Shown: one piece after another, positions 1-64,000 of the stretch
Numbering within the stretch: position 1 is the first letter of the stretch
How the letters are laid out: every line of letters starts with the position of its first letter
NCBI RefSeq assembly: GCF_030252325.1
Contig: NZ_CP126981.1
Span: forward strand, 4,712,001-4,776,000
Reading direction: 5' to 3'
Source: Candidatus Mycobacterium wuenschmannii
GTDB taxonomy: Bacteria > Actinomycetota > Actinomycetes > Mycobacteriales > Mycobacteriaceae
Length of the DNA: 64,000 nt
Translations under genes and position numbers: made by a program
Notes under the pieces: model-generated
Seen by the model: the letters and a program-made list of their open reading frames with translations, nothing else
What the model was told of the DNA's origin: nothing
Database searches by the model: none

Positions 1-969
1 CTCACGCATCAGACGGGCGTTGCGCTCCAACTGTTCTCGGCGCCGCGCCCCCTCGTCGCTGCGGATCACGTCGATCGCGGTGGCGGCCGCGGCCATCGCC
101 CCCGGGGTGCCGGAGGTGCTGAACCACAACGACCGTGCGCTGAACCGGATCTCGTCGACAATGTCCTGGGAGCCGGCCACGAAGCCGCCGAGCCCGCCGA
201 TGGCCTTGGACAGCGAGCCCATCAGCACGTCGATGTGCTGCGCGACACCGTGGAGTTCCGACAGCCCGCCGCCCGTCGGGCCGAAGACACCGACGCCGTG
301 CGCCTCGTCGACCATCAGCAGAGCGCCCGCGTTCTTGCAGACGTCGATGATGTCCTCCAGCGGGGCCGTCGACCCCTCCATCGAGTACAGCGAATCCACC
401 AGAACGAGCACCCGTCGAAAAGCCTTGCCCGAGTGGCGTTGCAGCGCTTCCTTCAGCGACGCGACGTCGTTGTGCTCGAAGCGCTCCTCGGCCGCGCGGC
501 TCAGCCGGACGCCGTCGCGGATCGACGCGTGCGCGTAGGAGTCGACGATCGCCAGGCAGTCCTGCCCGATCAGCCCCTGGATGGTGCCGACGTTGGTCTG
601 GTAGCCGGTGGTGAACACCACCGCGTCGTCGTGACCAAGCCAGTCCGCGATCTTCTTTTCCAGTCCGACGTGCAGGCTGTAGGTGCCGTTGAGCAGCCGG
701 CTGCCAGTCGTGCCGGTGCCGAAGTCCTCGGTCGCCTGAGCCGACGCGGCGATCACGTCTGGGTGTGTCGACAACCCGATGTAGGAATTCGAGCCGAGCA
801 GCACGCACTGTCGTCCCCGAACCCCGACTCGCGGCGGATCGACGGAACTGATCTCTTGGAAGAAGGGCATCTGCCCGATCGACGCGAAGTGTCGCGCGAT
901 AGCGACCCGCTGATTGACGTCGGTCGAGATATCCCCGGTGACGGAAAAAGTCTCTTGGTCGGTGTCCAT
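1..969 (-). CDS. Alpha-oxoamine synthase family PLP enzyme (8-amino-7-oxononanoate synthase / serine palmitoyltransferase-like), 3' end beyond window
   Basis: Fold-type I PLP enzyme that would condense an amino acid with an acyl-CoA or acyl-ACP. The reverse strand from the ATG at 969 stays open to the window edge (about 323 codons). It carries the family signatures: the TGSRLLNGT segment, the DEAHGVG motif that contacts the cofactor, and SLSKAIGG with the Schiff-base lysine. The C-terminal part is missing only because the window ends. The substrate (biotin pathway, sphingoid-like or other lipid) cannot be decided from sequence alone. It follows the kinase gene at 1168 in the same direction after a 198-bp gap, so co-transcription with the redox two-component pair is possible but unproven. 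Confidence 0.85.
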   Translation of the reverse strand, partial: MDTDQETFSVTGDISTDVNQRVAIARHFASIGQMPFFQEISSVDPPRVGVRGRQCVLLGSNSYIGLSTHPDVIAASAQATEDFGTGTTGSRLLNGTYSLHVGLEKKIADWLGHDDAVVFTTGYQTNVGTIQGLIGQDCLAIVDSYAHASIRDGVRLSRAAEERFEHNDVASLKEALQRHSGKAFRRVLVLVDSLYSMEGSTAPLEDIIDVCKNAGALLMVDEAHGVGVFGPTGGGLSELHGVAQHIDVLMGSLSKAIGGLGGFVAGSQDIVDEIRFSARSLWFSTSGTPGAMAAAATAIDVIRSDEGARRREQLERNARLMRE

Positions 970-1167
970 TTGCTTAGCACCCCCGTGTCGTTGCCCCTTA
1001 CGAGCGCGGAGAGCTTGGCGAAACATGAGTTACCGGTGGCATCGAGCAACTCCTGACACGCCACCCCGAGGGGCGTCCCCGCGCGTCGCCTTGCGTCGGC
1101 GTACCCGGTTGAACCACCGGTCACACCATTGTTTATTCGACGCCGATACAACGACGGATGGGTGCGA

Positions 1168-2670
1168 TTAGTTCAATTCGGCGGAGTCGCCGTCCTCCGG
1201 CAGCGCCACGTCCATGACGGGCGGCACCTCGAGTGGCAGCAGGACGATGAACCGGGTGTCGCCGGGCTTCGACTCGACGCGCAGATCGCCGTGGTGCTTG
1301 TTGACGATGATCTTCCACGCCAGGTCCAGGCCCAGCCCGGTGCCTTCGCCGACGGGCTTGGTGGTGAAGAACGGTTCGAAGATGCGCTCGAGTACGTCCT
1401 CCGGGATGCCGGGACCGGTGTCGCAGATCTCGACGCGCAGCATCTCGTTGGCCTCGCGACAGGTGCGGATCGTCAGCGTGCCGCCCTTGCTGCCCATCGC
1501 GGCGATCGCGTTGTCGATGATGTTGGTCCACACCTGGTTGAGATCGCCCGGGAAGCAGGGGATCGGCGGCAGAGTGTGATCGCAGTCCTTGGCCACCTTG
1601 ATGTGGCACGTGCTGTCCTTGCCCAATCGGTCGGCGAACATGGTCAGCGTGCTCTTCAGCAGATCGTGCACATCGGCCACCTGGAACGGCGCGCGGTCCA
1701 GCTGCGAATACTGCTTGGCATCGGCGACCAGGGCCGAAATGCGCTGGCTCGCTTCGACAAGCTGATTCATCAGCAGTTCGCTCTCGATGGTGTAGCTGAT
1801 CCACTGGATCGCCTGCCCCAACGACGTCGACGCCTCGAGTTCCTCGGCGGTGGCCGCGATGCGCTCCAGCCAGTCGGTGTCGACGCCGCCCTCGACGAAC
1901 GTCGGCGCGATGTCCCAGCCGCCGTCGATGCCGTGGTCGTCCAGCCAGTCGCCGACGGCGTCCTCGCGGTCCGCGGTCTCGATCGCGTTCAGGTGCACCG
2001 ACGCGGACTTGACGACCTCCTCGGCGACGGCGTCCTGCAGCCGTACCAACGCATTCAGCGTCTCGGGGCTCACCGTGCCGTCGGCCAGCATCGCCAATTT
2101 GCCACGCATGTTGGAGATTCGGCCGCGTAGCTCCTGGGCGGCGCGCGAGATGGCGGCGGCCGGGTTGTTCAGCTGATGGGTGAGACCGGCCGACAACTGG
2201 CCCAGCGCGAGCAGCTTCTCGCGGTTGTCGATCAGGCGGCGCGTCCGTTCGCTGCCGACCGCGATCCCGTCGAGCAGGTGCACCGCCATCGGGAACTGAT
2301 CTTTCATGAACGCGGCGAAGGCCGGGGCGTCCATCACGAAGAACCTCGACGGCTTGGTCACGTGTACCGAGGTGTTGTAGTACTGACTCTTCTCGTGCGT
2401 AAACGCTTGCCACGCACCGCAATACACGCCCGGCTGGGAGGTCCGGTTGGTCTCGATGTCCTGGCCGCCGGACAGCTTTGACATCGCCAACTCGCCCTCG
2501 ATGAGGACGTAGAAGCAGGTTGCGTCGTCCCCTTCGAGGAAGAGCGGGCCGGGTTCGTAGCTGTCGATCTCCCCGACGTTGCACAACGATGCGAGCTGTG
2601 CGTCGGTGAGATGCTCGAACAGGAACAGCGTGCGCAATTCGTCTGCGTTGCAATCCTTCTGCATCGTCAT
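1168..2670 (-). CDS. Sensor histidine kinase with N-terminal cyclic-nucleotide-binding-like domain
   Basis: Soluble sensor kinase of 500 residues with no membrane segment. Residues about 10-130 form a cNMP-binding/CRP-like beta-roll (contains LFLEGDDATCFYVLIEGELA). A dimerisation region holds the phospho-acceptor motif THQLNNP with His165. The C-terminal HATPase has the N box (NIIDNAIAAM), DTGPGIP, the F box FEPFFTTK and GTGLGL. The ATG at 2670 overlaps the stop of the upstream regulator gene (ATGA), implying translational coupling and a cognate pair. The ligand could be a cyclic nucleotide, but this was not tested for key phosphate-binding residues, so the domain may have diverged. Longer upstream starts would run into the neighbouring gene. 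Confidence 0.9.
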   Translation of the reverse strand: MTMQKDCNADELRTLFLFEHLTDAQLASLCNVGEIDSYEPGPLFLEGDDATCFYVLIEGELAMSKLSGGQDIETNRTSQPGVYCGAWQAFTHEKSQYYNTSVHVTKPSRFFVMDAPAFAAFMKDQFPMAVHLLDGIAVGSERTRRLIDNREKLLALGQLSAGLTHQLNNPAAAISRAAQELRGRISNMRGKLAMLADGTVSPETLNALVRLQDAVAEEVVKSASVHLNAIETADREDAVGDWLDDHGIDGGWDIAPTFVEGGVDTDWLERIAATAEELEASTSLGQAIQWISYTIESELLMNQLVEASQRISALVADAKQYSQLDRAPFQVADVHDLLKSTLTMFADRLGKDSTCHIKVAKDCDHTLPPIPCFPGDLNQVWTNIIDNAIAAMGSKGGTLTIRTCREANEMLRVEICDTGPGIPEDVLERIFEPFFTTKPVGEGTGLGLDLAWKIIVNKHHGDLRVESKPGDTRFIVLLPLEVPPVMDVALPEDGDSAELN

Positions 2671-4337
2671 GACTCCGCCAGGTAACGGTGTACCAGCATC
2701 ACGGCCATCGACCCTTCGCCAACCGCCGCGGCGACCCGCTTGGCGGATTCGGAGCGCACGTCGCCGGCGACGAACACGCCGGGCACGCTGGTTTCCAGAT
2801 GGTGCGGCGGCCGATCCAGCGACCAGCCGCACACGTTGCGCAGGTCCGGTCCGGTGAGGATGAAGCCGTGGTCGTCGCGGGCCAGCACCCCGTCGAGCCA
2901 TTCGGTGCGCGGTGCGGCGCCGATGAAGATGAACATCCGTCCGCAGCTGACGTCCTCGGTGGTGCCGGTCTTGTTGTCGATCAGCGTCAGCGTCTCGAGG
3001 TGCTCATCGCCTGTCGCGCAATGCACCTCGGTGCAGGTGCGGACGGTGATGTTCGGGTTCGCCTCGATCTGCTGGATCAGGTAGTGCGACATCGACGCTT
3101 CCAGCGACGGGCCGCGCACCAGGATGGTGACCGACTTGGCACGGGTCGACAGATGCATCGCGGCCTGGCCCGCCGAGTTCGCGCCGCCGATGACGTAGAC
3201 CTCGTCGCCCTCGCAGTCGGCGGCGACGGACGCGCCGTAGTAGATACCGCGACCCGAAAAGTCGGCACAGCCATCGGCTTTGAGCTGGTTGTAGGCGACC
3301 CCGGTGGCAACGATGATCGCGCGCCCGTCGATCGAGCTGCCGTCGTCGAACCGGACCGTCCGCCGGGCGCCGTTGACCTCCAGTGCGACCGCGGTGCGGG
3401 TGGTGATCAGTTCGGCGCCGAACTTCTCCGCTTGCCGACGCGCGCGGGTGGCCAGCTGGTCGCCCGACACCCCGTCGGGAAAGCCGAGGTAGTTCTCGAT
3501 CTTCGAGCTCTGGCCGGCCTGCCCGCCGGTCGCGGTGGACTCGATGAGCACGGTGTGCAGGCCTTCGGACGCGCCGTAGACCGCGGCGGCCAGGCCCGCG
3601 GGCCCGCCGCCGACCACGATCAGGTCGTAGAAGTCCTGCGACGGCGTGGTCGTCAGGCCGAGGGTGTCGGCCAGCTCTGCGTCGCTGGGCTCCACGAGCG
3701 GGTCGCCCTTCTCGGTGACGACGACGGGCAGCCGCTTGCCGTCTTCGCCGGCGGCCAACAACAGTTGCTCGCCGTCGGGTTGGTCGGCCTCGAACCACTT
3801 GTAGTGCAGCCCGTTGCGGACCAGGAAGTTGCGGGCCTCCCAGGATCGCGCGTGCCAGCGGTGCCCGATGAGCTTGGTGTGCGGGATCGCGCGCTCCGGC
3901 ATCCGCCGCCAGGCCTCGAGCAGCTCGTCGATGACGGGATAGAGCTTCTCCTCGGGCGGATCCCACGGCTTGAGCAGGTAATGGTCGAGGTCGACGACGT
4001 TGATCGCGTCGATCGCGGCGTGGGTGTCGGCGTAGGCGGTCAGCAGCACCCGCTTGGCGACGGGGTAGAGGACCATCGCCTCTTCCAGGAACTCAATGCC
4101 GGTCATCTGCGGCATCCGGTAGTCGGCGACCAGCACCGCGACCGTCTCGCCGCGCAGTTTGAGCTGCTTGAGGGTGTCCAGCGCGTCCGGGCCCGATTCC
4201 GCCCGCACGATGCGGTGCGCGTCGCCGTAGCGGCGGCGCAGATCCCGGGCGACGGCGCGGGAGACCGCGGGATCGTCATCCACGGTCAGCATCACCGGTT
4301 TGCGGGATGCGGTGTCGGCGGGCGCGGGATTAGTCAT
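2667..4337 (-). CDS. Response regulator fused to a thioredoxin-reductase-like FAD/NAD(P) oxidoreductase
   Basis: A 556-residue three-part protein. Residues 15-145 are a receiver domain with acidic residues DDD at 20-22, phospho-acceptor Asp72 in ADYRMP, and a C-terminal LLKPW lysine. Residues about 160-240 look like a glutaredoxin-fold module without a CxxC. From about 250 onward it resembles thioredoxin reductase: FAD motif VVGGGPAGLAAA, GGQAG, a second Rossmann motif VIGGANSAGQAA, and the C-terminal GVFVAGDVR flavin motif. The usual active-site CxxC of thioredoxin reductase is absent (the region reads GIYYGASVAADCEG), so dithiol exchange with thioredoxin is unlikely. It may be a phosphorylation-controlled flavin redox effector (inference). 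ATG at 4337 is preferred over TTG at 4346. Confidence 0.88.
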   Translation of the reverse strand: MTNPAPADTASRKPVMLTVDDDPAVSRAVARDLRRRYGDAHRIVRAESGPDALDTLKQLKLRGETVAVLVADYRMPQMTGIEFLEEAMVLYPVAKRVLLTAYADTHAAIDAINVVDLDHYLLKPWDPPEEKLYPVIDELLEAWRRMPERAIPHTKLIGHRWHARSWEARNFLVRNGLHYKWFEADQPDGEQLLLAAGEDGKRLPVVVTEKGDPLVEPSDAELADTLGLTTTPSQDFYDLIVVGGGPAGLAAAVYGASEGLHTVLIESTATGGQAGQSSKIENYLGFPDGVSGDQLATRARRQAEKFGAELITTRTAVALEVNGARRTVRFDDGSSIDGRAIIVATGVAYNQLKADGCADFSGRGIYYGASVAADCEGDEVYVIGGANSAGQAAMHLSTRAKSVTILVRGPSLEASMSHYLIQQIEANPNITVRTCTEVHCATGDEHLETLTLIDNKTGTTEDVSCGRMFIFIGAAPRTEWLDGVLARDDHGFILTGPDLRNVCGWSLDRPPHHLETSVPGVFVAGDVRSESAKRVAAAVGEGSMAVMLVHRYLAES

Positions 4338-4487
4338 CGTCGCCAATTATGCGCTCGTCAGGCCCCGTGCGGCACGTGCGGGAAATGTCTGGTCGCCGCC
4401 CCGCGCGGTTAATCGCGCGATCGCGTGAGCCGCGATAGCTTCGGATGCGACCATGGCACAGCGATGGAAAGCGGCAGGAGGGCCTCG

Positions 4488-6305
4488 TTGCAGGGATCGA
4501 CGTTCGGGAACTACCGGCTGCTCGAATTGCTGGGGCGGGGCGGCATGGGTGAGGTGTGGCGCGCCCACGACACCGTCATCGACCGGATCGTCGCGATTAA
4601 GATCCTGCCGCCCGACATCTCCCAAGACGACGTATTCCAGCAGCGGTTCCGCCGTGAAGCGCACGCGGCCGCCCGCCTGAACAGCGCACACGTGGTGCCG
4701 ATCCACACTCACGGTGAGATCGGCGGGCGGCTGTTCGTCGACATGCGCCTGGTCGAGGGCGACAACCTGCAGTCGCTGCTGGACGCCGGGCCGCTGCCAC
4801 CGGAGCGGGCGGTGCGGTTCATCGAGCAGATCGCCATGGCGCTGCAATCGGCGCACAAGGCTGGACTGCTGCACCGCGACGTCAAGCCGTCCAACATCCT
4901 GATCGACGACGACGACTACGCGTACCTGATCGATTTCGGCATTGCCCGGGCGGCGGGCGAGCGGGCGCTGACGACCGCCGGCGATGTGATGGGCACCTTC
5001 TACTACATGGCCCCCGAACGCTTCATGGCTCAGGACGAGACCGGCCCGGGCATCGACGCCCGCTCGGACATCTATTCGCTGACGTGTGTGCTCTACGAGT
5101 GCCTGACGTCGAAGCGCGCGTTCCCCGGCGACAGCCTGGAGCAACAGGTCACCAGTCATCTGTCGGCGCCGCCGCCGCGGCCGTCGCTGACCCGGGCGGG
5201 TGTCTCGCCGGCTTTCGACGCCGTCATCGCCCGGGGTATGGCGAAGAATCCCGTCGAGCGCTACGGCAGCGCCGTGGAGTTGGCGCGCGCCGCCCGAGAG
5301 GCCCTGTCGACGCCCGGATCGGGACCCGGCCCGGTCAGCGTCCCGCGGCCCGCGCCCCAGCGCGCGGCGCCCCCGCCGACTGGGCCCGAATCGTTCACCC
5401 AGGCCGCTCCGAACAGCCAGCGCAAGCTGCTGTTGGGCCCGCCGTGGTGGCAGCGCAAGCCGGTCATCATCGCGGCGGCCGCCCTGCTCGTGGTCGCGGT
5501 GATCGTCGGCGTGGTCGGCGGCAGTGGTGGTCATGACGAGTCGACCACGAATCTGCGGCAGACCGTGCTGCCGTTCACCGGCCTACGCGAACCGCAGGGG
5601 CTGTCGGTGGATATCGGCGGCACGGTCTACGTCGCCGACACCATGCACAACCGGATCCTGGCGTTGTCGGCCGGGTCGACCGACCCGGTGGTGCTGCCGT
5701 TCGAGGGACTCAGCTCGCCGACCGGCGTCACCGCTGACAACACCGGCACGGTCTACGTCAACGACGCCGGCAACAAGCGTGTGCTGGTCCTGCCGAGCGA
5801 CACCCGCAAACAGGCCGCGCTCCCGTTCGCCGATCTCGACCGGCCGACCGGTCTGACGGTGGACAGTTCCCGCACGGTGTACGTCACCGACACGACCAGG
5901 AATCACGTCGTCGCGCTGGCGGCCGGCTCGAACAAGCAGTACGAGGTGCCGTTCACCGGACTCAACGCCCCCACCGGGCTGGTCGTCGGTCCCAGCGGAA
6001 CCATCTACGTCGCCGACAGCGGCAACAACCGGGTGCTGTCGCTGCCTCCGGGCTCGACGACGGAAACCACGCTGCCGTTCGTCGGTCTGTCCGACCCGGG
6101 CGGTGTGACCGTCGACAGTCAAGGCGCGGTGTACGTGACCGACAGCAAGAGCAATCGGGCTCTGAAGCTTCCGGCGGGCTCCAGCCAGCAAGACGTGCTG
6201 TCGTTCACCGACCTCGATTACCCGTGGGGTCTGGCCGTCGACAACATCGGTACCGTTTACGTAGCCGGGCACAACAACAAGATCCTGGCGCTGCGACCGG
6301 AGTAG
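4488..6305 (+). CDS. PknD-like transmembrane Ser/Thr protein kinase with extracellular NHL beta-propeller
   Basis: Receptor-type eukaryotic-like kinase. The cytoplasmic domain has the glycine loop LGRGGMGEV, the VAIKIL lysine, the catalytic loop HRDVKPSN, DFG, and the activation segment ending in APER. A proline-rich linker leads to one membrane helix (VIIAAAALLVVAVIVGVVGG). Six outer repeats of about 41 residues follow, each with a pattern like PTGLTVDxxGTVYVxDTxxNRVLxL, which is an NHL propeller as in M. tuberculosis PknD. The TTG at 4488 is chosen because AGGAGGG lies 5 bp upstream; ATG 4464 and GTG 4425 are in-frame alternatives without a good ribosome site. It is divergent from the two-component pair. 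Its substrates and ligand are unknown. Confidence 0.88.
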   Translation: MQGSTFGNYRLLELLGRGGMGEVWRAHDTVIDRIVAIKILPPDISQDDVFQQRFRREAHAAARLNSAHVVPIHTHGEIGGRLFVDMRLVEGDNLQSLLDAGPLPPERAVRFIEQIAMALQSAHKAGLLHRDVKPSNILIDDDDYAYLIDFGIARAAGERALTTAGDVMGTFYYMAPERFMAQDETGPGIDARSDIYSLTCVLYECLTSKRAFPGDSLEQQVTSHLSAPPPRPSLTRAGVSPAFDAVIARGMAKNPVERYGSAVELARAAREALSTPGSGPGPVSVPRPAPQRAAPPPTGPESFTQAAPNSQRKLLLGPPWWQRKPVIIAAAALLVVAVIVGVVGGSGGHDESTTNLRQTVLPFTGLREPQGLSVDIGGTVYVADTMHNRILALSAGSTDPVVLPFEGLSSPTGVTADNTGTVYVNDAGNKRVLVLPSDTRKQAALPFADLDRPTGLTVDSSRTVYVTDTTRNHVVALAAGSNKQYEVPFTGLNAPTGLVVGPSGTIYVADSGNNRVLSLPPGSTTETTLPFVGLSDPGGVTVDSQGAVYVTDSKSNRALKLPAGSSQQDVLSFTDLDYPWGLAVDNIGTVYVAGHNNKILALRPE

Positions 6306-6492
6306 GCGCTTTTTGCGCCGACCGCGTCACTGCAGGTACAGTCGACCTTCGGTGCGGCGTTTCTTGCCGACTTTTGCGTGCCCAGTCTTAGGAATTTCCT
6401 GTAACCGGCTCACGTTGAGGGTCGGGTGAATGCTGCGCCGATCAGGGCGAATACGCGATACGAAGCGATAAGACGAGGATTCGAAGAGAAGC

Positions 6493-6714
6493 ATGGCCAA
6501 GAAGGACGGCGCCATCGAGGTCGAGGGCCGCGTGGTCGAGCCCCTGCCCAATGCGATGTTCCGCATTGAGCTGGAAAACGGCCACAAGGTGCTTGCCCAC
6601 ATCAGCGGCAAGATGCGACAGCACTACATCCGCATCCTGCCCGAGGACCGGGTGGTGGTGGAGTTGTCTCCCTACGACCTGTCCCGGGGCCGCATTGTTT
6701 ACCGCTACAAGTAA
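6493..6714 (+). CDS. infA: Translation initiation factor IF-1
   Basis: IF-1 occupies the ribosomal A site during initiation together with IF-2 and IF-3. The 73-residue product is full length for the family, a single S1/OB fold with the conserved [12 protein letters not shown] start and RGRIVYRYK end. A purine-rich site (gaagagaag) precedes the ATG. It opens the translation-gene cluster rpmJ-rpsM-rpsK-rpsD-rpoA-rplQ, as in other mycobacteria. The 187-bp gap upstream begins with a short GGCGC-T5-GCGCC hairpin at 6305-6319 just after the kinase stop, a weak terminator candidate. The gap probably also holds the promoter of this operon, which I could not place confidently. Confidence 0.97.
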
Positions 6715-6762
6715 CCAGCCCGAATACAGCAACCGAGTAGACAGAACAGGATCCGAACAGCC

Positions 6763-6876
6763 GTGAAGGTGAACCCGAGCGTCAAGCCGATCTGCGACAA
6801 GTGCAGGGTGATCCGTCGGCATGGACGGGTCATGGTGATCTGCTCTGATCCGCGCCACAAGCAGCGGCAGGGCTAG
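6763..6876 (+). CDS. rpmJ: 50S ribosomal protein L36 (zinc-binding, C+ form)
   Basis: A 37-residue protein from a GTG start. It reads [19 protein letters not shown], then [18 protein letters not shown]. It has the CxxC...C...H zinc knuckle of the cysteine-containing L36 form. Its size and its place between infA and rpsM are canonical. The cysteine-containing form is normally the zinc-replete paralogue in mycobacteria; a cysteine-free copy elsewhere in the genome would be expected but lies outside this window. The 175-bp stretch from here to rpsM contains GC-rich inverted segments but no further gene. Confidence 0.96.
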
Positions 6877-7051
6877 CACCTGCCGCTTCATCGGCGCACA
6901 CAACTGAATGCAGACCTCCCAGCACCACTAGGCATATTGGCTGCCTGGCTACGTCCGGAACGGAGGCCGGACCCCGAAGCCCTGAGTTGTTTTCCGGGTT
7001 CGGGAACGGGCTGGGAATTGAGACCTCCGCATAGAGAAGGAATGCCATCCC

Positions 7052-7426
7052 ATGGCTCGATTGATGGGCGTTGACCTCCCGCGCGACAAGCGCATGGAGG
7101 TCGCGCTGACCTACATCTTCGGCATCGGCCGAACCCGATCCATCGAAATCCTGGCCGCGACCGGGATCGACAAGGATCTGCGCACCAAGGACCTGACCGA
7201 CGATCAGGTGACCCAGATGCGTGACTACATCGAAAGCAATCTCAAGGTCGAGGGTGACCTGCGCCGCGAGGTCCAGGCCGACATCCGCCGCAAGATCGAG
7301 ATCGGCTGCTACCAGGGCCTTCGACACCGCCGCGGCCTGCCTGTGCGCGGTCAGCGCACCAAGACCAACGCGCGTACCCGTAAGGGCCCGAAGCGCACCA
7401 TCGCCGGCAAGAAGAAGGCCAGGTAA
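7052..7426 (+). CDS. rpsM: 30S ribosomal protein S13
   Basis: 124 residues starting [26 protein letters not shown], with the helix-two-turn-helix region and the basic tail ending in [13 protein letters not shown] that contacts 16S rRNA and the P-site tRNA. Full length for the family. An AGAAGGAA ribosome site precedes the ATG. It is the first gene of the compact rpsM-rpsK-rpsD-rpoA-rplQ string, with only 4 bp between its stop and rpsK. Confidence 0.98.
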
Positions 7427-7430
7427 CACC

Positions 7431-7850
7431 ATGCCCCCAGCAAAGAAGGCGGCCGCTTCCGCGCCCAAGAAGGGTCAGAAGACCCGGCGGCGGGAAAAGA
7501 AGAACGTTCCGCACGGCGCCGCGCACATCAAGAGCACGTTCAACAACACGATCGTGACGATCACCGACCTGCAGGGCAACGTCCTGGCCTGGGCGTCGTC
7601 GGGTCACGTGGGCTTCAAGGGGTCGCGTAAGTCGACGCCGTTCGCCGCCCAGCTGGCTGCCGAGAACGCCGCCCGCAAGGCGCAGGAGCACGGCGTCAAG
7701 AAGGTCGACGTCTTCGTGAAGGGTCCGGGTTCGGGCCGCGAGACCGCGATCCGTTCGCTGCAGGCCGCCGGCCTGGAGGTCGGCGCGATCTCCGACGTCA
7801 CGCCGCAGCCGCACAACGGCTGCCGTCCGCCGAAGCGGCGCCGGGTCTAG
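7431..7850 (+). CDS. rpsK: 30S ribosomal protein S11
   Basis: 139 residues. It starts at the ATG at 7431 ([16 protein letters not shown]), four bases after rpsM ends; earlier in-frame starts would overlap rpsM extensively. The body has the S11 core [15 protein letters not shown] and the signature [17 protein letters not shown], and ends [11 protein letters not shown]. It helps form the platform of the small subunit and the mRNA exit region. The lysine/alanine-rich N-terminal tail is typical of actinobacteria. Confidence 0.98.
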
Positions 7851-7864
7851 GGAGGAACTGAAAG

Positions 7865-8470
7865 ATGGCTCGTTACACCGGACCCGTCACCCGCAAGTCG
7901 CGCCGCCTGGGCGTCGACCTCGTCGGCGGTGACCAGTCGTTCGAGAAGCGCCCCTACCCGCCCGGCCAGCACGGCCGCGCGCGGATCAAGGAGAGCGAAT
8001 ACCGCCAGCAGCTGCAGGAGAAGCAGAAGGCCCGCTTCACCTACGGCGTCATGGAGAAGCAGTTCCGCCGCTACTACGCGGAGGCCGCGAGCCGTCCCGG
8101 CAAGACCGGTGACGAGCTGCTGCAGATCCTGGAGAGCCGGCTGGACAACGTGGTGTACCGCTCCGGCATCGCCCGCACCCGCCGCATGGCGCGACAGCTG
8201 GTGAGCCACGGTCACTTCACCGTCAACGGCGTCAAGGTGACCATCCCCAGCTATCGGGTGTCGCAGTACGACATCATCGACATCAAGGGGACGTCGCTGA
8301 ACACCGTGCCGTTCCAGATCGCCCGCGAGACCGCCGGCGACCGTCCGATCCCCGGCTGGATCCAGGTGGTCGGGGAGCAGCAGCGGATCCTGATCCACCA
8401 GTTGCCCGAGCGCGCCCAGATCGAGGTCCCGCTCACCGAGCAGCTCATCGTCGAGTACTACTCGAAGTAG
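7865..8470 (+). CDS. rpsD: 30S ribosomal protein S4
   Basis: 201 residues starting MARYTGPVTRKSRRLG, with an S4 RNA-binding domain in the middle (LDNVVYRSGIARTRRMARQLVSHGH). It is a primary 16S rRNA binder and, in other bacteria, an autoregulator of the alpha operon. GGGAGGAACTGAAAG precedes the ATG. The N-terminal segment lacks the CxxC zinc motif found in some S4 forms, so this is the zinc-independent type. Full length. Confidence 0.98.
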   Translation: MARYTGPVTRKSRRLGVDLVGGDQSFEKRPYPPGQHGRARIKESEYRQQLQEKQKARFTYGVMEKQFRRYYAEAASRPGKTGDELLQILESRLDNVVYRSGIARTRRMARQLVSHGHFTVNGVKVTIPSYRVSQYDIIDIKGTSLNTVPFQIARETAGDRPIPGWIQVVGEQQRILIHQLPERAQIEVPLTEQLIVEYYSK

Positions 8471-8533
8471 CACCCTGAGCCAGCCGGCTCAGGTCTGAAC
8501 GGCATCAAATAGCGGGTGCCGAGAAGGAGATAG

Positions 8534-9589
<1,056 letters not shown>

Positions 9590-9649
9590 GAACATTGGAG
9601 TCCCGGTCCTACCTGATACGGGGGCCGGCCCCTTTAAGGAGAAGTCGCA

Positions 9650-10210
9650 ATGCCCAAGCCCACCAAGGGTCCTCGCCTCGGCGGATCGTCCTCGCACCAG
9701 AAGGCGATCCTGGCCAACCTGGCCACGTCGCTGTTCGAGCACGGCCGGATCAAGACGACCGATGCGAAGGCGCGGGCACTGCGTCCCTACGCCGAGAAGC
9801 TCATCACCCACGCCAAGAAGGGCACGCTGCACAACCGGCGTGAGGTGATGAAGAAGATCCGCGACAAGGACATCGTGCACGCCCTGTTCGCCGAGATCGG
9901 GCCGCACTTCTCCGACCGCAACGGTGGCTACACCCGCATCATCAAGGTCGAGAACCGCAAGGGCGACAACGCCCCGATGGCGGTCATCGAGCTGGTTCAG
10001 GAGAAGACCGTGACGTCTGAAGCCAACCGTGCGCGGAGCGCGGGCGCCGCAAAGGCCGTCGAGCCCAAGGCTGCCAAGGCCGAGCCGAAAGCCGAAGAGG
10101 CCGAAGAGGCCACGGCCGACGAGGCCGAGGTCGGCGACAACGTGGACGCCGCGGAAGCGGACCCGACCACGGCCGAAGCTGAAGAGGCCGGGGACGCTGA
10201 CGAGTCCTGA
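9650..10210 (+). CDS. rplQ: 50S ribosomal protein L17 with acidic C-terminal extension
   Basis: 186 residues. The first 120 are the conserved L17 core ([20 protein letters not shown]; the [14 protein letters not shown] segment). The remaining 65 or so form an Ala/Glu-rich low-complexity tail, much longer than the 120-130 residue proteins of most bacteria but typical of mycobacteria. The 60-bp gap after rpoA contains the self-complementary GGGGCCGGCCCC at 9621-9632 and an AAGGAGAAG ribosome site. Confidence 0.97.
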
Positions 10211-10220
10211 CGGTAAGTCG

Positions 10221-11093
10221 TTGAAGAACGAGCCCGCCATCGACACTGATGGCGGGCTCGTTCGTCTCAGGCTCGATATCGCTTACGACGGAACCGAATT
10301 CGCGGGCTGGGCCACCCAGGCCGGGCAGCGCACCGTCGCGGGCGTATTGGAGGAGTCGCTGTCGACGGTGTTCCGCACCGAGTTGAGACTCCGTGCGGCC
10401 GGACGCACCGATACCGGTGTGCACGCTACCGGCCAGGTCGCCCACGTGGATGTCCCCGCCGATGCGCTGCCGAATGTCTACCCGCGTACGCCGCGGTCGG
10501 GTCAGCCCGAGTTCCAGCCGCTGGTCCGGCGGCTCGGTCGGCTGCTGCCCGCCGACGTCCGCGTGCGCCGAATCCAACGGGCGCCAGCGGGTTTCGACTC
10601 ACGCTTCTCGGCGCTGCGCCGCCACTACGTCTACCGGATCTCGACCGCCGATTACGGCGTGGATCCACAACAGGCCCGGTTCATCACCAGTTGGCCGCGG
10701 CTGCTCGACGTCGACACGATGGCTTCGGCATCGCGGAAGTTGCTGGGGCTCAATGACTTCGCGGCATTCTGCCGGCACCGCGAGGGTGCGACGACGATCC
10801 GCGACCTGCAGCGCTTCGACTGGGTGCGCGACGGCGACCTGATCACCGCGCAGGTGACTGCCGACGCGTTCTGCTGGTCGATGGTGCGCTCGCTGGTCGG
10901 CGCGGTGCTAGCCGTCGGCGAGCATCGGCGAACCGTCGACTGGGTTGCCGAGTTGCTCACGGACACAAGGCGTTCCAGCGACTATGCGGCCGCCCCGGCG
11001 CGGGGCTTGACCCTGGTGGGGGTGGACTATCCGCCGGACAGCGAGTTGCAGGCGCGGACGCTGATCACCCGCGACCTGCGTACCCGCAACTAG
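10221..11093 (+). CDS. truA: tRNA pseudouridine(38-40) synthase TruA
   Basis: Isomerises uridines at tRNA positions 38-40 to pseudouridine. It shows the family core [19 protein letters not shown], the catalytic motif [12 protein letters not shown] (Asp nucleophile) and [20 protein letters not shown]. 290 residues from TTG 10221. No ATG or GTG lies suitably between the rplQ stop and the YDGTEF core, so TTG 10221 is the most plausible start, although its ribosome site is poor. The gene begins 10 bp after rplQ. Its TAG stop overlaps the convergent cutinase stop by 4 bp. Confidence 0.93.
10226..10263 (+). terminator. Perfect 16-bp stem-loop overlapping the first codons of truA
   Basis: The left arm at 10226-10241 (gaacgagcccgccatc) pairs without mismatch to 10248-10263 around the 6-base loop gacact. 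It lies 15 bp after the rplQ stop, where an operon terminator would be expected, but no T-run follows. It falls inside truA codons 2-15 if that gene starts at TTG 10221. It could be an intrinsic terminator or attenuator of the ribosomal operon, or an mRNA structure restricting TruA translation. Which of these is true cannot be read from sequence. Confidence 0.7.
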
Positions 11094-11707
11094 ACTTTGC
11101 CGGCGACGAAGTTCGCGGCCTGATCCACCAAGCCCGAGTCGATGTAGGACGACTGTAGGTGTGACGACCAGTGGATGTCGTGGATGCTCGGTTTGCAGAT
11201 CGGGTCGCCCTGCGCGCACTGGTCGATCGTCCTACCTGCGAAGGCGGGGGCGACGTTGTGGGTGCCGTTACCGAACAAGGCGACCGCGGCGACGTGCCGA
11301 TCCACACCCGGGGGGATGTGCGCTGCGGTTGCGACGTCAGCCACCTCGGCACCCAGGGAGTAGCCGCCGAGCACCTCGCGGGTGTCCGGGCAGCTACTGG
11401 CCATGGATTGAACGTGCGCGCCCATATCGTTGGCGCCGCTCTCGACATCGATGTTTGCCGGATAGTTGACGCCGTAAGCCCCGACCGACATGTGCGTCTT
11501 TGCGCGCAGCGAATTGACCAATGCATCGCCAACTGCACCGAGTCCGGGTGGCTCCTCTCGGCCGCGGGCGAAGACGACCTCCACGCCCGGACAGGCCGCC
11601 GAGGCGACCGGAAGGGACGTCACGGAACGGGGTGCCAGCGCGGGGGCGGCCAGCAGACCGGCCGCGAACGACGCCACCGCTGCCAGGCGGATCAAGCTTG
11701 ATCGCAT
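11090..11707 (-). CDS. Secreted cutinase-family serine esterase (CULP) 1
   Basis: 205 residues from ATG 11707 (a TTG at 11713 is an alternative). The N-terminus is a Sec signal peptide ([19 protein letters not shown]). The mature domain is a cutinase alpha/beta hydrolase: [10 protein letters not shown] oxyanion-region strand, nucleophile elbow GGYSLGA, paired cysteines, and the late Asp/His region [10 protein letters not shown]...HLQSSYID. Mycobacterial cutinase-like proteins hydrolyse medium or long acyl esters outside the cell. It is the last of three tandem paralogues transcribed toward truA, in the place of the cut3-cut4 pair of M. tuberculosis. Its TAG overlaps the truA TAG in the self-complementary ctag at 11090-11093. 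Confidence 0.93.
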
Positions 11708-11757
11708 GAGCAAACGTTAGCGGGTAAAACTAATTGCCCGCTGTGAGCGACCTGTGG

Positions 11758-12408
11758 TCAGCCGAGCTTTCCGGCGACGAAGTCGGCAGCCTGGTTGACC
11801 TGGCCATCGTGGATGTAGCCGCCGGCCATGTGCTGTGACCAGTTGTTCTGCCAGGTGTGGGGATCGGCCGGGTTGCAGATCGGATCGGCGCCGTGGCACA
11901 GGTCGATGGTGCGGTCGGCGTAGAGGCCGTTGAGGTTCGCGATCGGGCCCACCCAGTTGCTGCCGTTGCCGAAGAGGGCGACCGCGGCGACGTGCTGGTC
12001 GGCCCCGGGCGGAAGCGGATTGGTGAAGCCGAACATCGCGCCGGGAGCCGCCAGCACGACGTCGGTGACCGCGGCGCCGAGCGAGTAGCCGCCCAGCACC
12101 ACCCGGGTGTCCGGGCAGCCGTTGATCGTCGACTGGACATGGGCGCTCATGTCGTTAGCGCCTTGGGCGACTTCGGTATTGGCGGGGTAATTCACCGCGT
12201 AGAGGCTGACGTTGCGGCTGACCTTGGATCTCAAGGCGCTCACGAAGGCGTTGCCGAGTATGCCGGCGCCCGGCGGTTCCTGCCGTCCGCGGGCGAACAC
12301 CACCTCGACGTCAGAGCAGGAGGCCGATGCTGCCGGGATCAGGATCGCGGGCGCAAGCGCCAAGCCGGTGGCGAGCGCGAGTCTGCTCAGCGTCGAACGC
12401 GGGGTCAT
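11758..12408 (-). CDS. Secreted cutinase-family serine esterase (CULP) 2
   Basis: 216 residues from an ATG at 12408. Signal peptide MTPRSTLSRLALATGLALA with an alanine-rich cleavage region, then the cutinase fold: VVFARGRQEPPGAG, nucleophile elbow GGYSLGAAVTDV, and catalytic Asp/His in DLCHGADPICNP and NNWSQHMAGGY. Closely related to the 11090 gene, with conserved VNYPAN, GANDM and VALFGNG, which points to local duplication. It starts 15 bp after the third cutinase ends, so these two genes are probably one transcript. Confidence 0.94.
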   Translation of the reverse strand: MTPRSTLSRLALATGLALAPAILIPAASASCSDVEVVFARGRQEPPGAGILGNAFVSALRSKVSRNVSLYAVNYPANTEVAQGANDMSAHVQSTINGCPDTRVVLGGYSLGAAVTDVVLAAPGAMFGFTNPLPPGADQHVAAVALFGNGSNWVGPIANLNGLYADRTIDLCHGADPICNPADPHTWQNNWSQHMAGGYIHDGQVNQAADFVAGKLG

Positions 12409-12423
12409 GTCGGGCCCGACGAT

Positions 12424-13299
12424 TCAGCGAAAGGACGCGGGCCGAGTCTGGTCGACGACGGTCGGGCCGGGAACCGGGGAGGCGGGGCCGGGGCCGGGCA
12501 GCGGGCCCTGCCCAGGCTGCGGGCCGTCCTGGCCGTGCACCGGGCTCTGGCCGGGTCCGGGCGGCAGACCCAGCTGGCTGCCGTCGGGGCCGGTCTGGGG
12601 GAGCACCGAGAGCAGGCGGGTGGAGACGAAGCTGGCGGCCTGGTTGGTGAAGACGGGCACGTAGCCGTCGGTGTGGCCCTTCCACTCGTTGCCCGCGCCG
12701 GCGTGGCAGATCGGGTCTTCGGGGTTGCAGTAGTCGACGGCCTTGGCGCCGAAGTTCGCGCTCTGCGCGGCGATCGACCCGCCGCTGCGGTCGGCCGGGT
12801 TGCCGAAGGTGGTGACGGCGATGACGTGGGTGGCGTACTGCGCGGGCAGCGCGTCGCCCCAGCCGACGCCGCCGATCTGGGTGCCGGTGACGATGTCGAC
12901 CACCGAGGCGCCCTGGGAGTAGCCGCCGAGCACCTGCGGGGTGGCCGGGCATTTGTCGGCCATCTCCTTGATGTGCTTGATCGCGTCCTTGGCGCCGTCG
13001 TTGCCGTGGATCTGCAGCAGGGTGGCGCGGTAGTCGACGGCGTAGGCGTCGACGTTCTTGCCGGTGTTCTGCTTGATGCCGTCGGCGAGGGCCTGGCCGA
13101 CGCGGCCCAGACCCTTGGGCTCATCGGTGCCGCGGGCGAATGTCAGCGCGACGTCGGGGCAATTGTCGGCCTTGGCCGGCGGGGCCGTGGCGGGGGCGTT
13201 GACGAGCAACCCTGCTCCCAGCAATGCGACCGCGGTCAGATTGAAGCGCCGTGACCAGGCACGACGGGGCGTTGCGGGACTCTTGCAGTTAATGCTCAC
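12424..13299 (-). CDS. Secreted cutinase-family esterase (CULP) 3 with proline/glycine-rich C-terminal tail
   Basis: 291 residues from GTG 13299. A longer N-region with paired arginines (TPRRAWSRRF) precedes the hydrophobic stretch LTAVALLGAGLLVNAPATAPP. The cutinase core has LTFARGTDEPKGLG, nucleophile elbow GGYSQGASVVDI, and the DPICHAGAGNEWKGHTDGY Asp/His region. After residue 235 a roughly 55-residue Pro/Gly/Gln-rich tail follows, absent from the other two, perhaps a cell-wall tether or spacer (inference). It is first of the three genes and divergent from eccB4 across a 107-bp gap that must hold both promoters. Confidence 0.93.
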   Translation of the reverse strand: MSINCKSPATPRRAWSRRFNLTAVALLGAGLLVNAPATAPPAKADNCPDVALTFARGTDEPKGLGRVGQALADGIKQNTGKNVDAYAVDYRATLLQIHGNDGAKDAIKHIKEMADKCPATPQVLGGYSQGASVVDIVTGTQIGGVGWGDALPAQYATHVIAVTTFGNPADRSGGSIAAQSANFGAKAVDYCNPEDPICHAGAGNEWKGHTDGYVPVFTNQAASFVSTRLLSVLPQTGPDGSQLGLPPGPGQSPVHGQDGPQPGQGPLPGPGPASPVPGPTVVDQTRPASFR

Positions 13300-13406
13300 C
13301 AGGTGATTCTACGGATTTTCGGGTCCTCGGTCACATTCAACGGTTTAGGCATTGGCTGTGGATCGCGGAGATGGCGGGGAGGCTCGGCTGCCTAGCGTGA
13401 GCTGCG

Positions 13407-14786
13407 ATGGCATGGCAACCGACCACTGGGCTGCAGATCAGCGGGCACCGGTTCCTGCGCAGGCGTCTCGAGTGCGCGCTGTTGGGTCGTGATCCGCGGA
13501 CCGTCAACGAGTCGCTGCGGGGTCCGGCGCACTCGCTGGCGGCCGGCGCAGCGGTGAGCGTCGTGCTGCTGGCCGGCTGCCTGGTGCTCGCGCTCCTGCG
13601 CCCCCAACCCGACGCGGAAACGGCGCCGATCGTGATGGAACGACAGTCGGGCGCGCTCTATGTCCGGCTGGGCGACACGCTGCACCCCGTCCTGAACTTG
13701 GCATCGGCGCGACTGATCCTTGGGACCGATGCGGATCCTCGGCCGATGGCCGCATCGGCGTTCCGTTACCCACGGTTGGGCCCGCCGCTGGGCATCCCCG
13801 GCGCCCCGCAGGCTCTTGGAAAGCCGCTCGACGAATCGTCCTGGACCGTCTGCGACGGACGCGACGGCACGACGGTGATCGTGGGTGGGCAGCGTCGATC
13901 CGATGCCCTGAACCGCGACCAGGGTCTGCTTGTCACGCCGTCCTCCGGCGGTTCGACGTATCTGATGTTCGACGGCCGGCGCGCCATGTTCGATCCGGGT
14001 GACGCGGCGGTCGCGCGCGCGTTGGGGCTCGACGGCCTGCGCCCCTTTCCGGTGTCGTCGGTGCTGCTCAATCTGATACCCGAAGCGCCGCCGATAGTCG
14101 CCCCGCGAATACCCGATTCCGGCGGGCGCGGGCCGGAGACGCTGCCTGGGTTCACGGTCGGCAGCGTCCTGCGGGTGGCTCGTAGCGAGGGCGACGAGTA
14201 CTACGTCGTGCTGCGTCACGGCATTCAGCGGGTCGGTAGGGTTGCCGCCGAACTGATGCGCTACGCCGACTCACAGGACACCCGCACCACGATTTCTGTT
14301 GCGCCCGATGTCATTCGAGCCACAAAGTCGGTGATGTCGCTACCCGTATTCGATCTTCCCGACAAGACGCGGGCGCTGCCGATCGCCGACGGTGCGACGC
14401 TCTGCGTCACGTGGGACTTCACCTCAGGCGGTGCGACTGTCTCGTTTTCGATTGGCGCACCGACCTTTCCGGCGGGGCAAGAACCGGTTCGGCTGGTCCA
14501 AGGGGACGGGCCCGGACCAGCCGTCGATGCGGTCTACCTGTCACCGGGCCGGCTGGCTTATGCGCGGGCGACCAGCTTGTCCGGTGCCAATGTCCGAGCG
14601 GGCACTCGATACCTCGTGTCGGACACGGGCGTGCGCTTCGCCGTGCATGACGACGCCGCGGCACACGATCTCGGCCTGCCCGACACGGCGCCGGCCGCAC
14701 CGTGGTCGGTGCTGGCGGCGTTGCCCGCCGGTCCGGAGTTGAGTCGAGTCAATGCCTCAGTCGCACGGGATGTTTCGTCGCCGTAG
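13407..14786 (+). CDS. eccB4: ESX-4 type VII secretion core component EccB4
   Basis: 459 residues. A short cytoplasmic N-terminus with the EccB signature (ISGHRFLRRRLECALLG) is followed by one membrane helix (residues about 43-65, AAGAAVSVVLLAGCLVLALL) and a large periplasmic repeat domain. EccB is part of the inner-membrane channel with EccC and EccD. In ESX-4 the locus lacks EccE and PE/PPE genes, as seen here. Convergent with mycP4: the last 30 bp overlap the end of that gene. Confidence 0.95.
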   Translation: MAWQPTTGLQISGHRFLRRRLECALLGRDPRTVNESLRGPAHSLAAGAAVSVVLLAGCLVLALLRPQPDAETAPIVMERQSGALYVRLGDTLHPVLNLASARLILGTDADPRPMAASAFRYPRLGPPLGIPGAPQALGKPLDESSWTVCDGRDGTTVIVGGQRRSDALNRDQGLLVTPSSGGSTYLMFDGRRAMFDPGDAAVARALGLDGLRPFPVSSVLLNLIPEAPPIVAPRIPDSGGRGPETLPGFTVGSVLRVARSEGDEYYVVLRHGIQRVGRVAAELMRYADSQDTRTTISVAPDVIRATKSVMSLPVFDLPDKTRALPIADGATLCVTWDFTSGGATVSFSIGAPTFPAGQEPVRLVQGDGPGPAVDAVYLSPGRLAYARATSLSGANVRAGTRYLVSDTGVRFAVHDDAAAHDLGLPDTAPAAPWSVLAALPAGPELSRVNASVARDVSSP

Positions 14787-16061
14787 CCGCCCGCGAATCA
14801 GGCCACCGGTCAACATTGCCGCGAACCCGATTCCGCAGATCGCCGCGCCGACCAATGCCGTGTTGCGTGGTCGGTGGTCGGGTGACTGCGGCGGACGGGG
14901 CGTGGCGACGGGCCGCGATGTGGGGGAGGCGGACGGTGCGGGGGTGTCGGTGCTGACCGCAGCAAGCACGTCGACGACACCCGCGCCGACGCGTGGGTTC
15001 CACCCGCCGGGTGGATGCTGAGCGGTGGTCTTGATGCGCTGCATGACCTGGCGGGCGGTCCAGGTCGGGAATCGCGACCGGATCAACGCCGCCAACCCGC
15101 TGACGACGGGGGCGGCGAAGCTCGTGCCCACGAGCGCGGTCGAGCTGTGTTTTCCTGCAACGGTATTGGCCAACCCGTTGCCCGAGATGCTCAGCGAGAT
15201 CACCCCTTCACCGGGTGCGGCGACATCGACCCACGGCCCGGCGAGGGTGAACGAGGACGGCTCTCCGTTCGCGTCGACCGAACCGACGGTCAGCACGAAT
15301 TCGTCGTACCAGGCCGGGCTGACGACGGTCGTGTCGGCGGCGCACTGCCCTGCGCCGGCATTGCCCGCGGCAGTCACCACTACGGCGTTCTTGATGTCGA
15401 CCGCATAGGCCAACGCGGCCCCGAGTGGGCGATCGTCGAGCGTCGCGTCGTCCCGGGCGCACGCGACCGAGGAAATGTTGATCACCGAGGCGCCCATGTC
15501 GGCGGCGGTCCGCACGGCCCTGGCCATGGTGTCGACGTCGCCGAATCCCGACGCTGCCGAATCCCGCGCGGCGCCGAACCGCGTGCTGGATTGCCGGATG
15601 CTGATCAGGCCGGCCTCCGGGGCGACGCCGCTGAACGCGTCCGCGCGGTGGGATTCCGCTGTGGCGGCGATGATCCCGGCCACCGCGGTCCCGTGCCCGT
15701 CGCAGTCCTGCAGGCCGTCACCGGTCGACACGTAGTCACCACCGGCCACGAGGCGCGGAAGTCGGGGATGCGGCGCGACCCCGGTGTCGATGACGGCGAC
15801 GCGTTGGCCCGCGCCGCGACTGAGCCCCCAGGCCTGCTGCAGATCAAGTCCGGATAGCTGGCTGGTAGCGGCGGCGCGGTCGAGCGACGGCATCGCGCAG
15901 ATGTCGCGCTGCACGGTCGGCGTCGGCGGACGTGCCGGGTCTGCTTTCGGGAGCCGACTGTCGTCGATCGGCGGCGGCGCCACGGCGCACGCCGGTGCGG
16001 CGATGCACAGTGGTACCGAGACTATTGCCGCGATGGTCATGCATCGCCGTGCGAACCTCAC
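14757..16061 (-). CDS. mycP4: ESX-4 membrane-anchored subtilisin-like protease mycosin MycP4
   Basis: 434 residues from GTG 16061, whose TG is shared with the TGA of eccD4. Signal peptide (FARRCMTIAAIVSVPLCIAA), then subtilase domain with catalytic Asp92 (VAVIDTGV), His123 (DGHGTAVAGI) and Ser in GTSFAAPVVSGLAALI. A proline-rich linker and a C-terminal membrane helix (NTALVGAAICGIGFAAMLTG) follow. Mycosins sit on the periplasmic face of the ESX channel and stabilise it. Coupled with eccD4. Longer open frames upstream overlap eccD4 and are not used. Confidence 0.95.
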   Translation of the reverse strand: MRFARRCMTIAAIVSVPLCIAAPACAVAPPPIDDSRLPKADPARPPTPTVQRDICAMPSLDRAAATSQLSGLDLQQAWGLSRGAGQRVAVIDTGVAPHPRLPRLVAGGDYVSTGDGLQDCDGHGTAVAGIIAATAESHRADAFSGVAPEAGLISIRQSSTRFGAARDSAASGFGDVDTMARAVRTAADMGASVINISSVACARDDATLDDRPLGAALAYAVDIKNAVVVTAAGNAGAGQCAADTTVVSPAWYDEFVLTVGSVDANGEPSSFTLAGPWVDVAAPGEGVISLSISGNGLANTVAGKHSSTALVGTSFAAPVVSGLAALIRSRFPTWTARQVMQRIKTTAQHPPGGWNPRVGAGVVDVLAAVSTDTPAPSASPTSRPVATPRPPQSPDHRPRNTALVGAAICGIGFAAMLTGGLIRGRLRRRNIPCD

Positions 16062-17365
16062 GACAGATCCAGGCCGCGGATGGCGCCCAGTAGGCCGCTC
16101 AGCCACAGTGCCAGCGGCGCGACAGCGGCGAACGCGGCCGACTCCACCAATTCGATGCTTCGCCGCACGCCTGGCGAGACGTTGACCCGGTTGCCGCCGA
16201 GCCCGAGGGTGGCAACACCCAGCGCCACGCAGAGTCCCGCGACCGGCAGCGTGTGGCGTGGGTGAGCCACGGCGAAAGCCAGAAAAGCGGCGCCGACGCA
16301 GACCGACCCGCAGACGATAAGCGACACGGCACGTGTGACGTCGTGATGTGTGCGGGCGCGCAGGATCATGACGCTGCCGACCACAACGGCGAAAATGGTT
16401 GCGGACGTGGACATTCGGGAGGCGGCACAGACCACACCGAGAGCCGCGGCTGCCGAGGGTGCGGCGATCAGGCTGGTGAGCCACGCGTGCGCCCGACGGG
16501 CATGCTGTGGTTCCTCGGCGGACAACCGCGCTAGCGCGACCGATATCGACGGGGCCGCTTCGATCACAGCCAACGACGCGGCCGCCAGTCCCGCGCCGAT
16601 GACGGCAGGTGACCCGCCGGTGATGACCGCAGCGAACGCAGCCGCGGTGCAGGCCGTACCGCTACACGCGAGTGTGGTGAATATGACGGTGTGACAACCG
16701 ATCGTGCGCATCACCGTCGCGGACGTGGCCGCGGCCGCGGCGGCGAACAGGGCGTTCGGTGCTCCCGGGCCACCGGGAACGGCGAGCGACCCCGCGAGTC
16801 CGCCGCATCCCACGGCCACCACGCCGAGCGCCAACCCGGCCGCCTGTTCGCTGAAGACACGGTATGCGGTGACCGCAGCTAACAGCGCAAGCAGCCCGAT
16901 CGTCGCGGCCACGCCAACGCAGCCCAGACGCTGTCCGCCGTCGGGTCCGAACCCATTCCGCAGCAGCACCATTGCGCCGACGACGGAGAAGCCGCCCCCG
17001 ACGAGCGCGGCCACGGACTGTGCTGCAGGCCGGCTCCACCGTCGCTCGATACCGGCAACCTCCGTCGAGACCGCTTCGGCCGCATCGTCGCACGGCGGTG
17101 GCAGGAAGGCGGTCGCTTCATGAGTCAGGGTCAGAGACATCCCATCGGCAATCAATAACTCGGACAGCGTCTTCGATGGGGCCACCACCCGGCCTTGCAC
17201 GACGAGGCGGTATCGACGAGCGACGTGTCCGGCGTCGAAGTCGGTGTGCTGCGTCAAGGCGTCGACCATGGCCGGTATCAGCGATCCGACCGGTTCAGCC
17301 GCCGACACAACCGCGTCGACTCGTGCGGCGTCGGCGTGAATCGACACCCGCCGCACTTCGCTCAC
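16058..17365 (-). CDS. eccD4: ESX-4 integral membrane component EccD4
   Basis: About 435 residues from GTG 17365 (SEVRRVSIHADAARVDAVV); a start at 17431 is possible but would add a segment without family character. The first 95 residues are the ubiquitin-like cytoplasmic domain typical of EccD. After that come about eleven hydrophobic helices ending in SAAFAAVAPLALWLSGLLGA. EccD forms the membrane vestibule of the type VII channel. Divergent from eccC4 (about 92 bp between starts) and coupled to mycP4 downstream. Confidence 0.94.
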   Translation of the reverse strand: MSEVRRVSIHADAARVDAVVSAAEPVGSLIPAMVDALTQHTDFDAGHVARRYRLVVQGRVVAPSKTLSELLIADGMSLTLTHEATAFLPPPCDDAAEAVSTEVAGIERRWSRPAAQSVAALVGGGFSVVGAMVLLRNGFGPDGGQRLGCVGVAATIGLLALLAAVTAYRVFSEQAAGLALGVVAVGCGGLAGSLAVPGGPGAPNALFAAAAAATSATVMRTIGCHTVIFTTLACSGTACTAAAFAAVITGGSPAVIGAGLAAASLAVIEAAPSISVALARLSAEEPQHARRAHAWLTSLIAAPSAAAALGVVCAASRMSTSATIFAVVVGSVMILRARTHHDVTRAVSLIVCGSVCVGAAFLAFAVAHPRHTLPVAGLCVALGVATLGLGGNRVNVSPGVRRSIELVESAAFAAVAPLALWLSGLLGAIRGLDLS

Positions 17366-17457
17366 GGCACCCAAGCTAGACCGGCCAAAGGTGCGCGGTA
17401 TCCAGTGATCCACAGGCGACTTGCCGACCACGTGAGCGGTACCTACCGTGCCGGAAT

Positions 17458-20400
17458 ATGGAGGGCGCGAGGCCGTTCGACGCCGGTCAGCGGTTGACGC
17501 CGCCGGCGTACGCCGACCACGACACCGCCGTTACCGCACCGCCGGAAGCGGCCGAGACGGCAGCGAATCCCTTGATTCGCTTCCTTCCGATAGTGACGGC
17601 CCTGGCGACGGTCGGAGCCATGGCGGTGGCCTACCACGCCCGCTCGGCCATCGCGCGGAACCCCGCGTTCATGATCTTCCCGCTGATGATGCTGACGTCG
17701 GCTATCGCGACGGTGCTGCCCGGGGCGGATAGGCGTCGCGGTGAGACGAATACTCGCCGCGCGGACTACCTGCGTTACCTCTCCGAACTACGGGCAGATG
17801 CGCTCAGGGTAGCTGCGGCGCAGCATGATTCACTGCTCTGGAGCCATCCCGATCCCGACACGTTGTGGACCCTCGTGGGTGGTCGGAGGATGTGGGAGCG
17901 GCGCGCGGGCGACGCCGATTTCTGCCAGGTTCGCATCGGGTTGGGTGCGGTGACGCTGGCGACCCGGATGATCGTCCCGGAGATTGCGCAGGCAAGCCGC
18001 GTAGATCCGGTGGGCGTGGCTGCGCTGCAACGATTTCTCGACACGCACTCGTCGTTCTCCGGTATGCCGGCGGCGGTTGCGCTGCGCGGCCCAGCGGTTG
18101 TGCGCGTCAGCGGCGATCCGTCACGCGCACGGGCAGTGGTGCGCGCCTTGGTCTGCCAACTGGCCGTGGCGCATGATCCGTCGGACGTCCTGATCGCCGC
18201 CGTCGCACACCGAACTCGGCACGAGTGGGATTGGTTGAAGTGGTTGCCACACAACCAGCACCCGCAGGCGCGCGACGATGTCGGCCCGGCGCGAATGGTC
18301 TATGACACGGCGGCGGCCGCACGGGCAGCGCTCGACGGGGTGAAAGTCCCACAACTCTTGGTGGTGGTCGACGGGGGCGAGGATCCGCAGTGGGACGACC
18401 GCGACCTGACGACGGTACGGATTGACACCCGCGAGGGTGAGCCAGTGGCAGTCTCTTTGTCCGGCAATGACATTGCCGCGCTACCCGATGAGCTGAGCAA
18501 CGAATCGGCACTGCTGTGTGCGCGGCGATTGGCTGGCTATCGTACCGCCCGTCTGCATGGTGCGGCGCCGGGCACGACCTGGCAAGACCTCGTCGGCATC
18601 GCCGATGTGGCCGCATTCTCGCCGAGTGGCCATTGTGCGGCCAAGAGCCTGCGAGTTCCGGTCGGCACCACGGCCGCAGGTACGACGGTCGAACTCGACA
18701 TCAACGAGGCCGCCGCTGGTGGTATGGGACCCCACGGACTGTGTATCGGCGCAACGGGTTCGGGGAAGTCGGAGTTTCTGCGTACCGTTGCCTTGGGAAT
18801 GATCGTCGGCCACCCGTCCGATCGGCTGAATCTGATCCTGATCGACTTCAAAGGCGGGGCAACGTTTTCTGGCTTGGAATCTGCGCCGCATGTGGCCGCG
18901 GTCATCACGAACCTGTCCGACAAGGCCGCGCTGGTCGCCCGGATGCGTGACGCGTTGATGGGGGAGTTGAATCGGCGCCAAGAGCTGCTCCGCGCGGCCG
19001 GCAATGTCGACGGCATCGCCGCCTATCGGCGCCGGCGGCAGGTCGATGCCGCGATGGACCCGCTGCCGGTGTTGTTCATCATGGTCGACGAATTCTCCGA
19101 ACTACTGAGCCAACAACCCGATTTCGCCGAGGTATTCGTCGCGATCGGGCGGCTGGGACGATCGCTGGGAGTGCATCTCCTGCTCGCGAGTCAGCGCCTC
19201 GACGAGGGCAGATTGCGGGGACTCGAGTCACATCTGTCGTATCGGGTGTGCTTGAAGACGCTGTCGGTCAACGAGTCTCGGGCGGTGCTCGGAACCTCGG
19301 AGGCCTACGAGTTGCCTGCCGCGCCGGGGGTGGCGTATCTGCGGGTCGGCACCGAGGGACCGGTGCGATTCCAGACCGCTTTCGTATCCGGGTCGTCGGT
19401 GGCCGCATTGCCTCGCAAAGGTGGCCGGTCGCTGGATGGTCCGCCGCTGCGTGTATTCACCACCGCACCCGTCGGGGCCACCGTCCGCGACGGGGATGAC
19501 GAAATCGCAACCGGGCCAACGGTTCTGGATGCGATCGTCGAACGGTTCAGCGGAGCCGGTCCGCCGGCCCACCAGGTGTGGCTGCCGCCGCTCAGCGAAT
19601 CGCCTGACTTGGGTGCTGTCCTGGCAGAGGTCAGCCCCCGCGTGGCGCTCACCGCGCCGATCGGTGTCGTAGACCGGCCGTTCGAGCAACGTCGCACGTC
19701 GCTGGTGGTCGACTTGTCCAGGGCAGCGGGCAATGTCGCGGTCGTCGGTGCCCCGCAATCCGGAAAGTCGACATGCGTGCGCACGCTGGTCATAGCGCTG
19801 GCGACGACGCACGATCCGCGCACGGTGCAGTTCTATTGCCTGGACTTCGGCGGTGGGGCATTGGCTTCGTTGCGCGACCACCCCCACGTGGGCTCGGTCG
19901 CCGGGCGGACGGAACCCGAACGGGCACGCCGCACCATTGCCCGCCTCGTCGCACTCGTTCGCTCGCGTGAGGTGCTCTTTCGTGAGCACGGAATCGAGTC
20001 GGTCGAGCGCTATCGGCTGCTCAAGGCGACCGATGATCCGGCATGCGATCAATTCGGCGATGTCTTCCTCGTCATCGACGGGTGGCTCGGGCTTCAGCGT
20101 GAGATCGAAACCGCGGAGACTTCCGTCACGAGCCTTGCGGTGGAAGGACTCTCGTACGGGGTGCATGTCGTGATCTCCGCCTCGCGCTGGGCCGACATCC
20201 GGCCCGCGTTGCGGGACCAGATCGGCACCCGGATTGAGTTGCGACTGGGGGACCCCGCGGATTCGGAACTCGACCGGCGGCGCGCGCAGCAAGTTCCCCG
20301 GGGCACGCCCGGCCGTGGTCTGACTCACGACGGGATGCAGATGGCCATTGCGCTGCCACGCATCGACGGTTCCGTGTCTGGAGACGGATGGACAGCGCCG

Positions 20401-21090
20401 CCGATCCCGGTCCTGCCGAGATCGATCGACCAAGACAGCCTGGCCACCTGCGAGGCAGGGGTCACTCTCGGGGTGGAGGAGGTCGAGCTTCGCACGGTGG
20501 CAATCGATTTCGACCAGGAGCGGCATCTGATTGTTCTCGGGGATGCCGAGTGTGGAAAGACCGCGACATTGCGGACGATATGTCGTCAGCTGATGCGTAC
20601 ACCGGCCGCGACTCGGCTGCTCGCCATCGACCCCCGGCGTTCGCTCACCGACGTCGTCGAGGTTGTGTCGCTCGATGCTTTCAGTGCGCAGATGCCGCGA
20701 TTGCTGGACACGCTGCGTGCAAGACTGCCAGGGTCGGGCGGCGCGCCGCTGCCTGAGATCTACATGGTGATTGACGATTACGACGCGCTCGCCGCTGTCG
20801 GCGAAAACCCGTTGGCGCCTCTGGTCGAACTGTTGCCGCACAGCCGGGACATCGGTTTGCACCTGGTGGTGGCGCGCCGCAGTAACGGTGCCGCCCGGGC
20901 CATGTACGAGCCCCTATTGGCGGGGTTGCGCGACGCCGGTTGTGCGACATTGCTGATGAGTGGCAATCCCGATGAGGGCCTTGCGGTCGGCCCGGTGCGA
21001 CCGACACCGTTGCCGCCCGGTCGCGGCGTACTGATCACTCGGCGCGGCGAGTCCCAGCTGATTCAGGTTGGCTGGTCGCCGGCGCCGTGA
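17458..21090 (+). CDS. eccC4: ESX-4 FtsK/SpoIIIE-type secretion ATPase EccC4 (single polypeptide)
   Basis: 1210 residues. Two N-terminal membrane helices (ALATVGAMAVAYHA; AFMIFPLMMLTSAIATVLPG), a DUF domain, then three nucleotide-binding domains in tandem. Walker A motifs: GATGSGKS with Lys437, GAPQSGKS with Lys770, and GDAECGKT with Lys1034. The first domain has Walker B-like LNLILIDFKGG and LFIMVDEFSELL. EccC recognises WXG100 substrates through its C-terminal ATPase domains and drives secretion. Unsplit, as in ESX-2, 3, 4 and 5 (ESX-1 splits it). Its TGA overlaps the GTG of the next gene (GTGA). Confidence 0.96.
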   Translation: MEGARPFDAGQRLTPPAYADHDTAVTAPPEAAETAANPLIRFLPIVTALATVGAMAVAYHARSAIARNPAFMIFPLMMLTSAIATVLPGADRRRGETNTRRADYLRYLSELRADALRVAAAQHDSLLWSHPDPDTLWTLVGGRRMWERRAGDADFCQVRIGLGAVTLATRMIVPEIAQASRVDPVGVAALQRFLDTHSSFSGMPAAVALRGPAVVRVSGDPSRARAVVRALVCQLAVAHDPSDVLIAAVAHRTRHEWDWLKWLPHNQHPQARDDVGPARMVYDTAAAARAALDGVKVPQLLVVVDGGEDPQWDDRDLTTVRIDTREGEPVAVSLSGNDIAALPDELSNESALLCARRLAGYRTARLHGAAPGTTWQDLVGIADVAAFSPSGHCAAKSLRVPVGTTAAGTTVELDINEAAAGGMGPHGLCIGATGSGKSEFLRTVALGMIVGHPSDRLNLILIDFKGGATFSGLESAPHVAAVITNLSDKAALVARMRDALMGELNRRQELLRAAGNVDGIAAYRRRRQVDAAMDPLPVLFIMVDEFSELLSQQPDFAEVFVAIGRLGRSLGVHLLLASQRLDEGRLRGLESHLSYRVCLKTLSVNESRAVLGTSEAYELPAAPGVAYLRVGTEGPVRFQTAFVSGSSVAALPRKGGRSLDGPPLRVFTTAPVGATVRDGDDEIATGPTVLDAIVERFSGAGPPAHQVWLPPLSESPDLGAVLAEVSPRVALTAPIGVVDRPFEQRRTSLVVDLSRAAGNVAVVGAPQSGKSTCVRTLVIALATTHDPRTVQFYCLDFGGGALASLRDHPHVGSVAGRTEPERARRTIARLVALVRSREVLFREHGIESVERYRLLKATDDPACDQFGDVFLVIDGWLGLQREIETAETSVTSLAVEGLSYGVHVVISASRWADIRPALRDQIGTRIELRLGDPADSELDRRRAQQVPRGTPGRGLTHDGMQMAIALPRIDGSVSGDGWTAPPIPVLPRSIDQDSLATCEAGVTLGVEEVELRTVAIDFDQERHLIVLGDAECGKTATLRTICRQLMRTPAATRLLAIDPRRSLTDVVEVVSLDAFSAQMPRLLDTLRARLPGSGGAPLPEIYMVIDDYDALAAVGENPLAPLVELLPHSRDIGLHLVVARRSNGAARAMYEPLLAGLRDAGCATLLMSGNPDEGLAVGPVRPTPLPPGRGVLITRRGESQLIQVGWSPAP

Positions 21091-22256
21091 GGTCACACGT
21101 CATCGAGGTCGGGCCGAGTGAAATCCGTCGATTCTGTTGCGGTGGAGTCAATCTCGTTGATTCCGAGTCGGCGCGAACGGCACTTGAAAGTATAGATGAC
21201 CAGATCGCGCTGGTCGAGAGTAGACCGGCGAGCGTCGCGTCGTTGTGGGAAGACATCTTCAGGTCCATCGATTGCGGTGCGCCGGAAGGCAAGCTCGTGG
21301 TCCACCCGTCCTGGTGGTCGTCGGCGCGACTGGCCGTGATCCGTGGTGCAACAGACGCTCTGGCCGGTCCCGTCGAGCTGCGGCCGCGGACCTTCGTGCT
21401 CGGTGGTGCGTCATCGTCGACGGTGATCGTCGAGATTGCAGACGATTTCGTGGTGGTCACGGGTGAATCGGTGACCGCCGAGCGGCGCGGCACGGACACG
21501 GGCGGAGTCGCTGCCGCCATCCGAACGATGACGGGGGAGATCGGTAGCACGGTCGTGATCGACGTGCCGTCGACGGTCCGCGATGCCGCGAAGTTGGCCA
21601 CCGAGATCGCCGAACAGTTGCCGGGCGACGTGGTGCTCGTTGATGACATCCGGTTTCGAAAGCTGGTCCGAGAGCTGCCCGCGAAAGCGAGCTCTCCGGT
21701 GCCTCAAGAGCCCGCGCGCCGGATGAGCTTCCGATCCGCGTTGTCATCGGTTGCGGTGGTGGCCGGGCTCGTCACCGGAGTCGGTGCGATGCACCTCGGT
21801 TCTGATTCGGCTGCGGGGCAGGACTTTCCGACGACCGATGTGGTGGAGGGGCGAGTAACGCTGAAGGTGCCGGCGCAATGGACGACTCAACGCGTTGTCA
21901 CGGGGCCGGGCTCAGCCCGGGTGCAGGTGACGTCGCCGACGGATGCGGAGGTGGCGTTGCACGTGACCCAGTCGAGAGTCGCGTTGCAGGGCCTGGAGGC
22001 GACGGCCGAATTCCTCAAGTCCGCGATCGATGCGGCGGATGCCGGCGTGTTCGTCGACTTCAATCCGGGAGACCACATCGCGGGCCGTCCGGTCGTGAGC
22101 TACCGCGAGGTGCGGCCCGGCCATGTCATCCGTTGGATCGTCTGGGTCGAGCGGGCGATCCGGATCAGCATCGGCTGTCAGAGCCGTCGCGAGGATGACG
22201 ACCCAGTGCGCCGCGAGTGCGACCTGGCCGTTGGATCCGCGCACGTCCTTGAGTGA
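21087..22256 (+). CDS. ESX-4-associated membrane protein (Rv3446c-like type VII secretion-associated protein)
   Basis: 389 residues from GTG 21087, coupled to eccC4 by a GTGA overlap. The first 200 residues look cytoplasmic, with an actin/HSP70-like strand pattern ([21 protein letters not shown]). One membrane helix lies near residues 215-235 ([22 protein letters not shown]), followed by an external domain of about 150 residues rich in beta strands. This architecture and position match the type VII secretion-associated protein next to eccC4 in M. tuberculosis. The function is not established; a role in regulating or stabilising EccC4 is inferred from coupling only. Confidence 0.85.
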
Positions 22257-22341
22257 AATCGACGGAACCGAAGCGCGGTGGCAGAAGTCTTATATGTCGT
22301 TAGCGCGGTTGGCCCGCAACGATCGACAGAGAGAAGACCCA

Positions 22342-22668
22342 GTGAGCGCACCGATGGGTGGCAATGCACTCAGCACCGATTTCGAACTGATGCGCTCGGT
22401 CGCCGCGGCCATCGAAACCCGAAATGAGGAGATTCGCGCGGCGTTGCAGGCGTTCATCGGGCGCATGAGCGCTGTGCCGCAGTCGGTCTGGGGTGGCATG
22501 GCGGCCGCCCGATTCAAGGACGTCGTGCATCGATGGAACGCGGAGTCGCTGAAGCTGCACCAGGCACTCCACGGTATCGCCGAGACCATCCGCTGCAACG
22601 AGGTCACGCTGCGCGAGGCGGCCGACAATCACGCGGCCCACATCGGCGCCGCCGCCGGAAGTCTGTGA
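22342..22668 (+). CDS. esxU: WXG100-family ESX-4 substrate EsxU
   Basis: 108 residues from GTG 22342 ([16 protein letters not shown]), with GAGAGAAG upstream. A helical hairpin with the WxG turn in [11 protein letters not shown]. It pairs with EsxT to form the secreted ESX-4 heterodimer. Its TGA overlaps the ATG of esxT by one base (TGATG), so the pair is made stoichiometrically. It follows the associated membrane protein after an 85-bp gap. Confidence 0.92.
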
Positions 22669-22973
22669 TGGATACGCGATTGTCCTACAACTTCGACGAG
22701 ATCGAGGCGTCGGTGAGGCAGGAGATCCACACCGCGTCGACGCGCTTCAACTCCGCCCTGCAGGAATTGCGGGCGCAGGTTGCCCCGCTGCACGAGTTGT
22801 GGACCCGCGAGGCGGCGGCGGCGTACGGCGTCGAGCAGATCAAGTGGCACCAGGCGGCCGCCGCGCTGAACGAGATCTTGGTCGACCTCGGCAACGCCGT
22901 CCGCGATGGCGCCGACGATGTTGCGGCTGCGGACCACCGAGCGGCGGGCGTATGGGCCCGTCCGGGGCATTGA
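22668..22973 (+). CDS. esxT: WXG100-family ESX-4 substrate EsxT
   Basis: 101 residues, [20 protein letters not shown] onward. Two helices with the turn reading LHELWTREAAAAYG, so the WxG motif is WTR; the same replacement occurs in the M. tuberculosis orthologue as I recall it. The second helix keeps the YxxxK-like export pattern in outline but ends in HRAAGVWARPGH. Secreted partner of EsxU; the start codon overlaps the esxU stop. Last gene of the ESX-4 locus before a strong hairpin at 22987-23030. Confidence 0.92.
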   Translation: MDTRLSYNFDEIEASVRQEIHTASTRFNSALQELRAQVAPLHELWTREAAAAYGVEQIKWHQAAAALNEILVDLGNAVRDGADDVAAADHRAAGVWARPGH

Positions 22974-22986
22974 GCCCGCAAAGACT

Positions 22987-23030
22987 CTGCGCGGTTCCGT
23001 CGGTAAGGAGAGACCGGCGGAACCGCGCAG
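22987..23030 (+). terminator. Strong hairpin ending the ESX-4 transcript
   Basis: 13-bp perfect arms (22987-22999 ctgcgcggttccg and 23018-23030), extended inward by a G-T wobble and a cggt/accg step around an 8-base loop. It lies 14 bp after the esxT stop. No T-run follows, as is common for high-GC actinobacterial terminators. It isolates the secretion genes from the ribosomal rplM-rpsI transcript. Confidence 0.65.
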
Positions 23031-23271
23031 TCACCTACGGCCGTCCACGCGCCTGGGCGTTGCTCGGTTGCCGTCGGCGCTGTCGCTGACCTGTCCAGAC
23101 TTTCCGCGACAACGCCGCGCTGCTCGACACCTCTCCGCGGCGCGTCAGCCAGCTCGCGAACTCGTGATATCGCCCGTGGTCACAAAACCAAAAAAGAGAG
23201 ACACCTCAGACAGGTGGCCAATGAGGCTTGTGTGGCGACTGAGGTATCGGCAACGGCCCGAATGACGCGTT

Positions 23272-23301
23272 TTGACCTGCGCGGATAACCGCCGGTAAGC
23301 T
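23272..23301 (+). promoter_or_regulatory. SigA-like promoter of rplM-rpsI
   Basis: TTGACC at 23272-23277 and TAAGCT at 23296-23301 are separated by 18 bp, close to the mycobacterial housekeeping consensus. They lie about 130 bp upstream of rplM. The rest of the 455-bp gap between esxT and rplM holds the hairpin at 22987-23030 and an A-rich stretch near 23186-23203, with no convincing gene. The long leader could host regulation by ribosomal proteins, but I see no defined element. Confidence 0.55.
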
Positions 23302-23428
23302 GCTCCGTTGGCGTGCGGTACGCCGGGACTCGGGTCAACGTCGGTCGCCGAGATCTTCCCTTCCGCACTATGCCTGACCGGCAGCCCGGGTCACCGGGAT
23401 CCACTCGAGAGAAGAGAAGGTAAGCGCT

Positions 23429-23871
23429 GTGTCCACATACGCGCCTAAGGCGGGTGACACCACGCGGTCGTGGTACGTCATCGACGCCCAGGACGTGGTG
23501 CTCGGTCGCCTCGCCGTCGCGGCAGCCAATCTGCTGCGCGGCAAGCACAAGCCGACGTTCACGCCCAACACCGACGGTGGTGACTTCGTCATCATCATCA
23601 ACGCCGAGAAGGTCTCCCTCAGCGGCGACAAGGAACACAAGAAGCTGGCCTACCGCCACTCGGGTTACCCCGGCGGGCTGAAGAGCCGCACGATCGGCGA
23701 GCTGCTGGAAAAGCACCCCGACCGCGTGGTCGAGAAGGCCATCGTCGGCATGATCCCCAAGAACAAGCTCGGCCGTCAGATCAAGAAGAAGCTGCACGTC
23801 TACGCCGGCCCGCAGCACCCCCACGCTGCCCAGCAGCCGACCCCGTACGAGATCAAGCAGGTGGCCCAGTA

Positions 23872-23872
<1 letters not shown>
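23429..23872 (+). CDS. rplM: 50S ribosomal protein L13
   Basis: 147 residues from GTG 23429 ([20 protein letters not shown]). L13 core with [21 protein letters not shown] and the signature region [33 protein letters not shown] upstream is a good ribosome site. An early assembly protein of the large subunit. Its TAA shares the A of the rpsI ATG (TAATG), the usual coupled arrangement. Confidence 0.98.
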
Positions 23873-24363
<491 letters not shown>

Positions 24364-24371
24364 TCTTTTTG

Positions 24372-24437
24372 GCCGCGAGCGTGCATCGTTGTACGCACGC
24401 GTCGGCGTGTCGGCGTACAAATGCGCACGCTCGCGGC
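24372..24437 (+). repeat. Two-tier palindromic hairpin between rpsI and glmM
   Basis: Outer arms 24372-24384 (gccgcgagcgtgc) and 24425-24437 are perfectly complementary. After a 4x4 internal loop, inner arms 24389-24396 (ttgtacgc) and 24413-24420 pair perfectly around a 16-base GC-rich loop. The structure ends 5 bases before the AAGGAGAG ribosome site of glmM. It may terminate or attenuate readthrough from rplM-rpsI, or be one copy of a dispersed mycobacterial intergenic palindrome. Confidence 0.7.
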
Positions 24438-24450
24438 ATAAAGGAGAGTT

Positions 24451-25791
24451 ATGGGTCGACTATTCGGCACTGACGGCGTCCGGGGAGTAGCCAATCGCGA
24501 GCTCACCGCCGAGCTCGCGTTGGCCCTCGGGGCCGCCGCCGCACGCCGTCTGACCAGAGCTGGAAGTGGTCGCCGCCGCGTCGCGGTGATCGGCCGCGAC
24601 CCCCGCGCCAGCGGCGAGATGCTGGAAGCCGCGGTCATTGCCGGTCTCACCAGCGAAGGCGTCGACGCGCTGCGCTGCGGCGTCCTGCCCACCCCCGCGG
24701 TCGCCTACCTCACCCACGCCTATGACGCCGACTTCGGCGTGATGATCTCCGCGTCGCACAACCCGATGCCCGACAACGGCATCAAGATCTTCGGTCCCGG
24801 CGGGCACAAGCTCGACGACGCGACCGAAGACCAGATCGAGGACCTCGTCGCCGGCGGGCCCGGGCTGCGGCCCGTCGGCTCCGACATCGGCCGTGTGGTC
24901 GACGCCGAGGACGCCCTCGACCGCTACCTGCGTCAGGTCGGCAAGGCCGGCACGACGGTCCCGCTCGACGGGCTGACCGTCGTGGTGGACTGCGCGCACG
25001 GCGCCGCCTCGGCCGCCGCGCCGCGCGCCTACCGTGCTGCGGGGGCCCGCGTCATCGCGATCAACGCCGAACCCACCGGCCTCAACATCAACGACCGTTG
25101 CGGCTCAACGCATTTGGATGTGGTTCGCGCGGCCGTGCTGGAGCACGGCGCCGACGTCGGCCTTGCGCACGACGGCGATGCCGACCGCTGCCTGGCGATC
25201 GACGCCACCGGCGAGGTCATCGACGGCGACGCGATCATGGTCGTCCTCGCGCTGGCGATGCAGGAGTCCGGCGAGCTGGCCGGCAACACGCTGGTCGCGA
25301 CGGTCATGAGCAATCTCGGCCTGCACCTGGCGATGCGCGCGGCCGGCGTCGAGGTCCGCACCACCAGCGTGGGCGACCGATACGTGTTGGAGGAGTTGCG
25401 ATCCGGCAAGTTCAGCCTCGGCGGTGAGCAGTCCGGCCACATCGTCCTGCCCGGTCTGTCGACCACCGGTGACGGCATCCTGACCGGCCTGCGGCTGATG
25501 TCACGGATCGCGCAGACCGGCACGTCGCTGGCCGACCTGGCCTCGGCGATGCACACGCTGCCGCAGGTGCTGATCAACGTCGACGTCGCCGACAAGGCCG
25601 CCGCCGTCGCCGCGCCGTCGGTGCAGACCGCGGTGCAGGAAGTCGAGGACGAACTCGGTGACACCGGTCGAATCCTGTTGCGGCCGTCGGGAACCGAGCA
25701 GATGATCCGCGTGATGGTGGAAGCGGACGACGAGCACGTCGCCCACCGGCTTGCCGCCCACGTCGCGGACACGGTGCGCGCCACCCGCTGA
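24451..25791 (+). CDS. glmM: Phosphoglucosamine mutase
   Basis: Converts glucosamine-6-phosphate to glucosamine-1-phosphate for UDP-GlcNAc and peptidoglycan synthesis. 446 residues with [15 protein letters not shown] at the N-terminus, the phosphoserine loop [14 protein letters not shown], the metal loop DGDADRC, sugar-binding GGEQSGH, and phosphate-binding [12 protein letters not shown]. Full length. It works one step after GlmS, encoded at 29044 on the same strand. Its RBS (AAGGAGAG) sits directly after a large hairpin. Confidence 0.97.
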
Positions 25792-25834
25792 AACCCGCGG
25801 GAACCGTCGCGCGAGCAGTCGCGTCGAACTTGGT

Positions 25835-26137
25835 ATGGCACAACGAAACGCATTCGTCGACGTTGCAGCGGTCCGTGCCGTCGCGAATCGATGCGACGAC
25901 GCGGCCCATCTGGTCGACGGCGCGGTCCGCGCCCAGTTCGGCAGGCTGGCCTTCGACGGGACGACAGCAGGTCGCGCCTACATCGGCCAGGGTGATGCGC
26001 TGCGGTTTGCGTTGCATCGGCTGGGCGGCGAACTCACGCAGTGGGCCCGGGCCACCATGGAGGTCGCCGCCGCGCTGCGGGCCAGCGCGGATCGCTACGA
26101 CGACGCCGACCAGCTCGCCGCCGCGCGGATAGCCTGA
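25835..26137 (+). CDS. EspC-like type VII secretion target candidate (Rv3440c-like)
   Basis: 100 residues, from ATG 25835 (MAQRNAFVDVAAVRAVANRC). All-helical and alanine-rich, with an N-terminal helix, a central YIGQGDALRFALHRLGGELTQWARAT segment, and a C-terminal helix [15 protein letters not shown]. Size, composition and helical-hairpin layout resemble EspC/Rv3440c-type proteins that accompany larger ESX substrates. No signal peptide. It ends 3 bp before the next gene, so both are made together. Function inferred from pattern and position near ESX-4. Confidence 0.75.
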   Translation: MAQRNAFVDVAAVRAVANRCDDAAHLVDGAVRAQFGRLAFDGTTAGRAYIGQGDALRFALHRLGGELTQWARATMEVAAALRASADRYDDADQLAAARIA

Positions 26138-26140
26138 GCC

Positions 26141-27430
26141 ATGGCAGAGCGCTACGACGTAGCGGGACGCCTCGCCGAGGGTGAGACGGCGGTTGGCCAC
26201 ATCGAGACCTACGTGCAGGCGTGTCAGGCGCTCGGTTATCAGCAACCGGATCTCACCGCGCGTCCGTCGCAGGTGGGGGACTGGTATGCGACCGAGGCCG
26301 GGCTCGACCTGCGGGTCCTTGACGGCGATGTCGGTGAATTACGCGCTGCGCTCACGGCGATCGAGGAGGCGTTGTGGGTGCAGCGTAGCCAGGTCACCGA
26401 ATTGGCCGCGGCTTGGCGAGGTTCGGGCGCGGAGTCGGCACGGCGGTTCCTGCAGCGGCACTGCGACGCCGCCACGGAGGTGGTCGCGCACGTGCGCGCG
26501 GCTGCGGAGCACTGCGCGACGTTGCGCGACGACGTGTGGCAGGCGGTCGACGGCAAGGTAGCGACCACAGTCGCCATCGACGACCGCAGCGCGGCCGAGC
26601 GATCCACCTGGCTGAGCGCTTCGCATGCCACGGGCTCACCCGAGTCGCAGGTCGTGATTCACCAGCGGGTAATGCCATTCGTGGACAACGACATTCGCAA
26701 CGACTGGCTCGCCGCGATGAGTTCGGCCAACGCCACGGTGGCGGCGTCCTACGACGCGGCCATCCACGCGCTGGCCTCCGCGCGCGACACGTCGTTCGAC
26801 GTTCCGGGCGACTTGGGGCCGAGGTGGCAACCGGCACCCGAGGAGCGTCCGGTCGCGGATGTCACACCCGCGATGGCGTTGCCGGCCGCTCCGTTGCCGA
26901 CTGTGCCCGCGGCCGCGCCCGCCCCACCGCCCGAGCCGCTACAGCCCGAGCCGCTACCCCCCGACGATGTGCCGCCGGAGGCTGTCTCGCCGCTGAGCGA
27001 TCCCAGCGGATTATCCTCCGGTGCAGGCGGTCTCGGCGGGCTCGGCGGTATGACGGGCGGAATCGGCAGCGTGCTCGGGAGCATTGTCGACAGCATCGGC
27101 AACCTGATCGGCTCGCTGGCCGGTGGCGCGGGCGGGACGTCGGGACTCGAGGATGGCCCGACAGACCTCCGCGACGTCGACGACCCGCTCATCGATGACG
27201 TCGACGAGCCCGACGACGTGGCCGAACCGGCGGATGCGGCCCTGCCGGATCCACCGGTTGTCGAGAGTGCTTCCGCCCCGGCCGAAGCCGAGCCGACGGC
27301 GCAACCGATCCAGCCGCCGGACGCCCCACCTCCCGCCGAGCAGCCGCCACCACCCGCTGCAGCGCCGGCGGCCGATGGGTCGACTCCGTGTGAGATCGCC
27401 GAGGATCAACTGCCGCAGGTGGGCCAGTAG
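26141..27430 (+). CDS. Large Ala/Pro-rich ESX-substrate-like protein (Rv3439c-like)
   Basis: 429 residues. The N-terminal 210 or so are helical, with a WxG turn in VTELAAAWRGSGAESARRFL, resembling a WXG100/EspA-type bundle. A flexible Pro/Ala region follows (PLPTVPAAAPAPPPEPLQ), then a glycine-rich hydrophobic segment (GGMTGGIGSVLGSIVDSIGNLIGSLAGG), and an acidic-proline C-terminus. No Sec signal peptide. Paired with the 100-residue gene 3 bp upstream, a tandem reminiscent of EspC-EspA. In M. tuberculosis the same pair follows glmM. Secretion by ESX-4 is a hypothesis. Confidence 0.8.
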   Translation: MAERYDVAGRLAEGETAVGHIETYVQACQALGYQQPDLTARPSQVGDWYATEAGLDLRVLDGDVGELRAALTAIEEALWVQRSQVTELAAAWRGSGAESARRFLQRHCDAATEVVAHVRAAAEHCATLRDDVWQAVDGKVATTVAIDDRSAAERSTWLSASHATGSPESQVVIHQRVMPFVDNDIRNDWLAAMSSANATVAASYDAAIHALASARDTSFDVPGDLGPRWQPAPEERPVADVTPAMALPAAPLPTVPAAAPAPPPEPLQPEPLPPDDVPPEAVSPLSDPSGLSSGAGGLGGLGGMTGGIGSVLGSIVDSIGNLIGSLAGGAGGTSGLEDGPTDLRDVDDPLIDDVDEPDDVAEPADAALPDPPVVESASAPAEAEPTAQPIQPPDAPPPAEQPPPPAAAPAADGSTPCEIAEDQLPQVGQ

Positions 27431-27431
27431 C

Positions 27432-28274
27432 TCAGCCCTTGATCAGCGCGACGAACTTCTCTTCGGGCGTCAGGGGGACGATCTCGTCGCCGATCGGCGA
27501 GGTCCTGGGTAGCTGAACGTCGGGGTCGGCGAAGTCGCGATACGTCTTGTCGCCGCCGAGGGTGTACAGCAGATAGCCGGTCAGCAGGGCACGAATCGTT
27601 CTCTGTGTCTTGCGATCCGGGCTACCCAGGCCGAATGCCGTCGTCAGCCGGCGGCCCTCGGCCAGCCCGTCCGCTTGAGCCTTGTTCACGATCCGCAGGT
27701 CGGCGGTGTCCCACGCCTGCCAGAGCTCAATGGCGTTGGACCGCAATGCCTTTGCCGAACCCGGCGCGCTGAACACTACGCCGGGTACCCGCAGCGACGC
27801 GGCCGGTTGCTCAGCCGAGGGAGTGGTGACCGCGGGGAAGATCGCGGCGGCCGCGGCCGGCTTGGCCTTCATCCCGGCGGCGGCGAACACCGCGGCCGAG
27901 GCGCCGAAGCCGTGGCCGATCACGCCGAGCTTGCTGGGGCTCACGCTGATCTTGCCGGGCCCAAGTCGCACGCCTGCGGCGATGTCCAGCGCGGTGCCCA
28001 TGTCGAAGGCGAGGGTCAACACGGACGGGGCGACGCCGCGCTCGGTGTCGGGCGCAGCCGCGACGATGCCCCAGGACGCCAGGTGTTCGAGGAGGCCCGC
28101 ATACCGGGCGACGCCGGTGAGCCAGTCGTGGCCGAACGCGACGGCCGGCAGATGCAGCCCGGCCTCGGGCGTGTAGACCACCCCCGGCAGACCGGCAAAG
28201 GCCAAGTCGCCCCGTAAAACCCGATGCGGGCCGGACCTGCTCAGAGTCCCGACGAGCTTGCTGGTCTTCGCCAC
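27432..28274 (-). CDS. Dienelactone-hydrolase/alpha-beta hydrolase-like protein (Rv3438-like)
   Basis: 280 residues from GTG 28274 (VAKTSKLVGTLSRSGPHRVL); an upstream in-frame start at 28310 is less likely. Alpha/beta hydrolase fold with VAFGHDWLTGVARY, and a nucleophile-elbow position reading VIGHGFGASAAVF, where glycine replaces the usual serine or cysteine (GHGFG), so catalytic competence is doubtful. The C-terminal half contains LLTGYLLYTLGGDKTYRDF. It ends one base after the convergent 26141 gene stops. Matches the conserved Rv3438 position between the Rv3439c-like gene and glmS. Substrate unknown. Confidence 0.82.
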   Translation of the reverse strand: MAKTSKLVGTLSRSGPHRVLRGDLAFAGLPGVVYTPEAGLHLPAVAFGHDWLTGVARYAGLLEHLASWGIVAAAPDTERGVAPSVLTLAFDMGTALDIAAGVRLGPGKISVSPSKLGVIGHGFGASAAVFAAAGMKAKPAAAAAIFPAVTTPSAEQPAASLRVPGVVFSAPGSAKALRSNAIELWQAWDTADLRIVNKAQADGLAEGRRLTTAFGLGSPDRKTQRTIRALLTGYLLYTLGGDKTYRDFADPDVQLPRTSPIGDEIVPLTPEEKFVALIKG

Positions 28275-28545
28275 CAGATGACGGTAGCGCACCGGCCCGT
28301 CCGCACTCACGGCTCAGCCACGAGCGGTCCAGCCAATATCAAGCAGATTGACAGCAGTTGGCAAGGTGAATTCTCTGCCGGGCCGCGCGCTCCGCGCCTT
28401 CGCAGCCCAGGGCACGTACGCCGCCGAACATCGTTCACGCACAGGTTGTAGACACATTTTATACCAACAATATTCACAGTGATTCACAACAAGTTTTGCT
28501 GGCTAAGGGTTTAGCTGACCACATCCGGGTGGTACGAACAGACTC

Positions 28546-28896
28546 GTGATAAACATCAAACGAATCGCAGCTGCGACCGCCATCGCCACGGGTCTCGGAC
28601 TCGCCGGCGTCGGCGCGGCGAGCGTAGCGGAGGCCATGCCGATGGCCCCGATGCCGGACTACCACTGGTGCCCCGGGCAGTTCTGGGACCCGGCCTGGGG
28701 CTTCAACTGGGGTGGCGACCGTTGCCACGACGACGGCTTCTTCGACGGCGAGCCACGCGACGGCGGCCACTGGCACGGGCAGGGTCCTTGGAACGACGGT
28801 CACCCGGGTGGCTGGGACAACCACGGGCCGAACGGCTGGGACAACCACGGCCCGAATGGCTGGGACAACAACCACGGTGGCTGGGATCACCACTGA
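28546..28896 (+). CDS. Small secreted Trp/His/Asp-rich protein with WCPGQ...CHDD signature
   Basis: 116 residues from GTG 28546. Signal peptide INIKRIAAATAIATGLGLAG with cleavage near AEAM. The mature part has YHWCPGQFWDPAWGFNWGGDRCHDD, so two cysteines probably form a disulfide. Three tandem copies of a GWDNHGPN-like octapeptide follow, ending GGWDHH. The His/Asp-rich tail suggests metal binding (inference). The same WCPGQ/CHD pattern recurs in the secreted protein at 45381. The upstream 28311-28545 gap is unusually AT-rich near 28440-28500 and probably carries the promoter. Confidence 0.82.
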   Translation: MINIKRIAAATAIATGLGLAGVGAASVAEAMPMAPMPDYHWCPGQFWDPAWGFNWGGDRCHDDGFFDGEPRDGGHWHGQGPWNDGHPGGWDNHGPNGWDNHGPNGWDNNHGGWDHH

Positions 28897-28952
28897 CCCC
28901 CTGACGGGTCCCGACAGTTCCATAATTACCCGACCTCGCGCAGGTCGTAGGC

Positions 28953-28982
28953 GTGCAGCCGCCCCAGGTGGGGCGGCTGCAC
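28953..28982 (+). terminator. 13-bp hairpin between the small secreted gene and glmS
   Basis: 28953-28965 (gtgcagccgcccc) pairs perfectly with 28970-28982 around the tetraloop aggt. A second small stem (28991-28996 with 29008-29013) lies just after it, 30 bp before glmS. Probably the terminator of the 28546 gene; it could also shape the glmS leader. No glmS ribozyme core is recognisable. Confidence 0.65.
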
Positions 28983-29043
28983 TGCTGTATCGGGACCCCT
29001 TCAAGGCGTCCCGAGCGCAGTGTCTGCACTACCCTGATGGGCT

Positions 29044-30909
29044 ATGTGCGGAATCGTCGGCTACGTCGGGCACCAGCCCGCTTTGGGTGTCGTCGTCGAC
29101 GCGCTTCGCCGCATGGAGTACCGCGGCTACGACTCGGCCGGCATCGCATTGGTCGACGGGGACGGTGACCTGACCGTTCGGCGCCGCGCCGGACGTTTGG
29201 CCAACCTGGAGGCCGCGCTCGCCGACACCGACCCGGAGTCGCTACGCGGAACCACCGGGGTGGGCCACACCCGCTGGGCGACGCACGGCCGCCCCACCGA
29301 TCGCAACGCGCACCCGCACCGCGACGCGGCAGGCAAGATCGCCGTCGTCCACAACGGCATCATCGAGAACTACGCGCCGCTGCGCCTGGAGCTGGAGCAG
29401 GCCGGCGTGGAGTTTGCCAGCGACACCGACACCGAGGTCGCCGTCCACCTGGTTGCCCGTGAGTATCACCTTGGCGCGACGGCCGGCGACTTCACCGCGT
29501 CCGTGCTCGCCGTGCTGCGCCGCCTCGAGGGCCACTTCACTCTGGTCTTCACCAACGCCGACGATCCGGGCACGATCATCGCGGCCCGTCGCTCGACCCC
29601 CTTGGTGGTCGGGATCGGCAAGGGCGAGATGTTCGTCGGCTCCGATGTCGCCGCGTTCATCGGCCACACCCGCGACGCGGTCGAACTCGGCCAGGACCAG
29701 GCCGTCGCTATCACCGCCGACGGCTACCGGATCACCGACTTCCACGGCAACACGGATGTCGAGTACCGCGAGTTTCACATCGACTGGGACCTCGACGCCG
29801 CGGAAAAGGGTGGCTACGAGTACTTCATGCTCAAGGAGATCGCCGAGCAGCCCACCGCGGTGGCCGACACCCTGCTCGGACACTTCGTCGACGGCCGCAT
29901 CGTGCTAGACGAGCAGCGCCTGTCCGATCAGGAACTGCGCGAGATCGACAAGGTCTTCATCGTCGCCTGCGGCACGGCGTATCACTCCGGGCTGCTGGCG
30001 AAGTACGCGATCGAGCACTGGACGCGACTGCCCGTCGAAGTCGAGCTGGCCAGTGAATTCCGTTACCGCGACCCGGTTTTGGACCGCAGCACGCTGGTGA
30101 TAGCGATTTCGCAGTCGGGGGAGACCGCCGACACCCTGGAGGCCGTGCGGCACGCCAAGGAGCAGAAGGCCAAGGTGCTGGCGATCTGCAACACCAACGG
30201 CTCGCAGATTCCGCGTGAGTGCGACGCGGTGCTCTATACCCGTGCCGGGCCCGAGATCGGCGTCGCGTCGACCAAGACGTTCTTGGCGCAGGTCGCCGCG
30301 AATTACCTTGTCGGACTGGCGCTTGCGCAGGCGCGCGGGACCAAGTACCCCGACGAGGTCGAACGCGAATACCGCGACCTCGAGGCGATGCCCGACCTGG
30401 TCGAGCGCGTCATCAACGAGATTCAGCCGTTCGCCGATCTGGCGCACCGGTTCGCGCAGGCGTCGACGATCCTGTTCTTGGGCCGCCACGTCGGCTACCC
30501 GGTGGCGCTCGAAGGCGCGCTGAAGCTCAAGGAATTGGCTTACATGCACGCCGAGGGATTCGCCGCCGGTGAGCTCAAGCACGGCCCGATCGCGCTGATC
30601 GAAGACGAGCTGCCGGTGATCATCGTGATGCCGTCACCGAAGAGTTCGGCGATGCTGCACGGCAAGCTGCTGTCCAACATTCGCGAGATCCAGACCCGCG
30701 GCGCGGTCACCATCGTGATCGCCGAGGAGGGGGACGACACGGTACGTCCCTACGCCGACCACCTCTTCGAACTTCCGTCGGTGTCAACGCTTTTGCAGCC
30801 GCTGCTGTCGACGATCCCGCTGCAGGTGTTCGCCGCGGCGGTGGCACAGGCCCGCGGCTACGACGTCGACAAGCCGCGCAACCTCGCCAAGTCGGTCACC
30901 GTCGAGTAG
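29044..30909 (+). CDS. glmS: Glutamine--fructose-6-phosphate aminotransferase (isomerizing)
   Basis: Makes glucosamine-6-phosphate from fructose-6-phosphate and glutamine, the committed step to UDP-GlcNAc; GlmM at 24451 uses its product. 621 residues. The N-terminal glutaminase starts MCGIVGYVG with nucleophile Cys2 and has GHTRWATHG. Two SIS isomerase domains follow (ISQSGETADTLEA, and the C-terminal EGALKLKELAYMHAEGFAAGELKHG). It ends KPRNLAKSVTVE as expected. Its last 14 bp overlap the convergent monooxygenase gene. Confidence 0.97.
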   Translation: MCGIVGYVGHQPALGVVVDALRRMEYRGYDSAGIALVDGDGDLTVRRRAGRLANLEAALADTDPESLRGTTGVGHTRWATHGRPTDRNAHPHRDAAGKIAVVHNGIIENYAPLRLELEQAGVEFASDTDTEVAVHLVAREYHLGATAGDFTASVLAVLRRLEGHFTLVFTNADDPGTIIAARRSTPLVVGIGKGEMFVGSDVAAFIGHTRDAVELGQDQAVAITADGYRITDFHGNTDVEYREFHIDWDLDAAEKGGYEYFMLKEIAEQPTAVADTLLGHFVDGRIVLDEQRLSDQELREIDKVFIVACGTAYHSGLLAKYAIEHWTRLPVEVELASEFRYRDPVLDRSTLVIAISQSGETADTLEAVRHAKEQKAKVLAICNTNGSQIPRECDAVLYTRAGPEIGVASTKTFLAQVAANYLVGLALAQARGTKYPDEVEREYRDLEAMPDLVERVINEIQPFADLAHRFAQASTILFLGRHVGYPVALEGALKLKELAYMHAEGFAAGELKHGPIALIEDELPVIIVMPSPKSSAMLHGKLLSNIREIQTRGAVTIVIAEEGDDTVRPYADHLFELPSVSTLLQPLLSTIPLQVFAAAVAQARGYDVDKPRNLAKSVTVE

Positions 30910-32833
30910 TTCGCACGACGAACTCCGACCAGTCGGGTTCGCGGGTCGCCGCCCAGTATTCGTTGAGCCGCCACGGGCTGACAGTGTGGATCTCACCGTC
31001 GGCGTTCTTGAAGTACGAGTGCTTGACCGCCGGGTGTGCCCACACCATCTGGTTGATCTCGTGCTGGGTGCGCCGGTGCCAGTCCGCGGCGGCCTCTTCG
31101 GTCGGCTCGATCGAATGCACCGTCGGCTCAGCCAGTTTCGCGAGGCAGGCGTCGATGTAGCGCATCTGCAGTTCGGAGTTGAAGATCAGGCTGCCGCCGT
31201 GGGCCAGGTGTGCGCCCGGGCCGTACAGGACGAAGAAGTTGGGAAACCGCGGGACGGTGATACCCAGGTGGGCGAACGGCCTGCTGCCCCAGACGTCGTG
31301 CAAGTCTATGCCGTCGCGGCCGGTGACCGCCATCGGCCACAGCACATCGGTGTGCCGAAAACCGGTGGCGTAGACGATGATATCGACGTCATGCGCAACG
31401 CCGTCGTCGGTGACGACGCCGTCTTCGGTGATCTTGCTAATGGGCGTGCGCACCAGGTCGACGTCGTCGCGGCGCAGCGTGCGCAGCCAGGTTCCGTTGT
31501 CCTGCAGCGTGCGTTTGCCGGTGGCCGGATAGTCCGGCAGCACCTTGGCGAGCAGGGCCTCGTCGCCGTCGACCTGGCCGGTGATCCAGTCGGTGAACAT
31601 CACCCGGGCGATGGCGTTGATCTCGCTGACCGCGTGGTCCTGGTCGGGATAGTCCGGGTCGACGCGCGCCGCGTCGAGGCCCTTGTCAGATCCGGGCCAC
31701 AGCACCAGAAGTCGGTACCAGCGGCCGTAGTATGGCAGGTGATCCATCGCCCACCGCACGCCGTCGCCGACCTCGTCGTGGTACATCGGGTTGGGGAACA
31801 TCCACTGCGCGGTGCGCTGGAAGACCGTGACGTGCTCGGCGTCGTCGGCGATGGCCGGCGCGATCTGGAAGCCGCTGGCCCCGGCGCCGATCAGCGCGAC
31901 ACGTTTACCGGTCAGGTCGACCGAGTGGTCCCACGCCGCAGAGTGAAACGCCGGGCCGCGAAAGGTGTTGGCGCCCGCTAACTCTGGAATGTTCGGGCGA
32001 TTGAGCTGGCCCAGCGCGGTGATGACGGCGCGGGCCTGCAGCGTGGTGAGGCCCTCGTCGTCCTCACGGGTGGTGATCGTCCACAGTCCGTCTTCGTCGT
32101 CCCACTCGACCGCGACGACCTCGCTCTGCCAGCGGACGTGGTCGCCCAGATGGTGCTTGTCCATCACCCGGGTGAAGTAGCCCTGCAACTCCGGCTGCTC
32201 GGCGAAGAAGTGCGACCAGTCGTTGCTGGGCTCAAAGCTGTAACAGTAGAAGTGATTGGCGACGTCGACCCGCGCGCCGGGATAGCTGTTCTCCCACCAT
32301 GTTCCGCCGGGTCCAGCGTTCTTCTCCAGGATGGTGAAAGGAATGTTGGCCTGCCGCAGGCGAATACCGGCAAGTATGCCGGACTCGCCACACCCGATGA
32401 CGACCACCGGCAGCTGCGCGGCGCGGTCGGGGTCCAACGGCTCCGGGTGGCGCGGATCGACGCCGTCGAGGTCCATCTCCTCGGCGAGCAGCGACAGGTA
32501 ATCGTCGGGCACGGTCTCGCACGCCGTCCAATCGATCATTTCCCTGATGAGCTCGGGTGTCAGCGGGGGGAGCTCCGGGCAGCCGCGGTCTCGGTAGTCG
32601 GCGATCACCGGCAGCGCTTCGGCGCGGGCGCGCGCCTTGTCCTCCTCGGACATGAAGCCCTGCACCTCGTTGAGAAAGACGCCGGCCTGCTTGAAGTCGC
32701 GGACGAAGCGGGCGTCGCCGGTGATGTGCACTAGCGACAGCAGCAAGGTCGGGATGCTGACCTGCTCGAGCGCGGCGGCGATGTCGGTGTCGGAGGTGGT
32801 GAAGGGTCGGCCCGCGTAGCGGCTGCGCACCAA
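30896..32833 (-). CDS. Flavin-containing Baeyer-Villiger-type monooxygenase (4-hydroxyacetophenone monooxygenase-like)
   Basis: 645 residues from TTG 32833 with AAAGGA upstream (GTG 32830 is equally possible). A roughly 135-residue helical N-terminal extension precedes the FAD site VVIGCGESGILAGIRL, as in HAPMO-type enzymes. The BVMO fingerprint is FRGPAFHSAAWD (FxGxxxHxxxW), and the NADPH site is VALIGAGASGFQIAP. Such enzymes insert oxygen next to a ketone, forming an ester. The substrate is not predictable. Antisense to the surrounding backbone genes, so it is likely a species-level addition between glmS and nnr. Confidence 0.92.
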   Translation of the reverse strand: MVRSRYAGRPFTTSDTDIAAALEQVSIPTLLLSLVHITGDARFVRDFKQAGVFLNEVQGFMSEEDKARARAEALPVIADYRDRGCPELPPLTPELIREMIDWTACETVPDDYLSLLAEEMDLDGVDPRHPEPLDPDRAAQLPVVVIGCGESGILAGIRLRQANIPFTILEKNAGPGGTWWENSYPGARVDVANHFYCYSFEPSNDWSHFFAEQPELQGYFTRVMDKHHLGDHVRWQSEVVAVEWDDEDGLWTITTREDDEGLTTLQARAVITALGQLNRPNIPELAGANTFRGPAFHSAAWDHSVDLTGKRVALIGAGASGFQIAPAIADDAEHVTVFQRTAQWMFPNPMYHDEVGDGVRWAMDHLPYYGRWYRLLVLWPGSDKGLDAARVDPDYPDQDHAVSEINAIARVMFTDWITGQVDGDEALLAKVLPDYPATGKRTLQDNGTWLRTLRRDDVDLVRTPISKITEDGVVTDDGVAHDVDIIVYATGFRHTDVLWPMAVTGRDGIDLHDVWGSRPFAHLGITVPRFPNFFVLYGPGAHLAHGGSLIFNSELQMRYIDACLAKLAEPTVHSIEPTEEAAADWHRRTQHEINQMVWAHPAVKHSYFKNADGEIHTVSPWRLNEYWAATREPDWSEFVVRTTRR

Positions 32834-32946
32834 GGCAGATCCTTTCGCTACGCCCAGTTGCGTAATTAGGCCTCAACGTTACGCGGGGCGCACCAGGTGA
32901 TCAAGAGCCTCCCGCGTGGGTGAACGCCGTGAGTAATCTGGGCACA

Positions 32947-34380
32947 ATGCGGCACTACTACTCGGCAGACGCGATCCGCGAGGCCGAAGCGCCGTTGCTG
33001 GCCAGCCTGCCCGACGGCGCCCTGATGGCCCGTGCCGCATACGGATTGGCGGCCGCGATCATCGCCGAATTGACCGCTCGCACCGGGGGAGTCGCCGGGC
33101 GGCGGGTGTGCGCGGTGGTCGGTTCCGGCGACAACGGCGGAGACGCGCTGTGGGCCGCGACCTACCTACGCCGCCGCGGTGCCGCCGCGGAGGCGATACT
33201 GCTCAAGCCCGAACGGACACACCAAAAGGGTTTGGCGGCGCTTCGCAAGGCCGGCGGCCGAATCGTCGATCACGTCGACCCCGCGACCGACCTGGTGATC
33301 GACGGGGTCGTCGGCATCTCCGGGTCGGGACCGCTGCGACCGGATGCGGCCGCGGTCTTCGAAGCGGCACATGGCATTCCGGTGGTCGCGGTCGACATCC
33401 CCAGCGGCGTCGACGTCGCGACCGGCGCCACCGACGGCCCCGCCGTGCGCGCCGCGCTGACCGTCACCTTCGGTGGACTCAAGCCGGTGCACGCGTTGGC
33501 CGACTGCGGCCGGGTGACGCTGGTCGACATCGGACTGGACCTACCCGACACCGACCTTGTCGGCTTCGACGCGGCCGACGTCGGCCGGCGCTGGCCCGTA
33601 CCGGGACCGCGCGACGACAAGTACACCCAGGGCGTCACCGGCGTCATGGCCGGATCGTCAACCTATCCGGGGGCCGCGGTGTTGTGCACCGGCGCCGCCG
33701 TCGCCGCGACGTCGGGCATGGTCCGCTACTCAGGCAGCGCGCACAGCGAAGTGCTCAGCCAGTGGCCCGAGGTGATCGCTTCGCCCACCCCGGCATCGGC
33801 CGGACGCGTGCAGTCCTGGGTCGTCGGCCCGGGCCTAGGTACCGACGAAACCGGCGCTGCTGCACTGTATTTCGCACTCCAGACCGATCTGCCGGTGCTC
33901 ATCGACGCCGACGGGCTGACGATCCTGGCCGCGCACCCGGATATGCTCGCATCGCGTACCGCACCGACCGTGCTGACGCCGCACGCCGGTGAATTCGCGC
34001 GGCTGGCCGGCGCCCCGCCCGGCGACGACCGGGTCGGTGCCACTCGCAGGCTGGCCGACGCGCTCGGTGCCACCGTGCTGTTGAAGGGCAACGTCACCGT
34101 CGTCGCCGAACCCGGTGGGCGGGCGTACCTCAGCCCGGCCGGGCAGTCCTGGGCGGCGACGGCCGGCTCCGGTGACGTGCTGTCCGGAATGATCGGTGCG
34201 CTGTTGGCCGCCGGTCTGCCGCCCGCCGAGGCCGCCGCGGCCGGGGCGTACGTACACGCCCGTGCCGCGGCCCTGTCGGCCGCCGACCCCGGACCCGGCG
34301 CCGCACCGACGTCGGCGTCGCGCATCCTCGCCCACATCCGCTCTGCCGTCGCCGCGCTTCCGTCGAAAGGATCCCGATGA
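32947..34380 (+). CDS. nnr: Bifunctional NAD(P)HX epimerase / dehydratase
   Basis: Repairs hydrated NADH/NADPH. 477 residues from ATG 32947 (MRHYYSADAIREAEAPLLAS). The N-terminal epimerase (YjeF) domain has VVGSGDNGGDALWAATYLRRRG. The C-terminal dehydratase/kinase-fold domain has WVVGPGLG, VLTPHAGEFARLAG, LLKGNVTVV and the ATP/ADP-site motif AATAGSGDVLSGMIGALLA. Its TGA overlaps the gadB ATG (ATGA), so both are coupled. In-frame starts further upstream (32920) add residues without similarity. Confidence 0.95.
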   Translation: MRHYYSADAIREAEAPLLASLPDGALMARAAYGLAAAIIAELTARTGGVAGRRVCAVVGSGDNGGDALWAATYLRRRGAAAEAILLKPERTHQKGLAALRKAGGRIVDHVDPATDLVIDGVVGISGSGPLRPDAAAVFEAAHGIPVVAVDIPSGVDVATGATDGPAVRAALTVTFGGLKPVHALADCGRVTLVDIGLDLPDTDLVGFDAADVGRRWPVPGPRDDKYTQGVTGVMAGSSTYPGAAVLCTGAAVAATSGMVRYSGSAHSEVLSQWPEVIASPTPASAGRVQSWVVGPGLGTDETGAAALYFALQTDLPVLIDADGLTILAAHPDMLASRTAPTVLTPHAGEFARLAGAPPGDDRVGATRRLADALGATVLLKGNVTVVAEPGGRAYLSPAGQSWAATAGSGDVLSGMIGALLAAGLPPAEAAAAGAYVHARAAALSAADPGPGAAPTSASRILAHIRSAVAALPSKGSR

Positions 34381-35756
34381 ATCACCCGTCCGTCCCGTCG
34401 CACACCGTCGCACCCGCCTACACCAGCCGGTTGTTCACCACCCCGGTTCCCGCGCTGCGGATGCCCGAGGAATCGATGGACCCCGACGCCGCCTACCGGT
34501 TCATCCACGACGAACTGATGCTCGACGGCAGTTCGCGGCTGAACCTCGCGACATTCGTCACCACCTGGATGGACCCGCAGGCGGGCCGGCTGATGGCCGA
34601 GACCTTCGACAAGAACATGATCGACAAGGACGAATACCCGGCGACCGCGGCGATCGAGCAGCGCTGCGTGTGCATGGTGGCCGACCTGTTCCACGCCGAC
34701 GGGCTGCGCGACGACGACCCGTCCAGTGCGATCGGGGTGTCGACGATCGGGTCCAGCGAAGCGGTGATGCTCGGCGGCCTGGCGTTGAAGTGGCGGTGGC
34801 GCGAGAAGATCGGTAAGGACTGGAAGAAGCGCACCCCGAACCTGGTGATGGGCTCCAACGTCCAGGTGGTCTGGGAGAAGTTCTGTCGCTACTTCGATGT
34901 CGAACCCCGCTACCTGCCGATGGAGGAGGGGCGCTACGTCATCACCCCCGAGCAGGTGGTCGACGCGGTCGACGAAGACACCATCGGGGTGGTCGGGATC
35001 CTCGGCACCACCTACACCGGCGAGCTGGAACCGATCGCCGAAATCTGCGCCGCGCTGGACAAATTGGCCGCAAGCGGTGGCGTCGACGTGCCGGTGCACG
35101 TGGACGCGGCCAGTGGTGGTTTCGTGGTGCCGTTCCTGCATCCCGAGTTGCGGTGGGACTTCCGGCTGCCGCGGGTGGTGTCGATCAACGTCAGCGGGCA
35201 CAAGTACGGGCTGACCTACCCCGGCGTCGGCTTCGTGGTGTGGCGCAGCAAGGAGCACCTGCCCGAGGATCTGGTGTTCCACGTCAACTACCTCGGCGGC
35301 GACATGCCGACGTTCACGCTGAACTTCTCCCGCGCCGGCAACCAGGTGGTCGGCCAGTACTACAACTTCCTACGGCTGGGCCGTGAGGGCTACACCCAGG
35401 TGATGCAGGCGCTGTCGCAGACCGCGCGCTGGCTGGGCGAGCAGTTGCGGGTGGGGGATCACTGCGAGCTGATCTCGGACGGCTCGGCGATTCCGGTGGT
35501 CAGCTTCCGGCTGGCCCGCGACCGCGGCTACACCGAGTTCGACGTCTCCCACGAGTTGCGCGGATACGGCTGGCAGGTGCCGGCCTACACGATGCCCGAC
35601 AACGCGACCGACGTCTCGGTGCTGCGCATCGTGGTGCGCGAGGGGCTGTCGGCCGACCTGGCCCGTGCCCTGCACGACGATGCCCGTAGCGCGCTGGCCT
35701 CGCTGGACAAGCTGAAGCCGGGCGGGCACTACCAGGCCGAGCACTTCGCGCACTGA
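34377..35756 (+). CDS. gadB: Glutamate decarboxylase
   Basis: PLP enzyme converting glutamate to GABA with proton consumption, often linked to acid tolerance. 459 residues, full length. Cofactor motifs: HVDAASGGFVVPF and the Schiff-base lysine in NVSGHKYGLTYPGVGFVVW. The C-terminus keeps LSADLARALHDDARSALASL. The ATG overlaps the nnr stop, with AAAGGA just upstream. No antiporter gene (gadC) is nearby, so any acid-resistance role would depend on distant genes. Confidence 0.95.
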   Translation: MNHPSVPSHTVAPAYTSRLFTTPVPALRMPEESMDPDAAYRFIHDELMLDGSSRLNLATFVTTWMDPQAGRLMAETFDKNMIDKDEYPATAAIEQRCVCMVADLFHADGLRDDDPSSAIGVSTIGSSEAVMLGGLALKWRWREKIGKDWKKRTPNLVMGSNVQVVWEKFCRYFDVEPRYLPMEEGRYVITPEQVVDAVDEDTIGVVGILGTTYTGELEPIAEICAALDKLAASGGVDVPVHVDAASGGFVVPFLHPELRWDFRLPRVVSINVSGHKYGLTYPGVGFVVWRSKEHLPEDLVFHVNYLGGDMPTFTLNFSRAGNQVVGQYYNFLRLGREGYTQVMQALSQTARWLGEQLRVGDHCELISDGSAIPVVSFRLARDRGYTEFDVSHELRGYGWQVPAYTMPDNATDVSVLRIVVREGLSADLARALHDDARSALASLDKLKPGGHYQAEHFAH

Positions 35757-35799
35757 CGTTCACATCCGACACACCCGCATCTGGCAAAAGGGATGCCCG

Positions 35800-35854
35800 A
35801 TGTGTCCACCTCACAGCGACAATGCGCTGCGCTGTCGCTATGAGGTGGACACAT
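35800..35854 (+). terminator. Long inverted repeat between gadB and alr
   Basis: 21-base arms 35800-35820 (atgtgtccacctcacagcga...) and 35834-35854 complement each other except for one mismatch, around a 13-base loop. It is centred about 70 bp after the gadB stop and 115 bp before alr. It is either a bidirectional terminator or a dispersed palindrome; no T-run is present. The remaining gap 35855-35940 should hold the alr promoter. Confidence 0.65.
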
Positions 35855-35940
35855 GGAGCGTCGACTGGCCTAGGTGCTGCTGAGACTGCTGTGACTCGCC
35901 GGCGGGTAGCCGCCGCGGCTTCTGGGAGAATGGTCGGGCT

Positions 35941-37095
35941 ATGACTGCGATCTCCCTGACTCCGGGCGTCCTCGCCGAGGCCGTCGTGGACCTGGGTGCC
36001 ATCCAGCACAACGTGCGGGTGCTGCGCGAGCGCGCCGGCAGCGCGCAGGTGATGGCCGTGGTCAAGGCCGACGGCTACGGCCACGGCGCCGTTGAGGTGG
36101 CCCGCGCCGCGCTGGCGGCCGGTGCCGCCGAGTTGGGCGTCGCCACCGTCGACGAGGCGTTGGCGTTGCGGGCCGCCGGTATCACCGCGCCGGTGCTGGC
36201 GTGGTTGCATCCGCCCGGGATCGATTACGGCCCGGCGCTGCTGAACGACGTGCAGATCGCGGTGTCGTCGGCGCGGCAACTCGACGAGTTGTTGGGTGCG
36301 GTGCGCGCCACCGGACGCGCCGCCGCGGTGACTCTCAAGGTGGACACCGGTTTGAATCGCAACGGCGTTCCGCTGGCGCAGTACCCGTCGATACTGCAGG
36401 CGCTGGGACCGGTGATCGCCGAGGGTGCCATCCGGTTGCGCGGCTTGATGTCGCACATGGTGCACGCCGATCAGCCGAACAGCCCGATCAACAACCTTCA
36501 GGTGCAACGCTTTACCGATATCGTGACGATGACCCGGGAGAAGAGAGTGCCATTCGAGGTCGCGCACTTGGCGAACTCGTCGGCCACCATGACGCGTCCG
36601 GATCTGGCCTTCGACTTCGTCCGCCCCGGCATCGCGGTGTACGGGCTGAGTCCGGTGCCCACGCTGGGCGACATGGGCCTGGTGCCCGCCATGACCGCGA
36701 AATGCACTGTTGCGCTGGTCAAATCGATCAAGGCCGGCGAAGGTGTGTCGTATGGGCACACCTGGATCGCGCAGCAGGACACCACCGTGGCGCTGATGCC
36801 GGTCGGCTACGCGGACGGCGTCTTCCGGTCGCTGGGTGGACGGCTGGAAGTACAGATCAACGGCCGCCGCCGACCCGGCGTGGGCCGGGTCTGCATGGAT
36901 CAGTTCCTGGTGGACCTCGGCCCCGGGCCCGTCGACGTTTCCGAGGGCGACGAGGCGATCCTGTTCGGTCCGGGCACTGGCGGTGAGTCCACCGCGCAGG
37001 AATGGGCCGACCTCCTGGACACCATCCACTACGAGGTGGTGACGAGCCCCCGCGGACGCATCCTCCGGACCCATCGCGAGGCTGAAAAGCATTGA
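35941..37095 (+). CDS. alr: Alanine racemase
   Basis: Makes D-alanine for peptidoglycan. 384 residues. Cofactor lysine in [20 protein letters not shown]; second catalytic base Tyr in [21 protein letters not shown] and [11 protein letters not shown] near the C-terminus. First gene of a run with overlapping junctions through tsaD; its TGA overlaps a TTG start (TTGA) of the next gene. Target of D-cycloserine in mycobacteria. Confidence 0.97.
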
Positions 37096-38219
37096 GCGAC
37101 GATCACTTTGACGGCCTGCACCTCGGTGGGCCGCGACGGAGGCGCTGGCTGGCCGGGGCGGCCGGCGTCGGTGCGGTGGGAACCATCGCCGGAGCGACCG
37201 TGGCACGGTCGATGCTCAATCGGCGCGCGGTGATCGACGACCCGTTCGCCCATGAAGATTTCGAGAGCCTCGACGGGGATCGCAGCTATCTGGTCACCAC
37301 ACCGGACGGCGTGCACCTGGCCGTGCGCGAAGTCGGGCCCACCGACGCGCCGTTGACCGTGGTGTTCGCTCACGGTTTCTGTCTTCGGATGGGCGCCTTT
37401 CACTTTCAGCGCATGCGACTCTCCGAGCAGTGGGGCTCGCAGGTACGGATGATCTTCTACGACCAGCGCGGTCACGGTCGTTCCGACGACGCGGCGCCGG
37501 AGACCTACACGATCAGCCAGTTGGGCAAGGACCTCGAGACCGTGCTGCAGGTGATCGCCCCGCGTGGGTCGATCGTGCTCGTCGGCCATTCGATGGGCGG
37601 CATGACGGTCCTCTCGCATGCCCGGCAGTTCCCCGAGCATTACGGGAGCCGGATCACCGGGGCGGCCCTGATCTCGTCGGCGGCCGAAGGCGTCGCGAAG
37701 TCGCCGTTGGGTGAGGTCTTGAATAACCCTGCGCTGGAAGCTGTTCGGCGTGCGGCGCGCACGGCGCCCAAGCTGGTGGACCGCGGCCGAACCGCCGCCC
37801 GGTCGTTGATCGGGCCCATCCTGCGGGCGGCGTCCTACACCGATCGGCGGGTCAGCCCCAGCATCGTCGCGTTCTCCGAGAAGATGATGCTCGGCACCCC
37901 GATTCCGACGATGATCGAATTCCTGCACGCCCTGCAGGTGCATGACGAGACCGCGGCACTGCCGACGCTGGCCAAGATTCCGACGCTGATCGTGTGCGGC
38001 GACCGCGATTTGGTCACACCCGCCGAGTATTCGAGGAAAATGGCGGAGGTGTTGCCCGAGTCGGAGCTGGTGATCGTCGCGAAGGCCGGCCACCTGGTGC
38101 TGCTGGACAAACCGGCGTCGGTCAGCGACGGGCTGGAGCGATTGGTCAAGCATGCCAGCCCCGGCCGGCTCACCGTGCTGGGCCAACGATTGCGCGATCG
38201 GGTGCTGCGCCGTGAATGA
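37092..38219 (+). CDS. Alpha/beta-fold hydrolase with N-terminal twin-arginine-like signal or anchor
   Basis: 375 residues from TTG 37092, overlapping the alr stop. The N-terminus has [26 protein letters not shown], with an RRRWL twin-arginine-like motif before a hydrophobic run, suggesting Tat export or membrane anchoring. The hydrolase domain has oxyanion HGFCLR, nucleophile elbow [12 protein letters not shown], acid in [10 protein letters not shown] and a late His in [11 protein letters not shown]. It sits inside the alr-tsa operon. Substrate unknown; a cell-envelope ester or peptide is possible from location only. Confidence 0.88.
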
Positions 38220-38724
38220 GCGTGACATCGCTGGCGACCTGCCGCGCCCGGCTCCGCCGCGCTCGCAATCGCCAGGCATCGCGACACTGCCGAGCGTCGA
38301 GGACACGGTGGCGTTGGGCTCGCAACTGGGCAGCGAATTGCGAGCCGGCGACGTTGTGGTGCTCTCCGGTCCGCTGGGCGCGGGAAAGACCGTTCTGGCC
38401 AAGGGTATTGCCGCTGCGATGGACGTGGATGGACCGGTGACCTCGCCGACGTTCGTGCTGGCGCGCGTGCACCCCGCCCGTCGGACCGGCGCCCCCGCGC
38501 TGATCCACGTCGACGTCTACCGCCTGCTCGAGCACACCGGCACGGACTTGCTCGACGAGTTGGAGAGCCTCGACCTCGACACCGAACTCGACGACGCCGT
38601 CGTTGTCGTCGAATGGGGTGAGGGCCTGGCCGAGCGGCTGTCCGACCGGCACCTCGACGTTCGGCTCGAGCGAATCAGCAACTCCGACACCAGGACTGCG
38701 ACGTGGCAGTGGAGCCGGCGGTGA
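38212..38724 (+). CDS. tsaE: tRNA threonylcarbamoyladenosine biosynthesis ATPase TsaE
   Basis: P-loop ATPase needed with TsaB and TsaD for t6A37 formation. 170 residues from GTG 38212, overlapping the hydrolase stop by 8 bp. Walker A LSGPLGAGKTVLAKGIA; the conserved SPTFVLARVH; and the HVDVYRL and VVVEWGEGL motifs. Grouping with tsaB, rimI and tsaD is the standard actinobacterial arrangement. An ATG at 38216 is in another frame. Confidence 0.95.
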   Translation: MNERDIAGDLPRPAPPRSQSPGIATLPSVEDTVALGSQLGSELRAGDVVVLSGPLGAGKTVLAKGIAAAMDVDGPVTSPTFVLARVHPARRTGAPALIHVDVYRLLEHTGTDLLDELESLDLDTELDDAVVVVEWGEGLAERLSDRHLDVRLERISNSDTRTATWQWSRR

Positions 38725-39338
38725 CAGTATTGGCGATCGATACCTCGACCCCCGCGGTGACCGCGGGCATCGTCGTCGACAGCGCGTTGCTGGCCGAGCG
38801 GGTCAGCCTTGATGCCCGCGCGCACGCCGAACGCATCACGCCGAATGTGTTGGCCGCGTTGGCCGATGCCAACCGCTCGATGGCCGACCTCGAGGCGGTG
38901 GTGGTCGGCTGCGGTCCGGGTCCGTTCACCGGCCTGCGCGTGGGTATGGCGACCGCGTCGGCCTATGGTCACGCCCTGGGCATCCCGGTTTATGGGGTGT
39001 GCAGCCTCGACGCGATCGGAGTGCAGACCAGCGGCGAGGTGCTGGTGGTCACCGATGCGCGTCGGCGCGAGATCTACTGGGCCCGTTATCGCGACGGGGT
39101 GCGTGTCGACGGTCCGGCGGTCAGTGCGCCGGCCGACGTCGACACCGGAGGAGCGCCGGCGGTGGCCGGATCACCGGATCACGCGGCGCTGTTCGGTTTG
39201 CCTCGTGTGGAGCCGTCGTATCCGAACTCGATGGGCCTGGTGGCCTCGGTGGACTGGTCGCAGCCGCCGGATGCGTTGGTGCCGTTGTACCTCCGTCGGC
39301 CGGACGCCAAGACCCTTGCCGAGCGGGCCAAGCAGTGA
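38703..39338 (+). CDS. tsaB: tRNA threonylcarbamoyladenosine biosynthesis scaffold TsaB
   Basis: ASKHA-fold partner of TsaD, 211 residues from GTG 38703 (AGGA 7 bp upstream); GTG 38721, overlapping the tsaE stop, is a close alternative. VLAIDTSTPAVTAGIV at the N-terminus, VVVGCGPGPFTGLRVGMATA in the dimerisation region, and the C-terminal LVPLYLRRPDAK expected of the family. Its TGA overlaps the GTG of rimI. Confidence 0.95.
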   Translation: MAVEPAVTVLAIDTSTPAVTAGIVVDSALLAERVSLDARAHAERITPNVLAALADANRSMADLEAVVVGCGPGPFTGLRVGMATASAYGHALGIPVYGVCSLDAIGVQTSGEVLVVTDARRREIYWARYRDGVRVDGPAVSAPADVDTGGAPAVAGSPDHAALFGLPRVEPSYPNSMGLVASVDWSQPPDALVPLYLRRPDAKTLAERAKQ

Positions 39339-39787
39339 CCGTGATGATCGACGGCCTGACCGAGGCCGACGCCGCCCGCTGCGCCGAGCTGGAGGCGATC
39401 CTGTTTCCCGGCGACGACCCGTGGCCCACAGTTGCTTTCGTCCGCGAGCTGGCGGCCGAGCACAACCACTACGTCGCGGCCCGAGAGTCCGACACGCTGG
39501 TCGGCTATGGCGGCATCTCCCGCCTGGGCCGCACGCCGCCGTTCGAATACGAAATCCACACCATCGGCGTCGACCCTGAATTCCAGGGCCGTGGCATCGG
39601 CCGCCGGATGCTCGATGCGCTGCTGAACATCGCCGCTGACTCCGTCGTGCATCTCGAGGTCCGCACCGACAACGAGCCGGCGATCGCGCTGTATCGCAGC
39701 GTGGGTTTCACCGAAGTCGGCGTGCGCAGGCGGTATTACCGCATCAGCGGCGCGGACGCCTACACCATGCGCAGGGAAGCCATATGA
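39335..39787 (+). CDS. rimI: Ribosomal-protein-alanine N-acetyltransferase RimI-like (GNAT)
   Basis: 150 residues from GTG 39335, in a GTGA overlap with tsaB. GNAT fold with the acetyl-CoA loop [15 protein letters not shown] and the C-terminal [23 protein letters not shown]. Acetylates protein N-termini (S18 in E. coli). Lies between tsaB and tsaD as in many actinobacteria, and its TGA overlaps the tsaD ATG. Confidence 0.92.
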
Positions 39788-40809
39788 CAACCATCCTCGC
39801 AATCGAAACATCCTGCGACGAAACAGGAGTCGGCATCGCCCGGCTCGACGACGACGGAACCGTGACGCTACTGGCCGACGAGGTGGCCTCCAGCGTCGAC
39901 GAGCACGTCCGCTACGGCGGCGTCGTCCCCGAGGTCGCGTCGCGGGCCCACCTGGAGGCCCTAGGCCCGGCGATGCGCCGGGCCCTGGACACCGCGGGAC
40001 TGGACAAGCCCGACGTTGTCGCCGCCACGATCGGGCCGGGGCTGGCGGGCGCCCTGCTCGTGGGAGTGGCTGCGGCCAAAGCGTATTCGGCCGCCTGGGA
40101 CGTGCCGTTCTACGCGGTCAACCATCTCGGCGGGCACCTGGCCGCCGACGTCTACGAGCACGGACCGCTGCCCGAAAGTGTCGCGCTGCTGGTCTCCGGC
40201 GGGCACACCCATCTGCTGCACGTCCGCTCGCTCGATCAGCCGATCGTCGAGCTCGGCAGCACCGTCGACGACGCCGCGGGGGAGGCCTACGACAAGGTGG
40301 CCCGGCTGCTCGGGCTGGGTTATCCCGGCGGCAAGGTGCTCGACGACCTCGCGCAGACCGGCGACCGCGACGCGATCGTGTTCCCGCGCGGTATGACCGG
40401 CCCACGCGACGAGCCGCACGCGTTCAGCTTCTCCGGCCTCAAGACCGCCGTCGCCCGCTACGTGGAGAGCCACCCCGACGCCTCGACGGCCGATGTCGCC
40501 GCCGGCTTCCAGGAGTCGGTGGCCGATGTGCTGACCATGAAGGCCGTCCGCGCCGCCACCGAGCTCGGGGTGTCCACCCTGTTGATCGCAGGCGGGGTCG
40601 CGGCGAACTCGCGGCTGCGGGAGCTCGCCGCGCAGCGCTGCGAGGCCGCCGGGTTGACCCTGCGTATCCCCAGGTTGCGGCTGTGCACCGACAACGGCGC
40701 GATGATCGCGGCGTTCGCCGCGCATTTGCTCGCCGCTGGGGCGTCGCCTTCTGCCCTCGACGTCGCCAGCAATCCGGGCCTGCCGGTGGTCACGGGCCAC
40801 ATCAGCTGA
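39784..40809 (+). CDS. tsaD: tRNA N6-adenosine threonylcarbamoyltransferase TsaD
   Basis: Transfers the threonylcarbamoyl group to A37 of ANN-reading tRNAs. 341 residues. [19 protein letters not shown] start, metal-binding [10 protein letters not shown] and [15 protein letters not shown] histidines, [12 protein letters not shown], and the nucleotide loop [16 protein letters not shown]. Last gene of the alr-hydrolase-tsaE-tsaB-rimI-tsaD string. Followed by the heat-shock operator of groES. Confidence 0.97.
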
Positions 40810-40835
40810 CAGCGAAGGAGCACCAGCCCAACCTT

Positions 40836-40867
40836 GAGTGCTAGCACTCGCATGTATAGAGTGCTAG
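40836..40867 (+). promoter_or_regulatory. CIRCE operator (HrcA site) with an extra half-site upstream of groES-groEL1
   Basis: CTAGCACTC at 40841-40849, a 9-base spacer, and GAGTGCTAG at 40859-40867 match the CIRCE consensus except for C/G instead of T/A at the outer ends. A third half-site GAGTGCTAG at 40836-40844 makes a perfect palindrome with the first arm. A promoter candidate TTGAGT (40834-40839) / TATAGA (40855-40860) lies within it, so bound HrcA would block polymerase. About 130 bp upstream of groES. Confidence 0.92.
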
Positions 40868-40994
40868 GTGGCAATCGGACGATCCGGGCGTCGGCACCCG
40901 CGACGACGACGCTTAGGCACGGACGAAAGCCAAAACACCTGGTAGATCGGGGCAACCGCTCCGAACCTGACTAACTAAGTGGAGGGCTCCAATC

Positions 40995-41297
40995 GTGGCG
41001 AGCGTCAACATCAAGCCACTCGAGGACAAGATCCTCGTACAGGCCAACGAGGCCGAGACCACGACCGCATCCGGTCTGGTCATTCCCGACACCGCTAAGG
41101 AAAAGCCCCAAGAGGGCAAAGTCGTCGCCGTCGGCCCCGGCCGGTGGGATGAGGACGGCTCGAAGCGGATTCCGCTGGACGTGTCCGAAGGCGACACCGT
41201 CATCTACAGCAAGTACGGCGGCACCGAGATCAAGTACGGCGGCGAGGAGTACCTGATCCTCTCGGCCCGCGACGTGCTGGCTGTCGTCAACAAGTAA
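40995..41297 (+). CDS. groES: Co-chaperonin GroES
   Basis: 100 residues from GTG 40995 ([20 protein letters not shown]), with AGTGGAGGGCTCC as ribosome site. Contains the mobile loop ([21 protein letters not shown]) and the core [20 protein letters not shown]. Heptameric lid of the chaperonin. Under CIRCE/HrcA control and followed by groEL1 after a 79-bp spacer that folds into a hairpin. Confidence 0.98.
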
Positions 41298-41308
41298 GCA
41301 TTCGTGTC

Positions 41309-41351
41309 CCGCCCCGGAGCTTCCCGTTACGACGGGTGAGTTCCGGGGCGG
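41309..41351 (+). repeat. Intercistronic hairpin between groES and groEL1
   Basis: Outer arms 41309-41318 (ccgccccgga) and 41342-41351 pair perfectly. An inner stem cccgt/acggg (41323-41327 with 41332-41336) stacks inside. No T-run follows. It lies between the groES stop and the groEL1 start and may act as a processing or stability signal that sets different GroES and GroEL1 levels (inference). Confidence 0.6.
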
Positions 41352-41367
41352 TACTCGTTAGCCATAA

Positions 41368-42996
<1,629 letters not shown>

Positions 42997-43011
42997 AACG
43001 CAGCAGTCTAG

Positions 43012-43046
43012 AAACACCCCCGGTCACGCGGCCGGGGGTGTTTTTT
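43012..43046 (+). terminator. Rho-independent terminator of groES-groEL1
   Basis: 12-bp perfect stem (43012-43023 aaacacccccgg with 43032-43043) and an 8-base loop, with a T-run at 43041-43046. The most classical intrinsic terminator in the window. It marks the end of the conserved backbone and the start of the accessory region. Confidence 0.92.
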
Positions 43047-43122
43047 GCTTGAGCTGCGCTGTCAGGCCGTTGGACCACGTACGATCCCGCACGTCGGGGG
43101 CCTCACGAAGGAGCAAGACGCG

Positions 43123-43749
43123 ATGCGGGTTTCTCAGACGATGTTCGTCGGCCCACTGACAGCGGCGCTGGTTGTATCGGTGGCTGCCTGCGGCGGTCAT
43201 CCATCACCACCGGCAGCGAAGTCGACGACTGCGGTACCGGCTTCCAGTTCCTCGGCGCCCGCCCAGCCGAGCGACTACACCGCCCTATTGATCAAGGCGA
43301 GAGACATCGACGCGCCGATGCCGTTCGTCGCCGGCCCGGCGACGAGCAACCCCAACGGCCAGCCGGGCGCCGCGATCACGTTCAGCAGCCAACCCCACCC
43401 CGAGGATCAGAGCGGCATCACGGTGAAAGACGTCCAGATCGTCGACACCATCCACGTGCTGTCGGATCCGGCCGCTGCCGCGAGCGCGCTGAACTCCGCA
43501 AAGTCGGGTCAGGCTTTGGTGAAAGATCCGAAAACCGATTCGGCCGATGTGGGCACCGGCGGAACGCTGTTGTCGGGCACATCGCCAGACGGGTCGAAGA
43601 GCGTGACGGCGTTGCTGTTCACCGAGGGCCGAGGCTTCGTCACGCTGGAATTTGTCGGCGGGGTCGATTCGCCTCCGCCGCCGCCGGACTTCGTCATCGA
43701 CGTCGGCCACAAACAGGATGCGGCCGTCAAAAAGGGGCTCGGCGGCTAA
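43123..43749 (+). CDS. Putative secreted lipoprotein, function unknown
   Basis: 208 residues from ATG 43123 (GAAGGAG about 10 bp upstream). Signal sequence TMFVGPLTAALVVSVAACGG with lipobox VAAC and acylated Cys23. A Ser/Pro/Ala-rich linker follows, then a folded domain of about 150 residues with alternating strands (ITVKDVQIVDTIHVLSDPAAA; KSVTALLFTEGRGFVTLEF). No catalytic motif recognised. Resembles the broad class of small mycobacterial lipoproteins with a mycobacterial-specific domain. First gene after the groEL1 terminator. Confidence 0.8.
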   Translation: MRVSQTMFVGPLTAALVVSVAACGGHPSPPAAKSTTAVPASSSSAPAQPSDYTALLIKARDIDAPMPFVAGPATSNPNGQPGAAITFSSQPHPEDQSGITVKDVQIVDTIHVLSDPAAAASALNSAKSGQALVKDPKTDSADVGTGGTLLSGTSPDGSKSVTALLFTEGRGFVTLEFVGGVDSPPPPPDFVIDVGHKQDAAVKKGLGG

Positions 43750-43776
43750 CGGCGTTGCGGCCGTAGTCGTTTCGCC

Positions 43777-45288
43777 ATGGACCGCATTTGGCAATGGGCG
43801 TGGGATCACCACAAAACCCGGTACTCGTGGGCGTGCTGGGCGCTCACCCTCCCACTAGCCCTCCCGGTCTTTCTCGCCTGGACGTTGGGCATCGTCGCGC
43901 TAGAGGGATCTCATTGCTACGCCGAGGCGGCCGCGGTGACGATGATCGCTGTGCCCGCATACCTGTATATGGGGGCGCTTCCAGGCGGACGAGACGGCCG
44001 CCCCATCGAGCGATGGGCCGCCGGCGCCGAGGTTGATCGAGAGAGCGCGCTGCGCGCCACCTATAGCCATGGCCGGAAGTTGATCGTGCGAGGAGTGGTC
44101 GTAACCAGCGCGTCGATCGCCGCGCTGTTCGCTGGCGTCGGGACGATCGCCGGGGCCAGCGGGTCGCGGGTCGTTCAGTACGCCCTCTTGGGGGCCATCG
44201 CCGGAACCGCAAGCCAGCTGATCACGCTGCACAGCCTCATCGAGGCAACGATGCGGCCAGCCAGGGCTGCCCTCACCTCGGATATCGAAATCGGCGGTTC
44301 CCTGCCTCGCTCTCGCCCGGGGTTCGCCACGTGGAACAACGTGGCCATCCTTGCGGTGGCGTTCGTCTTTGCCGTGGCGGGCGCGATTCTGGCAGTGGTG
44401 CTCGACGCGGCCGGTCACGGTCCCGGCCTGGCCCTGGTGATCGGCGGCCTGTTGGTGCTCGTCGTCGGCCCATCACTGTGGGCCGCGTATTCGCCACTGC
44501 TGCAATCGATTCGCGACCTCACCGACGGGACCGAGCGTGTCGCGGCCGGTGATTACGGTCAACGACTGCCGGTGGTGCAGGATGACGACCTCGGCGCGTT
44601 GGCAGCATCTTTCAACCGCATGCAGGCGGGATTGGCTGAGCGGCAACGACTTCAGGCGGCGTTTGGCACCTACGTTGATCCGGGGCTGGCGGAACGACTG
44701 CTCAAGCAGGGTGACCATGTCTTCACCGGCGAGCGCCGCGAGGTGACCGTGATGTTCGTCGACATCCGCGACTTCACCCCGTTCGCCGAGGCGCACAGTG
44801 CCGAGGACACCGTCGCACGGCTGAATGCGTTGTTCGAGATCGTGGTGCCCGCCGTCGTCGAAGCCGGGGGGCACGTCAACAAATTCCTCGGTGACGGTGC
44901 GCTTGCGGTGTTCGGCGCCCCGAACGATGTCGCCGGTCATGCCGACGCGGCGGTGGGCGCAGCGATGGCGATCGATCGCCTCGTCGCTGAGCGATTCGAA
45001 GGTGGGCTTCGTATCGGCATCGGGATCAACACCGGTGTCGTGATCGCCGGCACCATCGGCGGCGCCGGCAAGCTCGAGTTCACGCTGATTGGCGATACCG
45101 TCAACGTCGCCGCCCGGGTAGAGCAGCTGACGAAGTCCACCGGCGACGCCATCCTCCTAACTCGGCAGACCGTGGATGCCTTGGCGGTGCGACCCAGCGG
45201 GCTCGGCGACCGGGGCTCCCATGCACTGAAGGGAAAGTCGGCAGCGACAACACTTTTCGGCCTCGCCCCTGTCGTCGCGCAGCGCTGA
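43777..45288 (+). CDS. Membrane class III adenylate/guanylate cyclase with HAMP domain
   Basis: 503 residues. Six hydrophobic segments in the first 240 residues, then a HAMP linker (SPLLQSIRDLTDGTERVAAGDYGQRL), then a class III cyclase domain. Metal-binding aspartates lie in MFVDIRDFTPF and in KFLGDGALAVFGAP; the transition-state region is LIGDTVNVAARVEQL. This layout matches the Rv1318c-Rv1320c and Rv3645 cyclases of M. tuberculosis. Starts 27 bp after the lipoprotein gene. Possible source of the nucleotide sensed by the cNMP-domain kinase at 1168, though they lie 41 kb apart (speculative). Confidence 0.93.
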   Translation: MDRIWQWAWDHHKTRYSWACWALTLPLALPVFLAWTLGIVALEGSHCYAEAAAVTMIAVPAYLYMGALPGGRDGRPIERWAAGAEVDRESALRATYSHGRKLIVRGVVVTSASIAALFAGVGTIAGASGSRVVQYALLGAIAGTASQLITLHSLIEATMRPARAALTSDIEIGGSLPRSRPGFATWNNVAILAVAFVFAVAGAILAVVLDAAGHGPGLALVIGGLLVLVVGPSLWAAYSPLLQSIRDLTDGTERVAAGDYGQRLPVVQDDDLGALAASFNRMQAGLAERQRLQAAFGTYVDPGLAERLLKQGDHVFTGERREVTVMFVDIRDFTPFAEAHSAEDTVARLNALFEIVVPAVVEAGGHVNKFLGDGALAVFGAPNDVAGHADAAVGAAMAIDRLVAERFEGGLRIGIGINTGVVIAGTIGGAGKLEFTLIGDTVNVAARVEQLTKSTGDAILLTRQTVDALAVRPSGLGDRGSHALKGKSAATTLFGLAPVVAQR

Positions 45289-45311
45289 ATGGGGCAACCG
45301 CCCCATGTTTT
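45289..45311 (+). terminator. Intrinsic terminator after the cyclase gene
   Basis: 7-bp stem atggggc/gccccat (45289-45295 with 45300-45306), loop aacc, followed by a short TTTT at 45308-45311. It begins at the base after the cyclase stop codon. Compact but complete. Confidence 0.7.
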
Positions 45312-45380
45312 AGGCGCCAGATAGGAGAACAATGTGCCGTGCGCGGCCTGCGCTGCCGCGCGGAGCAAAGGGGCCGGCGC

Positions 45381-45668
45381 ATGAAACTCCACCGCATGAT
45401 CCTCGCCAGCGCCGTACTGATCGGCGGCATCACAGCGGTCACCACCGGAACCGCGTCGGCCTCGGGCCCGCCGGGGTGTACCAGTTACGCGTGTTGGTGC
45501 CCGGGGCAACCAATTCCGGGAAACATCGCGGGCGACTGGGACATGAACAGCTGCCACGACTGGCACTACTCGTTCCACGACGACAAGAACGCGCCGCATC
45601 AACAGATCGTCCAGGGGCCGATGATGTGCAGCTACGGACCCGGCTTCCTGCCACCGTGCGCCGCCTGA
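45381..45668 (+). CDS. Small secreted cysteine-rich protein, WCPGQ...CHD family
   Basis: 95 residues from ATG 45381. Signal peptide KLHRMILASAVLIGGITAVT with cleavage near ASAS. The mature chain has six cysteines, with WCPGQPIPGNIAGDWDMNSCHDWHY sharing the WCPGQ-WD-CHD pattern of the secreted protein at 28546. It ends MCSYGPGFLPPCAA. I know this pattern only as a mycobacterial secreted family without assigned function. Likely disulfide-bonded and extracellular. Confidence 0.82.
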   Translation: MKLHRMILASAVLIGGITAVTTGTASASGPPGCTSYACWCPGQPIPGNIAGDWDMNSCHDWHYSFHDDKNAPHQQIVQGPMMCSYGPGFLPPCAA

Positions 45669-45733
45669 TCGCGGCCGGGCGTTGAACAGGAGCGTCGGCA
45701 ACGCTGGCCTATAAGGCCGCGTGCCGCGCCTGC

Positions 45734-45749
45734 AACCAAATATATGTTC
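45734..45749 (-). promoter_or_regulatory. 16-bp AT-rich box, copy 1 (upstream of mycofactocin-type SDR)
   Basis: Reads GAACATATATTTGGTT on the minus strand. It is one of four related 16-mers (also 45891, 48617, 49552) with consensus GRACAWATATTWGGTY; ten positions are invariant. It lies 270 bp before the SDR gene in the AT-rich gap 45669-46003. That 335-bp gap shows no convincing gene. Candidate binding site for the cluster's regulator, which is not encoded nearby. Confidence 0.5.
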
Positions 45750-45890
45750 AGATGGCGGAGCCCGGACCGTGCGCGCGTCGCCCGCTGTTGAGTGGCTTCC
45801 TGTGTGCTGATGCTGGTACGGGCCAGGGTGTTAACAATCACGGGTGGTGCGCGACGTCGTGGGGCAGGTGCGGACTCCCACCGAGCCTAA

Positions 45891-45906
45891 AACCAAATAT
45901 TTGTCC
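45891..45906 (-). promoter_or_regulatory. 16-bp AT-rich box, copy 2
   Basis: Reads GGACAAATATTTGGTT on the minus strand, 13 of 16 identical to copy 1. It ends 8 bp before the -35 hexamer at 45915, the position expected of an activator site. Lies 157 bp downstream of copy 1. Confidence 0.55.
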
Positions 45907-45914
45907 TGCTATGG

Positions 45915-45943
45915 TTGACTCTGCGCGGAATGCTCCCTTAGGT
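45915..45943 (+). promoter_or_regulatory. Candidate promoter of the SDR-VWA operon
   Basis: TTGACT (45915-45920) and TTAGGT (45938-45943) are separated by 17 bp. The -35 is close to consensus and the -10 is weak, fitting an activator-dependent promoter. It lies 60 bp upstream of the SDR start, with the AT-rich box just before it. Confidence 0.45.
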
Positions 45944-46003
45944 TCGGTGCACATCCGAGCCTGGGCCGTTCCCACGCTCGACGATCGCCAGGGACGGAGA
46001 GGG

Positions 46004-46885
46004 ATGTCCGGAAAGCTCGAAGGCAAGGTCGCTTTCATCACGGGGGCGGCGCGCGGTCAGGGCAGGGCCCACGCCATCGCCATGGCGCAGGAAGGTGCCG
46101 ACATCATCGCGGTCGACATCTGCCGCGACATCCCCTCGAACCCGTACCCGCTCGCGACACCCGACGATTTGTCCGAAACCGAGCGCGCCGTCAAGGAACT
46201 CGGCCGTCGCGTGCTGGCGCGCGTCGCCGATGTCCGCGAGCGGCACGAGCTGCGAGAGGCCGTCGAGGCGGGCGTGGCCGACCTCGGCAAGATCGACATC
46301 GTCGTCGCTAACGCCGGCATCCTCCCAATGGCCATGGGCCGGCCGCACGACGCGATGTCGTTCGTCGACGCCTCCGACGTCGACCTGCTCGGCGTGATGA
46401 ACACCGTCGCGGTCACGGTGCCGCACCTGCCCAACGGATCGTCGGTGATCATCACCGGGTCGACGGCGGGCATGATCCGGGGGACGACCGACAACCCGAA
46501 CATGGGCCCCGGCGGCCGCGGGTACGGCTGGAGCAAGCGGGTGATCATCGAGTACGTCGAGGAGATGTCGCTGGCTTTGGCGGACAGGATGATTCGCGTC
46601 AACGCCATCCACCCGACGAACTGCAACACCCACCTGCTGCAGAACGACGGCATGTACAGCATGTTCCGTCCGGACCTCACTCAGCAGGGCAAGCAGGCGA
46701 GCCGCGAGGACGCCGAACCGCTGTTCACCCTCTTCCAGGCGATGCCCATTCCCTATGTCGAGCCCGAGGACATGGCAAACCTCGGCGTCTTCCTGGCGAG
46801 CGACGACAGCCGCTACATCACCGGTCAGCAGATCAGGGTGGATGGCGGCTCGTTGCTGAAGTGGCCCAACGGGCCTGGGGGATAG
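46004..46885 (+). CDS. Mycofactocin-coupled SDR family oxidoreductase (carveol dehydrogenase-like)
   Basis: 293 residues from ATG 46004 with GGACGGAGAGGG upstream. Rossmann motif ITGAARGQGRAHAIAMAQEG and acidic VDICRD for NAD. Catalytic Ser in ITGSTAGM, and YGWSK with Tyr/Lys. The insertion after the first strands (SNPYPLATPDDLSETERAV) is typical of SDRs that hold a non-exchangeable NAD re-oxidised by mycofactocin. Probably oxidises an alcohol intermediate. It begins the catabolic block and is followed 18 bp later by the VWA gene. Confidence 0.9.
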   Translation: MSGKLEGKVAFITGAARGQGRAHAIAMAQEGADIIAVDICRDIPSNPYPLATPDDLSETERAVKELGRRVLARVADVRERHELREAVEAGVADLGKIDIVVANAGILPMAMGRPHDAMSFVDASDVDLLGVMNTVAVTVPHLPNGSSVIITGSTAGMIRGTTDNPNMGPGGRGYGWSKRVIIEYVEEMSLALADRMIRVNAIHPTNCNTHLLQNDGMYSMFRPDLTQQGKQASREDAEPLFTLFQAMPIPYVEPEDMANLGVFLASDDSRYITGQQIRVDGGSLLKWPNGPGG

Positions 46886-46903
46886 GCTGATTCGCTGAAA
46901 ACA

Positions 46904-48601
46904 GTGGTGACTGTCAACGAAGCCGACCTGCTGCACGATCTCGGCGTGTTCGCCTCTGCTTTCGCCGGGCGCGCAATCGGGGTGGACGCGCAGCGCCCGG
47001 GCGAGCCGACGTGGACCGACGGCCAGACGATCTATGTCGATCCGTCAGCGTCGCTCGACACCAACCTTGAGGCGATCGCCGTCCAGGCGTCGATGATCGC
47101 TGCGGGAAGCTTCGATCCGGAGATCGCGCGGCAGTTGGGCCGGCATTCGAGATTGGCCCGGCGTTACCTGGCGGTTGAAGGACATCGCGCCCTGGTGGCG
47201 AACGCCGAGGTGCTGCCGCGTCAGCTGGCATCGCTGGGCAGCACCGGTATCGCCGAACGCACTGGCTCGCCGCAGGATTCGCTGGCGCTGGCCGGTAGCA
47301 AGGACCCGATCGACGAACCACCCGCCGTGTTCGGTGCGATCCGCGCGAACAAGGTGCTGGCCGCCGGCGCGCGCGCAACCAAGCAGGCCGAGCAGGAGGC
47401 GCCGGCGCACGTACCGCGTCGCGGGCAGCGGCAGGAACTCGAAGAACTCGACGACGATGCCGTCGACGACACCGACGATCCCGATCTGTTCACCAGTCCG
47501 GTGGGCGGTGGCGGTTTCATCGGCAAGTGGCTCAAGAAGATGCTGTCCTCGGCCCGCAAGACGGGTAGCGGGGGCGGCCCGCCCGGAGCGGACACCCCGA
47601 CCCATCGTACGAACTCCGGAACCCGGGGCGCCTACGCCGTCTCATCGCTGGCGTCGGCATCTAGCGAGAACGTCATCGACCACGAAGCGGACCTGCGCTC
47701 CCGCGGCGTGAAATATCCGGAATGGGATGCCGGTCGCAAGAGCTACCGGCACGATTGGTGCACCGTCGTCGAAACCGAGCCTGTCACAAAGGGATCGGCG
47801 AGTTCGGCCATCGACGCCGCCATCGGCGTGCGGCGCCCGCTAGCTCGGCTCGGGATGGGTCTGCACCGCTCACACCGCCAGCCCCAGGGTGACGACCTCG
47901 ACATCGACGCTGTGGTCGAAGCCCGCGTCGAGGCGATGGCCGGGTCGGTGCCCGACGAGGCGGTGTACCTCGACAGCATGCGACGACGCCGCGACCTGTC
48001 GGTGCTGTTGTTGCTGGACATCTCGGGTTCGACGGCCGAGGCCGGCACGGTGGGCCGCACCGTGCACGAGCAGCAGCGCGCCGCGGTCGCCAACCTCACC
48101 GTCGCGCTGCACGATCTCGGCGATCGCGTGGCGCTCTACGCCTACTACTCGCAGGGGCGCGGCGCGGTGAGCATGGTTCCGGTCAAGCGTTTCGACCATC
48201 ATCTCGACAGCCAGGTGCTCAGGCGGCTGAACAGCTTGGAGCCCGGGGCATATTCGCGGTTGGGCGCGGCGATCCGCCACGGCTCCGCCGTGCTGGAGGC
48301 TCGCGGGGGCACCTCGCGACGGCTGCTGGTGGTGCTGTCCGACGGGCTGGCCTACGACCACGGGTACGAGCGCGCCTATGGGGCGGCCGACGCGCGGCGC
48401 GCGTTGAGCGAGGCTCGCCGGCGCGGCACCGGATGTGTGTGCTTGACGGTGGGAGCGGGCACCGACGTCGAGTCTCTGCGCAGGGTGTTCGGCAGCACCG
48501 CGCACGCCAGCGTCGCGCGCCCCGATGAGCTCACGAATGTCATTGGGCCGCTGTTCCGTTCGGCGATCCGATCGGCCGAAGTGCGGAGGCGGGTGTCATG
48601 A
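46904..48601 (+). CDS. VWA-domain protein, NorD/CbbO-like
   Basis: 565 residues from GTG 46904 (GTG 46907 also possible). The N-terminal half has an irregular helical region with an acidic stretch (ELEELDDDAVDDTDDPD). The C-terminal half is a von Willebrand A domain with MIDAS motif LLLLDISGSTAE and the later SDGLAYDHGYERAYG. NorD and CbbO partner a MoxR-type ATPase to insert or remodel metal centres; the partner is at 48681. No nitric oxide reductase or RuBisCO gene is nearby, so the client must be another enzyme of this cluster. Confidence 0.88.
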   Translation: MVTVNEADLLHDLGVFASAFAGRAIGVDAQRPGEPTWTDGQTIYVDPSASLDTNLEAIAVQASMIAAGSFDPEIARQLGRHSRLARRYLAVEGHRALVANAEVLPRQLASLGSTGIAERTGSPQDSLALAGSKDPIDEPPAVFGAIRANKVLAAGARATKQAEQEAPAHVPRRGQRQELEELDDDAVDDTDDPDLFTSPVGGGGFIGKWLKKMLSSARKTGSGGGPPGADTPTHRTNSGTRGAYAVSSLASASSENVIDHEADLRSRGVKYPEWDAGRKSYRHDWCTVVETEPVTKGSASSAIDAAIGVRRPLARLGMGLHRSHRQPQGDDLDIDAVVEARVEAMAGSVPDEAVYLDSMRRRRDLSVLLLLDISGSTAEAGTVGRTVHEQQRAAVANLTVALHDLGDRVALYAYYSQGRGAVSMVPVKRFDHHLDSQVLRRLNSLEPGAYSRLGAAIRHGSAVLEARGGTSRRLLVVLSDGLAYDHGYERAYGAADARRALSEARRRGTGCVCLTVGAGTDVESLRRVFGSTAHASVARPDELTNVIGPLFRSAIRSAEVRRRVS

Positions 48602-48612
48602 CGAGACGTCGC

Positions 48613-48642
48613 CTTGAAACTAACATCTGTTCCACTTACGCT
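48613..48642 (+). promoter_or_regulatory. Promoter overlapping AT-rich box copy 4, before the MoxR-like gene
   Basis: TTGAAA (48613-48618) and TACGCT (48637-48642), 18-bp spacing, resembles a housekeeping promoter. Box copy 4 (GAACAGATGTTAGTTT on the minus strand, 48617-48632) lies between the hexamers, where a bound protein would repress. It is the most divergent copy, and its core AACAgaTGTT is itself a palindrome. Confidence 0.45.
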
Positions 48643-48680
48643 CCATTCACCGCATCGCAGCGGTCGGCGGAAGGGTAGTT

Positions 48681-49520
48681 ATGGCCACCGAGCCCACACT
48701 CGCTCACCACAACGGCGCGTCCTCCGCGACGCGGCCCTACTACCAGGCCGTCGGCAACGAAGAGGCCGTCTTCAAGGCCGCCTACCGGCAGGGTCTGTCG
48801 CTGGTGCTCAAGGGTCCGACCGGGTGTGGCAAGACCCGCTTCGTCGAGGCGATGGCCCACGATCTGGGTCGGCCGCTGATCACGGTGGCCTGCCACGACG
48901 ACCTGACAGCCGCCGATCTCGTCGGCCGGTATCTACTGCGCGGCGGCGAGACGGTCTGGGTCGACGGCCCGTTGACGCGGGCGGTGCGTGACGGCGCGAT
49001 CTGCTACCTCGACGAGGTGGTCGAAGCTCGTCAGGACACCACCGTGGTGCTGCACCCGCTCGCCGACCACCGGCGTCAACTGCCCATTGAACGACTAGGC
49101 GAGACGCTCTCTGCGGCACCGGGATTCGGACTTGTCGTGTCCTACAACCCCGGCTACCAGAGCGTGCTGAAGGACCTCAAGGACTCGACGCGACAGCGGA
49201 TGGTGGCCATCGAGTTCGGCTTCCCGGCGCCCGACGTGGAGGAGGGCATTGTCGCCCACGAAGCGGGTGTGGACGCCACCACGGCGGCCGAGCTGGTGAA
49301 GTTCGGCCAGGCCATCCGTCGACTGGAGGCGGGTGGCCTGCGAGAGGTCGCGTCCACCAGGGTGCTGATCGCCGCGGGCCGGCTGATGGCTGAGGGTCTG
49401 CCGGCCGACGCGGCGGCGGAAGCGGCGATCGCCGGGCCGCTGACCGACGACGTCGCGGTCAACCGCAGCCTCAAACAGCTGATCACCGTCTACCTCGGGG
49501 ACAGCAACCCCGTCCGATGA
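48681..49520 (+). CDS. MoxR-family AAA+ ATPase, CbbQ/NirQ/NorQ type
   Basis: 279 residues. Walker A LKGPTGCGKTRFVEAMA, Walker B AICYLDEVVEA, sensor region GFGLVVSYNPGY, and the C-terminal CbbQ_C-like end (VNRSLKQLITVYLGDS). Hexameric remodeller acting with the VWA protein encoded 80 bp upstream. Together they resemble NorQ-NorD. Candidate clients are the P450, the AveC-like membrane protein or a metalloenzyme elsewhere. Confidence 0.92.
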   Translation: MATEPTLAHHNGASSATRPYYQAVGNEEAVFKAAYRQGLSLVLKGPTGCGKTRFVEAMAHDLGRPLITVACHDDLTAADLVGRYLLRGGETVWVDGPLTRAVRDGAICYLDEVVEARQDTTVVLHPLADHRRQLPIERLGETLSAAPGFGLVVSYNPGYQSVLKDLKDSTRQRMVAIEFGFPAPDVEEGIVAHEAGVDATTAAELVKFGQAIRRLEAGGLREVASTRVLIAAGRLMAEGLPADAAAEAAIAGPLTDDVAVNRSLKQLITVYLGDSNPVR

Positions 49521-49551
49521 TTGACGCCGTTGAGCGGCCAGACTAGGGTCT

Positions 49552-49567
49552 GAACAAATATTAGGTC
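49552..49567 (+). promoter_or_regulatory. 16-bp AT-rich box, copy 3 (upstream of the solute-binding-like gene)
   Basis: Reads GAACAAATATTAGGTC on the plus strand. It lies 41 bp before the 49608 start, in the 87-bp gap after the MoxR-like gene. Matches the shared consensus at 14 or more positions. A ggtcgcg/cgcgacc inverted repeat (49564-49570 and 49588-49594) partly overlaps it. Marks the likely start of the 49608-57297 operon. Confidence 0.55.
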
Positions 49568-49607
49568 GCGCTCGACAACGTGGTGGGCGCGACCACGTGG
49601 AGGTCAC

Positions 49608-50726
49608 ATGTCCTACGAGAGCACAGCCGAGCCGATCAAAGTCGGATATCTGATGGACTTCACGCTGCCGCCCGGTTTCCCCGAGGAGCTGTTCGCCTCC
49701 TTCACCCAGACCTTCGACCTGATCTTCGAAGAGGCGCTGGAGCAGGGCCTGCTGGACCGTCCGGTGCAGATGATCTACCGCGAGGTGGAGGGCCTGCCTA
49801 AGGGTTCGGTCAAGGCCGTCATCGATGCCTACGGCGAGCTGGTCGACGAGGGGTGTCTGGTCGTGTTCGGTCCCAACATCACCGACAACTGCGTCGCCGT
49901 GAAGGAAGCGATCGAGGAGCGATTCAAGGTTCCCGCGATCAGCGTCACGGGGACCGACGACTGGCTCGGCGAGTGGACGTTCGCGTTCCCGCAGGGCTCG
50001 ATGACCGACGAGCCGATCTTTCTGGCCGACCTGATCGGCAAGCGGGGGATCACCGAGATCGGCGTGCTGATGGAGCAGAGCCTGATCGGGCAGAGCTATC
50101 TCGCGAATCTGCGAACCGCGTGTCAGCGCAAGGGTATTCGGATCGTCGCCGAAGTCGCGGTGGCGCAGACCGCGCAGGACATCAACGAAGCCGTGCGCAC
50201 TCTGCACGACGCGAAGGCCGAAGCGATCGTCCACCTGGGCTTCGGCTTCGGAATCGTGTTCATCAACCCGGCCTTGGAGGCCGTCGACTGGGACCCGCCG
50301 CGCTTCACCACCACGGCGTGGCAGAACGCCTGGGTCAACCCGATCATGTGGAACGCGTTCATGGGCTGGACCGGCGTCGACCAGTACGACGAGGCGAACA
50401 AGATCGGACAGGACTACCTCGACGCGTATGCGAAGAAGTACGACGGCAGCCGTCCCGAGTTCTGCGTGACGGTGGTCAACCGCGACGTCGCCGCCACTCT
50501 GGTGCGGGCCTTCAGCGATGCTCACCCGCTGAGCCCGCGCGGCGTCAAGGAGGCGCTGGAGCGGGTGAAGATGCTGCCCGCCGCGTCCGGCGCACCCGGC
50601 ACCCGGGTGTCGTTCGGCAAGTGGACCCGCCGCGCCTGGATGGGCGCCGGCTACCTGGTCGCCCGCACGCTGGACGCCGACGGCGTCAACTCGCACCTTG
50701 TGGACCGCTTCGGGGAAGAAGGGTGA
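49608..50726 (+). CDS. Solute-binding-protein-fold protein (Leu/Ile/Val-binding type) without signal peptide
   Basis: 372 residues from ATG 49608. Two-lobed type 1 periplasmic-binding fold (VGYLMDFTLPPGFPEEL; VFGPNITDNCVAVKEAIEE; VHLGFGFGIVFINPALEAV). The N-terminus MSYESTAEPIKVGYL goes straight into the first strand with no hydrophobic signal or lipobox. No permease or ABC ATPase is adjacent. It therefore looks cytosolic, as a ligand sensor, carrier or accessory protein for the P450/AveC pathway. First gene of a tight operon, 7 bp before the next. Confidence 0.85.
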   Translation: MSYESTAEPIKVGYLMDFTLPPGFPEELFASFTQTFDLIFEEALEQGLLDRPVQMIYREVEGLPKGSVKAVIDAYGELVDEGCLVVFGPNITDNCVAVKEAIEERFKVPAISVTGTDDWLGEWTFAFPQGSMTDEPIFLADLIGKRGITEIGVLMEQSLIGQSYLANLRTACQRKGIRIVAEVAVAQTAQDINEAVRTLHDAKAEAIVHLGFGFGIVFINPALEAVDWDPPRFTTTAWQNAWVNPIMWNAFMGWTGVDQYDEANKIGQDYLDAYAKKYDGSRPEFCVTVVNRDVAATLVRAFSDAHPLSPRGVKEALERVKMLPAASGAPGTRVSFGKWTRRAWMGAGYLVARTLDADGVNSHLVDRFGEEG

Positions 50727-50733
50727 GGAACAC

Positions 50734-51858
50734 ATGAGTACCGATCAATCCACACCGGTCGATGCCGGTGCTAAAACCGCTGCACCGCAACGTAAATGGG
50801 GCGGCTGGATCGCCGGCGCGGCGTTGGCCGCGTTTGCACTGTTCTTCATCGCCAATCGGCGCTGGGTGCTCGACCCGCGCGTCGCCAACCCGAACGTGCA
50901 CGGCCGCCCGCGGCCGGTGAAGTTCATCTTCGGGTTGGACTACATCGGCTTCCTCGACGCGGCCACCTGCGTCGCGTTGGCCATCCTCTTGATCGTCTTC
51001 ATCAGGGGCTGGCGACGTAATCCGGGCAGCCCGGCGATGCTGATGTTCCTGTGCACCACATTGATCGTGTGGCAGGACCCGATCATGAACTGGTCGCCGT
51101 TCGCGGTCTACAACCCCGACCTGATCCACTGGCCCGAGTCGTGGCCGCTGGTGTCGCTGTCACCGACCGTCGAGCCGTTCGTGGTGTTCGGCTATGTGAT
51201 GTTCTACTTCGGCCCGTACTTCCCGGCGGTGTGGATCCTGCGCAAGCTGCAGGCGAAATATGGCCCTACGAGCTATGTCTCGCGCCATCCACTGGTCAGC
51301 CTCGGTCTGCTCGCGCTGGTGATCGGCTTCATCTTCGACGCATGGCTGGAGATCCAGCTCGTGCACACCGGGATGTACATCTACTCGCAGGTGATCCCGT
51401 GGGGTTCGGTATTCACCGGCACCACATTCCAGTTCCCGTTGATCTGGGAGTCGTTCTCGGTGTGCTTCGTGATGGTGCCGGCCGCGATCCTGTGCTATCG
51501 CGACGACACCGGAAAGTCGGTTGCGGAAAAGCTTGCCGCCAAGGCGAAGTTGTTCCCGACCCGTCCGGTGCTCGGCACGTTCCTGGTGATGTTTGCGATC
51601 ATCAACGTGTCGTACTTCGCCTACGGCGGCTGGTTCTGGGTCATCAAGGTCAGCCACGCCGCCACCTCGGTCGCGTGCCCATGGCCGTACCCGGAAGCCA
51701 AAGTCTATGACCCGCAAGGCTTCTACGAGAAGGCCGGCGCGCAAGGCCCGTACTCGGTCGGCATCTGGTCGACGTGGGCCAGCGGCGAGCCCAACGGCCG
51801 CCCGCACGTCGATGCTCCGCCTCCGGGCGTCGGGGCCTGCGCGAGCAAGAATGGCTGA
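50734..51858 (+). CDS. AveC-family multi-pass membrane protein
   Basis: 374 residues from ATG 50734. About seven hydrophobic segments (GWIAGAALAAFALFFIAN; AATCVALAILLIVFI; LVSLGLLALVIGFIFDAW; LGTFLVMFAIINVSYFAYGG). Loops carry NRRWVLDPRVANPNVHGRPR and IVWQDPIMNW. I recognise it as the family annotated spirocyclase AveC, named for the avermectin protein. In mycobacteria the reaction is unknown. Its stop overlaps the start of the SDR by 8 bp. Confidence 0.8.
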   Translation: MSTDQSTPVDAGAKTAAPQRKWGGWIAGAALAAFALFFIANRRWVLDPRVANPNVHGRPRPVKFIFGLDYIGFLDAATCVALAILLIVFIRGWRRNPGSPAMLMFLCTTLIVWQDPIMNWSPFAVYNPDLIHWPESWPLVSLSPTVEPFVVFGYVMFYFGPYFPAVWILRKLQAKYGPTSYVSRHPLVSLGLLALVIGFIFDAWLEIQLVHTGMYIYSQVIPWGSVFTGTTFQFPLIWESFSVCFVMVPAAILCYRDDTGKSVAEKLAAKAKLFPTRPVLGTFLVMFAIINVSYFAYGGWFWVIKVSHAATSVACPWPYPEAKVYDPQGFYEKAGAQGPYSVGIWSTWASGEPNGRPHVDAPPPGVGACASKNG

Positions 51859-52840
51859 GCCACACAGCGTCGTCGTCACCGGCGCATCCCGGGGACTCGG
51901 CCTCGCGACGGCCGCGCGGCTGTACCGCGAGGGGTGGCGCGTGGTGGCCGCGATGCGTACCCCCGACGCCGGGATGGCGCAACTGCGCCAGCTGACTGGT
52001 GCCGGCGCCGACGACGACCGGCTGATCGGGGTCCAACTCGATCTGACGGACCAGGCCTCGGTCACGGCCGCCGCGAAGGCGATCATCGAGGCGGTCGGTG
52101 CGCCGTTCGCGATCGTGCACAACGCCGGCATCTCCGCCGCCGGAATGGTCGAGGAGACCGATATGGCGTTGTGGCAGCGGCTGTTTGCGACCAGCGTGCT
52201 GGGCCCCGTCGCACTGACCCAGGCGCTGCTGCCGTCGATGCGGGCCACCGGTCACGGCCGCATCGTGCTGGTGTCCAGCGCGGCCGGAGTGCGCGGTCAG
52301 CCCGCCACCGCGCCGTACTCCGCGGCCAAGGGCGCGCTGGAGCGCTGGGGTGAGTCGATGGCCGTCGAGATCGCGCCGTTCGGCCTGGGCGTCACCGTGC
52401 TCGTGGCCGGCACGTACGACACCGAGATCATCACCGACGCGGGCACCACCGACGATCGCGATTTCGCCGGCCCTTACGCGCGACTGCACAACACCATGAA
52501 CAGTCGCGGACGGGCCGCGATGAAGCTGGCCCGGCCGCCGGAGAAGTTTGCCGACGGCGTGCTCAAGGCCCTCGGCGACACTGGGTCGTTCCGTCGCCGC
52601 GGCGTGGGACCCGATGCGTCGATGTTGTTGGTATCCAACCGAATTCTGCCGGCGATCGGCATGCACCACATGTCGCGGGTGGTGCTCGGCATCCCCAAAC
52701 AGGGTTCGATGCGCGACGGCGCCTGGCCGCTCACTACAGCTCAGAAGGCCATGGTGTTCGCGACGAAAGTCATCCCGCAGCCGGTGATGCAGCGCCTGGT
52801 GGCGTTGGCGGCCAAGCGGAACAAGGGAAATGAGGAGTAG
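51851..52840 (+). CDS. Short-chain dehydrogenase/reductase
   Basis: 329 residues from ATG 51851, overlapping the AveC-like gene. Rossmann motif VVTGASRGLGLATAARL, HNAGISAAG, catalytic Ser in LVSSAAG, and YSAAKGALERWGE with Tyr/Lys. Classical type without the mycofactocin-linked insertion. A C-terminal extension of about 80 residues follows the core. Presumably oxidises or reduces a carbonyl in the same pathway as the P450 6 bp downstream. Confidence 0.9.
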   Translation: MAEPHSVVVTGASRGLGLATAARLYREGWRVVAAMRTPDAGMAQLRQLTGAGADDDRLIGVQLDLTDQASVTAAAKAIIEAVGAPFAIVHNAGISAAGMVEETDMALWQRLFATSVLGPVALTQALLPSMRATGHGRIVLVSSAAGVRGQPATAPYSAAKGALERWGESMAVEIAPFGLGVTVLVAGTYDTEIITDAGTTDDRDFAGPYARLHNTMNSRGRAAMKLARPPEKFADGVLKALGDTGSFRRRGVGPDASMLLVSNRILPAIGMHHMSRVVLGIPKQGSMRDGAWPLTTAQKAMVFATKVIPQPVMQRLVALAAKRNKGNEE

Positions 52841-52846
52841 GTAGCG

Positions 52847-54064
52847 ATGGAACAGCTTTTCGACGACCTCGAAGACTTCGGGGCGTTCGACGACGCGATC
52901 TCCGGCGATGTGCGCGACCCGTACACCGAATTGGCGCGGTTGCGCCGCGAGGAGCCCGTGCAACGGCTCGACACCTCGGGCGCTCTGCCGCACGAGGAGT
53001 CGCTGCCGATGTTCATCGTGTACCGCCACGAGGACGTCCAACAGATGTTGCGTGACAACGAGACGTTCTCCTCGGCGGCGGTCATCGCGGCGTTCGGGCC
53101 CGTGCTCGGCGAGGGCGTGATGCTCGGCATGGACGAGCCCCGGCACGGCCGGTTGCGCTCACTGGTGTCGAAAGCGTTCTCGCAGAAGGCGTTGGCGAAG
53201 TGGCAGGACGAGCTGGTCGGCCGGGTGGCCAACGGGCTGATCGACAACTTCGCGGCCAACGGCAAGGCCGACCTGGTCAAGGAATTCACCTTCGACTACC
53301 CGAGCCAGATCATCGCCGGCCTGCTCGGCCTGCCGGAGCAGGACTACCCGCAGTTCCAGCGCTGGTCCATCTCCCTGCTGAGCTGGCTGATGAACCCCGA
53401 GCGCGGACTGGCCGCCTCGGCCGCCCTGTGCGAGTACTTCGAGCCGATCCTGGAGGCCCGCCGCGCCGAGCCCAAGGACGATCTGATCAGCGCGCTGGGC
53501 GCCGCCGAGATCGACGGCGAGAAGCTGACCAACGAGGAGATCTTCTCGTTCCTGCGGCTGCTGCTGCCCGCCGGGGTGGAGACGACCTACCGCTCGCTGG
53601 GCAGCCTGCTGCTCGGGTTGTTGTCTAACCCGGAGCAACTCGAGGCCATCCGCGCGGACCGCTCGCTGATCCCGCAGGCGATCGAGGAGGGCGTGCGCTG
53701 GGAGCCGCCACTGCTGACCATTACCCGGGTCGCGACCAAGGACACCGTGCTCGGCGGGGTTGACATCCCGGCCGGCTGCACGGTGATGCCGATGCTGGGT
53801 GCGGCCAACCGCCAGGACGACCGATACGAAGACCCCGACACTTTCGACATCTTCCGTCAGGCCAAGGCCAACCTGGGCTGGGGGCATGGCGTCCACGTCT
53901 GTCTCGGCATGCATCTGGCCCGGCTGGAGATGCGCACGGCGATCAACCTGCTGCTCGACCGGCTGCCCAACCTGCGGCTGGATCCGGACGCCGACGACCC
54001 GCACGTTCGTGGGCAGGTGTTCCGGTCGCCGACCGCGGTGCCGGTGCTCTTCGATCCGCAGTAG
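52847..54064 (+). CDS. Cytochrome P450
   Basis: 405 residues, soluble bacterial class. I-helix AGVETTYRSLGSLL with the acid-Thr proton relay; ExxR-type EEGVRWEPPLL; heme loop LGWGHGVHVCLGMHLARLEM with thiolate ligand Cys352 (the canonical first Phe is Leu). Hydroxylates an unactivated carbon using ferredoxin electrons; no ferredoxin gene is adjacent. Likely the entry or second oxidation of the pathway. An 89-bp gap follows. Confidence 0.95.
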   Translation: MEQLFDDLEDFGAFDDAISGDVRDPYTELARLRREEPVQRLDTSGALPHEESLPMFIVYRHEDVQQMLRDNETFSSAAVIAAFGPVLGEGVMLGMDEPRHGRLRSLVSKAFSQKALAKWQDELVGRVANGLIDNFAANGKADLVKEFTFDYPSQIIAGLLGLPEQDYPQFQRWSISLLSWLMNPERGLAASAALCEYFEPILEARRAEPKDDLISALGAAEIDGEKLTNEEIFSFLRLLLPAGVETTYRSLGSLLLGLLSNPEQLEAIRADRSLIPQAIEEGVRWEPPLLTITRVATKDTVLGGVDIPAGCTVMPMLGAANRQDDRYEDPDTFDIFRQAKANLGWGHGVHVCLGMHLARLEMRTAINLLLDRLPNLRLDPDADDPHVRGQVFRSPTAVPVLFDPQ

Positions 54065-54153
54065 ATCGCCGATACGCCTTTACATCGACAGGCGCAGCCG
54101 TAAAGTCCTCTCTGAGCGTCTGCTCAACTTTCCGCTCAGGAGGGACGACGCGA

Positions 54154-55020
54154 GTGACCGAGCCGCTGCGCGACATCCGGGACTTTCTCGACGATGCCGA
54201 CGCGTACCGGGATGAGCTGTACCGACGCTGGACAGGGTTGCTCAGCTACCGCTACATCGGGCGCAACCACTCTTCGATGAACGTCGGCGACACCGATGAC
54301 ACGGTCGTCATCCGCCGCGACATGCGCAACGAGGCCGGCGGAATCATGGTCGCGCCGTTGGCGATTGCCTCGCCGGAAGGCTGCCAGACCGACATGGTGG
54401 CGGTGCCCAACCCGGTGATCGCCTCGGTGCAGATCGTCGACCCCGGATACGACGTCAAACGGGTCGAGATCGTCGACTCCGGCAACGTCCACCAGGGTCG
54501 GATGATGGGCTACGGGCGGTGCAAGATCGTCGACGCCGACAACCCCGAACGGGTCATCGCGTTCAACGAGGGTCAGGGCGCGATCATCGGCATCCCCCCG
54601 GAAGGCCTTGGCAAGATGGATGTTTCGGGCACCGAACTGGTGATCGAGGACTCGCCCGATCTCCCGCCGCTGTGGCAGGCGTTCGGTGCCACCAAGCGAC
54701 CCGACAGCCGGTGGCAACTGCCCGCGCTCAGCGCCGAACTGGCGTCGCCCGATGCGGCGCTGCACATCGGCCCGCAGCACGTGCTGCTGGAAACCGCCGC
54801 GATCGACCTCGCCGCCGATGCCGTCGGCACCCGCAAGCTGCAGGTGGTCAGCTGGCACGTGATGTTCATGTCACGTGGCAAGGTCGGGCCGTTTCGAGTC
54901 GAGGGCACCGCGCACGCCAGCGGATCGGGCCGCGTCGGCGTGCGGATGCTGCTGCACGACGAAGGCAACGCCGACAAACCGGTGACGTCGGCGGCGGCCA
55001 CCTTCGAGATCGTCGGCTGA
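54154..55020 (+). CDS. Hotdog-like (thioesterase/dehydratase-fold) protein of unknown function
   Basis: 288 residues from GTG 54154 with CAGGAGGG upstream. Two halves with hotdog-type strand patterns; the second (ALHIGPQHVLLETAAIDLAADAVG then SWHVMFMSRGKVGPFRVEGTAHASG) resembles a PaaI-type module. No clear catalytic Asp/Glu triad recognised. It could bind or hydrolyse an acyl-CoA made by the downstream CoA-transferase (inference). A small CTTTAC/GTAAAG inverted repeat lies in the 89-bp gap upstream and may hold an internal promoter. Confidence 0.65.
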   Translation: MTEPLRDIRDFLDDADAYRDELYRRWTGLLSYRYIGRNHSSMNVGDTDDTVVIRRDMRNEAGGIMVAPLAIASPEGCQTDMVAVPNPVIASVQIVDPGYDVKRVEIVDSGNVHQGRMMGYGRCKIVDADNPERVIAFNEGQGAIIGIPPEGLGKMDVSGTELVIEDSPDLPPLWQAFGATKRPDSRWQLPALSAELASPDAALHIGPQHVLLETAAIDLAADAVGTRKLQVVSWHVMFMSRGKVGPFRVEGTAHASGSGRVGVRMLLHDEGNADKPVTSAAATFEIVG

Positions 55021-55036
55021 TACCAGGGAGTGAGAG

Positions 55037-56044
55037 ATGGTCAACGCCAAGGACGCTCGTCAGTGGGCGCGCCATTCGCTGCACGGTATCGGGGACTCGC
55101 TCTACACCCCGTTCAGCGGCCGCGACGGCGACGACATCGACTGGGACGCTTATCGCACGCTGGTCCGGCACTGTGTGGGCACGCTGCATCACCCGATGCT
55201 CTGGGTCACCAGCGGCGTGGCGGAGTTCTGGTCATTGACGATCGCGGAACGAAAGCAGCTGCTGGAAGTGGCGATCGACGAGGCCCGCGGCCTCAACCCG
55301 GAGGTCATCGTCCAGGCCTGTACCGCCGCGATGTCGGCGAAGGACTGCCTCGAGTTGACCCGGCATGCGCAGGACGTCGGCGCCGACATCGTCTACATCC
55401 AGACACCGATGATGGAATTGCACGGTGGCGAAGGCGTTTTGGGCTTCTTCCGCTATATCGCCGACCGGACCGACATCGCGCTGGGCATGTTCAACTCGCC
55501 CAGCTCTGGTTACGTGCTCTCGGCGCAGGAAGGCGCCCGGATCGTCGAGGAGATTCCCGCGGTGTGCGCAACCAAGGAGGGATCGTTTCGGCCGCACCAG
55601 AGTCGCATGCTGCACGAGCTCGCGCCGGATCTGGTGATCTGGGAGTGCGATACGACGGTGTACCGGGCCGGGTGGCTGCGAGCCGGCATCGTCGGACCCG
55701 GGCAACTCGGCACCACCGGCTACCTCTTCGAGACCGCGGAAAAGCGTGCGCTGTCGCAATACTGGGACATGGTGTGGAACGACAAGCTGGTCGAGGCGAT
55801 GGACTTCGCCAAAGAGTCCGGTCTCGACCAATTCGAGCTCGACATGCGCGGCTGGTTCACCCGGTACCCCGGCCGGCCGGACTACTTCACCCACTGGGGC
55901 GGGGCGTTCAAGTATGCGGCGTCGGTGCTGGGGTTGCCGATCGGGTCGTATCCGGAATCCCGCCCGCCGCAAGCGAAGCTGCCCGAGCAGGCGCGCACCG
56001 ACATCCGGGCGGCCTACCGCCGGTTCGGGCTCATCAGCGAATAA
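55037..56044 (+). CDS. Dihydrodipicolinate-synthase superfamily lyase/aldolase
   Basis: 335 residues. TIM-barrel class I aldolase of the DHDPS/NAL superfamily, with Schiff-base Lys180 in VCATKEGSF. The usual catalytic Tyr in the YNxP motif is Phe here (GMFNSPSSGY), so it is not a normal DapA. The superfamily includes hydratase-aldolases that cleave aromatic ring products. A retro-aldol or hydration step is plausible. Lies 16 bp after the hotdog-like gene. Confidence 0.85.
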   Translation: MVNAKDARQWARHSLHGIGDSLYTPFSGRDGDDIDWDAYRTLVRHCVGTLHHPMLWVTSGVAEFWSLTIAERKQLLEVAIDEARGLNPEVIVQACTAAMSAKDCLELTRHAQDVGADIVYIQTPMMELHGGEGVLGFFRYIADRTDIALGMFNSPSSGYVLSAQEGARIVEEIPAVCATKEGSFRPHQSRMLHELAPDLVIWECDTTVYRAGWLRAGIVGPGQLGTTGYLFETAEKRALSQYWDMVWNDKLVEAMDFAKESGLDQFELDMRGWFTRYPGRPDYFTHWGGAFKYAASVLGLPIGSYPESRPPQAKLPEQARTDIRAAYRRFGLISE

Positions 56045-56076
56045 CTGAAAACGATTGTGAAATTGGAGGACTCGTA

Positions 56077-57297
56077 ATGACAGACGCCAAACCGCTCAGC
56101 GGCATCCGGGTGCTGGAAGTCGCGGCCTGGACGTTCGTCCCGGCAGCCGGCGCGGTGCTGGCCGAGTGGGGCGCCGACGTGATCAAGGTCGAGCCGCGTG
56201 AAGGCGGCGATCCGCAACGTGGTCTGGTCACCATGGGACTCATCCCCGGCGGTCCGACCGCCGTCAACTACATGATCGAAATGCCCAACCGTGGAAAGAA
56301 ATCCATCGGTATCGACCTCACCACGCCTGGTGGTCAGGAGGTCGTCCACGAACTGGCCAAGAGCAGCGACGTTTTCCTCACCAGTTATCTGCCCAGCCGC
56401 CGCAAGCACTTCGGCATCGAGATCGATCAGATTCGCGCCGCCAACCCCGACATCATCTATGTCCGCGGATCCGGTTACGGCCCTGAGGGTCCCGATGCCG
56501 ACCGGCCCGGGTACGACGGCGTCTCCTTCTGGTCGCGCGGCGGGATCGCCGACGCGCTCACTCGCGAACTGCCGGAGCCCGTCATGCAGACCCCGGCCTT
56601 CGGTGACCTGATGGGCGGGCTGACCATCGCCGGCGGAATCGCCGCGGCGTTGTTCAAGCGCAAGGCCACCGGTGAGACCTCGATCGTGGACGTCTCACTG
56701 CTCGGCCTCGCGGCGTGGGCAATGACGCCGCAGGTGACCGCCGCGAATCTGTATGGCGGCGACCCGATTCCGACGTTCACCCACCGTGAGATGCCCAACC
56801 CGCTGGTCGGCAACTACAAGACCAAGGACGACCGCTACATCACGCTGATGATGCTGCAGGGCGACAAGTTCTACCCCGAGTTCATGACGGTCATCGGCCG
56901 TACCGACTTGATCACCGACGAGCGCTTCGCCGACGGGCATTCGCGCTTCATGAATCGCGGTGAGCTGATCGACATCATGGACGAGGAGTTCGGCTCCAAG
57001 ACACTCGACCAGTGGCGCGACATCCTCAAGCCGCTGACGGGCGCCTGGGGTGTGTTGCAGAAGAGCAGCGAGCTACATGAAGACCCAGCCGTGATCGCCA
57101 ACGGCTACATCCCCGAGGTGACGGCGATGAACGGCAAGCCTTACATCCTGCCGACCAACCCGGTGCAGTTCAACGGCCAGCACGTGCAGCCGACCGGCGC
57201 ACCCGAGCATGGTCAGCACACCGAGGAGATCCTTCTCGATGCCGGGGTCGACTGGGACAAGATCGAGCAGTACAAGCAGGACGGGTCGATTCTGTAG
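56077..57297 (+). CDS. CaiB/BaiF-family (class III) CoA-transferase
   Basis: 406 residues from ATG 56077 with TTGGAGGA upstream. N-terminal SGIRVLEVAAWTFVPAAGAVLAEWGADVIKVE; conserved catalytic Asp177 in FGDLMGGLTIAGG; C-terminal KPLTGAWGVLQKSSELHEDP. Activates a carboxylic acid by transferring CoA from another acyl-CoA, a typical step toward beta-oxidation. Last gene of the operon that starts at 49608. An in-frame extension upstream overlaps the DHDPS-like gene and is rejected. Confidence 0.93.
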   Translation: MTDAKPLSGIRVLEVAAWTFVPAAGAVLAEWGADVIKVEPREGGDPQRGLVTMGLIPGGPTAVNYMIEMPNRGKKSIGIDLTTPGGQEVVHELAKSSDVFLTSYLPSRRKHFGIEIDQIRAANPDIIYVRGSGYGPEGPDADRPGYDGVSFWSRGGIADALTRELPEPVMQTPAFGDLMGGLTIAGGIAAALFKRKATGETSIVDVSLLGLAAWAMTPQVTAANLYGGDPIPTFTHREMPNPLVGNYKTKDDRYITLMMLQGDKFYPEFMTVIGRTDLITDERFADGHSRFMNRGELIDIMDEEFGSKTLDQWRDILKPLTGAWGVLQKSSELHEDPAVIANGYIPEVTAMNGKPYILPTNPVQFNGQHVQPTGAPEHGQHTEEILLDAGVDWDKIEQYKQDGSIL

Positions 57298-57363
57298 GAG
57301 TCGCCCGCGACGCCGGCGAAATTCCCGCGCGGCAACACCGTCCGCGCCCACTAGCCTGGACCG

Positions 57364-58071
57364 GTGAGCCGCGTATCGCCAGCCGTCGCGCTGCTGTTCG
57401 CCGGGCTGGTCGGGTGTACCACGACCGTTGCCGGCCATGGCAACCCAACGCTGCCGACGGTCGCTGAGCGGGCTCTCCCTAGCCCGGCCGAACTCGCCGA
57501 CAGCGTGCGACAACCGATGCTGCGCGATTCGATCGCACAGGTAGGCGGGTTGGAGGCGCTCAGGCCGGACAATGACGCCGCGACTCCCGCGGACTGTGCG
57601 GTCTGGACTCACGCCGGTAACCAGCGCAGTTACCGGGGTGCACCCCTGCGCATCGCCGCCCGTGAATCCTGGAAGACGCCGCCATCCGTCGAAAATGGTG
57701 TCACCGTCACCGTGGTGGTGGTCGAGATGGACTCTGCGGCAAGCAATTTAACCCGATACACCACGACCGCCACCCGCTGGGGCCGCTGCCGCGGCGTCAC
57801 CGTCAACGAACGACTCAGCGCATTGACGTTCATCGAACAGATCCGCAGCGTGGGCGATGCCGACGGCATGTTGACCGCGGAACTGGCCGTGTCGACCGCC
57901 GACGACGTGATGACGCCGAGCCTGAGCCGGCGCGCACTCACCACCACGGCCCAGTATGTCGTCGACGTCGAGGTCTTCGGCATGCTCGATACGCCTGAGT
58001 ACGACCACTTCGATGCCGCGGCTGTCGCGCACGCCACCGTCGACAAGATCGGCCGGCTCACGGGCCGCTAG
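57364..58071 (+). CDS. Secreted lipoprotein, possibly PknH-like sensor domain
   Basis: 235 residues from GTG 57364. Signal PAVALLFAGLVGC with lipobox LVGC and Cys18. The mature domain has two cysteines (PADCAVWTHAGNQ and GRCRGVTV) in places that recall the extracellular PknH_C-type sensor domain of mycobacterial lipoproteins, and ends in helical FDAAAVAHATVDKIGRLTG. Domain assignment is tentative. Not part of the catabolic operon by spacing (66 bp) or theme. Confidence 0.72.
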   Translation: MSRVSPAVALLFAGLVGCTTTVAGHGNPTLPTVAERALPSPAELADSVRQPMLRDSIAQVGGLEALRPDNDAATPADCAVWTHAGNQRSYRGAPLRIAARESWKTPPSVENGVTVTVVVVEMDSAASNLTRYTTTATRWGRCRGVTVNERLSALTFIEQIRSVGDADGMLTAELAVSTADDVMTPSLSRRALTTTAQYVVDVEVFGMLDTPEYDHFDAAAVAHATVDKIGRLTGR

Positions 58072-58105
58072 GTCGATGACATTGACCTGCGCGTTCGGCG
58101 CGAAT

Positions 58106-58576
58106 TCACCTGGGCGACTGGCGGATTCCCGGGCGCAACTCGAACGGATCGCGGTCCGCCAGATGCTCGCACCAATCGCACGGATCGCCAATCTCGGAGC
58201 CATAGACCAGGAACGGAGTGCACGGTCGCACCACCGCCTCGGCTTCGTCAACGGGCATCAGCGGGCGATCCGGTGCGGGCGCGCACGGCTGCAACAGTCC
58301 GACGCTGGCAATCAGTGGCACCTGGCTGTGCCGGTTGCCGCTCACGTCGGCGGTGGCCGTGCCGTCGATGAAGACCGTGTAAAGGTCGTGTTCGGGAAAG
58401 TCGTAGTTCATCCGCAGGACCCACCAGCGCCCGCCTTGACGCGCGGCGTAGGGGAAGAATTTGTATCCCGTCACTGCCCAATCCGGGCTGACAGCACGAA
58501 TATGTGCAACTACAACTCGACTGTCGTCGTCGGCGCTCACCCGGTCATTGTTGGCCACCGGCGGACCCGCTATCAA
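58106..58576 (-). CDS. Hypothetical protein, possible gene
   Basis: 156-residue open frame on the minus strand between two plus-strand lipoprotein genes. Contains GGRWWVLRMNYDFPEHDLYTVFIDGTA and a C-terminal PCDWCEHLADRDPF, with no family recognised. Base composition looks coding, and no competing plus-strand frame fits better. The start is uncertain because no strong ribosome site is visible. It may be the C-terminal part of a larger decayed gene. Confidence 0.45.
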   Translation of the reverse strand: MIAGPPVANNDRVSADDDSRVVVAHIRAVSPDWAVTGYKFFPYAARQGGRWWVLRMNYDFPEHDLYTVFIDGTATADVSGNRHSQVPLIASVGLLQPCAPAPDRPLMPVDEAEAVVRPCTPFLVYGSEIGDPCDWCEHLADRDPFELRPGIRQSPR

Positions 58577-58710
58577 CCTGGTAGCGGTGTTCTGCTGGTC
58601 TCGACGACGGCTCTTATGTGCCGTGCACCAACTGCTGTGAGGGCCGGCTATTGAGGTCAGTCCGACCCGATACGTGGCTGCGCGTGAGCCTGACTGCGTA
58701 GCATTTCGTC

Positions 58711-59289
58711 ATGCATGCCCGCCCCGCCGCCTGGGAAGATCGGTCACGGCCGCTGCGCGTGCTCGAAATAGTCTGTGCCGCAAGCTGGATCGCGATGTCA
58801 GGGGCGGGCTGCACCCTTCTCAACCCGTTCGCATGGCGTTCTGATCCGAGAGACCATCCGGCGCACCCTCTCACCGATGAGCAGACGCTCGCACAAGTCG
58901 TCGAGCCGGCCAAACAGATTGACAACGCCGCTCACCTTGACGGTGTCAGCGGAGGCGCCTCTCTCACCTCCTGTAATGACCAGGGAGACCCGCCGTATCA
59001 AGGCCGTGTCACCATGAGTTTCCTGATTCACGGCGAACCTGATGTCTATTTTCGCAACGTCGCCGACGCCATGGCCGCCAGCGGCTGGAATCGGGGAGAT
59101 CCACCCGGCCAGCACTCGTTCGGCACCACCCTGAACAAAGATGGTGTGGTCGCCAACATCGGCTTCGTCCCGTCCAACCACGACTACGGCCAAATACTCA
59201 TCTACGGCGAATGCCGCAATACGACGAATCATCGCGACGACAGAAGTGGCGGCGATACCGACATCACCGGCCAACTACCACAACACTGA
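58711..59289 (+). CDS. Putative lipoprotein, function unknown
   Basis: 192 residues from ATG 58711. N-terminal hydrophobic segment VLEIVCAASWIAMSGAGC with an imperfect lipobox ending at Cys34. The mature part has two more cysteines (LTSCNDQGDPPYQG and IYGECRNT) and strands FLIHGEPDVYFRNVADAMAASGW. Resembles small mycobacterial lipoproteins of the accessory genome. GC content here is lower than in the core genes. No function assigned. Confidence 0.68.
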   Translation: MHARPAAWEDRSRPLRVLEIVCAASWIAMSGAGCTLLNPFAWRSDPRDHPAHPLTDEQTLAQVVEPAKQIDNAAHLDGVSGGASLTSCNDQGDPPYQGRVTMSFLIHGEPDVYFRNVADAMAASGWNRGDPPGQHSFGTTLNKDGVVANIGFVPSNHDYGQILIYGECRNTTNHRDDRSGGDTDITGQLPQH

Positions 59290-59308
59290 AAGCTCTGCGC
59301 TGCAATCG

Positions 59309-59554
59309 ATGTGGGCAGTACTTCGCCGCGTCAGGGTAGCTCCAGCCGCGACAAGTGTCGCTTGGATAGCGAAAGCGGCCGCTGCCCTGATCATGATGTG
59401 CACGGGGTGCAGTTCGCCGAGCGTAGACAAGTCACCGCCGGAGACACGTGTATCTGAAGAATCGAAATTGATCGACCGCTTCACCACAGTGATTGGCCTA
59501 CGGTTGCTACACGTGCGATTTCACCGCTCGCAGCGAATGGCCGCACCTTCATGA
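59309..59554 (+). pseudogene. Truncated or frameshifted lipoprotein-like gene next to the IS element
   Basis: Starts at ATG 59309 with a signal-like AWIAKAAAALIMMCTGC and a lipobox-like CTGC, then SSPSVDKSPPETRVSEESKLIDRFT. The frame changes character near 59490 and stops at 59554. A second open frame continues from about 59493 (AYGCYTCDFTARSEWPHLHD...) to 59813, where it runs into the IS left end. A single frameshift near 59490 would join the two into one longer secreted protein. Remnant status is inferred; a short genuine lipoprotein cannot be excluded. The 59555-59783 stretch holds nothing else I can call. Confidence 0.4.
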
Positions 59555-59783
59555 TCATGCCGTGCCAGGCGCGTCGGTTGTCACTTTCACCTTGCGTAGG
59601 GGCGAAAATTCGACTGGTTCGTCAGCCGCATTTCCGGTGACCACGTCGTGCCGGGCTGCGCTACAGGCAGATCGTGACGACAGCACCGGGTGGCTACGCC
59701 TCCGGTGGGAGGGCCCTGAGATCCGGCGCACCAGCCCCTCGACCTCGGCGACACTGCGCCCGCCGAAGGCACGAACACTCGCC

Positions 59784-59789
59784 GCTAGG
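59784..59789. repeat. Target-site duplication of the IS481-type element, left copy
   Basis: GCTAGG at 59784-59789 directly abuts the left inverted repeat (TGTACTCGGC). The identical GCTAGG at 60876-60881 abuts the right end. The NCTAGN form is the known target preference of IS481-type elements. Perfect identity suggests a fairly recent insertion. Confidence 0.88.
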
Positions 59790-59830
59790 TGTACTCGGCG
59801 GACACGTTGGTGACGGTTGTTGATTGAGAG

Positions 59831-59888
59831 GAGGACCTCCGGGCTTAGTGGAGATATCTGACGTCTTCACGACCACACGGAGGTCCTC
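59831..59888 (+). promoter_or_regulatory. Hairpin that can mask the transposase ribosome-binding site
   Basis: gaggacctccg (59831-59841) is perfectly complementary to 59878-59888, which contains the GGAGG of the transposase RBS and ends one base before the GTG start at 59889. Transcripts entering from outside the IS would fold and block translation. A transcript starting inside (weak TTGATT at 59819 / CTTAGT near 59843) would lack the left arm. This protective logic is known from other IS elements; here it is inferred. Confidence 0.55.
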
Positions 59889-60866
59889 GTGTCCCACGCT
59901 AATGCCCGTTTGACCGTTCACGGCCGCGCTTTGCTCGTCGATCGAATCATCGGTGGTCGACGACCGGTTGCCCATGTCGCGGCCGAACTGGGTGTTTCAC
60001 GACAGTGCGCGCATCGCTGGGTGCGGCGTTTCCGCGAGCTCGGATCGGCGGGTTTGGCGGATCGATCGTCACGGCCGCAGCGGTGCCCGCGCCGTACGGC
60101 ACCCGAGATCGAAGCTCAGGTGATCGCCCTGCGTCTGCGCGAGCGCCGCGGCCAAGACTGGATCGGGGCCGAGCTTGGAGTCTCGCCGCGCACCGTCAGT
60201 ACGATCCTGCGACGCCACCAGGTGCCGTATCTGCGTGACTGTGATCCGCTCACCGGCACACCAATCCGCGCATCGAAAACCACCGCGGTCCGCTATGAAC
60301 GAGCACGACCTGGCGAGCTAATCCATATGGACGTCAAAAAGATTGGCCGCATCCCGGCCGGCGGTGGATGGAAGGCCAACGGCCGGGCTGCCGGAGATAC
60401 CTACGCCCACAAGGTCGCCGGCACCGGATTCGATTACGTGCACTCAGCTGTCGATGACCACTCCCGTTTGGCGTATTCCGAGATCCTTGCTGACGAGAAA
60501 GGCCAAACGTGCGCGGCGTTTCTCACCCGGGCCGCCACGTATTTCGCGGCGTACGGCGTCACCAGCATCGAGCGCGTCATCACCGACAACCACTTCAGTT
60601 ACCGGCGATCAGCCGCCGTGGCCGACGTGATCGCCTCGCTCAATGCCACGCACAAATTCATCCGTCCGCATTGCCCTTGGCAGAACGGCAAAGTCGAGCG
60701 CTTCAACCGAACCCTGCAAACCGAATGGGCCTACCGCCAGATCTTCACCACCAATGACGCCCGCAGCGCAGCCCTTGCCCCCTGGCTTGACCACTACAAC
60801 AATCAACGACGCCACACAGCACTCGGAGGCCAACCCCCGATCAGCCGACTGACAACAACGTCTTAG
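59889..60866 (+). CDS. IS481-family DDE transposase
   Basis: 325 residues from GTG 59889. N-terminal helix-turn-helix (PVAHVAAELGVSRQCAHRWVRRF) and a second one (GAELGVSPRTVSTILRR). Integrase-core catalytic triad Asp148 (HMDVKK), Asp233 (VITDNH) and Glu270 (GKVERFNRTL), and the C-terminal LDHYNNQRRHTALGGQPP. Intact and full length for the family. Expression may be limited by the RBS-sequestering hairpin just upstream. Confidence 0.97.
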   Translation: MSHANARLTVHGRALLVDRIIGGRRPVAHVAAELGVSRQCAHRWVRRFRELGSAGLADRSSRPQRCPRRTAPEIEAQVIALRLRERRGQDWIGAELGVSPRTVSTILRRHQVPYLRDCDPLTGTPIRASKTTAVRYERARPGELIHMDVKKIGRIPAGGGWKANGRAAGDTYAHKVAGTGFDYVHSAVDDHSRLAYSEILADEKGQTCAAFLTRAATYFAAYGVTSIERVITDNHFSYRRSAAVADVIASLNATHKFIRPHCPWQNGKVERFNRTLQTEWAYRQIFTTNDARSAALAPWLDHYNNQRRHTALGGQPPISRLTTTS

Positions 60867-60875
60867 CCGAGTACA

Positions 60876-60881
60876 GCTAGG
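60876..60881. repeat. Target-site duplication of the IS481-type element, right copy, overlapping the whiB3 stop codon
   Basis: GCTAGG at 60876-60881. Read on the minus strand it is CCTAGC, which supplies the last bases of the whiB3 alanine codon and its TAG stop. The insertion therefore left the WhiB3 protein unchanged but replaced its 3' untranslated DNA. Confidence 0.88.
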
Positions 60882-61185
60882 CGCTGCGACGAATGCCGCG
60901 CGCCCTGCTGATGTCGCGCTTGAGCAGCAGTTCGCGCTCGGCCTCCGACAGGCCGCCCCAGATGCCGTAGGGCTCGCCCACATCGAGGGCGTGGGTGCGG
61001 CACTGCGCCATCACCGGGCAGCTGCGGCACATCTCCTTGGCGCGACGCTCGCGCTGCAGGCGGGCGCGGCCGCGCTCGCCGTCCGGGTGGAAGAAGACGG
61101 ACGAATCCACGCCGCGGCAAAGGCCCTGTAATTGCCAATCCCAGATGTCGGCATTGGGACCTGGTAGTTGCTCCGGTTGCGGCAT
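60877..61185 (-). CDS. whiB3: WhiB-family iron-sulfur regulator WhiB3
   Basis: 102 residues. N-terminal MPQPEQLPGPNADIWDWQLQ and the rest match WhiB3 of M. tuberculosis as I recall it. Four cluster cysteines at 23, 53, 56 and 62 (C-x29-C-x2-C-x5-C), the GIWGG turn, and a basic C-terminal DNA-binding tail (KRDISRARGIRRSA). Senses redox and nitric oxide, interacts with the principal sigma factor and controls virulence lipid synthesis. Its stop codon lies in the IS target duplication, so its native terminator is now displaced by about 1.1 kb. Confidence 0.97.
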   Translation of the reverse strand: MPQPEQLPGPNADIWDWQLQGLCRGVDSSVFFHPDGERGRARLQRERRAKEMCRSCPVMAQCRTHALDVGEPYGIWGGLSEAERELLLKRDISRARGIRRSA

Positions 61186-61503
61186 TGAAGTCCCTCTCTA
61201 CGCGCCCATGTTCTCGGTCGAGCGGGTCGTCGGTGACTACTCGTCGGGATTAACGTAGGGGCGCTAGGGATTTCCCGTCAACATGCTCTGATCTGCCGAA
61301 TGACCCTGTGCGGCTTGGCAATTTACCGCGTGTTCATACGTCTCAAAATCTCGCCGCGCGCAGAGTGCGCATGTGAGGCGCGTGCAACACGGGAATGTGC
61401 CTGCTCGCGGCCGAATCCTGGGGCATGCACACTAAATTCGATCCTCGTTGGATTTAATACCGGTGTAACTCAGAAACCATGAAGTCTTAACGGGTAACGG
61501 ACC
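61186..61503. other. 318-bp divergent intergenic region between whiB3 and the Rv3415c-like gene
   Basis: Must contain the whiB3 promoter (minus) and the promoter of the 61504 gene (plus). An AT-rich patch (ggatttaataccggtgtaactc) near 61449-61473 is a plausible plus-strand promoter area, and gggattaacgtagggg near 61248-61263 another. A small frame beginning near 61300 (MTLCGLAIYRVFIRL) has no coding character and is not called. WhiB3 leaders in mycobacteria are long, which fits this gap. Confidence 0.5.
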
Positions 61504-62310
61504 GTGATACATCTCTCCTACGACTCGTCCGGCGAGCCAGACTTAACGGCCGCCGCTTTCGGCGACCAGCCAGGGCGCTGGCCTCTGCCCATCGCCTCGA
61601 CTCCCCGGCAGCGGTGGCTGCGCGCGGTGGCCGCCGCGGGGCAGGGGCGCTACGGCAGTGCCTACGCCGATCTTGCGGTTCTGACTCGAGATGCGCCCTC
61701 GGGGCCGCCGGCCTCGCTGGCGCACAGTGCCCGCGCGTCGTTTCTGCGGCAGCTCGGCTGGCACGGTCTGGCTCGCGGCTGGGACGGACGCGCGCTCGCG
61801 GCGGCCAGCGGCGACCCGGAGGCGACCGGTGACGCGCTGACGGGGTTGGCGGCCGACGCGCTCGGCGTCGGGCGGCTGGCCTTATCGGCGACGCTGCTGG
61901 CGCGCGCGGACGAGTTCGTCGCGGCCGGACCGCCGCGGCTGGCCGTGCGGCGGGCATGGGTCACCGCCGAACTGGCGATGGTCGGTGGGCGGGGCGAGGT
62001 CGCGGTGCGCAATGCCGAGCAGGCGGTCGAGCTGACGGCGAACACCCTCGACGGCGCGGCGCGGCATCGCGCCAAGAGTCAGGTGGTGCTGGCCGCGGCG
62101 CTGTGCAGTGCCGGGGCGCTCGACCGGGCGCGCGGCGTGGCAGAGGCGGCGCTGGAGCTCACCGAGGAGTTGGGGCTGGTGCCGTTGCGCTGGGCGCTGG
62201 CCTGCTTGCTGGTCGACCTCGCCGACACCGGTGCGCGGGCCGCTGACCTGCGCGCGGTGCGCGATGACTGTGCCGCCCGCGTCGTGCGATGGGGCGGGAC
62301 CTGGCGGTAG
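61504..62310 (+). CDS. TPR-like conserved mycobacterial protein (Rv3415c-like)
   Basis: 268 residues from GTG 61504 (IHLSYDSSGEPDLTAAAFGD). Almost entirely alpha-helical with alanine-rich repeats of about 35 residues (AAAGQGRYGSAYADLAVL; AVRNAEQAVELTANTLDG; LDRARGVAEAALELTEELG), consistent with a tetratricopeptide-like scaffold. It lies between whiB3 and, in M. tuberculosis, sigD. Here sigD is missing and the next gene is convergent after 24 bp. Function unknown. Confidence 0.85.
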   Translation: MIHLSYDSSGEPDLTAAAFGDQPGRWPLPIASTPRQRWLRAVAAAGQGRYGSAYADLAVLTRDAPSGPPASLAHSARASFLRQLGWHGLARGWDGRALAAASGDPEATGDALTGLAADALGVGRLALSATLLARADEFVAAGPPRLAVRRAWVTAELAMVGGRGEVAVRNAEQAVELTANTLDGAARHRAKSQVVLAAALCSAGALDRARGVAEAALELTEELGLVPLRWALACLLVDLADTGARAADLRAVRDDCAARVVRWGGTWR

Positions 62311-62334
62311 AGCTGGAATCGGGTGGCGCCCAAA

Positions 62335-64000
<1,666 letters not shown>

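Follow-up and report, generated by a model that had tools for sequence, protein, structure and literature searches.

MoxR/VWA chaperones are widespread, and to our knowledge few of their clients are known. We likewise know of no NorQD or AveC in systems that combine an Rv0768-type ALDH with mycofactocin-coupled SDRs. One of the closest described systems is NorQD, which acts on membrane-bound cNOR through NorD, according to the sections of PMC13036017 and PMC9976466 that treat it; in the former, the H2i motif of NorQ is given as GRXLL/IXXXXT. CbbQO (rubisco activation), CoxDE (CO dehydrogenase) and RavA–ViaA are also MoxR/VWA machines with dedicated clients, but these clients are other ones, with neither AveC nor a P450 among those noted in the listed papers and the same sections of PMC13036017. 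In Streptomyces avermitilis, AveC carries out both a spiroketalisation and a dehydration, according to the abstract of PMC13303154; a term search of that paper did not turn up the words chaperone, cofactor or metal. Among the matches listed for the open-licence PMC literature, nothing concerns AveC with NorQD or the operon described here (genes B–G below).

The locus lies in a window of 64,000 nucleotides, the whole stretch of DNA that was analysed, from Candidatus Mycobacterium wuenschmannii. It consists of ten genes, A to J, all on the forward strand. The coordinates and families (Table 1) that a preliminary description, made from the sequence alone, had assigned to them were confirmed, the families by profile matches and, for H, through relatives. 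The gaps from A–B to I–J are 18, 79, 87, 7, -8, 6, 89, 16 and 32 bp; six of the nine are thus under 35 bp, as that description had said of most. A scan of the stretch for promoters and terminators gave no signal clearly above that of shuffled sequence. The ten-gene set is a composite of a conserved core, B–G, and variable neighbours, A and H–I–J. The grouping of B–G exceeds chance, and that of the full set of ten does so much less; all ten were seen together in this genome and in a single relative (G146, the same contig as L045).

Table 1. The ten genes of the locus, in window positions
Gene	Product	Position	Strand	Basis
A	Mycofactocin-coupled SDR, carveol-dehydrogenase type, 293 aa	46004..46885	+	TIGR03971
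B	NorD-like VWA protein, 565 aa	46904..48601	+	VWA_2; solved NorD 9qhd_G
C	NorQ/CbbQ-type MoxR AAA+ ATPase, 279 aa	48681..49520	+	PF07728, PF08406; solved NorQ 9qhd_A
D	Solute-binding-protein fold, no signal peptide, 372 aa	49608..50726	+	Peripla_BP_6
E	AveC_like multi-pass membrane protein, 374 aa	50734..51858	+	PF17198
F	Classical SDR, 329 aa	51851..52840	+	PF00106
G	Cytochrome P450, 405 aa, haem-loop Trp for usual Phe	52847..54064	+	PF00067
H	Probable double-hotdog protein, 288 aa	54154..55020	+	PF13622 in relatives only
I	DHDPS superfamily (class I aldolase/hydratase type), 335 aa	55037..56044	+	PF00701
J	CaiB-type (family III) CoA-transferase, 406 aa	56077..57297	+	PF02515

B–G is a conserved operon, widespread in mycobacteria. 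Across 198 genomes of the genus, which are related and not independent samples, D and G are both present in 116 and both absent from 80, with one found alone in 2 and 0; this count leaves out five genomes in which the sole D match was a weaker paralog. In 113 of the 116, G follows D downstream at a distance of 0–6 kb. The core gene order also occurs in another family and genus (L239, L283, L285; L246), and in L284 it is found without D. Mycolicibacterium vaccae, an environmental species, also carries B–G (L073). Lack of synteny had been named in the preliminary description as evidence that would count against its cluster; for B–G, synteny extends across the genus and beyond it.

Clusters of predicted genes recurring around the core in 81 loci (80 and the window) are ALDH (72), double TetR (70), SDR_MFE (54), ACADa (48), ACADb (42) and a thiolase-like family (35), and a second SDR as well as enoyl-CoA-hydratase-like and thiolase-like genes, the last two named by eye, are common. 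In the present genome this usual locus is split: ALDH (82% identity), ACADa (79%), ACADb (68%), double TetR (62%) and SDRx (70%) are grouped away from the core, with the ALDH group at 2.005 Mb on the chromosome and the B–G cluster at 4.76 Mb. The starts of ALDH and ACADa are 185 bp apart there, and no match of B, C, D, E or G was found in that group. The arrangement looks as though B–G were taken out of the usual locus; the split is computed, and the move is what we infer from it.

The operon's usual ALDH, taken from L042, is closest to TIGR04284, a family linked to mycofactocin, although at 667 bits it falls below the family cut-off of 775. Gene A passes TIGR03971 (330.5 bits against a curated cut-off of 300), its top solved match is carveol dehydrogenase (3pxx, E 3.4e-80), and YGWSK is kept in all 22 members of its family. 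In these two respects the locus resembles the systems of Rv0768-type ALDH and mycofactocin-coupled SDRs. The radical SAM enzyme of mycofactocin synthesis is encoded in the genome as well (661.9 bits with TIGR03962, against a cut-off of 265 that 0 of 14 controls exceeded). Together with the synteny of the core and its ALDH, acyl-CoA dehydrogenase, SDR, thiolase-like and ECH-like neighbours, this supports the original reading of the locus as one of oxidative catabolism. The contrary idea, that the operon builds a product with AveC as a secondary-metabolite spirocyclase or dehydratase, draws on the activity of the S. avermitilis enzyme, with which E shares a Pfam family (PF17198, 222 bits). We consider it highly improbable: E stands in a locus of P450 and β-oxidation type, the recurrent neighbours of the core are of β-oxidation type, and among the gene families labelled around the core, which cover part of the neighbours, no polyketide or peptide synthase appears.

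The MoxR AAA+ and VWA pair in B and C has clear sequence relatives in NorQD. B matches VWA_2 (38 bits, Pfam), its residues 265–554 match solved NorD (9qhd_G, E 7.6e-38), and a MIDAS-like D-x-S-G-S motif is present in all 74 predicted members of its family. C matches CbbQ_C (PF08406, 93 bits) and AAA_5 (PF07728), aligns with solved NorQ (9qhd_A) at 328 bits, and belongs to a family in which all 79 members carry the Walker A sequence GPTGCGKT. Its H2i motif reads GRYLLRGGET, and the forms tallied for this motif cover 75 of the 79. As in NorQD, then, the MIDAS-like and H2i motifs are kept and the pair is linked to the gene of a multi-pass membrane protein; the difference is that this neighbour is AveC-like, with no NorB, and that the operon holds P450, SDR and binding-fold genes. 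The genome encodes a single PF00115 (COX1-family) protein (545.8 bits), at 0.187 Mb and far from the operon, which we take to be the aa3 oxidase subunit. Because this protein is the only one, there is no separate NorB and a nitric oxide reductase is unlikely; service to such a reductase was rejected on this ground. An anti-phage role for B–D was also dropped, since nothing beyond weak IetA matches to C was found.

What the pair might serve instead is suggested by the company that NorQ keeps. For NorQ of at least 60% identity, a PF17198 gene lies within 3 kb in 16 of 18 cases from 12 genomes, 11 of which were chosen for holding NorQ; 0.08 would be expected. These genomes, too, are related to one another and do not count as independent. 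The link is seen in 7 of 8 core copies and in 9 of 10 copies outside the core, and 18 of 36 PF17198 genes have such a NorQ. None of five NorQ of 48–52% identity has AveC within 3 kb, and L300–L302 (NorQ at 51–53% identity) have no AveC. Linked AveC genes fall on both deep branches of the AveC tree, while the AveC2 branch (7 rows) is unlinked to NorQ and, in this genome, a NorQ of this type is missing next to three of the four PF17198 genes. L287 has a NorQ of 70% identity with NorD and no AveC, and in L298 and L299 AveC is on the opposite strand. The preliminary description had taken AveC and NorQD as pointers to a membrane or metal step; as the two prove to be linked to each other, that hint is now stronger.

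The linkage could be neutral, with both genes carried in catabolic islands and duplicated together once. The window system and the second system could share one ancestral operon, and both stand amid ACAD-, ALDH- and SDR-like genes. We think this decidedly unlikely, given that the linkage persists even where the identity of the linked AveC to its nearest query drops to 27–28% (L286, L298, L299), that the frames predicted for AveC and NorQ directly adjoin each other in L288, L290, L291 and L292, and that none of the five more distant NorQ has AveC within 3 kb.

A further possibility is that the pair is a dedicated chaperone of G, for haem insertion into or reactivation of a Trp-type P450, with AveC as a bystander. 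Within the core operon, NorQD is tied to G as tightly as to E. NorQ is present at 92 of 104 D-ortholog places with enough flank, and of these 92, G is nearby in 90 and E in 89 (some genomes counted twice); at 9 of the 12 places without NorQ, G is missing too. One genome, in which L087 and L256 are a single contig, keeps B–C–D–G as a group and has E and F about 16 kb off; yet E, though absent from the L256 operon, is retained on that contig. The haem-loop motif W-G-[HY]-G-V-H-V-C-L-G, including its Trp, is found in all 75 predicted G orthologs, while P450b and P450c carry Phe, the usual residue of P450 haem loops. In L293, moreover, a P450 adjoins NorD in an AveC–NorQ–NorD unit. However, NorQ–AveC pairs outside the core are nearly all without a P450: among the 13 NorQ-paralog loci with AveC in the fetched stretch (L286, L288–L299), none was predicted in 12. 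G also occurs without NorQD in three places; in L259–L261, from three genomes, a second copy of E and F stands with a G-type P450 and no NorQD, and each of these genomes has a complete core elsewhere. These second copies count against E as the client as well. We therefore regard G as quite unlikely to be the dedicated client.

The AveC-like protein itself matches PF17198 at 222.4–222.5 bits (gathering cut-off 26.6) and has several hydrophobic segments. Its conserved residues are D115/E, N119/D, Y154, R170, R184, Q233, D257 and E265. Neither His nor Cys is conserved in the alignment, and hence no FeB-like metal site stands out. No solved relative was found in the PDB by sequence, nor by a fold search at an E-value of 0.001 or below with a low-confidence model (pLDDT 61.2). 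Its reading frame overlaps that of F by 8 bp, F starting with ATG at 51851; F matches PF00106 at 146 bits, and YSxxK is kept in 77 of 80 members. G matches PF00067 at 107.9 bits and has the cysteine haem loop.

D has a type I binding fold (Peripla_BP_6, 89.3 bits), and AmiC is not among the 50 fold matches listed for it. No export signal is present: the frame has no start codon before 49608, and its residue 9 already belongs to the start of the fold. The longest open frames of L023 and L042 start at the same residue as D does here. Two apparent irregularities in this family were rejected. In-frame TGA codons do not represent decay or recoding, since at the loci that were checked each is the regular stop of the gene, met two codons early; and the long D2 proteins P0277 and P0284 are probably not fusions to a partner domain, their extra N-termini looking, by eye, like spurious translation.

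Taking the computed families, synteny, locus split and NorQ–AveC linkage together, we put at about even the chance that an oxidation pathway linked to mycofactocin has B–G as its movable core operon, with the NorQD-like pair maturing AveC. In such a pathway G would hydroxylate a hydrophobic substrate, and A, F or both would oxidise the resulting alcohol. The Rv0768-type ALDH, encoded elsewhere on the chromosome beside two acyl-CoA dehydrogenases, would then make an acid that could enter β-oxidation. B and C would be an ATP-driven MoxR/VWA maturation machine unconnected with denitrification; its putative client would be E, on which it may act as NorQD does on membrane NorB. D would bind a ligand in the cytosol, in the simplest case as a sensor or carrier of the substrate. 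Almost as probable is a broader reading: AveC-like proteins may form a new class of MoxR/VWA clients, membrane enzymes active only after remodelling by a NorQD-like pair, in at least two actinobacterial catabolic systems, one with the Trp-type P450 and mycofactocin and the other beside Rieske-like oxygenases. The reproducible genomic link between NorQ and AveC thus offers a concrete candidate client, in a family for which no solved relative was found, and mycofactocin gains a place in a candidate pathway whose P450, ALDH and β-oxidation set are defined; the G-type P450 is present in 116 of the 198 sampled genus genomes.

The remaining genes are more loosely attached. The view of the ten as one cluster stood for B–G only: A is within the fetched flank in just 22 of 81 loci, only 2 of the 102 genomes that have both I and a D ortholog carry the two within 10 kb of each other, and in G303 H–I–J stand beside cyclase and lipoprotein genes without the core. 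A single pathway, as in the preliminary description, could still join all ten, with CoA transferred by J and a C–C bond cleaved by I besides the hydroxylation and the oxidation of the alcohol; their complete occurrence in two genomes might suggest this. D and I are both present in 103 of the 198 genomes and both absent from 74, with one alone in 15 and 6, though this may stem from shared ancestry or lifestyle. Within 30 kb of D, I is found in 6 of 102 genomes (G000, G146, G185, G231, G277, G305; one a fragment) and H, at 75% identity or more, in 6 of 43 with both (G000, G146, G204, G235, G259, G277); in G235 H stands beside an A of 87% and a J of 77% identity. H also occurs, however, without I and J, after an acyl-CoA dehydrogenase (L162–L164). 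With I so rarely near D and H–I–J able to stand apart, we find a single ten-gene pathway unlikely.

We prefer to see H–I–J as a probably separate module of hotdog, DHDPS and CoA-transferase genes that has ended up next to the core. H has no Pfam or PDB match of its own; a paralog of 54% identity matches PF13622 at 20.7 bits, below the cut-off of 24.3, and fewer than half of the 120 listed relatives of that paralog carry PF13622. J matches PF02515 (CoA_transf_3) at 288.6–291 bits, and its nearest NCBIfam models, succinate–glutarate and formyl-CoA transferases, are both far below their cut-offs. I matches PF00701 (56.3 bits, cut-off 22.1); the lysine in its KEG motif lines up with that of KEA in DHDPS, a lysine which we take to be the Schiff-base residue, and Phe replaces the tyrosine of YN.P. 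In two other loci read gene by gene (L199, L201), I belongs to an SDR–DHDPS–ECH–amidohydrolase locus.

All ten genes proposed in the preliminary description are present and run in one shared direction on the 5.10-Mb single contig of this genome: a mycofactocin-coupled SDR (A), a NorD-like VWA protein (B), a NorQ-like MoxR ATPase (C), a solute-binding-fold protein (D), an AveC-like protein (E), a second SDR (F), a P450 (G), a probable double-hotdog protein (H), a DHDPS-superfamily protein (I) and a CaiB-type CoA-transferase (J). The intergenic gaps from A-B through I-J are 18, 79, 87, 7, -8, 6, 89, 16 and 32 bp, and a groEL-type gene, a lipoprotein-like gene and a HAMP adenylate cyclase lie upstream. 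Among solved structures, B matches NorD 9qhd_G with an E-value of 7.6e-38, and C scores 328 bits with NorQ 9qhd_A; by sequence, the two are relatives of NorD and NorQ.

Features flanking the ten-gene cluster
Feature	Window position	Remark
HAMP adenylate/guanylate cyclase	43777-45288	between groEL-type gene and cluster
PknH_C-type lipoprotein-like gene	57364-58071	directly 3' of cluster
IS481-family transposase-like gene	59889-60866	rve_3 and LZ_Tnp_IS481 domains; shortly downstream of cluster

We scanned the contigs of related genomes with D, which gave 178 relatives, and kept the best 80 of these, making 81 loci with the window. After clustering of the predicted genes, D is present in all 81 loci, and the other core families were counted in 79 (C), 77 (F), 75 (G), 74 (B) and 66 (E); these predicted-gene counts are lower bounds, and tblastn was consistent with them. 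Other families recur around this core. Most frequent are an aldehyde dehydrogenase (ALDH), in 72 loci, and a divergent regulator of double-TetR-like type, in 70; another SDR is found in 54, one acyl-CoA dehydrogenase in 48 and another in 42, and a further P450 in 41. Thiolase-like (35) and enoyl-CoA-hydratase-like (19) genes are less common, the TetR, thiolase and hydratase labels being assigned by eye. Among 198 genomes drawn evenly from the genus, 116 had both D orthologs and G, 2 had D only, none G only and 80 neither, counts that are not independent trials because the genomes are related; five genomes with a weaker D paralog alone had been taken out of the D count (123 to 118). In 113 of the 116, G follows D on the same strand at a distance of 0–6 kb; of the remaining three, two are split across contigs and one has a 51 kb separation. 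The synteny expected of the whole cluster holds for B–G, and does not extend to A, found in 22 of the 81 loci, or to I, whose distance to a D ortholog is 10 kb or less in only 2 of 102 genomes.

The order B–G was found again beyond the genus at 54–80% identity, both in a second genus of the same family (L246) and in a different family (L239, L283, L285). Four core loci (L252–L255) have no F, one from that other family (L284) keeps the order without D, and two (L256, L303) have E and F about 16 kb off on the same contig, so none of these is singly essential to the arrangement. D relatives at E <= 1e-50 occurred in 32 of 296 genomes drawn class-wide, many of them paralogs. In G085, a member of the genus, the core is decayed, with a D match spanning 218 of 372 residues and no C hit; this 5.1 Mb single-contig genome has a 285-aa frame resembling AveC at the D/E place (L210, G085:C1:750000-769500).

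The DHDPS-type gene I was found in 109 of the 198 genomes, 103 with D and 6 without; 15 had D only and 74 neither. It lay within 30 kb of D in 6 of the 102 genomes, one a fragment, the distance count omitting G085 with its truncated D. At the two loci examined gene by gene (L199, L201), its neighbours were SDR-, ECH- and amidohydrolase-like genes and acyl-CoA dehydrogenases. H at 75% identity or more occurred in 46 genomes, 43 of which have a D ortholog. Its distance to D is at most 30 kb in six (the window's own, G000, and G146, G204, G235, G259 and G277), and that to I at most 5 kb in four; in G235 its neighbours are A (87%) and J (77%). We find moderate support, not proof, for A/H–I–J and the core acting in one common pathway. 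Paralogs resembling H (54–58%) and D (42–43%) are adjacent or near each other at L160 and L161, in other genomes, hinting that hotdog and binding-fold proteins cooperate; in G130 such paralogs are adjacent behind a TetR-like gene. A itself clears the mycofactocin SDR model cut-off and the genome encodes the mycofactocin radical SAM enzyme, which makes mycofactocin-coupled alcohol oxidation plausible.

In M. triplex (L023), B–G and ALDH are divergent from, in order, an SDR (SDRx), a double TetR (TetR2), a nitroreductase, two acyl-CoA dehydrogenases (ACADb, ACADa) and a further SDR (SDR_MFE). In the window's genome, ALDH (82%), ACADa (79%), ACADb (68%), TetR2 (62%) and SDRx (70%) are grouped at ~2.00 Mb, with 185 bp from ALDH start to ACADa start, and B, C, D, E and G gave no hit at that locus. 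The simplest reading seems to be that B–G departed this locus as one unit and now lie between the adenylate cyclase and H–I–J. The relative G303 has H–I–J near similar cyclase and lipoprotein genes with no core between, and G146 has all of A–J. The IS481-family transposase-like gene is possibly tied to this proposed move. At L172, also in G303, a lipoprotein-like gene is flanked by two cyclase-like genes.

Among 104 D-ortholog places with sufficient flank, a count in which some genomes appear twice (for example, L087 and L256), 92 had NorQ, with G nearby in 90 of these and E in 89. More telling are the paralogs of NorQ. A class-wide search with C at E <= 1e-75, positive in 28 of 345 genomes, pointed to second systems (L286, L288–L299) that combine a NorQ of 61–76% identity, a relative of NorD and an AveC-like gene. 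In L288, L290, L291 and L292 the AveC frame directly adjoins that of NorQ, both as predicted; in L295 some kilobases separate AveC from NorQ, and in L298 and L299 AveC is on the opposite strand. No P450 was predicted in 12 of these 13 stretches, the exception being L293, where one adjoins NorD. AveC-like genes are rare, with none among 14 control genomes; 12 genomes held 36, two to four each. Within these 12, an AveC domain lay within 3 kb of 16 of 18 NorQ genes with 60% identity or more (7 of 8 core copies, 9 of 10 others), against 0.08 expected under uniform placement. There were two exceptions: in G208 the AveC gene lies 16 kb off on the contig that carries NorQ, and in G391:C2 (L287) NorQ has NorD without AveC. 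For NorQ of 48–52% identity, the figure was 0 of 5. Conversely, 18 of the 36 AveC genes had NorQ, a share that is not a class-wide estimate because NorQ hits in the class-wide search were the basis for choosing 11 of the 12 genomes. A tree built from 39 AveC proteins, with several long branches and many rows obtained through NorQ, places NorQ-linked members in both deep groups and none in the seven-row AveC2 group; the labels need 6 changes, at least 4 of them forced, versus 11.7 in shuffles. Among the papers listed by our searches of open-licence PMC articles, none dealt with the operon or with AveC together with NorQD.

According to the published model, NorQ drives rotation of the VWA domain of NorD, for which a grip on membrane-bound cNOR is proposed, probably by way of the MIDAS site and two acidic cNOR surface residues, allowing iron entry (PMC13036017, PMC9976466). 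A MIDAS-like motif is retained in B, and the H2i motif in C. E is predicted to cross the membrane several times; its acidic residue D115 and the motif D257…E265 are almost invariant, but no His or Cys is conserved. We therefore infer that B and C may remodel or mature E, whether or not a metal takes part. Nitric oxide reductase is unlikely as their client, since the genome has a single protein of the COX1 family PF00115. A less likely rival reading, that B and C serve the P450, gains interest from the haem loop of G, which has Trp in place of Phe in 75 of 75 cases. D has a type I binding fold with no export signal, and our guess is a sensor or carrier.

Several other neighbourhoods of these families were seen. 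Repeated DapB-like or 2,4-diaminopentanoate-dehydrogenase-like genes surround P450, AveC and D paralogs in L159, L246, L305 and L306; the one protein scored fell far under the NF040740 cut-off. A second AveC-like gene of the window's genome (L304, G000:C1:267000-283000, 4083-11767) has Rieske-type oxygenase-like genes, labelled by eye, next to it and no NorQ hit, and in the relatives L289 and L292 AveC–NorQ–NorD lie near a Rieske-type oxygenase-like gene.
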